41,320 nt of DNA. It comes from a virus. The translations under genes and the position numbers were made by a program. Below are positions 1-41,320 of this stretch, piece by piece (the first letter of the stretch is position 1; the number at the start of each line of letters is the position of its first letter). The notes beneath the pieces are model-generated. The model saw nothing but the letters and a program-made list of their open reading frames with translations, did not search any database and had not been told where the DNA came from. The DNA is taken from the IMG/VR virus record IMGVR_UViG_3300025168_000192, positions 1 to 41,320 of that record; one strand, given 5' to 3'.

Positions 1-1
1 G

Positions 2-610
2 GCTCTTAATAAATTTGTTGGTAATAAACCACACGAATCAGAGTTTTATGTATTGACTGGCAAAGATAAAAAGCTTATTGATTATCTAGCAAAAAATAAT
101 CACTGGACTCCTTTCGCTCACCCTCAGATTACACTAAGGATTAAAGCACCTATCTCTATTCGTACTCAATTCTTTAAGCACAAGCAAGGGTTTGTAGAGA
201 ATGAAATCAGTAGACGATATGTAAACGATACTCCTGAATGGTATCATCCTAACTGGAGGTCAGCACCAGACAATGCTAAGCAAGGATCAGGTGACTGGCT
301 TGTTTATGATAAAGAAACTGATGCACATAACATTGACTCTGACTATCACTTTGCAGTGTCAGGTTGCATCCAAACTTATGAACGTTTGATTGCTGAAGGT
401 GTAGCACCTGAGCAAGCACGGTTTGTACTACCACAAGGTTGTTATACTGAATGGTATTGGACTGGTTCGTTGGCTGCTTATGCTAGGTTTTATAAGCAAC
501 GTATTGATCCTCATGCACAATGGGAGATCAGACAATATGCACACGCAATAGGTAAGATTATTGCAGGGCTTTACCCGTGGAGTTGGGAAGCCTTGACAAA
601 GGAGAGTTGA
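2..610 (+). CDS. thyX: FAD-dependent thymidylate synthase ThyX, 5' end cut by the window
   Basis: Flavin-dependent thymidylate synthase makes dTMP from dUMP using methylene-tetrahydrofolate and FAD. The frame is open from base 2 with no stop, so the gene starts upstream of the window; the TTG at 53 is internal. The signature around bases 174-220 reads KHK...NEISRRY, the phage form of the ThyX motif, with K-H-K in place of R-H-R and one extra residue before the conserved Ser. Downstream segments with conserved Arg and Tyr, such as RFVLPQGCYTEW, also fit the family. The stop codon directly abuts the ATG of the RNA polymerase gene. It belongs with the RNR, dUTPase and deaminase-like genes as part of a dNTP-supply set. 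Confidence 0.93.
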   Translation, partial: ALNKFVGNKPHESEFYVLTGKDKKLIDYLAKNNHWTPFAHPQITLRIKAPISIRTQFFKHKQGFVENEISRRYVNDTPEWYHPNWRSAPDNAKQGSGDWLVYDKETDAHNIDSDYHFAVSGCIQTYERLIAEGVAPEQARFVLPQGCYTEWYWTGSLAAYARFYKQRIDPHAQWEIRQYAHAIGKIIAGLYPWSWEALTKES

Positions 611-3046
611 ATGCCATTATGGGATTCCTTATCAAAAGAAAGTAAAGACCAAAGGATTACAGAACAATCTCTTTGGGAAGAAGAACTACTTGAGGCTGGT
701 GTTGAACGTTATTGGAAAGATTGGGAACGTTCTCCTGATGAAGGTAAGCCAGAGCAATTGTTGTTAGAGTCAGCTGTTATTCACTTGACACCTTACTATC
801 AACAATGGATTGATTCTGTATGTGGGCATCGCAAAAGTCCTGAATGGTTGCCTCCCTTGCTTAGCTTGGGCGCAGCTAAGATGGCAGACATTACTATTAG
901 ATCTGTGATTCAATTATTTCTATCAAGAACTAATGTAGTTAACATAGATTTCTTTCAGGGTATGCCATTGAATGCACCCACTGCACAGCAAGTAAGTAAG
1001 CTCATCTCTGATGATGCCTTAGCTATTGTTATGTATCAACAAGCAAAGAAAAAATTTCGTGATGACTGGATGCGTCAGTCTAAGTTCATTAAGAACTGGA
1101 CACCTAAGAGATGTCGTGCATTCACTGAGAAGATGTTGACTATTCCAAAGTATACTCCTAAACAGAAGGAAGACTTTGGTCACAACATGTTACGTGTTGC
1201 ATTGCAATCCGATATCTTAGATGGTAAAATTATTTGGACTGGCCGTAACAAGAAACGATTGCTTGTATCTTTCTCGCCTGAGGTTCTAAAAGAACTAAGC
1301 TCTAGACATAGGTTACTTGAGACTGGTGGCATGGTGTACAGACCTATGATCTGTCCTCCTATCCCCCACTCTACCAAAGAAGATGGTGGCTTCTTGTCCC
1401 CTTGGATTCGTAAGAAGATGATCAAGAGGTATCATCCTGTTGGTGCTGACCCTAGAGAGTGGAACTCTAAGCCATCTGATATTGTGTTTGATGGTATCAA
1501 TGCACTGATGAAAACTGAGTGGTCTATTAACAGCAAAGTATATGATGTTATGTCTACGATGTTTCTTAATGATCATAAGACCGCTAACCTACCTGCTTAT
1601 TCATCTAAAGACTTTGCGTTCTCTCGTCCTTATCCTGAAGAGGGTACTAAAAGAGAACAAGCAGAATGGATGGCTGATTCTACTGAAGCATGGGGTAGCT
1701 GGTATAAAGATGAACAGTCACGCTCACGTATGTTAGTTCGTTTGTCTTTGGCAAAGAAACTAATCCCTTATGACTTTTTCTTTATGCCCCACACCTTAGA
1801 CTTTAGAGGCAGAGAGTACACGGTATGTGAGTTGTTGTCATGTCAAGGCGTAGATTTTGATAGGGCTATTATTCAATTCGCTGAGCCTATTAAGCAAACA
1901 GAACGTGGTTTGTATTGGCTTAAGGTTCACCTTGCTAACATGTTTGATCAAGATAAGCAGACGTTTGATGAACGGGTACAGTGGGTTGATAATAATATAG
2001 ATATGATTCAAGCTATTGCTGATGACCCTTACTCTAACACTCAGTGGATCTCGGATGCAAAGAAAAAAAATCCAAGCTTCCAACGATTGGCTGCTTGCTT
2101 TGAGATGTGTCGTACTGATGGCATGACCCAGCTACCTGTCCAAAAAGATGGTGCTAACAATGGTGTACAACACTGGTCTGCTATCATGAGAGACAAGAAC
2201 CTAGCTGCACTAACTAATGTATTACCTAGTGATAAGCCTATGGATTTGTATCAGTTTGTAGCTGATAGGTCTCATGAATATATTAAAACAAACACCAATG
2301 ATAACGATTGGTTTGATAAGTTTGGCAAGCATTGGCCTGATAAACTACCTCGTAAGGTTGCTAAACGTAGTACTATGTGTGACTCATATGGCCTTACCTT
2401 CTATGGTATGCAGAAGTATGTTAAAGAAGAAGGTCATGTTGATTGGGTTGCACGAGAAGAAAGAGGCGGCGCTATTGTTGAGCTAGCAAGAGCATTGCAA
2501 CTGGGCTTAGAAGATACAATGACAAGCCCTAATCAAGGTAAAGATTACTTGCGTTCGGTTGCACGTATTGTAAGTGATCGTAACAAACCACTGGTGTGGG
2601 AAACTGGCTCTGGTTTTGTAGTGCAACATGTATATAATCAAGTCATTGAAAGAATTTCATATGCTGAATTGTTTAACAAACAGCAACTTGTGTTCTCTTC
2701 CTTGAGTGAAGAGTTAGATGCTGATGCTCAGTACTTAGCAATCAGTCCTAATTTTATTCACAGTCTTGATGCAGCTCATATGTTTCTAACTATATATGAA
2801 ATGATGCTTGAAGGTATCACATCTTATAGCTTTGTTCATGATTCATATGGTACGTATGGGCCGCACATTGATACAATGGATAGAATACTTAGGGAAACGT
2901 TTATTAAGATTCATTCAACTAATCCATTGAAATCTTTTAAATTATATCTGGAGAATAAGTATGGCTTACAGTTGCCCGAAGTCCCAGAGTGCGAAGGTGA
3001 TTTCAACATCGAAGAAGTCAAGCACTCCAAGTACTTCTTTGCATAA
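611..3046 (+). CDS. T7-like single-subunit DNA-directed RNA polymerase
   Basis: This 811-residue protein is the phage RNA polymerase (T7 gp1 family; T7 has 883 residues), which transcribes phage middle and late genes from phage-specific promoters. Visible motifs are motif A VQKDGANNGVQH with the metal-binding Asp at residue 513, motif B RKVAKRSTMCDSYG with Lys585 and Tyr593, and motif C FVHDSYG with His743 and Asp744. The C-terminus ends in aromatic residues (YFFA), like the T7 'foot'. The start is supported by GGAGAG just upstream, and the thyX stop is immediately adjacent. The N-terminal promoter-recognition region diverges from T7, so the promoter sequence cannot be predicted from homology. 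Confidence 0.97.
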   Translation: MPLWDSLSKESKDQRITEQSLWEEELLEAGVERYWKDWERSPDEGKPEQLLLESAVIHLTPYYQQWIDSVCGHRKSPEWLPPLLSLGAAKMADITIRSVIQLFLSRTNVVNIDFFQGMPLNAPTAQQVSKLISDDALAIVMYQQAKKKFRDDWMRQSKFIKNWTPKRCRAFTEKMLTIPKYTPKQKEDFGHNMLRVALQSDILDGKIIWTGRNKKRLLVSFSPEVLKELSSRHRLLETGGMVYRPMICPPIPHSTKEDGGFLSPWIRKKMIKRYHPVGADPREWNSKPSDIVFDGINALMKTEWSINSKVYDVMSTMFLNDHKTANLPAYSSKDFAFSRPYPEEGTKREQAEWMADSTEAWGSWYKDEQSRSRMLVRLSLAKKLIPYDFFFMPHTLDFRGREYTVCELLSCQGVDFDRAIIQFAEPIKQTERGLYWLKVHLANMFDQDKQTFDERVQWVDNNIDMIQAIADDPYSNTQWISDAKKKNPSFQRLAACFEMCRTDGMTQLPVQKDGANNGVQHWSAIMRDKNLAALTNVLPSDKPMDLYQFVADRSHEYIKTNTNDNDWFDKFGKHWPDKLPRKVAKRSTMCDSYGLTFYGMQKYVKEEGHVDWVAREERGGAIVELARALQLGLEDTMTSPNQGKDYLRSVARIVSDRNKPLVWETGSGFVVQHVYNQVIERISYAELFNKQQLVFSSLSEELDADAQYLAISPNFIHSLDAAHMFLTIYEMMLEGITSYSFVHDSYGTYGPHIDTMDRILRETFIKIHSTNPLKSFKLYLENKYGLQLPEVPECEGDFNIEEVKHSKYFFA

Positions 3047-3083
3047 GACATATACTAAAGCAAAGAAACTCCCAAAGGTTTGT

Positions 3084-3329
3084 ATGATTGAATGGATTGA
3101 TGCACAAACAACAGGTGGTGCTGAGTGGATGGACAAATCTGAAATGATGTCAGCTGCTAAAAGTAAGCTGCCCGTTATGTGTACTGTTGGTTATGTCATA
3201 CATGAAGATGACCATCAATATGCTGTTGTGTCAACGTTAGGTCCAGCTGAAGGATCACAAGTTCACAAAATTCCTAAATGTATGGTACTAAACGTAGAAG
3301 AATATGGCACAAGACAAGAACATTCGTAG
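3084..3329 (+). CDS. Small conserved-type phage protein, unknown function
   Basis: This is an 81-residue protein of unknown function. It resembles short phage proteins with the pattern 'VEW.DA...GW...(K)P.....VGYVIHEDD...VVS', here MIEWIDAQ and VGYVIHEDDHQYAVVS. These look like small beta-rich folds, and I know no function for them. The frame is open upstream to an ATG at 2961, which has GGAG before it. That start would overlap the polymerase C-terminus by 86 bases and add a Ser/Lys-rich low-complexity leader, so I prefer ATG 3084 with AAAGG upstream. The 2961 start remains possible. It lies directly behind the RNA polymerase gene in the same operon. Confidence 0.65.
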   Translation: MIEWIDAQTTGGAEWMDKSEMMSAAKSKLPVMCTVGYVIHEDDHQYAVVSTLGPAEGSQVHKIPKCMVLNVEEYGTRQEHS

Positions 3330-3453
3330 AAAAGACCAGCGTCGTTTTGATCAAGAAGAATATTCCTCTAAGAAAAAACAAAGAGAACTAGACAAAGCGC
3401 GTAAAAAAATACGCAAAGAAAAACGGAGATCAATAGATGAAGAAGTTGAATAA
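3304..3453 (+). CDS. Tiny charged helical protein, unknown
   Basis: This 49-residue ORF starts at ATG 3304 inside the end of the preceding gene and runs to TAA at 3451-3453, overlapping the next ORF. It is almost entirely Lys, Arg, Glu, Asp and Gln, with no Pro or Gly, so it probably forms a single charged helix. No clear SD precedes the start, but GAAG lies about 10 bases upstream. The spacing, with overlaps at both ends, is normal for this genome. I recognise no family, and it could be a chance frame between its neighbours. Confidence 0.5.
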   Translation: MAQDKNIRRKDQRRFDQEEYSSKKKQRELDKARKKIRKEKRRSIDEEVE

Positions 3454-3673
3454 GCTACAGCAAGACCATGTTGATGGTAAGCTTGATGTATACGCTTCAA
3501 TCGAAGCACACACGCAAGAGTGGGTTCATAATGTGGATAAGGATGGTAACTATGTTAACGCCTTTCCCAAGCCCAACACTCAACGAAGACAAGATCTTCC
3601 TTCACTTGCTGAACAGTGGAGAGAAGATGCTAAAAGGAGAAGTAAACATGGCAAGAGTACTAGTAATAGGTGA
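3437..3673 (+). CDS. Small hypothetical protein
   Basis: This 78-residue protein starts at ATG 3437 with GGAG about eight bases upstream (bases 3425-3428), overlaps the tiny ORF before it, and ends inside the start of the phosphoesterase gene. The sequence is hydrophilic, starts with MKKLNKLQQ, and ends in a basic tail rich in Arg, Lys and Ser. No known motif is visible. It fills the only space between the tiny charged ORF and the metallophosphoesterase, and its frame is a better fit than the alternative N-terminal extension of the phosphoesterase. Confidence 0.6.
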   Translation: MKKLNKLQQDHVDGKLDVYASIEAHTQEWVHNVDKDGNYVNAFPKPNTQRRQDLPSLAEQWREDAKRRSKHGKSTSNR

Positions 3674-4304
3674 CTTACATGCACCAGCTATACATAAAGA
3701 GTATCTTTCTTTTGTAAAGAAGATTGCTAAGAAGTATAGTACTACTAAAACAGTATTCATTGGTGATATTATTGATCATGAAGCAATCTCAAGGCATGAA
3801 AAAAATCCTGAGCTTCCTTCTGCATTAGATGAATATAATATTGCAGTCAAAGAAATCAAACGATGGCACAAGGCATTCCCTAAAGCTTTTGTTTGTATAG
3901 GAAATCATGATGAACGAGTACTTAGAACAGCTAAAGGTAGCGGTGTTCCCAGTTTGTATCTTAAGCCCTTTAACGAGGTATATGGAACTAATGGGTGGGA
4001 CTGGAAGTATGAACACACACATGATAATGTTATATACACTCACGGTACTGGTTGGTCAGGGTTAATGCCTGCATTTAACGCAGCTAAATTCCTTAGGCAA
4101 TCAGTAGTGTGTGGTCATACACATTCAGTCGCTAATATTTGTTATCATTCTAATGACAACGATTCTATCTTTGGTATGAACGTTGGCTGCGGTGTTGACA
4201 ATGACCATTTAGCAATGTCGTATGGTAAATACTCTTTAAGAAAACCAGTGTTAAGTTGTGGTGTCGTTATTGAAGGGCACCCCTATCTAGAAAGGAAGGA
4301 CTAA
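3648..4304 (+). CDS. Calcineurin-like metallophosphoesterase
   Basis: This 218-residue protein belongs to the calcineurin-like metallophosphoesterase superfamily, which hydrolyses phosphomono- or diesters at a two-metal centre. All core motifs are present: GDLH (Asp9, His11), GD at residues 39-40, GNHDER (Asn86, His87, Asp88), a His at about 132, and GHTH at 156-159. The frame extends upstream to 3468, but the real start is ATG 3648, because AAGGAG lies just before it and the GDLH motif must sit near the N-terminus. The substrate cannot be inferred. Phage members may act on nucleic acids, nucleotides or protein phosphates. It sits between small unknown genes ahead of the ssDNA-binding protein. 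Confidence 0.9.
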   Translation: MARVLVIGDLHAPAIHKEYLSFVKKIAKKYSTTKTVFIGDIIDHEAISRHEKNPELPSALDEYNIAVKEIKRWHKAFPKAFVCIGNHDERVLRTAKGSGVPSLYLKPFNEVYGTNGWDWKYEHTHDNVIYTHGTGWSGLMPAFNAAKFLRQSVVCGHTHSVANICYHSNDNDSIFGMNVGCGVDNDHLAMSYGKYSLRKPVLSCGVVIEGHPYLERKD

Positions 4305-4307
4305 TTA

Positions 4308-4559
4308 ATGTCTGAAGAACAGAAGTCACCAGAAGGTGATAAGTCGTACCCCCCCATGATTGCTACCAACGCAGTGTTGCAGTATCTACGGGAAATTTTT
4401 ATGGCTTTGGATAACATCAGTTTCCAAATCCGTACAACCATGAACAATATTATTGATACTGACAAGAGTAATGTCAGTAACTTTACTGTTAATAACCCTA
4501 ATGAAACGGGCGAATCTGACCCAGTTATTGAAGGAGCAAAGCAAGATGATGAAGAATAA
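4308..4559 (+). CDS. Small hypothetical protein before the ssDNA-binding protein
   Basis: This 83-residue protein has a start supported by AAGGAAGGA upstream. The N-terminus is charged and disordered. A central helix (about residues 20-50, VLQYLREIFMALDNISFQI) may mediate assembly, and the C-terminus is acidic (DDEE). Its last 14 bases overlap the start of the ssDNA-binding protein gene, so translation is probably coupled. I do not recognise a family. Confidence 0.7.
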   Translation: MSEEQKSPEGDKSYPPMIATNAVLQYLREIFMALDNISFQIRTTMNNIIDTDKSNVSNFTVNNPNETGESDPVIEGAKQDDEE

Positions 4560-5064
4560 TTACGGTGACCCTTTTGTCACTGAGTCGGCCACTGTTAAGT
4601 GGTCACACCTGATGAAGCCAGATGATAAGTTTGGTAACCCGCACCACAGTGTGACTGTCGTTGTCACCCCTGATATCCAGAAGCAGATTGACTCTGCACT
4701 CTCTGGTCTTGGGGGCACTAAGATTAATGGTCTTAAGACTGACGCAGAATCAGGAGAAACTCTTGTTCGCTTTAAGAATGTACTGAAGGCACGCGAAGGC
4801 ATGACTAAGTTCCCTATTCTTGATAGCGATGATAACGAAACAAACACTATTCCATTTGCAACGGATAGAGTTCGTGTCAAGGTTACTCCCGCACTCATCT
4901 CCAGAGACAACAGTGTCTCTCTCTACATGGATAAGATCCAACTAGTGGAGAGAAACTGGGAACCTTCTGGTGAGTCCTCAAGTGGTGGAGGAATGGGCAA
5001 GGTTGATGGTGGCTATGTCGCAGAGGCAATGACCACTGTTACCGATGAGGATAACCCATTCTAA
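4546..5064 (+). CDS. Single-stranded DNA-binding protein (T7 gp2.5-like)
   Basis: This 172-residue protein matches the gp2.5 type of phage ssDNA-binding protein, which coats single strands and recruits polymerase and primase-helicase. Support comes from its size, its beta-rich body (VKWSHLMKPDDKFGNPHHSVTVVV and later VRVKVTPALISRDN), a Gly/Ser linker, and an acidic tail ending in DEDNPF. An acidic tail with a terminal Phe is the hallmark of gp2.5 and mediates partner contacts. The frame extends upstream to 4453, but AAGGAG at 4531-4536 points to ATG 4546 or the adjacent ATG 4549. It lies directly before the resolvase gene. Confidence 0.88.
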   Translation: MMKNNYGDPFVTESATVKWSHLMKPDDKFGNPHHSVTVVVTPDIQKQIDSALSGLGGTKINGLKTDAESGETLVRFKNVLKAREGMTKFPILDSDDNETNTIPFATDRVRVKVTPALISRDNSVSLYMDKIQLVERNWEPSGESSSGGGMGKVDGGYVAEAMTTVTDEDNPF

Positions 5065-5448
5065 ATGCTAGAACTAACCTTTGCGGTTAGTCCCGTAGCA
5101 GCTTCTCGTCCCCGTGTTGGTAGGCATGGCTCCTACTACACGGGGGCGTACAAGCGTTTTAGATCTGAAGCAGGCGAGGTTGTCTTTGATGTATTAGGAG
5201 ACAACTTTGATTTGCTTGAAGGTAAACTTAACGTAGACATTGAATGCTATTGTACTAGACCCAAGACTACTAAACTAGAAGTACCAAAGTCCGACGTAGA
5301 TAATATTGCTAAGGCAGTGTTGGATATTCTAAACGGTAAACTTTGGGTAGACGATTCTCAAATAGTTCGATTGTATATTACTAAACAGTGGGCTGCTGTA
5401 GGCGAACCCGGATATTTTAATCTTCGGGTAGAAAAAACAATTAAATGA
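5065..5448 (+). CDS. RusA-like Holliday junction resolvase
   Basis: This 127-residue protein belongs to the RusA family of Holliday-junction endonucleases. The diagnostic segment runs from Asp77 through Asp79, Asn80, Lys83 and Asp87 to Asp96-Asp97 and Gln99 (SDVDNIAKAVLD, then WVDDSQI). This matches the acidic residues and lysine needed by RusA. The start ATG follows the previous stop without a gap. It occupies the position where T7 carries endonuclease I (gp3), so it probably resolves branched replication intermediates before packaging. That replacement is an inference from gene order. Confidence 0.92.
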   Translation: MLELTFAVSPVAASRPRVGRHGSYYTGAYKRFRSEAGEVVFDVLGDNFDLLEGKLNVDIECYCTRPKTTKLEVPKSDVDNIAKAVLDILNGKLWVDDSQIVRLYITKQWAAVGEPGYFNLRVEKTIK

Positions 5449-5807
5449 ATATAAATAAACTTGAAGCACTTGCTCTATCATACCTACCTATGGTACAACA
5501 CAGAAGTAAGAGGCATGTATCTATTATAGTTCACAAGAACAGACCAGTATCTGTTGGTGTTAACAAAACTAAGACACATCCCCAAGCTCATACGTATCAG
5601 TATAGGTTTGATGAGGTGCATTCTGAATTGGATGCATGGCTTAAAGTTAAAAACAAATCTAAAAACTATAAGTTAATTAACTTTAGATTTGGTCATCAGA
5701 ATGAATGGAGAATGGCACGGCCATGCACTTTGTGTATGCCGTGGTGCAAGCAAATCTTTAAAGAGATTTATTATACAACCCACAAGGGTTTGATTAGGGA
5801 AGTCTAG
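5445..5807 (+). CDS. Deaminase-like zinc protein (cytidine deaminase fold)
   Basis: This 120-residue protein carries the zinc signature of the cytidine deaminase superfamily: HSELDA (His59, Glu61) and, 33 residues later, PCTLC (Pro93, Cys94, Cys97). The proton-shuttling Glu and all three zinc ligands are present, so catalysis is plausible. The substrate is unknown; a nucleoside, a nucleotide or a base in nucleic acid are all possible. It is shorter than standard dCMP deaminases, and the rest of the sequence is basic. The ATG overlaps the RusA stop (ATGA). The stop codon lies within the terminator stem that ends the operon. Confidence 0.82.
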   Translation: MNINKLEALALSYLPMVQHRSKRHVSIIVHKNRPVSVGVNKTKTHPQAHTYQYRFDEVHSELDAWLKVKNKSKNYKLINFRFGHQNEWRMARPCTLCMPWCKQIFKEIYYTTHKGLIREV

Positions 5808-5829
5808 CAATAGGCTTCCCTTTTTTTTT
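5797..5829 (+). terminator. Rho-independent terminator overlapping the deaminase stop codon
   Basis: GGGAAG at 5797-5802 pairs with CTTCCC at 5815-5820. One G-T pair and two further pairs extend the stem to nine base pairs around a six-base loop. A run of nine T residues follows (5821-5829). The stop codon TAG at 5805-5807 lies at the top of the stem. This should end the polymerase-SSB-RusA transcript. Confidence 0.9.
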
Positions 5830-5851
5830 CACGTTTAACAAAGGGATAATT

Positions 5852-6205
5852 ATGGAAACGTATACTGAACACATTGTAGATAATAGTCTTGATGCGGAGA
5901 GTTATTTTGTAGCTAAGGTATCAGCAACATGGAGTTGGTCTGATAGTGGGGTGGGTTACTATGAATTCTGGGGTACTCCAGGCAACCATCAAGAGTGGGG
6001 CTGGGAGTATGAAGGGTATTTTGTTGAAGAAATTTCTATCTTTAACAATGAAGAAGAGTTGGTGCTTAGTCTGGTTCATGATAAAGAAAAGATTGTACCT
6101 GAACATAAGGATATTTGGAATGCAGTTAATGATATGGTTTGCGAAGAGATGGAAACTCTTGAGCCACCTGATGAACATCCAGAAGAAGAGTACGACGAAC
6201 TCTAA
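5852..6205 (+). CDS. Very acidic small protein, unknown
   Basis: This 117-residue protein has 31 Asp/Glu and only 4 Lys with no Arg, a net charge near -27. It is Trp- and Tyr-rich in the middle (WSWSDSGVGYYEFWG) and ends in a Glu/Asp tail. Its start has a good SD (AAAGGGA). It is the first gene after the strong terminator. Length and charge are close to those of T7 Ocr, a DNA-mimic inhibitor of type I restriction, but I see no sequence similarity and no proof of that role. The Trp-rich half could also be a small beta domain of other function. Confidence 0.75.
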   Translation: METYTEHIVDNSLDAESYFVAKVSATWSWSDSGVGYYEFWGTPGNHQEWGWEYEGYFVEEISIFNNEEELVLSLVHDKEKIVPEHKDIWNAVNDMVCEEMETLEPPDEHPEEEYDEL

Positions 6206-6326
6206 AGAACCTAGGCTATGCCCCGGATGTGGTGACCCTGCTGGTGAATGCCCTAACCAATCTTGTGTTAGGGATGACTGGCCCCACCCTGCTTTGTGTG
6301 ATTACAGGGGCAACCCTATTGATTAG
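6171..6326 (+). CDS. Tiny Cys-rich zinc-ribbon-like protein, tentative
   Basis: This is a 51-residue ORF starting at ATG 6171 inside the end of the acidic protein gene. After a short basic leader it contains CPGCG, then CPNQSC about seven residues on, plus one more Cys and several His, which could bind zinc. GAGCC precedes the start weakly. The TAG stop shares its G with the first base of the tRNA-Arg gene. The Cys pattern is what makes this frame credible, and there is no family match I can name. Confidence 0.45.
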   Translation: MNIQKKSTTNSKEPRLCPGCGDPAGECPNQSCVRDDWPHPALCDYRGNPID

Positions 6327-6399
6327 CTCCGATAGCTCAGCTGGATAGAGCAGCTGACTTCTAATCAGCAGGTCGCAGGTTCGAGTCCTGCTCGGAGTG
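6326..6399 (+). tRNA. tRNA-Arg (anticodon TCT)
   Basis: The cloverleaf is complete. The acceptor GCTCCGA pairs with TCGGAGT, the D stem is GCTC/GAGC, the anticodon stem GCTGA/TCAGC holds loop CTTCTAA with anticodon TCT, and the T arm is GCAGG-TTCGAGT-CCTGC. The discriminator base is G at 6399, and CCA is not encoded. It reads AGA (and AGG), which the AT-rich genome uses often. Confidence 0.96.
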
Positions 6400-6402
6400 C
6401 TT

Positions 6403-6475
6403 GGTCCCATAGCTCAGTTGGTAGAGCATCGGACTTTTAATCCGTTGGTCGCTGGTTCAAGTCCAGCTGGGATCA
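6403..6475 (+). tRNA. tRNA-Lys (anticodon TTT)
   Basis: The acceptor GGTCCCA pairs with TGGGATC. The D stem is GCTC/GAGC, the anticodon stem TCGGA/TCCGT (outermost T-T mismatch) holds loop CTTTTAA with anticodon TTT, and the T arm is GCTGG-TTCAAGT-CCAGC. The discriminator is A, and CCA is not encoded. It lies three bases behind tRNA-Arg, so the two are probably processed from one transcript. Confidence 0.96.
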
Positions 6476-6489
6476 TTGAAAGGAAACGT

Positions 6490-7023
6490 ATGGACCCTTA
6501 TAATTTAAGAGATGAGCTGTTAAAGGTTCATCAAGAACTAGCAAAGAGAAATAATGCTAGTACTAATGCTGTTATTGTTGCTGCTCAAGTTGGTAAAGAT
6601 TTCTTTACTGCTGTAGCATCAGCGTTGCTTACGCTTGGAGAAACACATGCTCCTCTAAGACAGACAGCTAGATTTTTAACACACCCTGATCCAGTAGACT
6701 ATGCAGATAGATTGTATGTTGCTGGATTAAAGATACCCGGATGGGGTAGTGCCTTTGTCAAAGAAGATCATGACCCTGCATTTGATCGTATTAAAAATAT
6801 ACTAGAAGAAAACTATAGCCATGTATATAGCTTGATAGATGATGTAACATATTACCTTCACTATAAAGGAACAGATATCTATCCTAATGCTGCTTGTTAT
6901 ACAACTGCTGTGTTGATTGCTCTTGGTCTTGACTTAAGGTTTGGACCTCAGCTTTTAATCAATGGTCGTATTGGCTGGTGGCAAGCTGTGTACCTAGATA
7001 ATTATAGTCCCGGTCCTGCTTAG
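6490..7023 (+). CDS. Citrate-synthase-like protein, short and probably catalytically altered
   Basis: This 177-residue protein can be aligned by eye with the catalytic portion of citrate synthase (about 380-430 residues). Landmarks in order are NNAST at 21-25 (family NAST), LGETH ending at His53 (family GPAHGG histidine), IPGWGSAFVK at 82-91 (family GFGHRVYK), DP at 95-96 (family DPR), IYPNAACY at 130-137 (family LYPNVDFY), and GRIGWWQAVY at 159-168 (family R..GWIAHW). The second catalytic His is Ser87 and the catalytic Asp is Ala135, so ordinary citrate synthesis is unlikely. Upstream in-frame codons to 6397 are tRNA sequence; ATG 6490 with AAAGGAAA before it is the start. It sits between tRNA genes. 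The assignment rests on motif order only. Confidence 0.6.
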   Translation: MDPYNLRDELLKVHQELAKRNNASTNAVIVAAQVGKDFFTAVASALLTLGETHAPLRQTARFLTHPDPVDYADRLYVAGLKIPGWGSAFVKEDHDPAFDRIKNILEENYSHVYSLIDDVTYYLHYKGTDIYPNAACYTTAVLIALGLDLRFGPQLLINGRIGWWQAVYLDNYSPGPA

Positions 7024-7028
7024 TAGTT

Positions 7029-7102
7029 GGGGTTGTAGCCCAATTGGCAGAGGCAGTGGACTTAAAATCCATACAGTGCGGGTTCGAGTCCCGCCAACCC
7101 TA
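7029..7102 (+). tRNA. tRNA-Leu (anticodon TAA) with short variable region
   Basis: The acceptor GGGGTTG pairs with CAACCCT. The D arm is a weak GCC/GGC stem, the anticodon stem GTGGA/TCCAT holds loop CTTAAAA with anticodon TAA, and the T arm is GCGGG-TTCGAGT-CCCGC. The discriminator is A at 7102. The variable region is only five bases (ACAGT), whereas bacterial tRNA-Leu normally has a long variable arm. Identity as Leu rests on the anticodon. It would read TTA. Confidence 0.88.
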
Positions 7103-7116
7103 TTAAGGAGATTATT

Positions 7117-7296
7117 ATGAAGAACAATGACAAGTGTCCTGTTGCAGGACTGACCCAAGAAGAAATGAATACTGTTGTCGAGGGTTTGGTTAAGGTAATT
7201 CGTAGTGCAGGTTACTGCATTGAGAAGCAACCTGAAGATTGTAAGAAGCCTAACTGTTGTAAGGGAAACATTCACACCGATGACACGCAGGCATAG
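7117..7296 (+). CDS. Tiny Cys-containing protein, unknown
   Basis: This is a 59-residue ORF with a strong SD (AAGGAG at 7105-7110) six bases before ATG 7117. It is hydrophilic with five Cys (KCPVAG, YCIEK, DCKK, NCCKG), mostly in the C-terminal half, which may bind metal. It begins just behind tRNA-Leu and overlaps the next small gene by 17 bases. No family is recognised, but the SD and spacing make it a likely gene. Confidence 0.65.
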   Translation: MKNNDKCPVAGLTQEEMNTVVEGLVKVIRSAGYCIEKQPEDCKKPNCCKGNIHTDDTQA

Positions 7297-7468
7297 TGCA
7301 GGCAAGGGTGATACCTATCGTAAGGTAGACCAAGAACAATACCGAAAAAATTGGGAAAAAATTTTTGGAGATAAAACAAATGGCAAAACCGTGGAATCAC
7401 CCACCGGGAAAGATCTACCGTCCAAACCTACCGGACGAAACAGTAGAAAAAAAACTAGAAAAGCGTAA
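7280..7468 (+). CDS. Small conserved-type phage protein with KGDTYR..D and WEKIFG motifs
   Basis: This 62-residue protein starts at ATG 7280. Its pattern MTRRHSAGKGDTYRKVD followed by YRKNWEKIFG resembles a small protein found in many phages ('(S/T)RR....KGD.YR.VD...Y..N...IFG'), whose function I do not know. The C-terminal half is Lys/Arg-rich. The frame is open upstream to 7205, but that part overlaps the previous gene and lacks the family pattern. Its second half overlaps another ORF in a different frame that repeats the IFG motif. Confidence 0.68.
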   Translation: MTRRHSAGKGDTYRKVDQEQYRKNWEKIFGDKTNGKTVESPTGKDLPSKPTGRNSRKKTRKA

Positions 7469-7556
7469 AGATTTTGGTGACAAGTGGGACAAGATCTTTG
7501 GCAAGAAGAAACTAAATAACATAGAAGATAATGAAAAGGAAGACGATGAATCTTGA
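7380..7556 (+). CDS. Small protein with WDKIFGKK motif, overlapping its neighbour
   Basis: This 58-residue ORF starts at ATG 7380 (MAKPWNHPPGKIYRP) with GGAG about 12 bases upstream. It ends in a run of acidic residues at 7556, overlapping the next gene by 11 bases. Around residues 34-44 it has FGDKWDKIFGKK, echoing the WEKIFG of the preceding ORF in another frame. The shared motif suggests the two arose by duplication. No function can be given. Confidence 0.6.
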   Translation: MAKPWNHPPGKIYRPNLPDETVEKKLEKRKDFGDKWDKIFGKKKLNNIEDNEKEDDES

Positions 7557-7749
7557 ACTGTGGTACATCAGATGCAATTTATTTGTATCTTATTTGTTTG
7601 TCTTTCTACTTGGTGGTGTAATTTATGGATCCCTTAGTTGGTGGATCCCATTTATTGTAGCGATTACACCTACTCTAATACTACTAGCTATTGTACTTGG
7701 TGCATTAGGCTGGTCTATATGGTTAACAAAGGATAGTAATGTCGATTGA
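7546..7749 (+). CDS. Small membrane protein with two transmembrane segments
   Basis: This 67-residue protein probably has two membrane helices, about residues 9-30 (FVSYLFVFLLGGVIYG) and 35-58 (IPFIVAITPTLILLAIVLG), and a short tail. ATG 7546 is preferred over the in-frame ATG at 7531, because AAAAGGAAG lies just before it. The stop overlaps the start of the primase-helicase gene. T7-like phages often carry unknown small membrane proteins here. It could be holin-like, but nothing proves that. Confidence 0.68.
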   Translation: MNLELWYIRCNLFVSYLFVFLLGGVIYGSLSWWIPFIVAITPTLILLAIVLGALGWSIWLTKDSNVD

Positions 7750-9484
7750 AGCAACAATTAATAACAGCAAAGTCATTGAACGTATTGCCTGTCCCTCGTG
7801 TGTAGCAAAGGGTGCAGATACATCAGGAGATAACCTTGCTTGTTACGATGACGGACACAAATATTGTTTTGCTTGTAGCTATTATGAAAAAGGAAACTCT
7901 AGTTACATGACTGAAGTTAGTGATGAAAATATTAAGAAAGAGTTTAACCCATACACTGGTGAAGCTATTGCTCTCCCTCATAGGAAGATTAGAGAAGACT
8001 CATGTAAGAAGTATAGGTATCAAACCTACACAGGCATGGACAGTCAGCTAGAGATTGAAAATTATTATAACATTGACGGCACACTTCAAGCTCAGAAGGT
8101 ACGCAACGTTAAGACTAAAGACTTTCATTGGGTGGGTAGCACTAAGAACCTACAACTCTTTGGTCAAAACCTATGGGAAAAGGGTGGCCCTCGTATCCTA
8201 ATCACTGAGGGTGCTATTGATACACTAACCATGGCACAGATGTTTGATAACAAGTATCCTGTTGTATCCATTCCTAGTGGTGTAAACTCAGCGGCTGCCT
8301 CTATCAAACAAAACTATGAGTTCCTATCTTCCTTTGAAACTATTGTTATTTGTTTTGACATGGATGAGGTTGGTAAGAAAGCAGCAAGAGAAGTGGCAGA
8401 GATCCTACCTCCCGGCAAGGTAAAGATCATGGAGCTTCCCCGTAAAGATCCCAATGAGATGCTTGTAGCTAACGAAAGCAAGCAACTTATGCAATGTTAT
8501 TGGAATGCTAAGACCCATAGCCCTGACTCTATCCTTCATGTTAGTCAAATTACTAATGAGAACAAGGTACAGAATGAATTGTATGAGTACCCTTGGGAAT
8601 CAATGACTAACTTTATGATTGGTCAAGACACAGGTAGGCTCTATCTATGGACATCTGCTACTGGTCACGGTAAGTCTTCAGTAGTAAGAGAGCTGGTGCT
8701 TCATCACCTAGAGCAAGGCAACCCTACAGGCTGTGTGTTCCTAGAAGAATCACCAGAGTCTACAGTTGATGACTTGATCTCACTAAAGCTAGGCAAACCT
8801 ATTCGTAAGATCATGGGTCAACGACAACTTAATGATCTTCGCAAGAAATTTGACAAGAAGATTGTTGATCTTGGTGTGGCTGATGATCTTAGTGATGAAG
8901 AATATATTGCAGCAAAGAAAGAAGTAAGTGAATACCCACTGTATATCTACGATCACATTGGTAATGCTAACATGCAGAACGTAATGTCTAGGCTAGAGTA
9001 CATGGCTGTTGCACTTGACTGTAAGGTATTGATTATTGATCACATTACTTTGCTTGGTAACATTCTTCTTAGTCAACAAGATAGCTTTGGTAATTCAGAA
9101 CGCTTGGTTCTAGATGATGTCATGAAGCAGCTTCGTTCTCTTGTAGAACGCACTGGTTGTATTGTTCATGTCATCTCTCATATCAAGAAGACAGATAAGA
9201 ATGTAGACGAAGGTGATCGCATTACACTCAGTGACTTGCGTGGCTCAGGTTCTCTTGCACAGATTGCAGACTATGTGTTTGCACTAGAGAGAAATCGTCA
9301 GCATTCTGATGACAAGATTGCTAACACAACATGCATTCGGGTATTAAAAAATAGAAAGACAGGTCAATGTGGTATCGGGTCTGCCTTGTATTACAACAAG
9401 AATACAAGTAGACTACAAGAGATTGACTTTACTATTACGCCTGAAGGAGAGGTACTGTATCAGTATGGAGACATTGACGTTTGA
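7739..9484 (+). CDS. DNA primase-helicase (T7 gp4-like)
   Basis: This 581-residue bifunctional replication enzyme has an N-terminal zinc module with Cys18-x2-Cys21 and Cys43-x2-Cys46, which recognises primer start sites. A TOPRIM primase domain follows, with the catalytic Glu in ITEGAID (about residue 157) and DMDE (about 207). The C-terminal RecA-like ring helicase has Walker A ATGHGKSS (about 306), Walker B VLIIDH (about 431), and a later DLRGSGSL segment. Length is close to T7 gp4 (566). GGATAG precedes the start, which overlaps the previous gene by 11 bases. It unwinds DNA ahead of the polymerase encoded immediately downstream. Confidence 0.97.
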   Translation: MSIEATINNSKVIERIACPSCVAKGADTSGDNLACYDDGHKYCFACSYYEKGNSSYMTEVSDENIKKEFNPYTGEAIALPHRKIREDSCKKYRYQTYTGMDSQLEIENYYNIDGTLQAQKVRNVKTKDFHWVGSTKNLQLFGQNLWEKGGPRILITEGAIDTLTMAQMFDNKYPVVSIPSGVNSAAASIKQNYEFLSSFETIVICFDMDEVGKKAAREVAEILPPGKVKIMELPRKDPNEMLVANESKQLMQCYWNAKTHSPDSILHVSQITNENKVQNELYEYPWESMTNFMIGQDTGRLYLWTSATGHGKSSVVRELVLHHLEQGNPTGCVFLEESPESTVDDLISLKLGKPIRKIMGQRQLNDLRKKFDKKIVDLGVADDLSDEEYIAAKKEVSEYPLYIYDHIGNANMQNVMSRLEYMAVALDCKVLIIDHITLLGNILLSQQDSFGNSERLVLDDVMKQLRSLVERTGCIVHVISHIKKTDKNVDEGDRITLSDLRGSGSLAQIADYVFALERNRQHSDDKIANTTCIRVLKNRKTGQCGIGSALYYNKNTSRLQEIDFTITPEGEVLYQYGDIDV

Positions 9485-11165
9485 CATCGAAGGGAATGGT
9501 TTAAATGAAATCTACATTGACAAGAAAGGAAAAGCAGTACAAGAAGCAGACAGGATTTGGTGTGCTGCGATCCACAGTTTATCAGACGGCACAACACAGG
9601 GCTACAAAGAAGAAGAGATACCTAACTTTATCAGTAGATTGGAAAAGGCTTCTCTCGTTATCGGTCACAACATCATTGGTTATGATCTCCCTTTACTTCG
9701 TCGTTTATATGGTCCTTTTAGTGTCAAACTTTATGACACGCTTCTAGTATCACGATTGATGTGGCCTGATAAACCCATGCTTCCTAATCAATCTCACTCA
9801 CTTAAGAGCTGGGGTTTATTCTTGGGTGAATACAAAGATGATTATCAAGGTGGCTGGGACAGCTACTCTGATGAGATGCTTGAGTATTGTAAGCAAGACA
9901 CCGTTGTGACTGCTAAGATATATGAATACCAAAAAGAATTTGCAATGAAAAATAACTCTTCTATCCACATGGAACAGAAGGTAGCTAAGATTGTATCTTC
10001 ACAGGTAGAGAATGGTTTTTGTTTTGATATCAAGTTAGCTGTTAAACTAGAGCAAGATCTGCTAACAGATAAGGTTGACATTGAAGACTCAATGCAGATT
10101 ATATTTCCTGATAAAGTAGAAGAACGTTGGTCAGATAAAACAGGCAAGCGTCTTAAGGATAAAGTAACTGTATTCAATCCGGGTTCTCGTAAACAGATTG
10201 CCGATAGGCTTCATGAAAAGTATGGATGGAACGCACCAACTACAGACAAAGGCAACCCTAAGGTTGATAGATCTGTGTTGGCTAAGCTAGACTATCCAGA
10301 AGCAAAGACATTGGTTAGTTACTTTGATGAAACTAAACTCATGTCTCAGGTATCTGATTGGATTAAGAGAGCTACTTATTCTAGAGATAAGAAGATTCAT
10401 GGTAGCTTGAATACATTAGGTACTGTTACAGGTCGCATGACTTCTAACAACCCTAACATGCAACAAGTATCTAGCGACAAGAGAGCTAGGTCTTTGTTTA
10501 TACCAAGGCCGGGGTGGGTACTAGTAGGTGCTGACTTGTCTGGTCTAGAGTTACGAATGCTTGCACACTATTTGCACAAGTATGACGAAGGTTCATACGT
10601 TGATCAGATTCTTAATGCAGACATCCATACTCACAATCAAAACGCTATGGGTTTAGATACTAGGAACAAAGCTAAGTCAGCCATCTATTGTTTTCTTTAC
10701 GGTGGTGGTGATGCAAAGTTTGGTTCAGTTATTAATACTTCTACGGCTAACGCTAGAAAAATTAAGTCTCAGTTGTTGTCAAACATTCCGGGTCTTAAGA
10801 GAGTATTAGATGACTGTCGTTTTGATGCACACTCTAAGGGTACTGTCCGTCCGTTTGATTGGCGGGACATTCCTATTCGCAGTGAACACGCTGCTCTTAA
10901 TACATTACTTCAATCCTCAGGCGCACACATTGCTAAGTTGTGGGCCTGTTATGCAGATGTTGAGTTGACTAAAAGATTCAAACATAACTGGGCTTGGGTT
11001 GCTAACGTGCATGACGAGTTGCAAATAGAATGCTCACCTGATATTGCACATGAGCTAGGCCAAGTGGTCTGTGACTGTGCAGAAAAGGCAGGCACATTTT
11101 TTAGTTGTAATATACCTACATCAGCAGAGTACAGAGTAGGCAGCAACTGGTCTGAAACACATTAA
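9465..11165 (+). CDS. DNA polymerase, family A (T7 gp5-like)
   Basis: This 566-residue polymerase has a 3'-5' exonuclease domain: FDIEGNG (Asp/Glu pair), IGHNIIGYDLP and CKQDTVVT. The polymerase domain has motif A GADLSGLELR (Asp357), motif B RNKAKSAIYCFLYGGG with Tyr at the T7 Tyr526 position, and motif C NVHDELQ (His516, Asp517). The frame opens at 9369, but homology begins at ATG 9465, which overlaps the helicase gene by 20 bases. It is about 140 residues shorter than T7 gp5 (704), leaving little room for the full thioredoxin-binding insertion. Processivity may therefore rely on another factor; that is an inference from length. Confidence 0.97.
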   Translation: METLTFDIEGNGLNEIYIDKKGKAVQEADRIWCAAIHSLSDGTTQGYKEEEIPNFISRLEKASLVIGHNIIGYDLPLLRRLYGPFSVKLYDTLLVSRLMWPDKPMLPNQSHSLKSWGLFLGEYKDDYQGGWDSYSDEMLEYCKQDTVVTAKIYEYQKEFAMKNNSSIHMEQKVAKIVSSQVENGFCFDIKLAVKLEQDLLTDKVDIEDSMQIIFPDKVEERWSDKTGKRLKDKVTVFNPGSRKQIADRLHEKYGWNAPTTDKGNPKVDRSVLAKLDYPEAKTLVSYFDETKLMSQVSDWIKRATYSRDKKIHGSLNTLGTVTGRMTSNNPNMQQVSSDKRARSLFIPRPGWVLVGADLSGLELRMLAHYLHKYDEGSYVDQILNADIHTHNQNAMGLDTRNKAKSAIYCFLYGGGDAKFGSVINTSTANARKIKSQLLSNIPGLKRVLDDCRFDAHSKGTVRPFDWRDIPIRSEHAALNTLLQSSGAHIAKLWACYADVELTKRFKHNWAWVANVHDELQIECSPDIAHELGQVVCDCAEKAGTFFSCNIPTSAEYRVGSNWSETH

Positions 11166-11174
11166 GGAGGTAGC

Positions 11175-11993
11175 ATGAAAGCTATTCAACTATCCGGCCC
11201 CGGTAGGGCTGGCAAATCTACAGTTGCAAGTTTATTATTTGATATTGCAACAGAACATAATTATATCCCCGTTATTGTGCCGTTTGCTAAAGCCTTAAAA
11301 GATGAAGCAAAAGCATTGGGGTATGTAAAAGAAAATTCTCCAGAAGAATACAGAGCATACTGTCAACGACATGGTGCAGGCAAGCGACAAGAAGATCCTG
11401 ATTACTGGATTAAAAAAACAGATATAGAAATTGATATTTATAAACAACGTGAGCTAGTGTTGCTAAAGTCTAATGCAGAATGCTTTGAGCATCTTATTAT
11501 TCAAGATGATGTACGCTACATGAATGAGCTAGCATATGGCAGAACGTTAGATGCTTATCAAATCTTTATATCATCTGGTCCTCGCCCACTGCCTGAACTG
11601 TTTGAAAGCTGGCGTAACCATGAGTCTGAGAAGATGGCTACACATGTTGAGCTTGGTGATAAAGACTACACTGAATTGTTTCATGAGTTTGTAGAAAACA
11701 AACATGGTATTGAAGAACTACAAGAGGTAGTAAAGGAAAGATTTATTACTTGGGTCAGTACTTCTGAGTCATCAACAGATCCAGTCACTCAACTATACAA
11801 AGACGGTGAGAACTTAAACGAACAGTTTATGTATAAAATGATGATGGATTCCAGTGAAAACAAAACAGAAGACAACATGAAAAAACTACTAGAAGCTATT
11901 GAAGATTCGTTAGATAGTGTAGAAGAAGAACTAGATGATGATTATCCTGTAGAAGATGATGATGATTCTAGTTTCTTAGAAGGAGCAGATTAA
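11175..11993 (+). CDS. P-loop nucleotide-kinase-like protein with acidic tail
   Basis: This 272-residue protein begins with a clear Walker A loop, SGPGRAGKST (Lys14), in the position seen in deoxynucleoside monophosphate kinases and related P-loop kinases. A later IIQDDVRYMNE fits a kinase-type Asp/Arg region. The last 50 residues are strongly acidic (EEELDDDYPVEDDDD) and probably disordered. AAGGAGG lies before ATG 11175. Being among replication and nucleotide genes, it may phosphorylate dNMPs, but the substrate is not shown by the sequence and other P-loop roles are possible. Confidence 0.72.
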   Translation: MKAIQLSGPGRAGKSTVASLLFDIATEHNYIPVIVPFAKALKDEAKALGYVKENSPEEYRAYCQRHGAGKRQEDPDYWIKKTDIEIDIYKQRELVLLKSNAECFEHLIIQDDVRYMNELAYGRTLDAYQIFISSGPRPLPELFESWRNHESEKMATHVELGDKDYTELFHEFVENKHGIEELQEVVKERFITWVSTSESSTDPVTQLYKDGENLNEQFMYKMMMDSSENKTEDNMKKLLEAIEDSLDSVEEELDDDYPVEDDDDSSFLEGAD

Positions 11994-12751
11994 TGGATAA
12001 ACCAACCACCGCTATACTTGATGGTGACATCATAGCTTATCGCATTGCCTATTGGGCAGAGTCAGAAGGTATTGAAGAGATACCTTATCGTTTGTTAACT
12101 GACTTTAAAAAATGGACACCTGCTGGCATAGATAAAGTAATCATTGCCTTGTCGTGTCCTCGATCTAAGAATTATCGCCGTGACTTCTGGCCTAAGTATA
12201 AACAACATAGAGATTCTACTGTTGCTCCTGATGCACTATCTTATACTCTTGAAAGTATCTATGAAGTAGGAGAAGAAAATGATATGTCAGTTAGATGTGT
12301 TGATCGACTAGAAGCAGATGATCTTATTGGTATCATGACATCAGCAGGTAAAGCTGTTGGGGTAACTGTTGATAAAGATCTACGGCAGGTTCCCGGCTGG
12401 CATCTTAATCCTGATAAGGAAAAAGAACCTGTGTATATTAGCCAAGAAGAAGGTGATGCTTTCTTTTATGAGCAATGGATGGCCGGTGATTTAACTGATA
12501 ACATCTATGGCCTATGGAAAGTAGGTCCAAAAAAAGCACAAAAAATTTTAGAGCAGACACCTAAAGAAGAATGGGATCAAACCATTCTAGATTTATATCT
12601 AAATGAAGACTGGGATAAGAGACCAGAAACAAGACGACCTGACATGGACCGCAAGGATTTTGCCTTAGCTCAAGCCAGATGTGTAAGAATACTAAGAGCT
12701 GGTGACTATAATAAAAAAACAAAAGAAGTTTTATTGTGGTCACCTGCCTAA
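11993..12751 (+). CDS. 5'-3' exonuclease (T7 gp6-like, FEN family)
   Basis: This 252-residue nuclease is of the flap endonuclease/5'-3' exonuclease type that removes RNA primers and degrades host DNA in T7-like phages. Visible elements are ILDGDIIAYR with the first metal-binding Asp residues, LEADDLIG, TVDKDLRQVPG, and the helix-hairpin-helix-like GDLTDNIYGLWKVGPKKAQ. The order matches the family. The start ATG shares its A with the stop of the kinase-like gene (TAATG), so translation is coupled. It is the last gene before a 33-base gap ahead of dUTPase. Confidence 0.92.
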   Translation: MDKPTTAILDGDIIAYRIAYWAESEGIEEIPYRLLTDFKKWTPAGIDKVIIALSCPRSKNYRRDFWPKYKQHRDSTVAPDALSYTLESIYEVGEENDMSVRCVDRLEADDLIGIMTSAGKAVGVTVDKDLRQVPGWHLNPDKEKEPVYISQEEGDAFFYEQWMAGDLTDNIYGLWKVGPKKAQKILEQTPKEEWDQTILDLYLNEDWDKRPETRRPDMDRKDFALAQARCVRILRAGDYNKKTKEVLLWSPA

Positions 12752-12772
12752 TAACCTACTATATAGCAAAAA
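12748..12772 (+). promoter_or_regulatory. Possible phage promoter, weak
   Basis: The only gap between the exonuclease and dUTPase genes contains TAATAACCTACTATATAGC. It resembles the T7 promoter halves TAATA and ACTATA, but with a spacer two bases shorter than in T7. I found no second clear copy in the other intergenic gaps, so this may be chance. Confidence 0.22.
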
Positions 12773-12784
12773 TTGGAGAATCAT

Positions 12785-13213
12785 TTGAAAATTAAAAAAC
12801 TATTTGAAGACGCTGTTGTTCCGTATGCAGCCACAGATGGTGCAGCTGGTCTTGACCTAAGTGCGTACACTAATAATGTACTTATTGTGGAGCCACACAC
12901 CTATGAGGTGGTCAAAACAGGCATGGCAGTCGAGATTCCTGAAGATCATTTCGGTTTACTATGCCCAAGAAGTGGGCTTGGTAAAGCAGGAATCACCTTG
13001 GCAAACACTATTGGTATTATCGATAGTGATTATCGAGGCGAGATTGGAGTCCTTATTAAAAACAATAACGACTTTCCTTTTATTATTAATCATGGTATGC
13101 GTGTAGCTCAGCTATTAATTATTCCTTATTTCTCTCCCAAGATTGAAGTAGTAGAAGAATTACAAGAGACTGCTCGTGGAGCTGGCGGCTTTGGATCAAC
13201 AGGAGTTGAATGA
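12785..13213 (+). CDS. dut: dUTPase (dUTP diphosphatase), TTG start
   Basis: This is a 142-residue trimeric-type dUTPase, which hydrolyses dUTP to dUMP, keeping uracil out of DNA and feeding ThyX. All five motifs are present: DGAAGLDLSA, PRSGLG, GIIDSDYRGEI, MRVAQLLI and the C-terminal RGAGGFGSTG. The frame opens with TTG at 12773, but GGAG at 12775-12778 lies six bases before a second TTG at 12785, which gives the usual MKIKKL start. The stop overlaps the start of the ribonucleotide reductase gene. Confidence 0.95.
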   Translation: MKIKKLFEDAVVPYAATDGAAGLDLSAYTNNVLIVEPHTYEVVKTGMAVEIPEDHFGLLCPRSGLGKAGITLANTIGIIDSDYRGEIGVLIKNNNDFPFIINHGMRVAQLLIIPYFSPKIEVVEELQETARGAGGFGSTGVE

Positions 13214-15105
13214 TGTCTAAGATTTTTCAAGATTTTGTAGCGATTTCGCGTTATTGTAGATGGATGCCTAGTGAGGGGCGGAGAGAGACATGGGAAGAGG
13301 CAGTAGATAGATACATTAACTATCTAATTACCCGTCTTAATATTAAATGCCCCGAACGATTAAAGGAATTGGAAAGATGCTCTGTTGCTATGAAAAACAG
13401 GACATTGTTTGGTTCCATGCGGGCGTTGATGACAGCAGGGCCAGCCCTAGATGTAGATGATGTAGCTTCATACAACTGTTCTTATGTCTCAGTCGAAAGA
13501 CCCTCTGACTTTAGAAACATTATGTATGTCCTTATGTGTGGTACAGGTGTGGGCTTTTCTTGTGAAGCACAGTTTGTTAACAAGCTTCCTGAGATCCCCG
13601 CAGAAATTAATAAAACAGATGACGTTATTGTTGTTGAAGACTCAAGAGCAGGATGGGCAGATGCGTTTCATAAATTTATTCATGGACTTTACAGTGGCTA
13701 TCACAGCACTATTGATGCTAGCCGTGTTCGCTCTGCTGGGACTAGACTTAAAACGTTTGGTGGTAGGGCTTCTGGTCCAGAGCCACTCGAACGACTCATC
13801 AGATTCACAGCTAACATGTTCTACAAAGCCAAGGGACGCAAGCTAAAGTCTCTTGAGGTACATGATCTAGTTTGTCAGATTGCAGAGATTGTTATTTGTG
13901 GTGGCGTTCGTCGATCCGCATTGATTTCTCTTAGTGATCTAGGTGATAGAGAGATGGGTATGTGCAAGTCAGGTGCTTGGTGGGACACAGCAGGACATCG
14001 TAGCCTAGCTAATAACTCCGCAGTGTATGAGACAAAGCCTAGCTTTAGTGAGTACATTCAAGAGTGGTCAGCATTATATGATTCACACTCAGGTGAGCGA
14101 GGCATTTGCAATCGTGAGGCTATGGAAAAGATTGCTAGACTTGCTGGTCGTAGGGTTGAAGGACATAGTTTTGGTACTAACCCATGCTCTGAAATTATCC
14201 TACGGTCTAAACAGTTCTGTAACCTGTCTACTATTGTAGCTAAAAATGAAGATGGAGTTGGTGATATCTTAGAAAAGACACACCTTGCTACTGTCTTAGG
14301 TACATTACAATCTGCACTAACTAACTTTACATTCTTTGAAGAACGTGGAGACTATACGTTCCGTGATAATTGTAATGAAGAAAGATTATTAGGCGTTTCT
14401 ATTACAGGTATCATGGATGCTCATGCACTATGGAATGATAAGCTACTACGAGAGATGAAGTCTGTAGCTCACGATACTAATAGTGAGTGGGCTGAGTATC
14501 TTGGTATCAATCCTAGCTCTAGCATTACATGTGTCAAGCCAGAAGGTACAACCAGCTGCGTTGCTGGTTCTGCATCTGGTATGCACCCACGATTCTCTGA
14601 GTTTTACATTCGTAGAGTTCGTCTTGATACAAAGGATCCTATTGGTCAGCTCATGAAAGATGCTGGCGTACCGTGGGAACCATGTGTTATGCGACCAGAA
14701 AATACTTTAGTGTTTTCATTCCCCATTGCATCACCTGCAAACGCACTAACGCAAGATGATATTTCTGCAATGGACCACTTAAATTGGTGGAAAGATTTCC
14801 AAATTAATTATTGTGATCATAAACCTAGCATCACTGTTAGTTACACAGACGATGAGTTCTTAGGTGTTGGTCAATGGGTTTGGAAAAACTGGGATATTGT
14901 ATCAGGCATTTCTTTCCTTCCAAAGGAAGATCATGTATATCAACAGGCTCCGTTTGAAGCCATCGATGAAGTGACGTGGGCTACAATGATGGATGAAATG
15001 CCTAAGGAAGTTGATTGGGATCTTCTTTCTAAATACGAATTAGAAGATGAAACAAAGCACACCCACACTCTTAGCTGTTCAGCTGGTGGTTGTGAAATTA
15101 CTTAG
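13210..15105 (+). CDS. Class II (adenosylcobalamin-dependent) ribonucleotide reductase
   Basis: This 631-residue enzyme looks like the monomeric class II reductase of Lactobacillus leichmannii (739 residues), which reduces ribonucleoside triphosphates using vitamin B12 coenzyme. Asn324, Cys326 and Glu328 (NPCSE) match the radical site. Cys337, eleven residues on, and Cys90 match the substrate-reducing cysteine pair. CVKPEGTTS and the C-terminal CSAGGC (Cys623, Cys628, three residues from the end) match the re-reduction tail. ATG 13210 overlaps the dUTPase stop; the adjacent ATG 13213 has better spacing from GGAG. It needs cobalamin from the host and an external reductant; no thioredoxin gene is visible here. 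Confidence 0.95.
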   Translation: MMSKIFQDFVAISRYCRWMPSEGRRETWEEAVDRYINYLITRLNIKCPERLKELERCSVAMKNRTLFGSMRALMTAGPALDVDDVASYNCSYVSVERPSDFRNIMYVLMCGTGVGFSCEAQFVNKLPEIPAEINKTDDVIVVEDSRAGWADAFHKFIHGLYSGYHSTIDASRVRSAGTRLKTFGGRASGPEPLERLIRFTANMFYKAKGRKLKSLEVHDLVCQIAEIVICGGVRRSALISLSDLGDREMGMCKSGAWWDTAGHRSLANNSAVYETKPSFSEYIQEWSALYDSHSGERGICNREAMEKIARLAGRRVEGHSFGTNPCSEIILRSKQFCNLSTIVAKNEDGVGDILEKTHLATVLGTLQSALTNFTFFEERGDYTFRDNCNEERLLGVSITGIMDAHALWNDKLLREMKSVAHDTNSEWAEYLGINPSSSITCVKPEGTTSCVAGSASGMHPRFSEFYIRRVRLDTKDPIGQLMKDAGVPWEPCVMRPENTLVFSFPIASPANALTQDDISAMDHLNWWKDFQINYCDHKPSITVSYTDDEFLGVGQWVWKNWDIVSGISFLPKEDHVYQQAPFEAIDEVTWATMMDEMPKEVDWDLLSKYELEDETKHTHTLSCSAGGCEIT

Positions 15106-15114
15106 GAGATATGC

Positions 15115-15357
15115 ATGAGTTTTTATGTAATACATACAGAACATGATATGGATAAAGCAGTAAAAGAATGTATATCTTTAATGAATATTAAAACAACTAA
15201 AGTTAAATTAGCATTTAATAACATGGGCATGGTTAATATTTTTCTAGATAACTTAACACTTAGGTGTGAGCATTTAGAAATTGACCCTGAGTTAAACAAC
15301 TTTAACATGGATGTTTTAGTTAATGAAGACTTCGATGAAGAAGGGACCATTACTTAA
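15115..15357 (+). CDS. Small hypothetical protein after RNR
   Basis: This 80-residue protein has a good SD (TTAGGAGAT) before ATG 15115. It is mixed alpha/beta in character with an acidic C-terminal third (EDFDEEGTIT). No known motif is visible. The stop TAA shares its last base with the ATG of the next gene, so the two are probably translated together. Confidence 0.72.
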   Translation: MSFYVIHTEHDMDKAVKECISLMNIKTTKVKLAFNNMGMVNIFLDNLTLRCEHLEIDPELNNFNMDVLVNEDFDEEGTIT

Positions 15358-15674
15358 TGGAAGATCTTAGATTTAAAAACATTATGTTTAAGTATGACAA
15401 AGGATTGATTCCTCGTGATACAGATTTATATTATGCGTTGTCTCTTGTGAAGGAACTAAATGAAACAATCACCAAACTTACTGATCTCGCAAGAGTTAAT
15501 AAACCAGCTAAAGAAAACGTTCCCGATAGAACTAACCCCGGACGCACTGCAAAAAAACGAATGGGAGCGAGGGGTTCTGTTCGGTCAAGTACAAGTAATT
15601 CAAAAGATTCTACAATGGAAGGAGGCTCAAAATGGGTAAAGGCGGAGGAGGCGGACCAAGTGCCGCCGCAATGA
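15357..15674 (+). CDS. Hypothetical protein containing a nested gene in another frame
   Basis: This 105-residue ORF starts with the A of the previous stop (TAATG). Residues 1-50 look like a normal folded or helical protein (DLYYALSLVKELNETITKL). The remainder is Lys/Arg/Ser-rich and low in complexity, and a second ORF (15460-15639) occupies the same DNA in another frame. The odd C-terminal composition is what would be expected if the other frame is the constrained one. No function is recognised. Confidence 0.55.
   Translation: MEDLRFKNIMFKYDKGLIPRDTDLYYALSLVKELNETITKLTDLARVNKPAKENVPDRTNPGRTAKKRMGARGSVRSSTSNSKDSTMEGGSKWVKAEEADQVPPQ
15460..15639 (+). CDS. Small phage protein nested out of frame
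   Basis: This 59-residue ORF starts at ATG 15460, with AAGGA seven bases upstream, and overlaps the next gene's start by eight bases. Its sequence LINQLKKTFPIELTP followed by GVLFGQVQVIQKILQW resembles a small phage protein of the type 'L...FP..L.......F..GQ..VI..L..W', often located near the portal gene. Function is unknown. It is the more protein-like of the two frames here, though I cannot exclude that both are translated. Confidence 0.6.
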   Translation: MKQSPNLLISQELINQLKKTFPIELTPDALQKNEWERGVLFGQVQVIQKILQWKEAQNG

Positions 15675-15970
15675 TGGACATGCAGCGAACTCTTAATAAA
15701 GAAACGTATGAAATGCAACAGCAAGGTGTACGTCAAGCTGAAGTAAGAGCCGAAGAACGTAGAGAACAAGAACGACTTGATGAACTAGAACGAAGGAGAT
15801 CTGCTGAGCTTGAACGAGCTGAAGCTATGAAGCAAGAAGAGCTACGAGAGCAAGGCATCATGGCAGAAGCAGAAGGTGGAGAACAAGAAGGCGATCTATT
15901 TAAAGATTTAAACTTAGAAGCACCTCAAATTAAATCTCCTGATTACGCACCCCGAACGGAATTGGAGTAG
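15632..15970 (+). CDS. Coiled-coil protein upstream of the portal
   Basis: This 112-residue protein has an excellent SD (GGAAGGAGG). It opens with a Gly run (MGKGGGGGPSAAA), continues as a long Arg/Glu/Gln-rich coiled coil (about residues 20-80), and ends acidic. Position immediately before the portal suggests a virion or head-assembly protein. It is too short and simple to identify. It follows the nested ORF with an eight-base overlap. Confidence 0.72.
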   Translation: MGKGGGGGPSAAAMMDMQRTLNKETYEMQQQGVRQAEVRAEERREQERLDELERRRSAELERAEAMKQEELREQGIMAEAEGGEQEGDLFKDLNLEAPQIKSPDYAPRTELE

Positions 15971-15973
15971 TAA

Positions 15974-17581
15974 ATGAGTAGAGTACCTGAAAAAAATATT
16001 AAAGAACGATGGGAAACACTAGACACCAAGAGAGATATTCTTCTTGATAAAGCTAGGTCTTGTGCTGCTATCACCGTTCCTACCTTATTGATGCCAGAAA
16101 ATTATGATGAAAAGGAATCACAATTTCAGCAGTACTCTAGTGTAGCAAGCCGAGGGGTCACAAGCCTAGCTTCTAAAATCTTAAGTGCTTTGATTCCTCT
16201 TAATGATACAGCTTTTTTTAAGCTTGGTTTACGTAATGGTAGGACACCATCTCTTGATATCCACGAGTACTTAGAATTGTTAAGTGATCAGATCTATAGA
16301 AAACTTCTTGGTAAGAACATGAGAGAAGCTATTTATCTGGCCCTTCAACATCTAATTGTTACTGGCAATGCTTTAATTGTAATGGATAATGATTTTTCTT
16401 TTAGGGTTATTCCATTGGATCAGTTTGTTGTTAGGCGTTCTGTCCAAGGCGAAGTAAAAGAATTAATTTATGTAGAGTATTTAAGTAAACCTAATGAAGA
16501 ACCTGTTGATAATCAATTCTTTAAGCACGGTCAAGACCAACAAGATGGATACGACACCGTATACATTAGACTAACCCAAGAAGAAGATGGCTCGTGGTTT
16601 ATGGAAAAAGAATGTGATGAAGATGTAATTGAATCTGGTTACTTTGAAACATCACCATTCATTGTATTGCAGTGGACAGGCGTAGCTAATGAAGACTACG
16701 GTAGATCACATGTAGAAGATTTGTATGGTGACATCATTACACTAGAAGCATACTCTAGATCTATGGTACAGGGCATGGCTGCCAGCTCTACATTTTTTAT
16801 GGGTGTAGATCCTGCCGGACTGACCGAGCTAGATGATTTATCAGAAGCTTCTAATGGTGATTGGGTGGCTGCAAGAATGCAAGATGTGTTTACTATCTCA
16901 CCCAGTGGTACAATGCAACCACAAAACCAATCATCTCAGGCTTCAGTAGAAATTATGAGAAGAGAAGTAGGCAATGGTTTCTTAATGCAATCAGCTGCTA
17001 TGCCTACTGGTGATAGAGTCACAGCTACAGCAGTTAGAGCTATTGGTAACGAGCTAGAAACTATTCTTGGTGGTACATTCTCTGCTATTGCTAGAGATCT
17101 AATGACTCCACTAGTTAAACGAACTATCTATTTAATGATTAAGAATCAAGAGATTGATGAGAACATGAAAGAACAGTTTGACCCTGAAGAAGGACTACTT
17201 AGTATTGAAATTATCACAGGACTGCAAGCACTCAGCCGAGAGACAGACCTAACTAAACTACTACAGCTAGGTGAAATGGTTCGTAACTTACCTGAATGGG
17301 CTAATAAAATGTTTAAGTGGGACGAGTACGGGCGTACTGTGGTCTTATCCTTAGGGTTTGATCCCAAGTTATGGGTCAAGTCAGAAGAAGAAGTCAAACA
17401 AGAAGAGCAAGCTATGATGCAACAGCAACAACAGATGCAGATGCAACAAATGGCAGCTCAAGAAATGGCATCTACCGCAGGACAAGCAGCTCGTACCGAT
17501 ATAGAAAATACAGGCGGTGCTAATATTCCACCTGAAGCTATTAACCAAGCTATGCAAATGTTTGGACAGGGAGGACAATAA
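15974..17581 (+). CDS. Portal (head-tail connector) protein, T7 gp8-like
   Basis: This is the 535-residue portal; T7 gp8 has 536. The dodecameric portal occupies one capsid vertex and is the channel for DNA packaging and ejection. Recognisable parts include RWETLDTKRDILLDKAR near the N-terminus, SRGVTSLASKILSALIPLN, and the TATAVRAIGNELE segment in the second half. The C-terminal 50 residues are a Gln/Met-rich tail. GGAG precedes ATG 15974. The genes for scaffold, capsid and tail tubes follow in T7 order apart from inserted small genes. Confidence 0.93.
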   Translation: MSRVPEKNIKERWETLDTKRDILLDKARSCAAITVPTLLMPENYDEKESQFQQYSSVASRGVTSLASKILSALIPLNDTAFFKLGLRNGRTPSLDIHEYLELLSDQIYRKLLGKNMREAIYLALQHLIVTGNALIVMDNDFSFRVIPLDQFVVRRSVQGEVKELIYVEYLSKPNEEPVDNQFFKHGQDQQDGYDTVYIRLTQEEDGSWFMEKECDEDVIESGYFETSPFIVLQWTGVANEDYGRSHVEDLYGDIITLEAYSRSMVQGMAASSTFFMGVDPAGLTELDDLSEASNGDWVAARMQDVFTISPSGTMQPQNQSSQASVEIMRREVGNGFLMQSAAMPTGDRVTATAVRAIGNELETILGGTFSAIARDLMTPLVKRTIYLMIKNQEIDENMKEQFDPEEGLLSIEIITGLQALSRETDLTKLLQLGEMVRNLPEWANKMFKWDEYGRTVVLSLGFDPKLWVKSEEEVKQEEQAMMQQQQQMQMQQMAAQEMASTAGQAARTDIENTGGANIPPEAINQAMQMFGQGGQ

Positions 17582-17583
17582 CC

Positions 17584-18621
17584 ATGGATATCAGAGAACC
17601 GCTACACAAGTTAGATATTATCCTTGATACAGACCTTGCGTCTGGAGATCGCCGTGCGTTGTTAGACACAGCAACTGGAGTTCTTAGAGCTAACATGAAT
17701 ACATTATTAATGAAAGCTAACTATGAAGAACTTCTTCTTGAAAGAGAAGGTATTCTTCAAGCAAGAGGCTATGTAATCCCAGAAGATCATGAGCTATCTT
17801 GGAGCGCACATGAAAACAATTGGAACCCTGCTCATGAACCTAGTCTTGATGTTTGGTATGGGCCTGAAGCTTTCTTTGTATCAGACAATAAAGTAGCAGT
17901 AGCTGAAGACAAGGCAGGTAATAAAATTGATGTATATAATACAGACAATAGTGATCAACCTTCTTTGTCTTCCACTTCTTTGAATGGGTTTAAAGGAATG
18001 ACATTTACAAACAACAAAGTTCTTTATCATGACCCAAGCGACAACGACCCAGACATTGGAATTTATGATTCAACTGTAGATGTATCAGTATCTGGTCTTA
18101 CTATCGCAGCCATGGTTAATTATGGTGCTGATGAGAATTCAAATAACAATGCCATCTTTGGCACAAATGTAGGTTCTGGTGGTTCTGGTGGGACTAACGA
18201 TTGGGGTCTCAGAACAAGAGATAATGTTTCTCCTGAAGTATATAGGTGTGATTGGGGAAATCTCAATACAGACAATAATGGTGCAAATGCACCCAATGGC
18301 GATGACTTTATAGTGTATGGCCCGACCTCAGGTTTAGGAGTTAAAACATGTGTCAATGGTACAACCATTGTTAATAGTGGCCTTGGTACATTAAATGATA
18401 TTGCTGGTGGTCGTATTTTAAATGTGGGTGGAATGACAAACAACACAGGCGTAGCTAATGGATTTTCAGGCACTATTTATGAGTTAATCTTATTTAAATC
18501 TTACGTTACCGACACACTTAGAAACAAAATTGAAGGGCATTTTGCCCATAAATATGGGTTGACAGGTAATTTACCAAGTAATCATCCCTATAAATCTACA
18601 CCCCCAAAAGCGAAAGGATAA
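17584..18621 (+). CDS. LamG/concanavalin-like domain protein between portal and scaffold
   Basis: This 345-residue protein has two parts. Residues 1-75 are helical (LHKLDIILDTDLASGDRRALL). Residues of about 85-345 form a Gly/Asn-rich beta domain ending in GTIYELILFKSYVTDT, then FAHKYGL and HPYKSTPP. That ending is typical of LamG/concanavalin A-like jelly rolls that bind sugars or proteins ('aEvivy...L.....veg.la.KyGL...HPYk..pP'). T7 has no such gene here. A capsid-surface decoration or adhesion role is plausible but unproven. GGAGG supports the start. Confidence 0.7.
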   Translation: MDIREPLHKLDIILDTDLASGDRRALLDTATGVLRANMNTLLMKANYEELLLEREGILQARGYVIPEDHELSWSAHENNWNPAHEPSLDVWYGPEAFFVSDNKVAVAEDKAGNKIDVYNTDNSDQPSLSSTSLNGFKGMTFTNNKVLYHDPSDNDPDIGIYDSTVDVSVSGLTIAAMVNYGADENSNNNAIFGTNVGSGGSGGTNDWGLRTRDNVSPEVYRCDWGNLNTDNNGANAPNGDDFIVYGPTSGLGVKTCVNGTTIVNSGLGTLNDIAGGRILNVGGMTNNTGVANGFSGTIYELILFKSYVTDTLRNKIEGHFAHKYGLTGNLPSNHPYKSTPPKAKG

Positions 18622-18625
18622 TTAC

Positions 18626-18781
18626 ATGGCATATGGAAGCAGAAGTACTGGTGCAAGCCGCGTTAAGGCAACCAGAGAAACAAAACCTCGTAAAGGAGCT
18701 AAGAGATCTAAAGCAATGTCTCGTGGCTCACACCCAGCTGGATCAAAAGCTAATCCAGGTGCTAGGAAAGGTAGAAAATAA
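18626..18781 (+). CDS. Tiny Lys/Arg-rich protein 1 (capsid region)
   Basis: This is a 51-residue, very basic protein (MAYGSRSTGASR..., ending GARKGRK) starting at ATG 18626 after AAAGGA. The stop shares its last base with the next ATG. A longer competing frame (18633-18830) would interrupt this chain of coupled mini-genes and looks unnatural. Basic composition suggests nucleic-acid contact or a virion-associated role. No function is known to me. Confidence 0.72.
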   Translation: MAYGSRSTGASRVKATRETKPRKGAKRSKAMSRGSHPAGSKANPGARKGRK

Positions 18782-18927
18782 TGCCAAGCGGACCAGGAAC
18801 TTACGGATCAAAAAAGGGCAGGCCTCCTAAGAAGAACGGCCCTAAAAATAAAAAGGTTTCTAGCGTTAAAGGCGGTCCCCCAAAGACTCCTGTTAGAAAT
18901 GTTAAGAAACCCGGACAGAAGAAGTGA
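18781..18927 (+). CDS. Tiny Lys/Pro-rich protein 2 (MPSGPGTYGSKKGRP type)
   Basis: This is a 48-residue basic protein. Its start MPSGPGTYGSKKGRPPKK resembles a small protein seen in many phages near the capsid genes. It is translated through TAATG overlap from the previous mini-gene and ends in TGA overlapping a GTG start. It is probably disordered and DNA-binding; its role is unknown. Confidence 0.75.
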   Translation: MPSGPGTYGSKKGRPPKKNGPKNKKVSSVKGGPPKTPVRNVKKPGQKK

Positions 18928-19067
18928 AAAAACCTAACAACAATAGAGAGTACGTCAAAGCTAACAGCGGACTTACTCCAGACTTTAAAAAAAAAGCAAC
19001 TCGCAAAATGAAAAAGCGAATTATTGCTAAGGAGAATAAACCAAATGGACCCAAATCAAACACCTGA
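18924..19067 (+). CDS. Tiny Lys-rich protein 3, GTG start
   Basis: This 47-residue ORF begins with GTG 18924, which overlaps the previous stop (GTGA) and has GGACAGAAGAA upstream. The sequence (NREYVKANSGLTPDFKKKA) is basic throughout. Its last 23 bases overlap the start of the scaffold gene. The GTG start is inferred from the coupling pattern; an ATG at 19008 would leave only 19 residues. Confidence 0.55.
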   Translation: MKKPNNNREYVKANSGLTPDFKKKATRKMKKRIIAKENKPNGPKSNT

Positions 19068-19998
19068 ACAATCTCCAGAGGGGACTCAGGTAGGACATGA
19101 CATTGTGATGCCTGCTGAGCCTACGGAAACCCCACAAGTTACACAGGAACGACAGGCTTTCCAACGTTATGTTAAAGAGCAAGGGGAGGCTATCCCACCT
19201 AATTTTAAAAACGTAGACGATTGGTTTAATTCCTTGAAGTCTGCACAAGGTGAATACACAAAGTCTCGGCAAGAAATTGCTGAGTTAAAAAAGAATTATA
19301 ATGAAACAGGAGTTTCAAATCCTAATTATGACCCGAAGGCTCAAGAGCAACCAGCCCCTGAACCAGAACAGCCGGTCGTTGAAGACGTAAGTAACATGCC
19401 TGATGAGTTAGAAATCAGCAAACCAGTAGAACCTACATACGAAGCAGGCGTTAGCCAAGAAGATTGGGTGAAGTGGGGAGCAGAGATTGATGCTCAAGGT
19501 GACCTCTCTGAGGCTACCAAACAGGAAGTTGCAAAGCGTTTGAATGCGGATCCGATTGTTGTGGAACAGATGGTAAGAGGTAGACAAGCTATGCGTAAGC
19601 AGACGTTTGATCAATCCGCTGCGGTTGTTGGCGGTTCGGACAATCTAAAAAGGATTTTGAAGTGGGCTGGAGACAACTTGCCACAAGCAGAGATTGAAGC
19701 TGCTAATCGGGCAATGCAAACTGAAGCAAGTCAGTCTGTGTTGTTTGGATTAAAGGCTAGATTCGATGCGGCTAACCCACCTGCTCAGGTAACTCAACCT
19801 GAACCTACTGTTTCATCCCCCAATGCCATGCAGGCAGGACAAATTTCTCGCCCCGGAGTAGAAGCACAAGCTTTTAATTCGGAAGCAGAAATGAAGGCAG
19901 CTATTTCTGACCCTCGGTATCGTACCGACATTGCCTTTCGTCAAGCCGTTGAGCAAAGAATTATTATTTCTTCTCAGCATGGTTACAAGTTTAATTGA
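19045..19998 (+). CDS. Capsid scaffolding (assembly) protein, T7 gp9-like
   Basis: This 317-residue protein has the expected position (between portal and major capsid), size (T7 gp9: 307) and character: acidic, Gln/Glu/Pro-rich, largely helical or disordered. It has a long Pro/Glu linker (about residues 90-125) and a C-terminal Arg/Phe-containing helix (DIAFRQAVEQRI) of the sort that contacts capsid subunits. ATG 19045 is preferred over the upstream ATG 19024 because TAAGGAG lies between them. It directs procapsid assembly and then leaves. Confidence 0.87.
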   Translation: MDPNQTPEQSPEGTQVGHDIVMPAEPTETPQVTQERQAFQRYVKEQGEAIPPNFKNVDDWFNSLKSAQGEYTKSRQEIAELKKNYNETGVSNPNYDPKAQEQPAPEPEQPVVEDVSNMPDELEISKPVEPTYEAGVSQEDWVKWGAEIDAQGDLSEATKQEVAKRLNADPIVVEQMVRGRQAMRKQTFDQSAAVVGGSDNLKRILKWAGDNLPQAEIEAANRAMQTEASQSVLFGLKARFDAANPPAQVTQPEPTVSSPNAMQAGQISRPGVEAQAFNSEAEMKAAISDPRYRTDIAFRQAVEQRIIISSQHGYKFN

Positions 19999-20083
19999 CC
20001 CTAATAATCCCTAGAGAAAGGGACTAGGATAATCATGAGCTTAATTATTTTATTTAAATTATCTTAATTAAGGAGATTATTCA
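19999..20083 (+). promoter_or_regulatory. Structured leader before the major capsid gene
   Basis: This 85-base AT-rich gap holds two inverted repeats. In the first, CTAG at 20011-20014 pairs with CTAG at 20024-20027, extended on both sides with a bulge. In the second, CTTAATTA at 20040-20047 pairs with TAATTAAG at 20065-20072, the last three bases of which belong to the SD AAGGAG of the capsid gene. There is no T run, so it is not a terminator. A phage promoter may also lie here, but I cannot identify one. Confidence 0.45.
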
Positions 20084-21544
20084 ATGGCTAATGAAGCTTA
20101 TCCATTAAATCTAAATGGAGACGGTTGGATTACTGGCGGTCAAGCCCCCGGTACTACATCTGCAAACACTATTGGCGGTGCTACCGTCAAGCAAGACGGG
20201 ACAGCTGATTACTGGCTTCCTATTTGGTCTGGCGAGATTCTAAACGCTTATGATCAATACAACATCTTTGAACCACTAGTTACTACTAAGTCTATTACTT
20301 CCGGTACTACCATGCGATTCCCAATCACTGGCACCGTTGGTATGAAGGCTCAGTGGAAGGCTGGCGAAGAGCTTGTAGGCTCTAGCACCATCAGCTCACC
20401 TGAGTGGTTCGACATCTCGCTCGATTCGAGACCAATGGCCTCGCACTTTGAGCTTGATGACATCTCGCTACTACTCACTCAGTGGGAGTATCGTTCTGAG
20501 CTAGCACGACAGGCTGGTCTTTCTCTTGCTAACGCTAGAGACAAGCAGATTGCATGTCTAATTGCTCAGGGTGCTTTCATGAATGCACGTAGCCCTGCGA
20601 TGTCTAAGGGTGGTAACATGGCTACCTCTAGTGCTAACGGGATTGTTCAAGATGCTGACTATAGTAGTGCAGCAACTTATGATCTTGAAGCTAATGTAAC
20701 CTTTAACTACCTTGGTCACACTGGTCCTAACACCACTAACACTACTCGTACTAACGCTGCTCTACTATTCCTAGAATATCTTGAGCGTTATATGATTAGG
20801 CTACAGGAAATGGATGGACCTACTGAAGGTGTCTATGCATCCGTAACTCCTCAGGCTTTCCAAGACATCCGTGCGCTTGGTATTGCTCGAAGTGCGGCTG
20901 CTCCTGGTACTGGAAACACTGCACCTAACAGCATGCAACCAATGTTCGGTGGCGTTGCTGACGCTGGTGGTCTTGGTGCTGGTTACAGAACTGGCATGAA
21001 CGCACTCTCTGATACTCTTGAGTACATGGGTGTTACTATTGTCAAGACTAACCACATGCCTAAGCAGACTGTTAAGGCTAACGATGCCTCACCAGCTCAC
21101 GGTGTTACTGTTTATAAGGCAGGTGCTGCTAGTGCTGTTGGTGCTGGTGAAATTATTATTGATGGTACTAAGTTTGCTGATGTTCGTAAGGATCCATCAG
21201 GTGCTGCTGCTTTCACAGCTAACACTAGTGATATTACCCTTGGTAATGATGCCCAGAAAATTCTTCGTGATCTTGGTGATTCCAAGTACGACTTTGACTG
21301 GAACGTCTTTAACACAACTGGTAGCACCGATGCGACCAGTCTTGATGCAATGTACCCAGTTCAAGCCCTTATCTGGCAGAAAGAAGCAGTTGCTTCTCTA
21401 AACCTACAGGGCATGAAGGTTGACACCGTTGCTGATGTCCGCCGTAATACTCAATTCACCGTTGCATCGAAGATGTCCGGTGGTGGTATTCTACGTCCAG
21501 AACTCTGTGCCGTTGTTTGCGGTCTAGAGAAGGGCATTGCTTGA
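20084..21544 (+). CDS. Major capsid protein, T7 gp10-like
   Basis: This 486-residue protein forms the icosahedral shell. It follows the scaffold gene, has a strong SD (AAGGAG) and a terminator behind it, and carries the T7-type capsid features near the N-terminus (DYWLPIWSGEILNAY and TTMRFPITGTVGMKAQW) and later LERYMIRLQEMDGP. It is about 140 residues longer than T7 gp10A, probably through loop or surface insertions in the second half. Codon choice is visibly biased towards C-ending codons compared with neighbours, as expected of the most abundant product. No frameshift site for a minor capsid form was seen at its end. Confidence 0.95.
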   Translation: MANEAYPLNLNGDGWITGGQAPGTTSANTIGGATVKQDGTADYWLPIWSGEILNAYDQYNIFEPLVTTKSITSGTTMRFPITGTVGMKAQWKAGEELVGSSTISSPEWFDISLDSRPMASHFELDDISLLLTQWEYRSELARQAGLSLANARDKQIACLIAQGAFMNARSPAMSKGGNMATSSANGIVQDADYSSAATYDLEANVTFNYLGHTGPNTTNTTRTNAALLFLEYLERYMIRLQEMDGPTEGVYASVTPQAFQDIRALGIARSAAAPGTGNTAPNSMQPMFGGVADAGGLGAGYRTGMNALSDTLEYMGVTIVKTNHMPKQTVKANDASPAHGVTVYKAGAASAVGAGEIIIDGTKFADVRKDPSGAAAFTANTSDITLGNDAQKILRDLGDSKYDFDWNVFNTTGSTDATSLDAMYPVQALIWQKEAVASLNLQGMKVDTVADVRRNTQFTVASKMSGGGILRPELCAVVCGLEKGIA

Positions 21545-21586
21545 TTTTAATTAATCTACACTACTGAGTTTCGCTACCTCAGGACG

Positions 21587-21622
21587 GTCTTGGGGGGAGC
21601 AATCCCCCCGAGGCTATTTTTT
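21587..21622 (+). terminator. Rho-independent terminator after the major capsid gene
   Basis: CTTGGGGGG at 21589-21597 pairs with CCCCCCGAG at 21604-21612. Two more pairs extend the stem, the loop is AGCAAT, and six T residues follow at 21617-21622. The position matches the late terminator behind gene 10 in T7. It should cap the abundant capsid transcript while letting some polymerase pass to the tail genes. Confidence 0.9.
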
Positions 21623-21638
21623 AGAAGGGAGGTCTGTC

Positions 21639-21899
21639 ATGGCTACGAAAAAAAAAGGCGGCATGAAAGGCTGCAATATTGGTAATGGTTGTAAGAGCAA
21701 ATCGGGCGGCCTCTCTGCTAAGGGCAGACGAATGATCAATAAAAAAACAGGCTCTAAATTAAAACCACCTCAACCCGGAGGAGGACCACGGAAAAAAAGC
21801 TACTGTGCTAGATCAGCTGGGCAAATGAAAAAGTTTCCCAAAGCTGCTAAAAATCCAGATAGTAGATTGCGTAAAGCACGCAGAAAGTGGAAGTGCTAA
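21639..21899 (+). CDS. Basic small protein with GGLSAKGR and YCARSAGQMKK motifs
   Basis: This 86-residue Lys/Arg/Gly-rich protein has a strong SD (GGGAGG). The pattern KSGGLSAKGRRMINKKTGSKLKPPQP, split by a linker from SYCARSAGQMKKFP and ending RKWKC, resembles a family of unknown function common in aquatic phages (I believe the one Pfam lists as DUF6321, from memory). Its function is unknown; basic charge and location behind the capsid gene suggest a virion or DNA-condensing role. Confidence 0.8.
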   Translation: MATKKKGGMKGCNIGNGCKSKSGGLSAKGRRMINKKTGSKLKPPQPGGGPRKKSYCARSAGQMKKFPKAAKNPDSRLRKARRKWKC

Positions 21900-22042
21900 T
21901 GACTAAGAAAGGTTTATGGGGTAACATCCATGCTAAACGTAAAAGAATTAAAGCTGGGTCTGGCGAAAAAATGAGAGCCAAGGGTGCTAAGGGTGCCCCT
22001 ACTGCAAAAGCTTTAAAGAATTCTAAGAAAAAAAAGAAGTAA
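21899..22042 (+). CDS. Tiny basic protein, KGLWGNIHAKRKRIKAGSGE type
   Basis: This 47-residue protein is translated through a TAATG overlap with the previous gene. MTKKGLWGNIHAKRKRIKAG resembles a short conserved sequence I recognise from many phage genomes near structural genes, function unknown. The tail is almost pure Lys. It is too short for automatic calls based on length. Confidence 0.78.
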   Translation: MTKKGLWGNIHAKRKRIKAGSGEKMRAKGAKGAPTAKALKNSKKKKK

Positions 22043-22043
22043 C

Positions 22044-22163
22044 ATGGCTAAGAAAAATTATATATCATCTTGTGGTGGCAAGTCTGTTAAACTAACAGGC
22101 AAGGACGCTATGAAGATCTTAGACAAACCTAAAAAGAAAACACCCAAGAAGAAAGGAACTTGA
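22044..22163 (+). CDS. Tiny Lys-rich protein 4
   Basis: This is a 39-residue ORF starting one base after the previous stop. It begins MAKKNYISSCGGKSVKLTGK and ends in a Lys/Pro run. Its stop TGA overlaps the next ATG (TGATG). The chain of overlaps on both sides is the main support. Confidence 0.62.
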   Translation: MAKKNYISSCGGKSVKLTGKDAMKILDKPKKKTPKKKGT

Positions 22164-22357
22164 TGGATAACCCACTAAAGAAAAAATCTGAGGGTCTAGG
22201 AGATACTGTAGAAAAAGTGGCTTACATTGCTACTCTAGGTCGATTGACCAGCACAGGCGGTTTCTTAGGAAAGAATAAAGAAAAGAAAAAGGATTGTGGT
22301 TGTAAGAAACGCAAAGAAGCTTTGAATAAAAAGGCTTCTTATAACAAGGAGGACTAA
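22163..22357 (+). CDS. Small basic protein with CGCKKRKEALN motif
   Basis: This 64-residue protein starts at ATG 22163 with AAAGGA upstream; a TTG one codon earlier is an unlikely start. It contains DTVEKVAYIATLGRL, a possible amphipathic helix, and DCGCKKRKEALNKK, a Cys-Lys motif that recurs in small phage proteins. Function is unknown. It directly precedes the tail tube gene. Confidence 0.72.
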   Translation: MDNPLKKKSEGLGDTVEKVAYIATLGRLTSTGGFLGKNKEKKKDCGCKKRKEALNKKASYNKED

Positions 22358-22360
22358 TCT

Positions 22361-23002
22361 ATGGGTATGTATACCAAACTGGAAGCCATTAACCATATGT
22401 TATTGATGTCAGGCGAGCATTTAGTAAATCATTTGGAGGATGATTCCGGTGTGGATACAAGCGTTGCTGAGCATGTACTTGCTGAGTCAACCAAAAGCTA
22501 TGTCATGCGTGGCTTAGTTAACAATACCTATAGAAAAAAATATCTTCCTAATACAAATGGATATATCTACCTTCCTTCTAACACAGCACATGCAGAGATT
22601 ATTGAAGCTATCTATAGTGCAGACCAACAACAAATGATCATTGCTTCTTACAAAGGAATCCCTCCTTACCTGTTTAATGTTACAGATGATACAGCTAACT
22701 GGGCTGACAAGGGTGGGGTTGATGGTGTACATATTAGGATCATTACTAATCTAGACTGGGAAGACATTGAATCACCAATGCAAAGAGCTATTATGGCTGC
22801 TGCTGCTAGAGATTATCAAGTTATCTCCCAAGGAGATTCAGCTGTTGATCAATTCTTAGCACAGAAAGAAGCTGTGTATGGAGCTAAAGGCAAAGCAGCT
22901 GACATCAATCAAAAGAGAAAGTCTTTCTTCTCTGGTGGTGATGCCTCAGCAGAACTAGCCGCACGTAGAAACTACACTAGAAATGTTAGGAGGAGGGGGT
23001 AA
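22361..23002 (+). CDS. Tail tubular protein A (adaptor), T7 gp11-like
   Basis: This 213-residue protein (T7 gp11: 196) forms the ring linking portal to nozzle. Its start, TKLEAINHMLLMSGE, and the pattern ending in AARDYQVISQGD are typical of the family. AAGGAGG lies upstream of ATG 22361. The C-terminal 35 residues are basic (RRNYTRNVRRRG). It is followed at once by the nozzle gene, as in T7. Confidence 0.92.
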   Translation: MGMYTKLEAINHMLLMSGEHLVNHLEDDSGVDTSVAEHVLAESTKSYVMRGLVNNTYRKKYLPNTNGYIYLPSNTAHAEIIEAIYSADQQQMIIASYKGIPPYLFNVTDDTANWADKGGVDGVHIRIITNLDWEDIESPMQRAIMAAAARDYQVISQGDSAVDQFLAQKEAVYGAKGKAADINQKRKSFFSGGDASAELAARRNYTRNVRRRG

Positions 23003-23005
23003 TCC

Positions 23006-26000
23006 ATGCCATCAGTCAAAGTACCTATTCAAAGTTTAAACGGTGGTGTCTCTAGACGATCTAGCATTAAAAGATTACCACAAGAAACACAAGAAGCTGA
23101 CAATGTTTTACTTAGTGTAGAGCGATCGGCTGAAAAACGGCCACCTATCTCTCACATTGACACGGGTACTGAAGGAGACTACCTTGATATTCCTTATGTT
23201 TCAGGGGGACCACCACCCACTGCTAGTGGAATCTCTGATCCGGCACTCTATTATAATACGGATAATTTATACTATCACTTTATTGATGTTGATGGGGCTA
23301 ATCGTTATTGTGTCATTATAAATAGAGCGGTAGAGGACACAAAAGAAATTGTAACTGTCTATCGAATTGAGCCTACTCAATGGGTAAAAGAAAACTTTGA
23401 GTATCAATCATTTGACAGAGGGTTAAAAGAATATATCCAACACTTTAATCTAAAGACAGACTCCACCCCTAACCTAACCATTGATGAAATTATGGGTAGC
23501 GTTACGTTTGGCGCGGGTGCTGTGTTTTATAACAAACAAAAAGAATTAAAGTTCTTACCTGACAACAGTAAGCAAGTAAAAGTACTTGGTAGTATTTCAG
23601 GATTTCAAGAACCACACCCCGGCTACATTCATTCAGGTGACAAATTTAAATACAAGACAGCTGACATGTTCTTTGTAGATGCCCAAGGCAATCAAGCTAA
23701 CGGTTCAACATTTCGTTTTCCTAATGCTATTGAAGAAGACGAAGGGATTGTTCCTTATCAGCCATCTAAGGATGATGACTTGTTGTATTCTAAATGGATC
23801 TCAACTGTACCTAGCACATCAGGTGGCGGCTATAAAAATGTCGATGAAGATATTGAATCAAGAGTTAACTCAGCTACGTTAGTTAGCTTTGAAGTAGGAC
23901 ACTCATTAGAAAACTTTTCTAAGATCCCCATCCCACCTCCTACTGATGATGTAGATTCACATGCTGGGTGGAAAGCCCAAGCAGCAATAAAACATCTCTA
24001 TCATAGAAGAGAGTCAGGTATTCCTAATACTGTTGAAGCAGGAGCAGCGGCAGCTGTTGGAACAATCACGCTTACAGACAACCTACCTGCTGACGGTACA
24101 TCTTTTGTTTTAAAAAACACTGACACTGATGTGCAGTTATTTAATTTTAAATTTAAAACAAGTGAAGGGCATGTGCATCAACCACCAGAAAGAGATCTTG
24201 ATGGTAATTATATTATTGGTCTAAGTGGTATTACTAGTGGTCAAGCAAATGTTACAGGCGCTGCGGTTGCACAACGAATCAAAGAAGTATTGATTTACCT
24301 ACAGCCAATCACTACATTTATTACACCTACCGTAGATACAAGTACAAATGCATTGGCTAAGGTTGTTACTTTAACTATGAATGAACTAGGTACATTTGGT
24401 AACGAACCTATTACAACTAGGAATGCACTAGATGTTGCTGCTACTATCCCAGATGTAGCGGTTGCTAATTTTATTGGTGGCACAGATGTTCCTGACTATG
24501 GTTATCTTAGTAGTCCGTTCTCTTCTATTACCAGAACAGACTCTATTTACCAGTATGATGGTGCAAACTCAAATGGTAAAGGTGAGATCTGGTATTCTAG
24601 AGACTCTTACTTTACATTCCCTAGTGGTTTTTACAGAACTGTAGGTAATGTAAACACAGGACAGCCTTACTATCAACCAGTAAGAGCAGAAGATAAAAAT
24701 TCTGTGGTTGATCATAGAACCTTTCCTGTTATCATTAGAAAAGAAACAGATGGTGTATGGCGTATTAGATACTGCCCTTTGTTACCTAAACAAAATGGTT
24801 CAGCTATTAATAACCCCGGACCTACTGCTATTAACAGTGAAGAAAAAATTAAGGCTATTGAGTTTTGGAAGAACAGGTTGTGGGTTGCAACTGAGACTAC
24901 AATCTTTTCGTCTAGTGTAAATGATTATTTTAATTTCTTTATTGATGATATCCAAAACATTACTGACTCTGATCCCATTGATATTACGGTGAACACAGGT
25001 CAGTTTAACTTAGTACAAAGCTTAACATCTTTCCAAAACTTTTTGTTTATCACAACACAGAGTGGTAATCAATTTGAAGTGCGAGGATCAGCTACAAATG
25101 GTGGAGCTATTTCTCCTACCACAGTAGAACTAAGAAGCACTAGTTTTTATTCTACTGCGTCTACCGCTAACCCTGTAAAAATGGGGAATAATATTTTCTT
25201 CTTTGATACAGAACGGTTGTTTATCTATAGTGGTACTGATCAATTTGGTAATGAATATGGCACAGCTTTTGAATTGTCTCAACATGCTCATGGTTATTTG
25301 CCTGTAAACTACCAAGTAACTACAGCTATTCCTTCTATGAATACACTAGCTATGGTAGACAGAGATGCTAAGAATAATATTTATTTCTATACGGCAAAAA
25401 CAAACGGACAAGAACTAGTACAAAGTGCATTCTATCGTTGGGTATTAGATCCACAGGATATGGTACAAAAAATTCATGGGTTTGAGGGAGCTATGTATAC
25501 AATTGTAAAGAGATCTAATGGATCACAGAATGCAATCTATCCTTACTATGCTTCGTTAGAACCAGTAACCTTAGCTACTCCTTTGTTAGATAGGTTAGTT
25601 AAACTAGGCTCTACTGACATTACCTATAATAATAGTACTAATCTAACTGAAATACAGTTACCCTACTATGACCCCAATGCAACAGAGGTTGTGCTTGGTG
25701 AGGACTGGGGAACAAAAGCTTATACAAGACATCAAGCATCAGCCGTGACATCAATAGATTTTGGTAGTCATTTTAAAACTAAGTTAACTTTCACTGGAAA
25801 CTTAGCAAGCCAAAGAGTAAATAATACTTTTGTAAACCGAAGCGTGTGGGCTGGGCGGCCTTACACTATGTCTCTTGAGTTATCACCTATTCATTATAGA
25901 GATAATAACAACAATGCACAGCCCGGAGTTCTTACTTTAAAGAGAGTTACTACTCATCACAAAGACACAGCTCAGTATAATGTTGAGGTTAAAAGATACA

Positions 26001-26227
26001 ACAGAACAGTATCGTCAGTAAGAAGCGAAGCGTTTTCTTTTAATGACACAACAGATTTACTTGGTTCGATTAGGATTGAATCTGAGGGAGAATTACTTTC
26101 TAAAGTTATGGGTAACGCAGATTCAACTACTATTACTATCAAGAGTGATTTCCCCACACCTTGTAACATTACTGGCTTAGAAGTTATTGCTAACTATCGA
26201 CCCGGCAATACATCTATTCAGAAATAA
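23006..26227 (+). CDS. Tail tubular protein B (nozzle), T7 gp12-like, enlarged
   Basis: This 1073-residue nozzle protein (T7 gp12: 794) forms the distal tail tube. Family features include the N-terminus VKVPIQSLNGGVSRR and LPQETQEADN, and later IEFWKNRLWVAT and NTGQFNLVQSL. The extra length is largely explained by an insertion at about residues 345-497, a beta-rich block ending FIGGTD that resembles repeats in the next protein. AGGAGGGGG precedes ATG 23006. It probably also anchors the fibre proteins encoded next. Confidence 0.92.
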   Translation: MPSVKVPIQSLNGGVSRRSSIKRLPQETQEADNVLLSVERSAEKRPPISHIDTGTEGDYLDIPYVSGGPPPTASGISDPALYYNTDNLYYHFIDVDGANRYCVIINRAVEDTKEIVTVYRIEPTQWVKENFEYQSFDRGLKEYIQHFNLKTDSTPNLTIDEIMGSVTFGAGAVFYNKQKELKFLPDNSKQVKVLGSISGFQEPHPGYIHSGDKFKYKTADMFFVDAQGNQANGSTFRFPNAIEEDEGIVPYQPSKDDDLLYSKWISTVPSTSGGGYKNVDEDIESRVNSATLVSFEVGHSLENFSKIPIPPPTDDVDSHAGWKAQAAIKHLYHRRESGIPNTVEAGAAAAVGTITLTDNLPADGTSFVLKNTDTDVQLFNFKFKTSEGHVHQPPERDLDGNYIIGLSGITSGQANVTGAAVAQRIKEVLIYLQPITTFITPTVDTSTNALAKVVTLTMNELGTFGNEPITTRNALDVAATIPDVAVANFIGGTDVPDYGYLSSPFSSITRTDSIYQYDGANSNGKGEIWYSRDSYFTFPSGFYRTVGNVNTGQPYYQPVRAEDKNSVVDHRTFPVIIRKETDGVWRIRYCPLLPKQNGSAINNPGPTAINSEEKIKAIEFWKNRLWVATETTIFSSSVNDYFNFFIDDIQNITDSDPIDITVNTGQFNLVQSLTSFQNFLFITTQSGNQFEVRGSATNGGAISPTTVELRSTSFYSTASTANPVKMGNNIFFFDTERLFIYSGTDQFGNEYGTAFELSQHAHGYLPVNYQVTTAIPSMNTLAMVDRDAKNNIYFYTAKTNGQELVQSAFYRWVLDPQDMVQKIHGFEGAMYTIVKRSNGSQNAIYPYYASLEPVTLATPLLDRLVKLGSTDITYNNSTNLTEIQLPYYDPNATEVVLGEDWGTKAYTRHQASAVTSIDFGSHFKTKLTFTGNLASQRVNNTFVNRSVWAGRPYTMSLELSPIHYRDNNNNAQPGVLTLKRVTTHHKDTAQYNVEVKRYNRTVSSVRSEAFSFNDTTDLLGSIRIESEGELLSKVMGNADSTTITIKSDFPTPCNITGLEVIANYRPGNTSIQK

Positions 26228-26237
26228 GAGGTGACAG

Positions 26238-29200
26238 ATGACAGACTGGATTAGATCTCCTGATTATAAATGGTTTATGAATGCTAAATGGGTAGCTTAT
26301 GCTTTTGAAAACGCAAAAAATAATTCTACTCAATGGAATTCTTATTACGGTATTTATGGTGAACGTTTTAATATGGCGGGCATTAAAGATATAACTAACC
26401 CCAATTACAAAAGAGGATCTGTATCTGGTACCTGTAGTATTTGTGACCTTGTCGGGCGTTGTGGTATGTCAGCTGGTTTAAAAAATATTGCTTGTGAGAT
26501 GGCACAACAACAATGTGATAATGCAAGATGTCCAGATGAAGACTGTTGGGCTATATGTTTTGAATGGGATTGTGATGAGAATCTTAACGTCTTCCCTGAT
26601 GAGTGGTTTACAAGTGGTTGTAGTAGCCCTTCTTTTGAACTGCCTTGTGAAATGGGATGCCCTCCTCCACCCTCCGACGATTGTCGAATCACCCTTTGTG
26701 GTCTTAATTTCTGTCAATGCGATCCAGTTGCAAACCCGGATGGATGCCCTGACCCATCGGATTGTTCGTTTTGTCTTGGTAGAGACGGGTCATTAGTCCC
26801 TTGTTTAGGAGATGACGGAGAAGATAATCCTGAGGCAGTATGTAATCCCTGTAATGGTGGCTGTGATGACGTAGTTGCCTGCCCCTGTGGGCCTACTGGA
26901 TGTGAGCTTCAAATGGGAGGGGCTTGCCCCCCTGTTTGTTGTGTACCCGGAGAATCAGAATGCTGTCCTTGTGGTGATTACTGGGCACCCTGTGGCATGT
27001 GCTGTGATCCCACTGTAGAAGACTGTGGAGGCTGTAGTCCCTATGGTTACCCAGCCCCAGCCTCTTACTGTCGTAGCTGTGAACATTGCAACAATGATCC
27101 AACACAACCTCAGTGTTCACCAGATCCAACCCCAGATACACCACATGGTTGTTGCCTATGTGATATTAATAATACATGGTATCCTTGTAATATAGAAGAC
27201 TACTGCACTCCACCAGAGTGTGATGATTTTTCTTCTAATTGTTATGCTTGCGGCGACAAAAGAATTCCAATCTGGTTTGATTGTGAAGAAGTAAATCCGT
27301 GTGCTAATCCCTATGACCCAGATTGTAATCAAACAGGAGACCCTATTGTGTGCTACGAATATAACACAAACGACCCAATTTATTATAATGCATCTAACTT
27401 AGGTGCTACAGTTATTATTGAGTATGATAACCCCGTTACAGGCGGAGCTGGATACTCTTACGGAAACGTAGCTACACTGTGTGAAGTCCCTGACCAATTA
27501 CAGCTGTGCGTTTTTCTAAAAACTTCCGGTGGTTCAGAAACTAAACTGACCTACGAAACAGACTATACTTTAGCAAACGAAAAAGTAATTTTAAATAGTT
27601 CAGTAAACACTAGTGGCTTTACAAAGCTATTGCTTAAAAGATGTACAGACGATTCTAAAATGTTTGTTACCTTTAAAGACGGAGCTAAGTTAGGTGCTGA
27701 TGATGTTAATGCTTCTATGCACCAGCTATTATTCTTGATCCAAGAAAAAGAATTTGCAGCTAACTCATATACTCAGGTATTAAATGCAGCTACTACTAAA
27801 GCGTCTATTGATTTCTTTTTAGAATCTACAAAAATTAAGGCAACTGCTATTAATGCATTGAACACCGATGGTGTCTATGCCGCTGGACTTGATGAGTCTA
27901 TTAGCTTTGTTATCCCTGCTGCTCAAGGTGGTCAAGGTACTACTACTATTACTCTTGACAAAGACAAGGGTAGTAATGCTAGTGGAGCAGCTAACACAAT
28001 TGTTATTGGTACAATTGGAGCAGCCTCAGCTACAGCCTTGACTTGCGCTGCTGGTACAACGGCTCATGGGCTTACTGAAAAGCAGCACCTTACTCTAACA
28101 TCTACAGATGGTACAGCTAAAAGATATGTTATTACAGATACTGCTAACGGTGGCGTAGCTACAACAACTGTGCTTAGTGACAGTAGTAACACTGATACAG
28201 GTACAGGAACTGCGGGTGCTGCTGAAGATGGTGGTATTGCTGTTGGCTTAAACTTAAGTAGTGCTACTCAACATGATGTACTAACACAGTTTAAGGTAGC
28301 TATCGAACATGCTAACGGACACAATGGTAAGATTACTGTAGCTGCTGTTCCTTCAACAGGTGGCGCTGGCTTAAGCGTTGCTCTTACCCAAGCTACTGCT
28401 GGCCTTGATGGCAACAAAACTGTAACAGAGGACTTAGCTACTACAATTAACTGTGCTAGCTTCAGTGGTGGTGGTCTTACCGATACTGCTGTAAGAGATC
28501 TTCTTGTTAAAGCAATTAACGGAACCCTTGATGGGGTTATTAAAGATGCTACCTCAGGTAACGGAACTAATGGTATCCAAAACGTTACTGCAAGTGCTTC
28601 TAGTACTACCCAGATTACTCTAGAAATGGACAAAGCTGGTACTATTGGTAATATTACTAGTGCTGTAGCTGATGCAGATGGCACTACAGGAGATGAGCTT
28701 GTCGCAGTCACAGCGTTTACTGGAGGTAAAGACTTTACTTCTACAGAGTTTGATGCCTTTACTTTCCAACTAACAGCGTATGAATCTAGTGGAACTACAA
28801 CAAAGACATATGTATTTGATGATGATAATAACGGAGCAACAGGAACAACTGATGGCTCTGGTCACGTTCGTATTCAACTTCATAACCTTACATCAATGGC
28901 CGAACTTTCTACTGCTATTGAAGCTGCTATTGCTAATGCTAATGGGCATGGTTCTAAATTTACTACACAACGAGCAACATATGATCCGTATGGTAACACT
29001 GATGTTACCTACAATAGACTTGTTGTCAAACAAAGTGTAGCAGGAGTAGTTGGTAACTTACAAAACCTAACACATAGTGCAGAGCTTAACGCTAGGATGA
29101 ACGCTAATGGTGCTGGTCAAGCTAATACAGCATGGAACTTTACTGGTGGGCAGGACAATGACGCTTCAGATCCTATCATCACCTTTGATCCTCCAACATC

Positions 29201-31481
29201 ATTGCCTGTTAACTTTGATTTAAGTGCCGTGCAAGTAAACAGTGTCTTATCATGGGATGGTACTGGTGGGTTTATTGGTTCTTCGCCTACGCAAATCGTA
29301 CAGCAAGTTCCTGTAGGCAATCACTCAGACATTAGTCTAGGTACTGTATCAACAGGTGACTTCTTATTGTTTGATGGTACTAACTGGACTGACAGGAACC
29401 TAGAGACCGAAGTTAAGGCTATTACTAATGTCTTTGACTTTACTGACTGGGTTAGTTATAGTTTAGGCTCAGATTCTACGTTAGATAACTACTATCTTTC
29501 TGATTGCGATGGTCTTGTCCAAACCGAGTGGTCTAATGCTGGCACTTGTATTACTAATCTTGATAAGAAACTAGTGCCTAATGCCATTACTTCGTTTGGT
29601 ATTGGTTATTATGCAGCAGCTGCACAGATTAAAGCACAAACAATTGATGCAACCAGTGACCTAGTAACTAAAATTACTGAACAAGTAAACAGTGTTACTA
29701 GTGGTGGTGCTATACACGCTTCCTTGCGATGGGAATTAAGCAGAGCAGAAGGTAGAAGCGGAACTGGATTATCTGCTTACCCAATATCTTACTTTGATAT
29801 TAGAGACTTTGATTATCTAGATCATGCAGAAGGCACGTCCTCTGCTGGGGAACTAGACGGAGATAATACTCCTAACTCAACTACAACTAATACAGCTTAT
29901 TATAGAAACTGGCAAAGCATTAGTGGTGATTCTAATAATACACATAAGAACAAGTTGTTTATTAATAACATCAAGAGCTTTGTGTTTGACCCAGAAAAAT
30001 CTAGGTGTTCTGGCTTTGGTCCTCACTGTATTGATACAAACTGTAATGGTAATATCTTAACAGGAACTCCTCAGAATAAACCTTCAGAAGATAGGTACTT
30101 AAATTCTATTAGAAGAGTGATTAATAAAACTGATTGGGATACTGCTCTTAACTATGGTTATGCAAGCTCACATCCACTTAAGGATTATCCAAACGCTACT
30201 AATAGTAGCTCAACTCCTACTGTAAAATCATACTTAGACTTTACTAATGAGCTTATCTATCCTATGTATACTTATAATACTCTTAAGCAAACCGACAAAG
30301 AAGCTGCTGGTAGTACATCAGAAACAACAAATGGTTGGGTATGGAAGTCAACTAAAAACGTTCCTCTTGTTGTGACTTACTACTTGTCTCACTTATGGGG
30401 CAATGGCGTAGGTGCAGCAGAACCAAGTCTATTACAATGGGATGGTAACATTGATGCACTTGGTGATATGGATTTAATGACAGATAATACTAATCCATAC
30501 AATTCTTCTACTCATGGTGGCGTAACCTATGCTACCAAGACACAAGAAACATTCCTTGGAGCAACAGGAAACAATTGGTTCTATTGGAAGTGGTTGATTC
30601 TTGGTAAGGATACTACAGCTGACAGTAATGGTAGTGCCAATGATTCTACAAAGTATAATGAACTGTCACACTTTAATCCATTTAATAAAGCTCACCTTGC
30701 ATTAGATAGTGACAATAAATATTCGCTACTTCCTGCTGATGGTGAAGATGCTTCTGGTTTCTCTGCTACTAAAGAAGCTTCAAGAGATTCTGCCTATTCG
30801 TATTTGATTCCGGCTAACCAAGTATTTAGTAATCTAGCTAATGTTCTTCCTGATCTAAAGGATGAGTATGTCTTTAGTGTACGCTTTAGAACTCCTAAGG
30901 TCTCAACACTTGACTGCCCTGACGCAAGTTGCTATCAAGTTAGAGCTGTTATTGAAAAATTCATTGACGGTTCAGCAAACTCAGGTGATACTAGGTCTAC
31001 TAAAGTTGGCAGTGCATCAAGTGAAAATAACGGACACCATATTTATCCTGAAGACTTTGATGCTAATGTAGTTAAGGTATGGGAATCATATCCTTATGAG
31101 GATTTAGATATTGAGATTAGATCTAAGACCGGAGATGGTTTTGATCTAGTGCTTAGTGTTCCTAGGCTTAAACGAATTGGTGTAGTTGATTTATATGCTG
31201 ATGAATTTGATGGTCCTGACTTTGACTACAGGCATCAAGCACTTAGCTGGCTAGCTGATTATGTTGCAACTGACTTTGATGGTGCAGCTACAGTCAGACA
31301 GCCTGATGGCACTAGTGACACTGCTAATGACCCTGCCCAGTTGCAGGCTCTTAAGACAGACAGTATTGCAGCTGTGAGCGTTGAGACAGCAATCCAATTC
31401 GTTAGGTTGGGTATCCCATCTAGCGTTAGGGTTGAGTTCTCAGTTACTGATACCCCACAAAAACGTGTCTTCTCAACATAA
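26238..31481 (+). CDS. Giant tail fibre/adhesin-like protein with Cys-dense N-terminal part
   Basis: This is a 1747-residue tail protein. Residues 66-372 contain 53 cysteines (about 17%) with many CC and CxxC pairs. Residues of about 395-510 resemble the tail-attachment domain of T7 gp17 (LLLKRCTDDSKMFVTF, then FKDGAKLGADDVNA). Residues of about 555-975 hold three degenerate Gly/Thr-rich repeats, each ending F(S/T)GG. The rest is a long beta-rich region with fewer Cys. SD AGAGGTGA precedes ATG 26238. It very likely forms part of the host-recognition apparatus. The Cys-rich segment has no counterpart I know; it may be disulfide- or metal-stabilised. Base composition matches the neighbours. Confidence 0.82.
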   Translation: MTDWIRSPDYKWFMNAKWVAYAFENAKNNSTQWNSYYGIYGERFNMAGIKDITNPNYKRGSVSGTCSICDLVGRCGMSAGLKNIACEMAQQQCDNARCPDEDCWAICFEWDCDENLNVFPDEWFTSGCSSPSFELPCEMGCPPPPSDDCRITLCGLNFCQCDPVANPDGCPDPSDCSFCLGRDGSLVPCLGDDGEDNPEAVCNPCNGGCDDVVACPCGPTGCELQMGGACPPVCCVPGESECCPCGDYWAPCGMCCDPTVEDCGGCSPYGYPAPASYCRSCEHCNNDPTQPQCSPDPTPDTPHGCCLCDINNTWYPCNIEDYCTPPECDDFSSNCYACGDKRIPIWFDCEEVNPCANPYDPDCNQTGDPIVCYEYNTNDPIYYNASNLGATVIIEYDNPVTGGAGYSYGNVATLCEVPDQLQLCVFLKTSGGSETKLTYETDYTLANEKVILNSSVNTSGFTKLLLKRCTDDSKMFVTFKDGAKLGADDVNASMHQLLFLIQEKEFAANSYTQVLNAATTKASIDFFLESTKIKATAINALNTDGVYAAGLDESISFVIPAAQGGQGTTTITLDKDKGSNASGAANTIVIGTIGAASATALTCAAGTTAHGLTEKQHLTLTSTDGTAKRYVITDTANGGVATTTVLSDSSNTDTGTGTAGAAEDGGIAVGLNLSSATQHDVLTQFKVAIEHANGHNGKITVAAVPSTGGAGLSVALTQATAGLDGNKTVTEDLATTINCASFSGGGLTDTAVRDLLVKAINGTLDGVIKDATSGNGTNGIQNVTASASSTTQITLEMDKAGTIGNITSAVADADGTTGDELVAVTAFTGGKDFTSTEFDAFTFQLTAYESSGTTTKTYVFDDDNNGATGTTDGSGHVRIQLHNLTSMAELSTAIEAAIANANGHGSKFTTQRATYDPYGNTDVTYNRLVVKQSVAGVVGNLQNLTHSAELNARMNANGAGQANTAWNFTGGQDNDASDPIITFDPPTSLPVNFDLSAVQVNSVLSWDGTGGFIGSSPTQIVQQVPVGNHSDISLGTVSTGDFLLFDGTNWTDRNLETEVKAITNVFDFTDWVSYSLGSDSTLDNYYLSDCDGLVQTEWSNAGTCITNLDKKLVPNAITSFGIGYYAAAAQIKAQTIDATSDLVTKITEQVNSVTSGGAIHASLRWELSRAEGRSGTGLSAYPISYFDIRDFDYLDHAEGTSSAGELDGDNTPNSTTTNTAYYRNWQSISGDSNNTHKNKLFINNIKSFVFDPEKSRCSGFGPHCIDTNCNGNILTGTPQNKPSEDRYLNSIRRVINKTDWDTALNYGYASSHPLKDYPNATNSSSTPTVKSYLDFTNELIYPMYTYNTLKQTDKEAAGSTSETTNGWVWKSTKNVPLVVTYYLSHLWGNGVGAAEPSLLQWDGNIDALGDMDLMTDNTNPYNSSTHGGVTYATKTQETFLGATGNNWFYWKWLILGKDTTADSNGSANDSTKYNELSHFNPFNKAHLALDSDNKYSLLPADGEDASGFSATKEASRDSAYSYLIPANQVFSNLANVLPDLKDEYVFSVRFRTPKVSTLDCPDASCYQVRAVIEKFIDGSANSGDTRSTKVGSASSENNGHHIYPEDFDANVVKVWESYPYEDLDIEIRSKTGDGFDLVLSVPRLKRIGVVDLYADEFDGPDFDYRHQALSWLADYVATDFDGAATVRQPDGTSDTANDPAQLQALKTDSIAAVSVETAIQFVRLGIPSSVRVEFSVTDTPQKRVFST

Positions 31482-31491
31482 GGAGTTATAA

Positions 31492-33357
31492 ATGTCACAT
31501 AGAACAGCATCAACTGTAATTGAAAAGATTTTTACAGCTACTACGTATGAGGTAGACTCAGTAACTTGGGATTCTTATTTATCTTTGATCCCAGAAATGG
31601 GTGTCTCCCAACTTAAAGTTTTTTATAGAACTACAGGAGCTACTGAATGGGTATCTTTAACAAAAGTATCATGGAGTGAGACATATAATTCTTCTTCTAA
31701 TACTGTTAGTCTATCCAATGCAACTTTTACCTCAGGTGGTGCTGAACTTCCTGCTAGTATAAATGCATCTACGCATGAGATTAGGCTGTTAAGAGATACA
31801 TCAGAAAGTTTGTTTATTAGTTTTAAAAATGGAGCTAAGCTTGATGCAGATGATCTTAATGTAGTAAACTTACAAGCCATTCATCTTATCCAAGAGCTAG
31901 ATAGTACAGTAGTAACTGATGACGATAACATTTATACTTACATTGCTGCACAATTATCAAACTATTATACTAAAGCAGAAGTTAATAATTTCTTTAGTTC
32001 TTTAACGTTACCTAACTGGCAAGCAGATTACCCTTATGTAGTTGGTGATACTGTCCTTCATGATGATCCTAATACAACAGAAACTACTCTTTTAATTTGG
32101 TATTCTGGGGTGGATCATACAAGTGAAACAGCTAATCAACCAACAAGCGGCAGTAATATCTGGACTAATGTTGCACCAGACTCTTCGTTAGATAATCTAC
32201 AATATATTAGAAAAATTCCGGGGATTGATACAACAGAGCTTGCGTGGAATACAATTGAACCGCAAAATGCTAATGCTCAAGCGCTTCATATTAAAGCACA
32301 TGCTAATCAAGCTGTTGATCTAGTAAAAGTCTTAAGTAATAATAATACGAACCTTCTTAGCTTTGGTTTAATAAGCTCAGCCATTGGTAAACTTCATTTA
32401 GATCGTTCTCAACTTCATGTAGATATGGATTCTTACTTTAATCAAACGACTGGAACCAGCACATTTTTTAATTTTACGGGAGTAGAAGAAACTTTTTCTC
32501 CTGTTGTGGGGATTAAAGGAAAAGACAGTCAACCCTCTTTCCAAGTTATTGATAAGGACGCTACAGATAACGATAGGAGCAACAATGTATTTACTATTGA
32601 CGGATCAACTAATGAAACTTTAGTCTGGGAAGACTTTAAGACACGAGGAGATTTAACAGCTTTAAACTCTCCTCACATTGTATTTGGCTCCACAATTAAC
32701 AAAGATTGTTATGGTTCGTTTGTTGGATTTGGTGGAGGAGTAGCCGTTAGTGACATTAGGTTCTTACGAAGTATAACTTTAGGTACTGTAGATAATTGCT
32801 CTAGTAATAACTATACTTCTAGGTTAACTTTTAATGCTGATAGTGGAAATATTACTACTATAGGAACCGCCACTGTCACTGGTACTGTAACCGGAGGTGA
32901 GTTTAAAGATGCAACGCTAGCTAATGCTACCTATCTTTCAGCTGATGCTAACGGAGTTATTTCTAAAGAAACAGGAAGTATCCCAGCAACAAACAGATTG
33001 TCCCTTGCTATTACAGGATCTAACACAGCACTCAGTGATCGTGATGTTGTTTATTTAGATAATGGCTCAGGGTTATGGACTAAATCTGTAGCATCTGATC
33101 CTTCTAAATTATCTATTGGCGTGATTGATGATAAGACTGGATCAAATGGCAACCAATCGTTTAATGTTATTTTCTCTGGTTCTGTTGGTGGTTTCTCAAG
33201 CTTAGAAGTAGGAAACTATTGTTGGCTTAGTGGAACTGGCAACATTACACAGACCAGACCTACGTCAGCTGGCGCACTTGTAGACCCTGTTGGTCTTGCA
33301 GTATCAGCTACTACTGTATACGTCTTACCCGCTAGACCACACAAGGAACCCACCTAA
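31492..33357 (+). CDS. Tail fibre protein with T7 gp17-like N-terminal attachment domain
   Basis: This 621-residue protein has an N-terminal domain (about residues 10-140) matching the gp17 attachment domain: a Val/Trp-rich start, then IRLLRDTSESLFISF and KNGAKLDADDLNVVNLQAIHLIQE, corresponding to T7 'RRVTSTTDRLVDFTDG...DLNVAQIQTMH'. The same domain occurs in the preceding gene. The C-terminal two thirds are beta-rich with a SADANGVISKETGS segment and a terminal VYVLPARP. It has a strong SD (AAGGAG). It is a good candidate for the main trimeric fibre. Confidence 0.85.
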   Translation: MSHRTASTVIEKIFTATTYEVDSVTWDSYLSLIPEMGVSQLKVFYRTTGATEWVSLTKVSWSETYNSSSNTVSLSNATFTSGGAELPASINASTHEIRLLRDTSESLFISFKNGAKLDADDLNVVNLQAIHLIQELDSTVVTDDDNIYTYIAAQLSNYYTKAEVNNFFSSLTLPNWQADYPYVVGDTVLHDDPNTTETTLLIWYSGVDHTSETANQPTSGSNIWTNVAPDSSLDNLQYIRKIPGIDTTELAWNTIEPQNANAQALHIKAHANQAVDLVKVLSNNNTNLLSFGLISSAIGKLHLDRSQLHVDMDSYFNQTTGTSTFFNFTGVEETFSPVVGIKGKDSQPSFQVIDKDATDNDRSNNVFTIDGSTNETLVWEDFKTRGDLTALNSPHIVFGSTINKDCYGSFVGFGGGVAVSDIRFLRSITLGTVDNCSSNNYTSRLTFNADSGNITTIGTATVTGTVTGGEFKDATLANATYLSADANGVISKETGSIPATNRLSLAITGSNTALSDRDVVYLDNGSGLWTKSVASDPSKLSIGVIDDKTGSNGNQSFNVIFSGSVGGFSSLEVGNYCWLSGTGNITQTRPTSAGALVDPVGLAVSATTVYVLPARPHKEPT

Positions 33358-33368
33358 GGAGAAAACTA

Positions 33369-34562
33369 ATGGCACAGAATATTGATTTAATTGAAATTGT
33401 TTCAGCAGCCAGCGGTGGCTGTGGTTGTTCAGCCGGTGATTTTGCTGGGGACTTTATTGCTAAGACTGAAGGTACATTCATTACCTCCTTAAGTTCTACT
33501 GGTGGAAAATCTACTTGGGCTTACAGTGGAGACACTGCAACATTTACCTTAGGTACGTTATCTTCTACAGATGTAGCAACACTTACAGTTCAAGGGTCTA
33601 CTGATGCAGACGCTATTATATATGTAAAAAGTAATGATGGTTCTGCTACAACTATTACCCCTACTGCTATTGCTTGCGAGACATTAGCTATTTCTGGTGC
33701 TGCACTCACAGGTGCTTTAACTGTATCAGGAAACCTAGAACCTACTTCAAACTCAACAGATGGAAGTGATGGATTATATCTAGGTGCTACTAATAAAAAA
33801 TGGAGAAAAATTTGGACTAGGGATTTAGAAGTAGAAGGTGTGTTTACTGTAGCTAACTTAACTTTATCAGGAAACCTTGTAGTCAATGGAGACACTACTT
33901 TAGGTAATGCAGCAAGTGATACTATTCTTGTTACAGGTACAGCTGAGTTTACACAATCAGCCGAGTTTAATGGTGGTATTAACTGCGATGGTACACTAGC
34001 TATGGAAAGTAATGCTGTATCAGCTACAAACTGGGGCATTGCTTCCAACGGTAATGTTACTACATCAGGAACAGTAATTAGCTCAAGTGAAACTGCGTCT
34101 AACTTTCAAAAGCTTATTGTAAATGATGCACCAACTTCAAACAAACACGCAGTTAGAAAAACAGATGTTGATTTAGATACAGACGGTACATTTCAAATGG
34201 CTAGCGTTGTAGTTTCTGGTGGGTTTATTACTGGGGTGTCTGCAACCACAGTGGCTAACATGTTAGATCACGCAGAGCCAAACCATGCTACCACTAGGAT
34301 TGATGGTACATCCCCTTCTAGTGGCAATGAGTCTGATGCCATTCATCCTTACATGGTAGGCGCTGTTGATAGAGAAAAACCTGTAGTAAAAGGCCAATTA
34401 GCTTTAACTTATAATGGAAACAATGGCTCTAATGATAACTATAGATACCCCGGAGAAACAAACGCACAGTCTGCACCGTATTTCAAAGTGATTGAAGCCA
34501 CTGCAAATCCCGCAGATGAGTCCGGTCCTCCTAATCAAATTATTTTTAGAAAGAGGACGTAA
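33369..34562 (+). CDS. Fibre-like structural protein, beta-rich
   Basis: This 397-residue protein opens with a short helix and a SGGCGCSAG knot, then runs as Thr/Ser/Gly-rich beta repeats (TLSGNLVVNGDTTLG) typical of phage fibre shafts. It includes a GSDGLYLGATNKKWRKIWTRD segment of the 'nc.GsLG...rW...wt' type found in fibres with repeated blades. AAGGAG lies before ATG 33369, and its stop overlaps the next ATG (TAATG). It is probably a fibre subunit that assembles with the two neighbours. Confidence 0.75.
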   Translation: MAQNIDLIEIVSAASGGCGCSAGDFAGDFIAKTEGTFITSLSSTGGKSTWAYSGDTATFTLGTLSSTDVATLTVQGSTDADAIIYVKSNDGSATTITPTAIACETLAISGAALTGALTVSGNLEPTSNSTDGSDGLYLGATNKKWRKIWTRDLEVEGVFTVANLTLSGNLVVNGDTTLGNAASDTILVTGTAEFTQSAEFNGGINCDGTLAMESNAVSATNWGIASNGNVTTSGTVISSSETASNFQKLIVNDAPTSNKHAVRKTDVDLDTDGTFQMASVVVSGGFITGVSATTVANMLDHAEPNHATTRIDGTSPSSGNESDAIHPYMVGAVDREKPVVKGQLALTYNGNNGSNDNYRYPGETNAQSAPYFKVIEATANPADESGPPNQIIFRKRT

Positions 34563-37237
34563 TGGGTGCAGAAGATGAAAACAGACTATGGATTAGAGAC
34601 AACAGTGGCAATCCTGTAGAAGTTGATGGCGTGTGGGCTAGAGATTTTAGCGGAAAAGCTTTTGAGATTGGTGAAATTTGGATTAGAGATCTTACTGGCA
34701 CGCCGGTTCAAGTCTACCCTCATCTTCCCGGTGCTGATAATCCCCAAGACGGAGCTATCTGGAGACAAGATCACTACTGTGAGTGGTGTCAGTTTAATAA
34801 TCCCGGTACTTCTAATTATCCTCAGTGGTATACACAAGGATCTTTTGTTGCTTTGCCTGACTTGATTGAAAAAGGAGAAGGACTAAACAAATCATTGTGG
34901 TTCTTTACAAACTATGGACAAGACCCACAAAGTTTTGCAACAGAATATACAAGATATAACTGGGTTCAACCCGGAGCAAGTGCAACAAATGATAACGGAG
35001 AATACCCTCTTAATAAATTAGAGTGGGGTTCATGGGGTACAATTATTAGAAGAGTACCTAACATTAACAGCCTAACTGAGTCTGCTAGTAATTTTATTGA
35101 AAGAATTTGGGTTCGTCCAGCTACTATAAATTCTATAGACAAATCAGGTGGGTGGGATTCTGCTACAAATGCTATAGTGTGGGATCAAGAAGTAGAAGAA
35201 ATAGAAGATGTCCAATCTATTGACATAGACAGGGCACTCAATATTAATAGGCTATCAAATACCTTAGAGTATTTTGAGTTTGAGTCCCAAGGAAACAAGG
35301 GAGTAGAGAACCAATTACCTTCTTTTAACCTACCAAACTCTTGTCAACAAACAGGAGATATCTTAGGTTATTTTAATATGAGAGGAGCAGAGTCGTTTTC
35401 AGATCTTATTAAACCTATTCAATTTAGAAGTGATGTAGATTTTAATCGAGGATCATACACTTCTGTAAACAATACAAATACTGTGCCTCATGTTAAACTA
35501 GATAACTCTAGTTCTCCAGCAGATAGAACAGCTAAGTGGGTTGTTATTACTAATACTAGTTGGAATACTAGTGTAGCGGCAAATAGTACTAACAATAGAG
35601 GATATTGTGGTCAAAGCTCTAATGCTTCTATTTGGGCTAGAAACTTTCCATGTAACAGAAACAAAGATGTTGCTAATGAATACTCAACACACAAAGAAAT
35701 TATTGTAGCCTTAGTAGCTAACAAGACAAACGGTACTGGATCGGCTTACGATTTTGCTGCAAACTATAATGGAGATGCAGATGACGCTAACTTCTTTGCT
35801 GAATCTAATGGGTCAAGTGCTTCTGATAGATGGCACACATGGGATGGTGATGGTCAAGTATTTTTATTTGTAAGATACAGAACATCTTGTTTTGGTAAAT
35901 ATCACACCAGCGCAAACCCATTTATTAATGAAGCTTCTGATTGGGAAACTCCAGAACCAGTAATAAAAGAATTTTGGATTCAGCCTAAGGCATGGAAATA
36001 TGTAAATGGTACTGGATTAGAATGGAATGCTTCGGATAGTAATGATGCTACTCAAGATAAATTTATTGGTATGGTTCTTGATACTATTCCAACTACTTAT
36101 TCAGATGTTTGTAGCGGATATGCGAGACTTAACCCAGAAAAAGCTGCATTCAATCTACCAAAATATTTCTTTTGGAATGTGCCACTAGATAAATGTGATT
36201 CTAGTTTTCCTCCGGGTGGAACTGCATTAGTTGGTTTTGATTCTATTGATTCTACTGGTATGCCAACTAACAAATGGTGTTGGGGTACTTCAATAGGAAG
36301 CGAAGGATGGTCTGGTAGTACAGGTAGACAAGATTTAATTGGTGCTGGTGTTTATTCATGGGAAAGTGGATTTAATCCTGACCCAGCTGCAAATCAATAC
36401 TTAGCGCCTGATGCATCTTATGAATTTAAATTACTTCAGTTTAATAAAGATTGGTCCTCAATGGATGGGTTCCCTTATGGGGTAGGCCATGCATGGGGTG
36501 GTGATATTTTATCTCCCGGTCCTTGGTGCCCTTGTACAGTATCAGGAGCTTATGATGATGATAGCGGACCGAGCGGTACTGATCCTCTTGACCCTGGTTG
36601 GAGCAACACAAATCACCATGGTCATGCTCAGTCCCCTTGTCCCTGCGGTGAAAATGGTAATGACGATTGGCAAACGGTCGGTGGCATTAATCTTCTTTAT
36701 CCTAATAATTCTAACATGTGTTGCACACCCACGGCCCAGCCTACTAGTGTGTATATGATTAGAATGACAGAAGCAAACCAAGACTGGTCTGAATCTGATT
36801 GGGCAACTTACAGTAACTCCGCAGCTAATATTATTTGGAGCAATTGCTCTAACGATCAAGGCTATCAATGTACATCTTGTGGTCAAGTTGAACCGTTCTG
36901 TGGTAATTGGTGGGAGTACCACCCCGGAGCTTGGCATACTCCTGATGCTGGGGTCTCTGGTTGTTCTGGTGGTGGTGTTGCTATTGGATGTGCTATAGAA
37001 GCAGAATGGGATGATTTTGATTGGTGTTTTACACCTCCAGAAGAATGGGGCGAAGGACACCCCGGATGGAATTGTGAATGTATTTGTGCAGCATTCTCTG
37101 AAGCGAAGTACGAAGGCTATGACGATAATGGTGGAACATGTGAAACCAGAGCAAAAGCATTGTATGCCGCTTCTCCGTGTGATTGTACAACAGTAGCAGG
37201 TGGTGTCTTTAATAGTTCCACTGCGTGGTTAAGATAA
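34562..37237 (+). CDS. Large Trp- and Cys-rich tail protein with WIRD repeats
   Basis: This 891-residue protein has an N-terminus with three exact 15-residue spaced repeats at Trp10, Trp25 and Trp40 (LWIRDNSGNPVEV, VWARDFSGKAFEI, IWIRDLTGTPVQV). The body is Trp/Asn-rich. The last 235 residues hold 19 Cys between about residue 656 and 875 in CPC, CC, CxxC and CEC patterns. It follows the fibre protein with coupled translation and precedes the lysis-type genes, so a receptor-binding tip or other surface role is likely. No family match is known to me for the large body. Confidence 0.7.
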   Translation: MGAEDENRLWIRDNSGNPVEVDGVWARDFSGKAFEIGEIWIRDLTGTPVQVYPHLPGADNPQDGAIWRQDHYCEWCQFNNPGTSNYPQWYTQGSFVALPDLIEKGEGLNKSLWFFTNYGQDPQSFATEYTRYNWVQPGASATNDNGEYPLNKLEWGSWGTIIRRVPNINSLTESASNFIERIWVRPATINSIDKSGGWDSATNAIVWDQEVEEIEDVQSIDIDRALNINRLSNTLEYFEFESQGNKGVENQLPSFNLPNSCQQTGDILGYFNMRGAESFSDLIKPIQFRSDVDFNRGSYTSVNNTNTVPHVKLDNSSSPADRTAKWVVITNTSWNTSVAANSTNNRGYCGQSSNASIWARNFPCNRNKDVANEYSTHKEIIVALVANKTNGTGSAYDFAANYNGDADDANFFAESNGSSASDRWHTWDGDGQVFLFVRYRTSCFGKYHTSANPFINEASDWETPEPVIKEFWIQPKAWKYVNGTGLEWNASDSNDATQDKFIGMVLDTIPTTYSDVCSGYARLNPEKAAFNLPKYFFWNVPLDKCDSSFPPGGTALVGFDSIDSTGMPTNKWCWGTSIGSEGWSGSTGRQDLIGAGVYSWESGFNPDPAANQYLAPDASYEFKLLQFNKDWSSMDGFPYGVGHAWGGDILSPGPWCPCTVSGAYDDDSGPSGTDPLDPGWSNTNHHGHAQSPCPCGENGNDDWQTVGGINLLYPNNSNMCCTPTAQPTSVYMIRMTEANQDWSESDWATYSNSAANIIWSNCSNDQGYQCTSCGQVEPFCGNWWEYHPGAWHTPDAGVSGCSGGGVAIGCAIEAEWDDFDWCFTPPEEWGEGHPGWNCECICAAFSEAKYEGYDDNGGTCETRAKALYAASPCDCTTVAGGVFNSSTAWLR

Positions 37238-37248
37238 AGGAGAAGGAT

Positions 37249-37506
37249 ATGAAGAAAGATAGTTTAAATCCTGTATTACAGGTACTACAAATCCTTGTCC
37301 TAGCAATAGGATTAGCAGGAGTATTTATTAGGCTAGGAGAAAGCCAAGCAAAGATTGAATATAATCACGCTGAATTAATTGAACTTAAAGAAATTGCTAG
37401 AGATTTAGTTGGTTCTCAATTAGAGTTCGCAGCTACTGATGCAAGGCTGGAGGAGAGAATTGAAGGTTTACGTATTAGGCTTGGTGTTCTTGAGTCTGGG
37501 CGTTAG
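37249..37506 (+). CDS. Small membrane protein with coiled coil, lysis region
   Basis: This 85-residue protein has one transmembrane helix at about residues 9-30 (VLQVLQILVLAIGLAGVFI), then a charged coiled coil (IEYNHAELIELKEIARDL and LEERIEGLRIRLGVLE). ATG 37249 is preferred over upstream codons to 37225 because AAAGGAGAAGGA precedes it. Its 3' end contains the start of the next gene. An overlapping membrane-protein pair of this type suggests a lysis cassette (holin or spanin-like), but no specific family is proven. Confidence 0.68.
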   Translation: MKKDSLNPVLQVLQILVLAIGLAGVFIRLGESQAKIEYNHAELIELKEIARDLVGSQLEFAATDARLEERIEGLRIRLGVLESGR

Positions 37507-38011
37507 TTGCTCAAGCGTAGAAAAAATTAGTAATAATACCATGGAAATTGCACGCACTGCACACAGCAGTCAGAGTCGTTTTGATAGTATTAATGAAGAA
37601 GCCCGAGTAACCGGGTATGTTGATGTGAATAAAATTCAAGTTGAAGCCAGTGAGGGATCCAAGGAACAAGCCTACATCGTAAGTCTAGCCGAGGAGGTGA
37701 TCCAAGAAATTCCCAATGTTGAAGATAGTGTCCCTTGGTGGGCTGGCTTAATCAAATGGGGTTTTATTAGTACATCTGTTATTGGAGTTTTTGTTATTCT
37801 TTGGTATTTAGGATTAGGTTATCCTATCAAAGCACTAATGAGAACATTCAGTTCGTTTATACCAACTCCTAAAAAGGAGTCGGCAAAGTTACTATTGCAA
37901 GCACAAGATCCAAACAAAGAGACTACCTATCGAGAAGCGGTGGCAGTCATGCGGGCAACCGATAAGGATTTTAATGCTGCATACAAAAAACAAATGAAGG
38001 AGTCTAAATGA
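37439..38011 (+). CDS. Predicted signal-bearing membrane protein, lysis region
   Basis: This 190-residue protein has a basic N-terminus (MQGWRRELK), a hydrophobic stretch (VYVLGLVFLSLGVSC) that resembles a lipoprotein signal ending at Cys (suboptimal lipobox), and a second membrane helix at about residues 98-124 (WAGLIKWGFISTSVIGVFVILWYLG). The C-terminus is Lys-rich and probably cytoplasmic. The start could be ATG 37439 or TTG 37460, the latter with GGAGGAGAG just upstream. It begins inside the previous gene, as spanin-type pairs do. Confidence 0.62.
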   Translation: MQGWRRELKVYVLGLVFLSLGVSCSSVEKISNNTMEIARTAHSSQSRFDSINEEARVTGYVDVNKIQVEASEGSKEQAYIVSLAEEVIQEIPNVEDSVPWWAGLIKWGFISTSVIGVFVILWYLGLGYPIKALMRTFSSFIPTPKKESAKLLLQAQDPNKETTYREAVAVMRATDKDFNAAYKKQMKESK

Positions 38012-38133
38012 TTTTAGCAAGTATTAGCGGTTTCCTAGGAAGCCTTTGGTTTGCTGGCCTAATGGCACTAGCAGGTTACATTGGTGGTTGTATTATTCCA
38101 ATCTCTAAAATTAAAGAAGTGATTTCCAAGTGA
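38008..38133 (+). CDS. Tiny membrane peptide
   Basis: This is a 41-residue peptide dominated by one hydrophobic segment (ASISGFLGSLWFAGLMALA, then GYIGGCII) and a short basic tail. The start overlaps the previous stop (ATGA) and has AAGGAG upstream; the stop overlaps the GTG start of the next gene. It may be a holin-like or accessory lysis peptide; the chain of overlaps is the main evidence that it is translated. Confidence 0.65.
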   Translation: MILASISGFLGSLWFAGLMALAGYIGGCIIPISKIKEVISK

Positions 38134-38348
38134 GTAAAGTAAAACAACTAAATGAAATGTTACTGGATGCGCTTGCTCGGGATCTAAGGGATCCCGACAA
38201 GTGTGGTCCAGGTTTATACACAGTGGTACGCGGTATTGTTAATGACAATAGAGAAGAAGCTGATAGTATTCCTAATGAAGCACTGCAAAAAGTGAAGGAA
38301 GCTATGGCTGAATCCGCACCATTTAAAATTAAAGAAGCAACTTACTAG
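38130..38348 (+). CDS. Terminase small subunit, T7 gp18-like
   Basis: This 72-residue protein starts with GTG 38130. Size, position directly before the large terminase, and LNEMLLDALARDLRDPDK with PGLYTVVRGIV fit the short gp18-type small terminase of T7-like phages (T7 gp18: 89 residues). It would recognise concatemer DNA and regulate the packaging motor. It lacks an obvious HTH, as is normal for this group. The identification leans on context. Confidence 0.72.
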   Translation: MSKVKQLNEMLLDALARDLRDPDKCGPGLYTVVRGIVNDNREEADSIPNEALQKVKEAMAESAPFKIKEATY

Positions 38349-38358
38349 TAGGTGACAT

Positions 38359-40011
38359 ATGATTCCAACTGAAGAGGTCTTAAATGATTTTCGTAATCAT
38401 GTATATTTTTGTATGAAGTATCTGGGACTAGGCGAACCAACCCCAATGCAATATGAGATTGCAAGACAGCTTCAAGAGGGACCAAATGATCTTATCTTGG
38501 CAGCTGGCCGTGGTACGGGTAAATCTACCCTCACGGCTATGTTTGCCTCTTGGTTTATGCTGGTTAATCCAGACAAAACCGTGCTTGTCCTATCAGCAAC
38601 TCAACAGAAAGCTATTGAGTTTGTATCTCAGACCAGAAAGATCCTTAGTGTTGTACCTTATTGCAACCACATGATCCCTAATGAGCATACTAAAGACTCA
38701 GCTCTTGGTTTTAATCACAATGTAAGGACAACCTTTACTCAGGACATGTCTTGTACAGCTCGTGGCTCTACGTCACAGATTACAGGGCTGCACTCTGATC
38801 TAGTTATTTGTGATGATGTAGAAATCTCTACCAATACACAAACTGTTGAAGCAAGAGAGAATCTTTTGCATAAGTTGACAGAGTTAGAGTCCGTAAGAAA
38901 CAAGGGATCTAGGGTTTTGTTCTTAGGTACACCTCACTCTGCTGAATCTATCTACACAACATTAAAATCATCCTATCCTATTGTAAAATACCCAGCTATG
39001 ATGCCGGATATTTCTCTTCCGGGTGAGGCTGAAGGCATTGCTGATTGGATTTGGGAATTAAACTTTGAAGCAGGCGAATCTACACAGCCTGAACGGTTTG
39101 ATAAAGAAATGTTATTAGAAAGAAAAGCTAAGATTGGTCCAAAAGCATTTGCTTTGCAGTACATGCTAGACACTACCCTGTCTGACACAGATAAATACCC
39201 ATTAAAGCTATCTGATCTTGTAGTAATAGATGTAGATGTTAGCTCAGCACCTGAAAAAATTGTATGGCAAGGGCAAAACTCTAATAAAAAGATGCCTAGC
39301 TGGGGATTATCAGGTGATATGATCATGGAACCTATGTTTGTTTCTCAAGAATACTTAGATTATCAGCATAGACATATGGTTATTGACCCATCAGGCCGTG
39401 GTGCAGACGAAACAGCTGTATGTGTAGCCTCTTCAGCGGGTGGTATGATCTATATTCACGAGCTAACAGGGTGGGACGGTGGTTACAGTGACGTAACGCT
39501 TAATAAGATTGCTAAAATGTGCGTTGAGTACAACATCAATCTTGTACGCATTGAATCTAACTTTGGTGATGGTCTTTTCTCTAAAGTTATTACACCTATA
39601 TTACTAGAAACCTGTGGCAGAGTAGGCATTGAGGAGTTCAGAGTAACAGGACGCAAAGAAACTAGAATGCTTTCTACGCTAGAGCCTGTGATGGCTCAGC
39701 ATCGCCTTTGTTGGGACCGTCGTGTAGCTAAAGATGAGAAGAACCAAATGCAATTGACACGCCTTACAGACCTAAGAGGATGCCTTAAGCATGACGATAG
39801 GGTTGATGCATTGGCTTCAGCAGTAGAGTTCTATAAAGATCTTATGGTACTAAGTACTGATAAGGCGGTTGAGATGCGGAAGCAAAGTAACTGGGAAGAA
39901 GAAGTTAAAGAATGGGCTAATGATTTTAGGGCAGGTAATTATGTATCACACAGTGGTGCAATAAAAGAAACCCCTAAGAAAAAATCTAAACGTAATCAGT
40001 GGGGGTGGTAA
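38359..40011 (+). CDS. Terminase large subunit, T7 gp19-like
   Basis: This 550-residue protein (T7 gp19: 586) drives DNA packaging. The ATPase domain shows Walker A GRGTGKST (Lys55), followed by the typical VLVLSATQQKA segment, and Walker B VICDDVE (about residue 150). The nuclease domain begins at MVIDPSGRGADETA (about 340), with its metal-binding Asp, and later HDDRVDALA (motif with two Asp). SD AGGTGA lies before ATG 38359. It works with the small subunit encoded just upstream and the portal. Confidence 0.95.
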   Translation: MIPTEEVLNDFRNHVYFCMKYLGLGEPTPMQYEIARQLQEGPNDLILAAGRGTGKSTLTAMFASWFMLVNPDKTVLVLSATQQKAIEFVSQTRKILSVVPYCNHMIPNEHTKDSALGFNHNVRTTFTQDMSCTARGSTSQITGLHSDLVICDDVEISTNTQTVEARENLLHKLTELESVRNKGSRVLFLGTPHSAESIYTTLKSSYPIVKYPAMMPDISLPGEAEGIADWIWELNFEAGESTQPERFDKEMLLERKAKIGPKAFALQYMLDTTLSDTDKYPLKLSDLVVIDVDVSSAPEKIVWQGQNSNKKMPSWGLSGDMIMEPMFVSQEYLDYQHRHMVIDPSGRGADETAVCVASSAGGMIYIHELTGWDGGYSDVTLNKIAKMCVEYNINLVRIESNFGDGLFSKVITPILLETCGRVGIEEFRVTGRKETRMLSTLEPVMAQHRLCWDRRVAKDEKNQMQLTRLTDLRGCLKHDDRVDALASAVEFYKDLMVLSTDKAVEMRKQSNWEEEVKEWANDFRAGNYVSHSGAIKETPKKKSKRNQWGW

Positions 40012-40514
40012 TGATTGGTATAACAGGCATTGGACCTAGGGTAGGTACTTCTTATATTCTTCAAGAAGCCATTAAACAAAATATCCCTATTGCAGCAGAC
40101 AATAAATTTATTCCGTGGATACATGTAGAAGAACAAAATCCTGCTGGGTATTGGGAAGTAGATCCGTTGGAAGTAAACAACGGCATTCATACGGACAAAT
40201 ACAAAGGGCGTTTATTAAAGCTATGGAGTCATGTATTATTACAAACACCATCGCATTTAGTTAAAAGAGTATTGTTTATTGAAAGAAAAAACAAGAAAGC
40301 ACAGAGAGAAAGCATTTTGCGTACACTAGCATTAGAAGAAGAACAGCTTGGTGTCAAAACAAATTTAACTGCCGACTCTGTACTACAAGAGCATACATTA
40401 AATATTTTTAATTGGCTTAAAACAAAACCATCTTCTGCAATTAAAATTGTATACACAGAAGAACTAACAGAAAGATTAGATGAGATATTTAATTTTATAA
40501 AAGGAGAAGATTAA
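40011..40514 (+). CDS. Sulfotransferase-like protein
   Basis: This 167-residue protein shows the layout of small sulfotransferase-type proteins. The P-loop-like PAPS-binding loop ITGIGPRVGTSY (Gly6 to Tyr15) corresponds to '(v)sGlPRSGTS'. N43PAGYWEVDP then matches the 'NP.GYfE' motif, and RVLFIERKNKKAQRES at about 86-101 matches the region with the PAPS-phosphate contact. A late KIVYTEEL with a Phe-rich end matches 'v.Y.dl......ifnFl'. The match is by motif order only. The ATG shares its A with the terminase stop. Acceptor and role are unknown; DNA, lipid, polysaccharide or small molecules are possible. Confidence 0.55.
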   Translation: MIGITGIGPRVGTSYILQEAIKQNIPIAADNKFIPWIHVEEQNPAGYWEVDPLEVNNGIHTDKYKGRLLKLWSHVLLQTPSHLVKRVLFIERKNKKAQRESILRTLALEEEQLGVKTNLTADSVLQEHTLNIFNWLKTKPSSAIKIVYTEELTERLDEIFNFIKGED

Positions 40515-41137
40515 TGGGTATTTTAGCAGGATTAGCTGTAGCAGGTGTTGCCTCTGGAGTTATGTCAGGTATTGCTGGTTCAAATGCAGCAGCCGCTCGT
40601 AACAGAGCTAACACACAGGCTTGGATGGAGGGCGAATTACAAAAAGGCGTAGAGAACGGAAGACAAATGTTCCAAGCTGTCCACCAAGAGATGAAGCAAG
40701 CTGAACGCAATCGTGCTATTATGAAATCAGCCTATCTGTTCCAAGATGAATCACTTGTAGCATTACAAAAGCAAACAAGATTTCAAAACAATGCTCTTAA
40801 TAGATCTACCATGCAAGCAAAAGGTGCTATCACAGCTAACATGGCAGGCGGAGGCACACAAAAAGCTATGCTTATGTCATCAACTCTTAATGCTTTAGAC
40901 AACACAATGCAGATCGAAGAGAACGAACGACAGTCTATAAGAAATATTAGCCGACAAACATCTTCCATGATGTCACGTATGACTAATAATGTATTTATTC
41001 CAAATCAAATGGGTTCGGCTGCTAAACCTCAGATGGAAGATACCGTAATGCCACTTATTGGTGGTGTTGTTAGTGGCGCAGCTCAAGGGCTGGGTGGATA
41101 TACAGCAGGCGTAAGCGCAGGTCTAGGCCCAGCGTAA
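40514..41137 (+). CDS. Internal virion protein, T7 gp14-like
   Basis: This 207-residue protein (T7 gp14: 196) opens with an Ala/Gly-rich hydrophobic helix (ILAGLAVAGVASGVMSGIAGSNAAAARN) and continues with a long Gln/Met/Asn-rich helical body, ending in a Gly-rich tail. This is the character of the small internal core protein ejected into the host membrane during infection. Start is coupled to the previous stop (TAATG). Its position after the terminase differs from T7, where gp14 precedes the fibre gene. Confidence 0.78.
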   Translation: MGILAGLAVAGVASGVMSGIAGSNAAAARNRANTQAWMEGELQKGVENGRQMFQAVHQEMKQAERNRAIMKSAYLFQDESLVALQKQTRFQNNALNRSTMQAKGAITANMAGGGTQKAMLMSSTLNALDNTMQIEENERQSIRNISRQTSSMMSRMTNNVFIPNQMGSAAKPQMEDTVMPLIGGVVSGAAQGLGGYTAGVSAGLGPA

Positions 41138-41152
41138 TTAAGGAGATACTAA

Positions 41153-41320
41153 ATGCCAATTAACCCCGGATGGATGAATCCAGAACCAGTTAAACCCAAT
41201 ACCCAAGTTGCACCAGAATCTTTTTCACCTAAAGGTCAACCCGGACAGGTCTCTGGAGGACAAGTCCGATTAGGCAGACAGTTTACTGCTGCTCGTGTGG
41301 ATCCTAGTGCAGCAATGTTT
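41153..41320 (+). CDS. Probable internal virion protein, 3' end cut by the window
   Basis: An ORF starting at ATG 41153 with a strong SD (AAGGAG) runs off the right edge after 56 codons. The visible part is Pro/Gly/Gln-rich (MPINPGWMNPEPVK, then FSPKGQPGQVSGG) and gives no fold. Following a gp14-like gene, it is probably the gp15-type core protein or another internal virion protein. Confidence 0.6.
   Translation, partial: MPINPGWMNPEPVKPNTQVAPESFSPKGQPGQVSGGQVRLGRQFTAARVDPSAAMF

Follow-up and report, generated by a model that had tools for sequence, protein, structure and literature searches.

A small phage protein family with the citrate synthase fold, replaced catalytic residues and a sulfotransferase-like companion

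The window, i.e., the whole stretch of 41,320 nt that was analysed (IMG/VR record IMGVR_UViG_3300025168_000192), is a T7-like phage record. Between tRNA-Lys and tRNA-Leu it carries a gene for a citrate-synthase-like protein (CSL) within an accessory tRNA island, which is flanked by genes for a RusA-like endonuclease and a primase-helicase. The features of this locus are:

6326..6400, + strand: tRNA-Arg(TCT) (ARAGORN), upstream edge of the accessory tRNA island holding CSL
6402..6476, + strand: tRNA-Lys(TTT) (ARAGORN), 13 bases 5′ of CSL
6490..7023, + strand: CSL, 177 aa citrate-synthase-like protein, C-terminal half of the fold (PF00285, AlphaFold2, family of 23 lineages)
6646..6648, + strand: codon of His53 (equivalent to GltA His264), kept in 23/23 lineages
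6733..6762, + strand: IPGWGSAFVK loop, which corresponds to GFGHRVYK (CoA-adenine loop), with Ser87 in place of the catalytic His305 (N/S/G in the family)
6883..6894, + strand: PNAA motif, catalytic Asp362 replaced by Ala135 (A/S/G in the family)
6967..6969, + strand: codon of Arg160 (equivalent to GltA Arg387), kept in 23/23 lineages
7028..7103, + strand: tRNA-Leu(TAA) (ARAGORN), 4 bases 3′ of CSL

The reading frame of CSL (6490-7023) starts with ATG, and AAAGGAAACGT lies directly upstream. A 208 aa ORF proposed by the ORF lister was rejected as the CSL gene, since it passes through tRNA-Lys. The gene was found again at 98-100% identity in two further IMG/VR contigs and is therefore no assembly artefact of the window record. 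Near relatives of the window phage with the same flanking genes do not carry CSL. Two small genes 5′ of the tRNA island (5852-6205 and 5445-5807) have no Pfam match, and the gene at 5445-5807 is kept in relatives lacking CSL.

A sequence-only reading of this DNA had described a short citrate-synthase-like phage protein, and both profile searches and structure prediction confirmed this description. CSL matched Pfam family PF00285 with an E value of 1.1e-8 and 35 bits (cut-off 27) over profile positions 183-343 of 357, and the same family was matched by 7/7 diverse CSL members. Sequence searches of Pfam, NCBIfam and the PDB with CSL led to citrate synthase or citryl-CoA lyase, covering the C-terminal half only, and the profile comparison with 2-methylcitrate synthase 6s6f gave an E value of 2e-15. 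With an HMM built exclusively from cellular citrate synthases and citryl-CoA lyase, CSL reached 44 bits versus 9.0 bits for the best shuffled sequence (1,198 scored of 2,000 made), and a chance resemblance was rejected on these grounds. The AlphaFold2 model of CSL, calculated with 37 family members as input, had a pLDDT of 93.7. Superposition on citrate synthase 2p2w of T. maritima gave Z 18.3 and 2.5 Å over 172 of the 177 residues; for the citryl-CoA lyase core of human ATP-citrate lyase, Z was 17.9. Judged by profiles and modelled fold, CSL is a member of the citrate synthase superfamily (PF00285 fold), and it is best explained as a small protein that descends from the C-terminal half of citrate synthase/citryl-CoA lyase and occurs in phages only.

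To map individual residues, 23 CSL lineages were aligned to E. coli GltA. The alignment gave the equivalences that had been claimed from the sequence, with His53 at the position of His264, Ser87 at that of His305 and Ala135 at that of Asp362. His264, the first catalytic His, is retained in 23/23 lineages, and the other two residues of the functional triad are replaced in all of them (Asn in 12, Ser in nine and Gly in two at His305; Ala in 14, Ser in eight and Gly in one at Asp362). The view that two of three catalytic residues are missing was thus correct for Ser87 and Ala135, but the losses are wider: the oxaloacetate ligands H229 and R314 are also replaced in all 23 lineages, and the R407′ tail region is absent from every one. 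A third oxaloacetate ligand, R387, is retained throughout. The CoA-adenine loop PG[WF]G is fixed in 23/23 lineages and Lys309 is kept in 22/23 (R in one lineage), so that the loop and lysine of citrate-synthase-type CoA binding are present at the sequence level. No variation is seen at Asp312 or Pro359-Asn360, and the CSL family has two new invariant residues of its own, Pro55 and Phe89.

In citrate synthase, the adenine of CoA is contacted by the backbone of the adenine loop, and the thioester carbonyl lies opposite His264. Since this loop and His264 are kept while oxaloacetate ligands are replaced, we infer that CSL lost the oxaloacetate side and retained the CoA side. The CoA residues that the N-terminal half of citrate synthase contributes are missing, which argues against CoA binding. 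The residue map supports the view that CSL is unable to catalyse the citrate synthase reaction in its known form, and to this extent the earlier suggestion of a non-working enzyme was right.

Comparison with known enzymes leads to the same picture. CSL resembles the C-terminal fold of citrate synthase and 2-methylcitrate synthase (E. coli GltA, PrpC; 2p2w, 6s6f) and has His264, Arg387, the adenine loop and the PN motif in common with GltA. It differs in its length of about 180 aa, compared to about 370-430 aa for the full two-domain chain, in the absence of the N-terminal half and the R407′ tail, and in the replacement of H305, D362, R314 and H229. The C-terminal module of citryl-CoA lyase/ATP-citrate lyase (6hxp, 6hxl) is similar in fold (Z 17.0-17.9) and represents a shortened form of it; like CSL, 6hxp has the Pro of PGxG. 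However, citryl-CoA lyases have a catalytic His and Asp in about 260 aa, and 6hxp retains both in a chain of 268 residues, while CSL lacks both and is shorter.

The homologue search in other phages yielded well over 150 CSL relatives in IMG/VR, which form 23 lineages at 70% identity with representatives of 174-194 aa. The alignment search reported 154 matches, of which the best 80 were used, and extra motifs brought in the clade of the window and other lineages. A DNA pattern for PG[FW]GN[ST]FFK was present in 39 IMG/VR stretches, and 39/39 encode a CSL relative. Among 50,697 phage records (isolates) the window CSL had no match at E ≤ 0.01; two other members matched only annotated prpC genes in host-like records, and citrate synthase queries mostly retrieved host-DNA-like records or short unannotated gut contigs. 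PHROGs contained no family for any of seven CSL members (E ≤ 0.01), BFVD gave no match (E ≤ 0.001), and none was found on the plasmids searched. A motif search of 84,980 prokaryote genomes (GTDB) gave 73 matches, none of them homologous; the motif covers 13/23 lineages, and absence from these genomes holds for those 13. In the literature library searched, no paper on these proteins was found. CSL is an established phage protein and represents an undescribed family that is conserved across many uncultured phages.

Comparison of the window CSL with its relative from L002 resulted in a dN/dS of 0.06. Other CSL pairs with dS under 1 showed values of about 0.10-0.23, and the median was 0.075 in the largest clade (109 members). 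Considering the low dN/dS and the intact frames, pseudogene decay was rejected. As judged from these substitution patterns, CSL is a rewired, functional phage family under strong purifying selection, and the replaced catalytic residues appear as a fixed family signature and not as decay in a single phage.

Strong purifying selection is also what would be expected of an active small enzyme with a new CoA-thioester chemistry (e.g., hydrolysis, transfer or Claisen-type) that works independently of other phage proteins. His53, Arg160, Asp95 and Asn133 are invariant and Lys91 is kept in 22/23 lineages; together with the new invariants Pro55 and Phe89, these residues suggest an active site that is fixed but different. 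Nevertheless, no general base is seen at the old Asp position (A/S/G), and such an enzyme would leave the constant company of the sulfotransferase-like protein described below unexplained, so that we regard it as unlikely. Still less probable is a regulatory, non-catalytic role in which CSL would mimic the surface of citrate synthase. A precedent for function without catalysis in an alphaproteobacterium is the moonlighting citrate synthase CitA of Caulobacter, whose control of the cell cycle does not depend on its enzyme activity (PMC7083601). CSL appears to have lost catalysis, but CitA is a full-length cellular enzyme with neither a phage nor a sulfotransferase-like partner. The conservation of CSL is found mostly at active-site motifs and not on the outer surface. 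We consider a regulator of this kind very unlikely.

Two further genes of the window may bear on the function of CSL:

39999..40514, + strand: STL, small P-loop sulfotransferase-like protein (ITGIGPRVGTSY)
40514..41137, + strand: probable internal virion protein similar to T7 gp14 (weak; E 0.024 to the PHROG internal virion protein)

STL was matched with an E value of 3.1e-22 by a profile that itself included the window STL. The gp14-like gene lies directly 3′ of STL, as it does in relatives. The AlphaFold2 model of the window STL, starting at a downstream ATG at 40011, had a pLDDT of 90.8. Foldseek ranked PAP-bound sulfotransferases first, with a weak E value of 8e-4, while VIA-align gave nucleotide kinases a higher score (Z 11.1) than sulfotransferases (Z 9.1), so that STL is no more than a candidate sulfotransferase. 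Sulfotransfer_3 scored above its cut-off in one of ten STLs (28.2 versus 27 bits) and below it in four others; most STL sequences contain a loop of the PR-x-[RG]-T type and an R-x7/8-S stretch.

Late-type CSL genes are positioned between tail genes and the gp14-like internal virion gene. In 13/13 late lineages with flanks STL is located within 700 bp of CSL on the same strand, upstream in five and downstream in eight, and it adjoins CSL at 91/91 loci of the largest clade. The early-type clade, which includes the window, forms one branch (100/99) nested among the late-type lineages. On early-type long contigs STL was present elsewhere in 9/11 with CSL versus 7/29 RNAP-matched contigs lacking CSL (Fisher p 0.0025), a comparison in which the profile, trained on STLs of CSL-positive phages, is biased towards finding STL in CSL-positive contigs, and in which the 11 contigs represent fewer independent lineages than contigs.

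The position of late-type CSL in all late lineages would fit a structural role as a virion or scaffold component, and citrate synthases can form higher-order assemblies; PDB titles name Sierpinski triangles for Synechococcus. However, the whole early clade including the window has CSL in the tRNA region among DNA-metabolism genes, and near relatives lack CSL altogether, a loss that would be intolerable for a needed structural part. A structural role is therefore highly improbable.

From the side of STL, 80 loci were inspected, and CSL was present in eight and absent in 72. An obligate CSL-STL pair was rejected on this basis; CSL is one of the companions that STL may have. A shared insertion hot spot may explain part of the adjacency. 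A hot spot could also account for all of it, with CSL having an unrelated accessory function, and the slot is indeed without CSL in 72/80 loci and also takes hydroxylases. This explanation appears rather doubtful in view of the 13/13 adjacency in both gene orders and of the early-type CSL phages, in which STL is found elsewhere at a higher frequency than in matched controls.

A PF05118 hydroxylase stands beside STL in 13/80 STL loci and never together with CSL, but the mutual exclusion is suggestive only (Fisher p 0.34). STL and aspartyl/asparaginyl hydroxylase (PF05118) form a second kind of pair that merits its own study. Small STL genes often occupy the tail/gp14-like internal virion slot (STL loci L271-L350). 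On contig L124 a gene directly 5′ of CSL and STL (2897-3364) has a GNAT acetyltransferase match (PF00583, 0.0051) below cut-off; three consecutive small genes of possible CoA/PAPS type are found there.

The 3′-phospho-ADP moiety is common to CoA and to PAPS, the donor of sulfotransferases. The conserved residues are best fitted by a repurposed protein that would keep the CoA-facing part of the fold. We propose, with a probability of roughly 0.45, that CSL binds CoA or a related 3′-phospho-ADP ligand and that CSL and STL jointly modify a molecule of the phage or the host; this figure and the likelihoods that we express for the rival explanations overlap and are not required to sum to one. CSL would still bind CoA, acyl-CoA or another 3′-phospho-ADP nucleotide and serve STL as CoA-side-binding partner in a late modification cassette. 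CSL, aspartyl hydroxylase and perhaps acetyltransferase may be interchangeable small modification proteins that are made around virion assembly and directed to a phage or host molecule. For the clade of the window, a single relocation is proposed that took CSL out of the late STL slot and into the early tRNA island; STL would have kept its place by the internal virion gene. The broader view, that a virus-specific, rewired citrate-synthase-fold family and its sulfotransferase-like partner carry out a new CoA/PAPS-linked modification during infection, is put forward tentatively and is rather less certain.

The sequence-only reading had favoured an action on the host TCA cycle, as decoy, inhibitor or repurposed CoA-binding protein. 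The CoA-facing residues appear to be kept, so repurposing stands, but the neighbourhood ties CSL to STL, and nothing was found that ties it to the TCA cycle. A decoy would pair with subunits of host citrate synthase or trap acetyl-CoA and thereby slow the cycle in the infected host; the fold shared with the host enzyme and the lost catalytic residues are in agreement with this. In citrate synthase, however, helices F and G of the dimer interface belong to the N-terminal half, which CSL does not have. No TCA-cycle genes were recognised in the CSL neighbourhoods read, the companion genes encode modification-type proteins, and late placement by virion genes is odd timing for metabolic inhibition. 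We consider a decoy or inhibitor quite unlikely.

Viromics pipelines based on Pfam/KEGG are likely to call CSL 'citrate synthase' and to list it among the auxiliary metabolic genes of the TCA cycle. From its residues, this label is wrong for the whole CSL family. A viral 'gltA' auxiliary metabolic gene is reported for Lake Baikal viromes (PMC8066274); its likeness to CSL is a citrate-synthase annotation on a viral scaffold, and it may be either a full enzyme or a CSL. If the link between CSL and STL holds, viruses would have cut down and rewired a central metabolic fold, and phages would have a small group of late modification cassettes, in which a sulfotransferase-like protein is combined with citrate-synthase-like, hydroxylase or acetyltransferase partners.

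A near-identical 51-kb contig (L003, IMGVR_UViG_3300001450_000053) continues for about 22 kb upstream of where the window starts, and lengths of 62-70 kb are reached by RNAP relatives of the window phage. The window is therefore probably an incomplete genome. It also encodes a ThyX thymidylate synthase (53-607) and a probable B12-dependent ribonucleotide reductase (13210-15102). Two very large late proteins of 1747 and 891 aa (26238-31481 and 34562-37237) are cysteine-rich in stretches, including a long N-terminal stretch in the 1747 aa protein, which is unusual for phage tail or fibre proteins.
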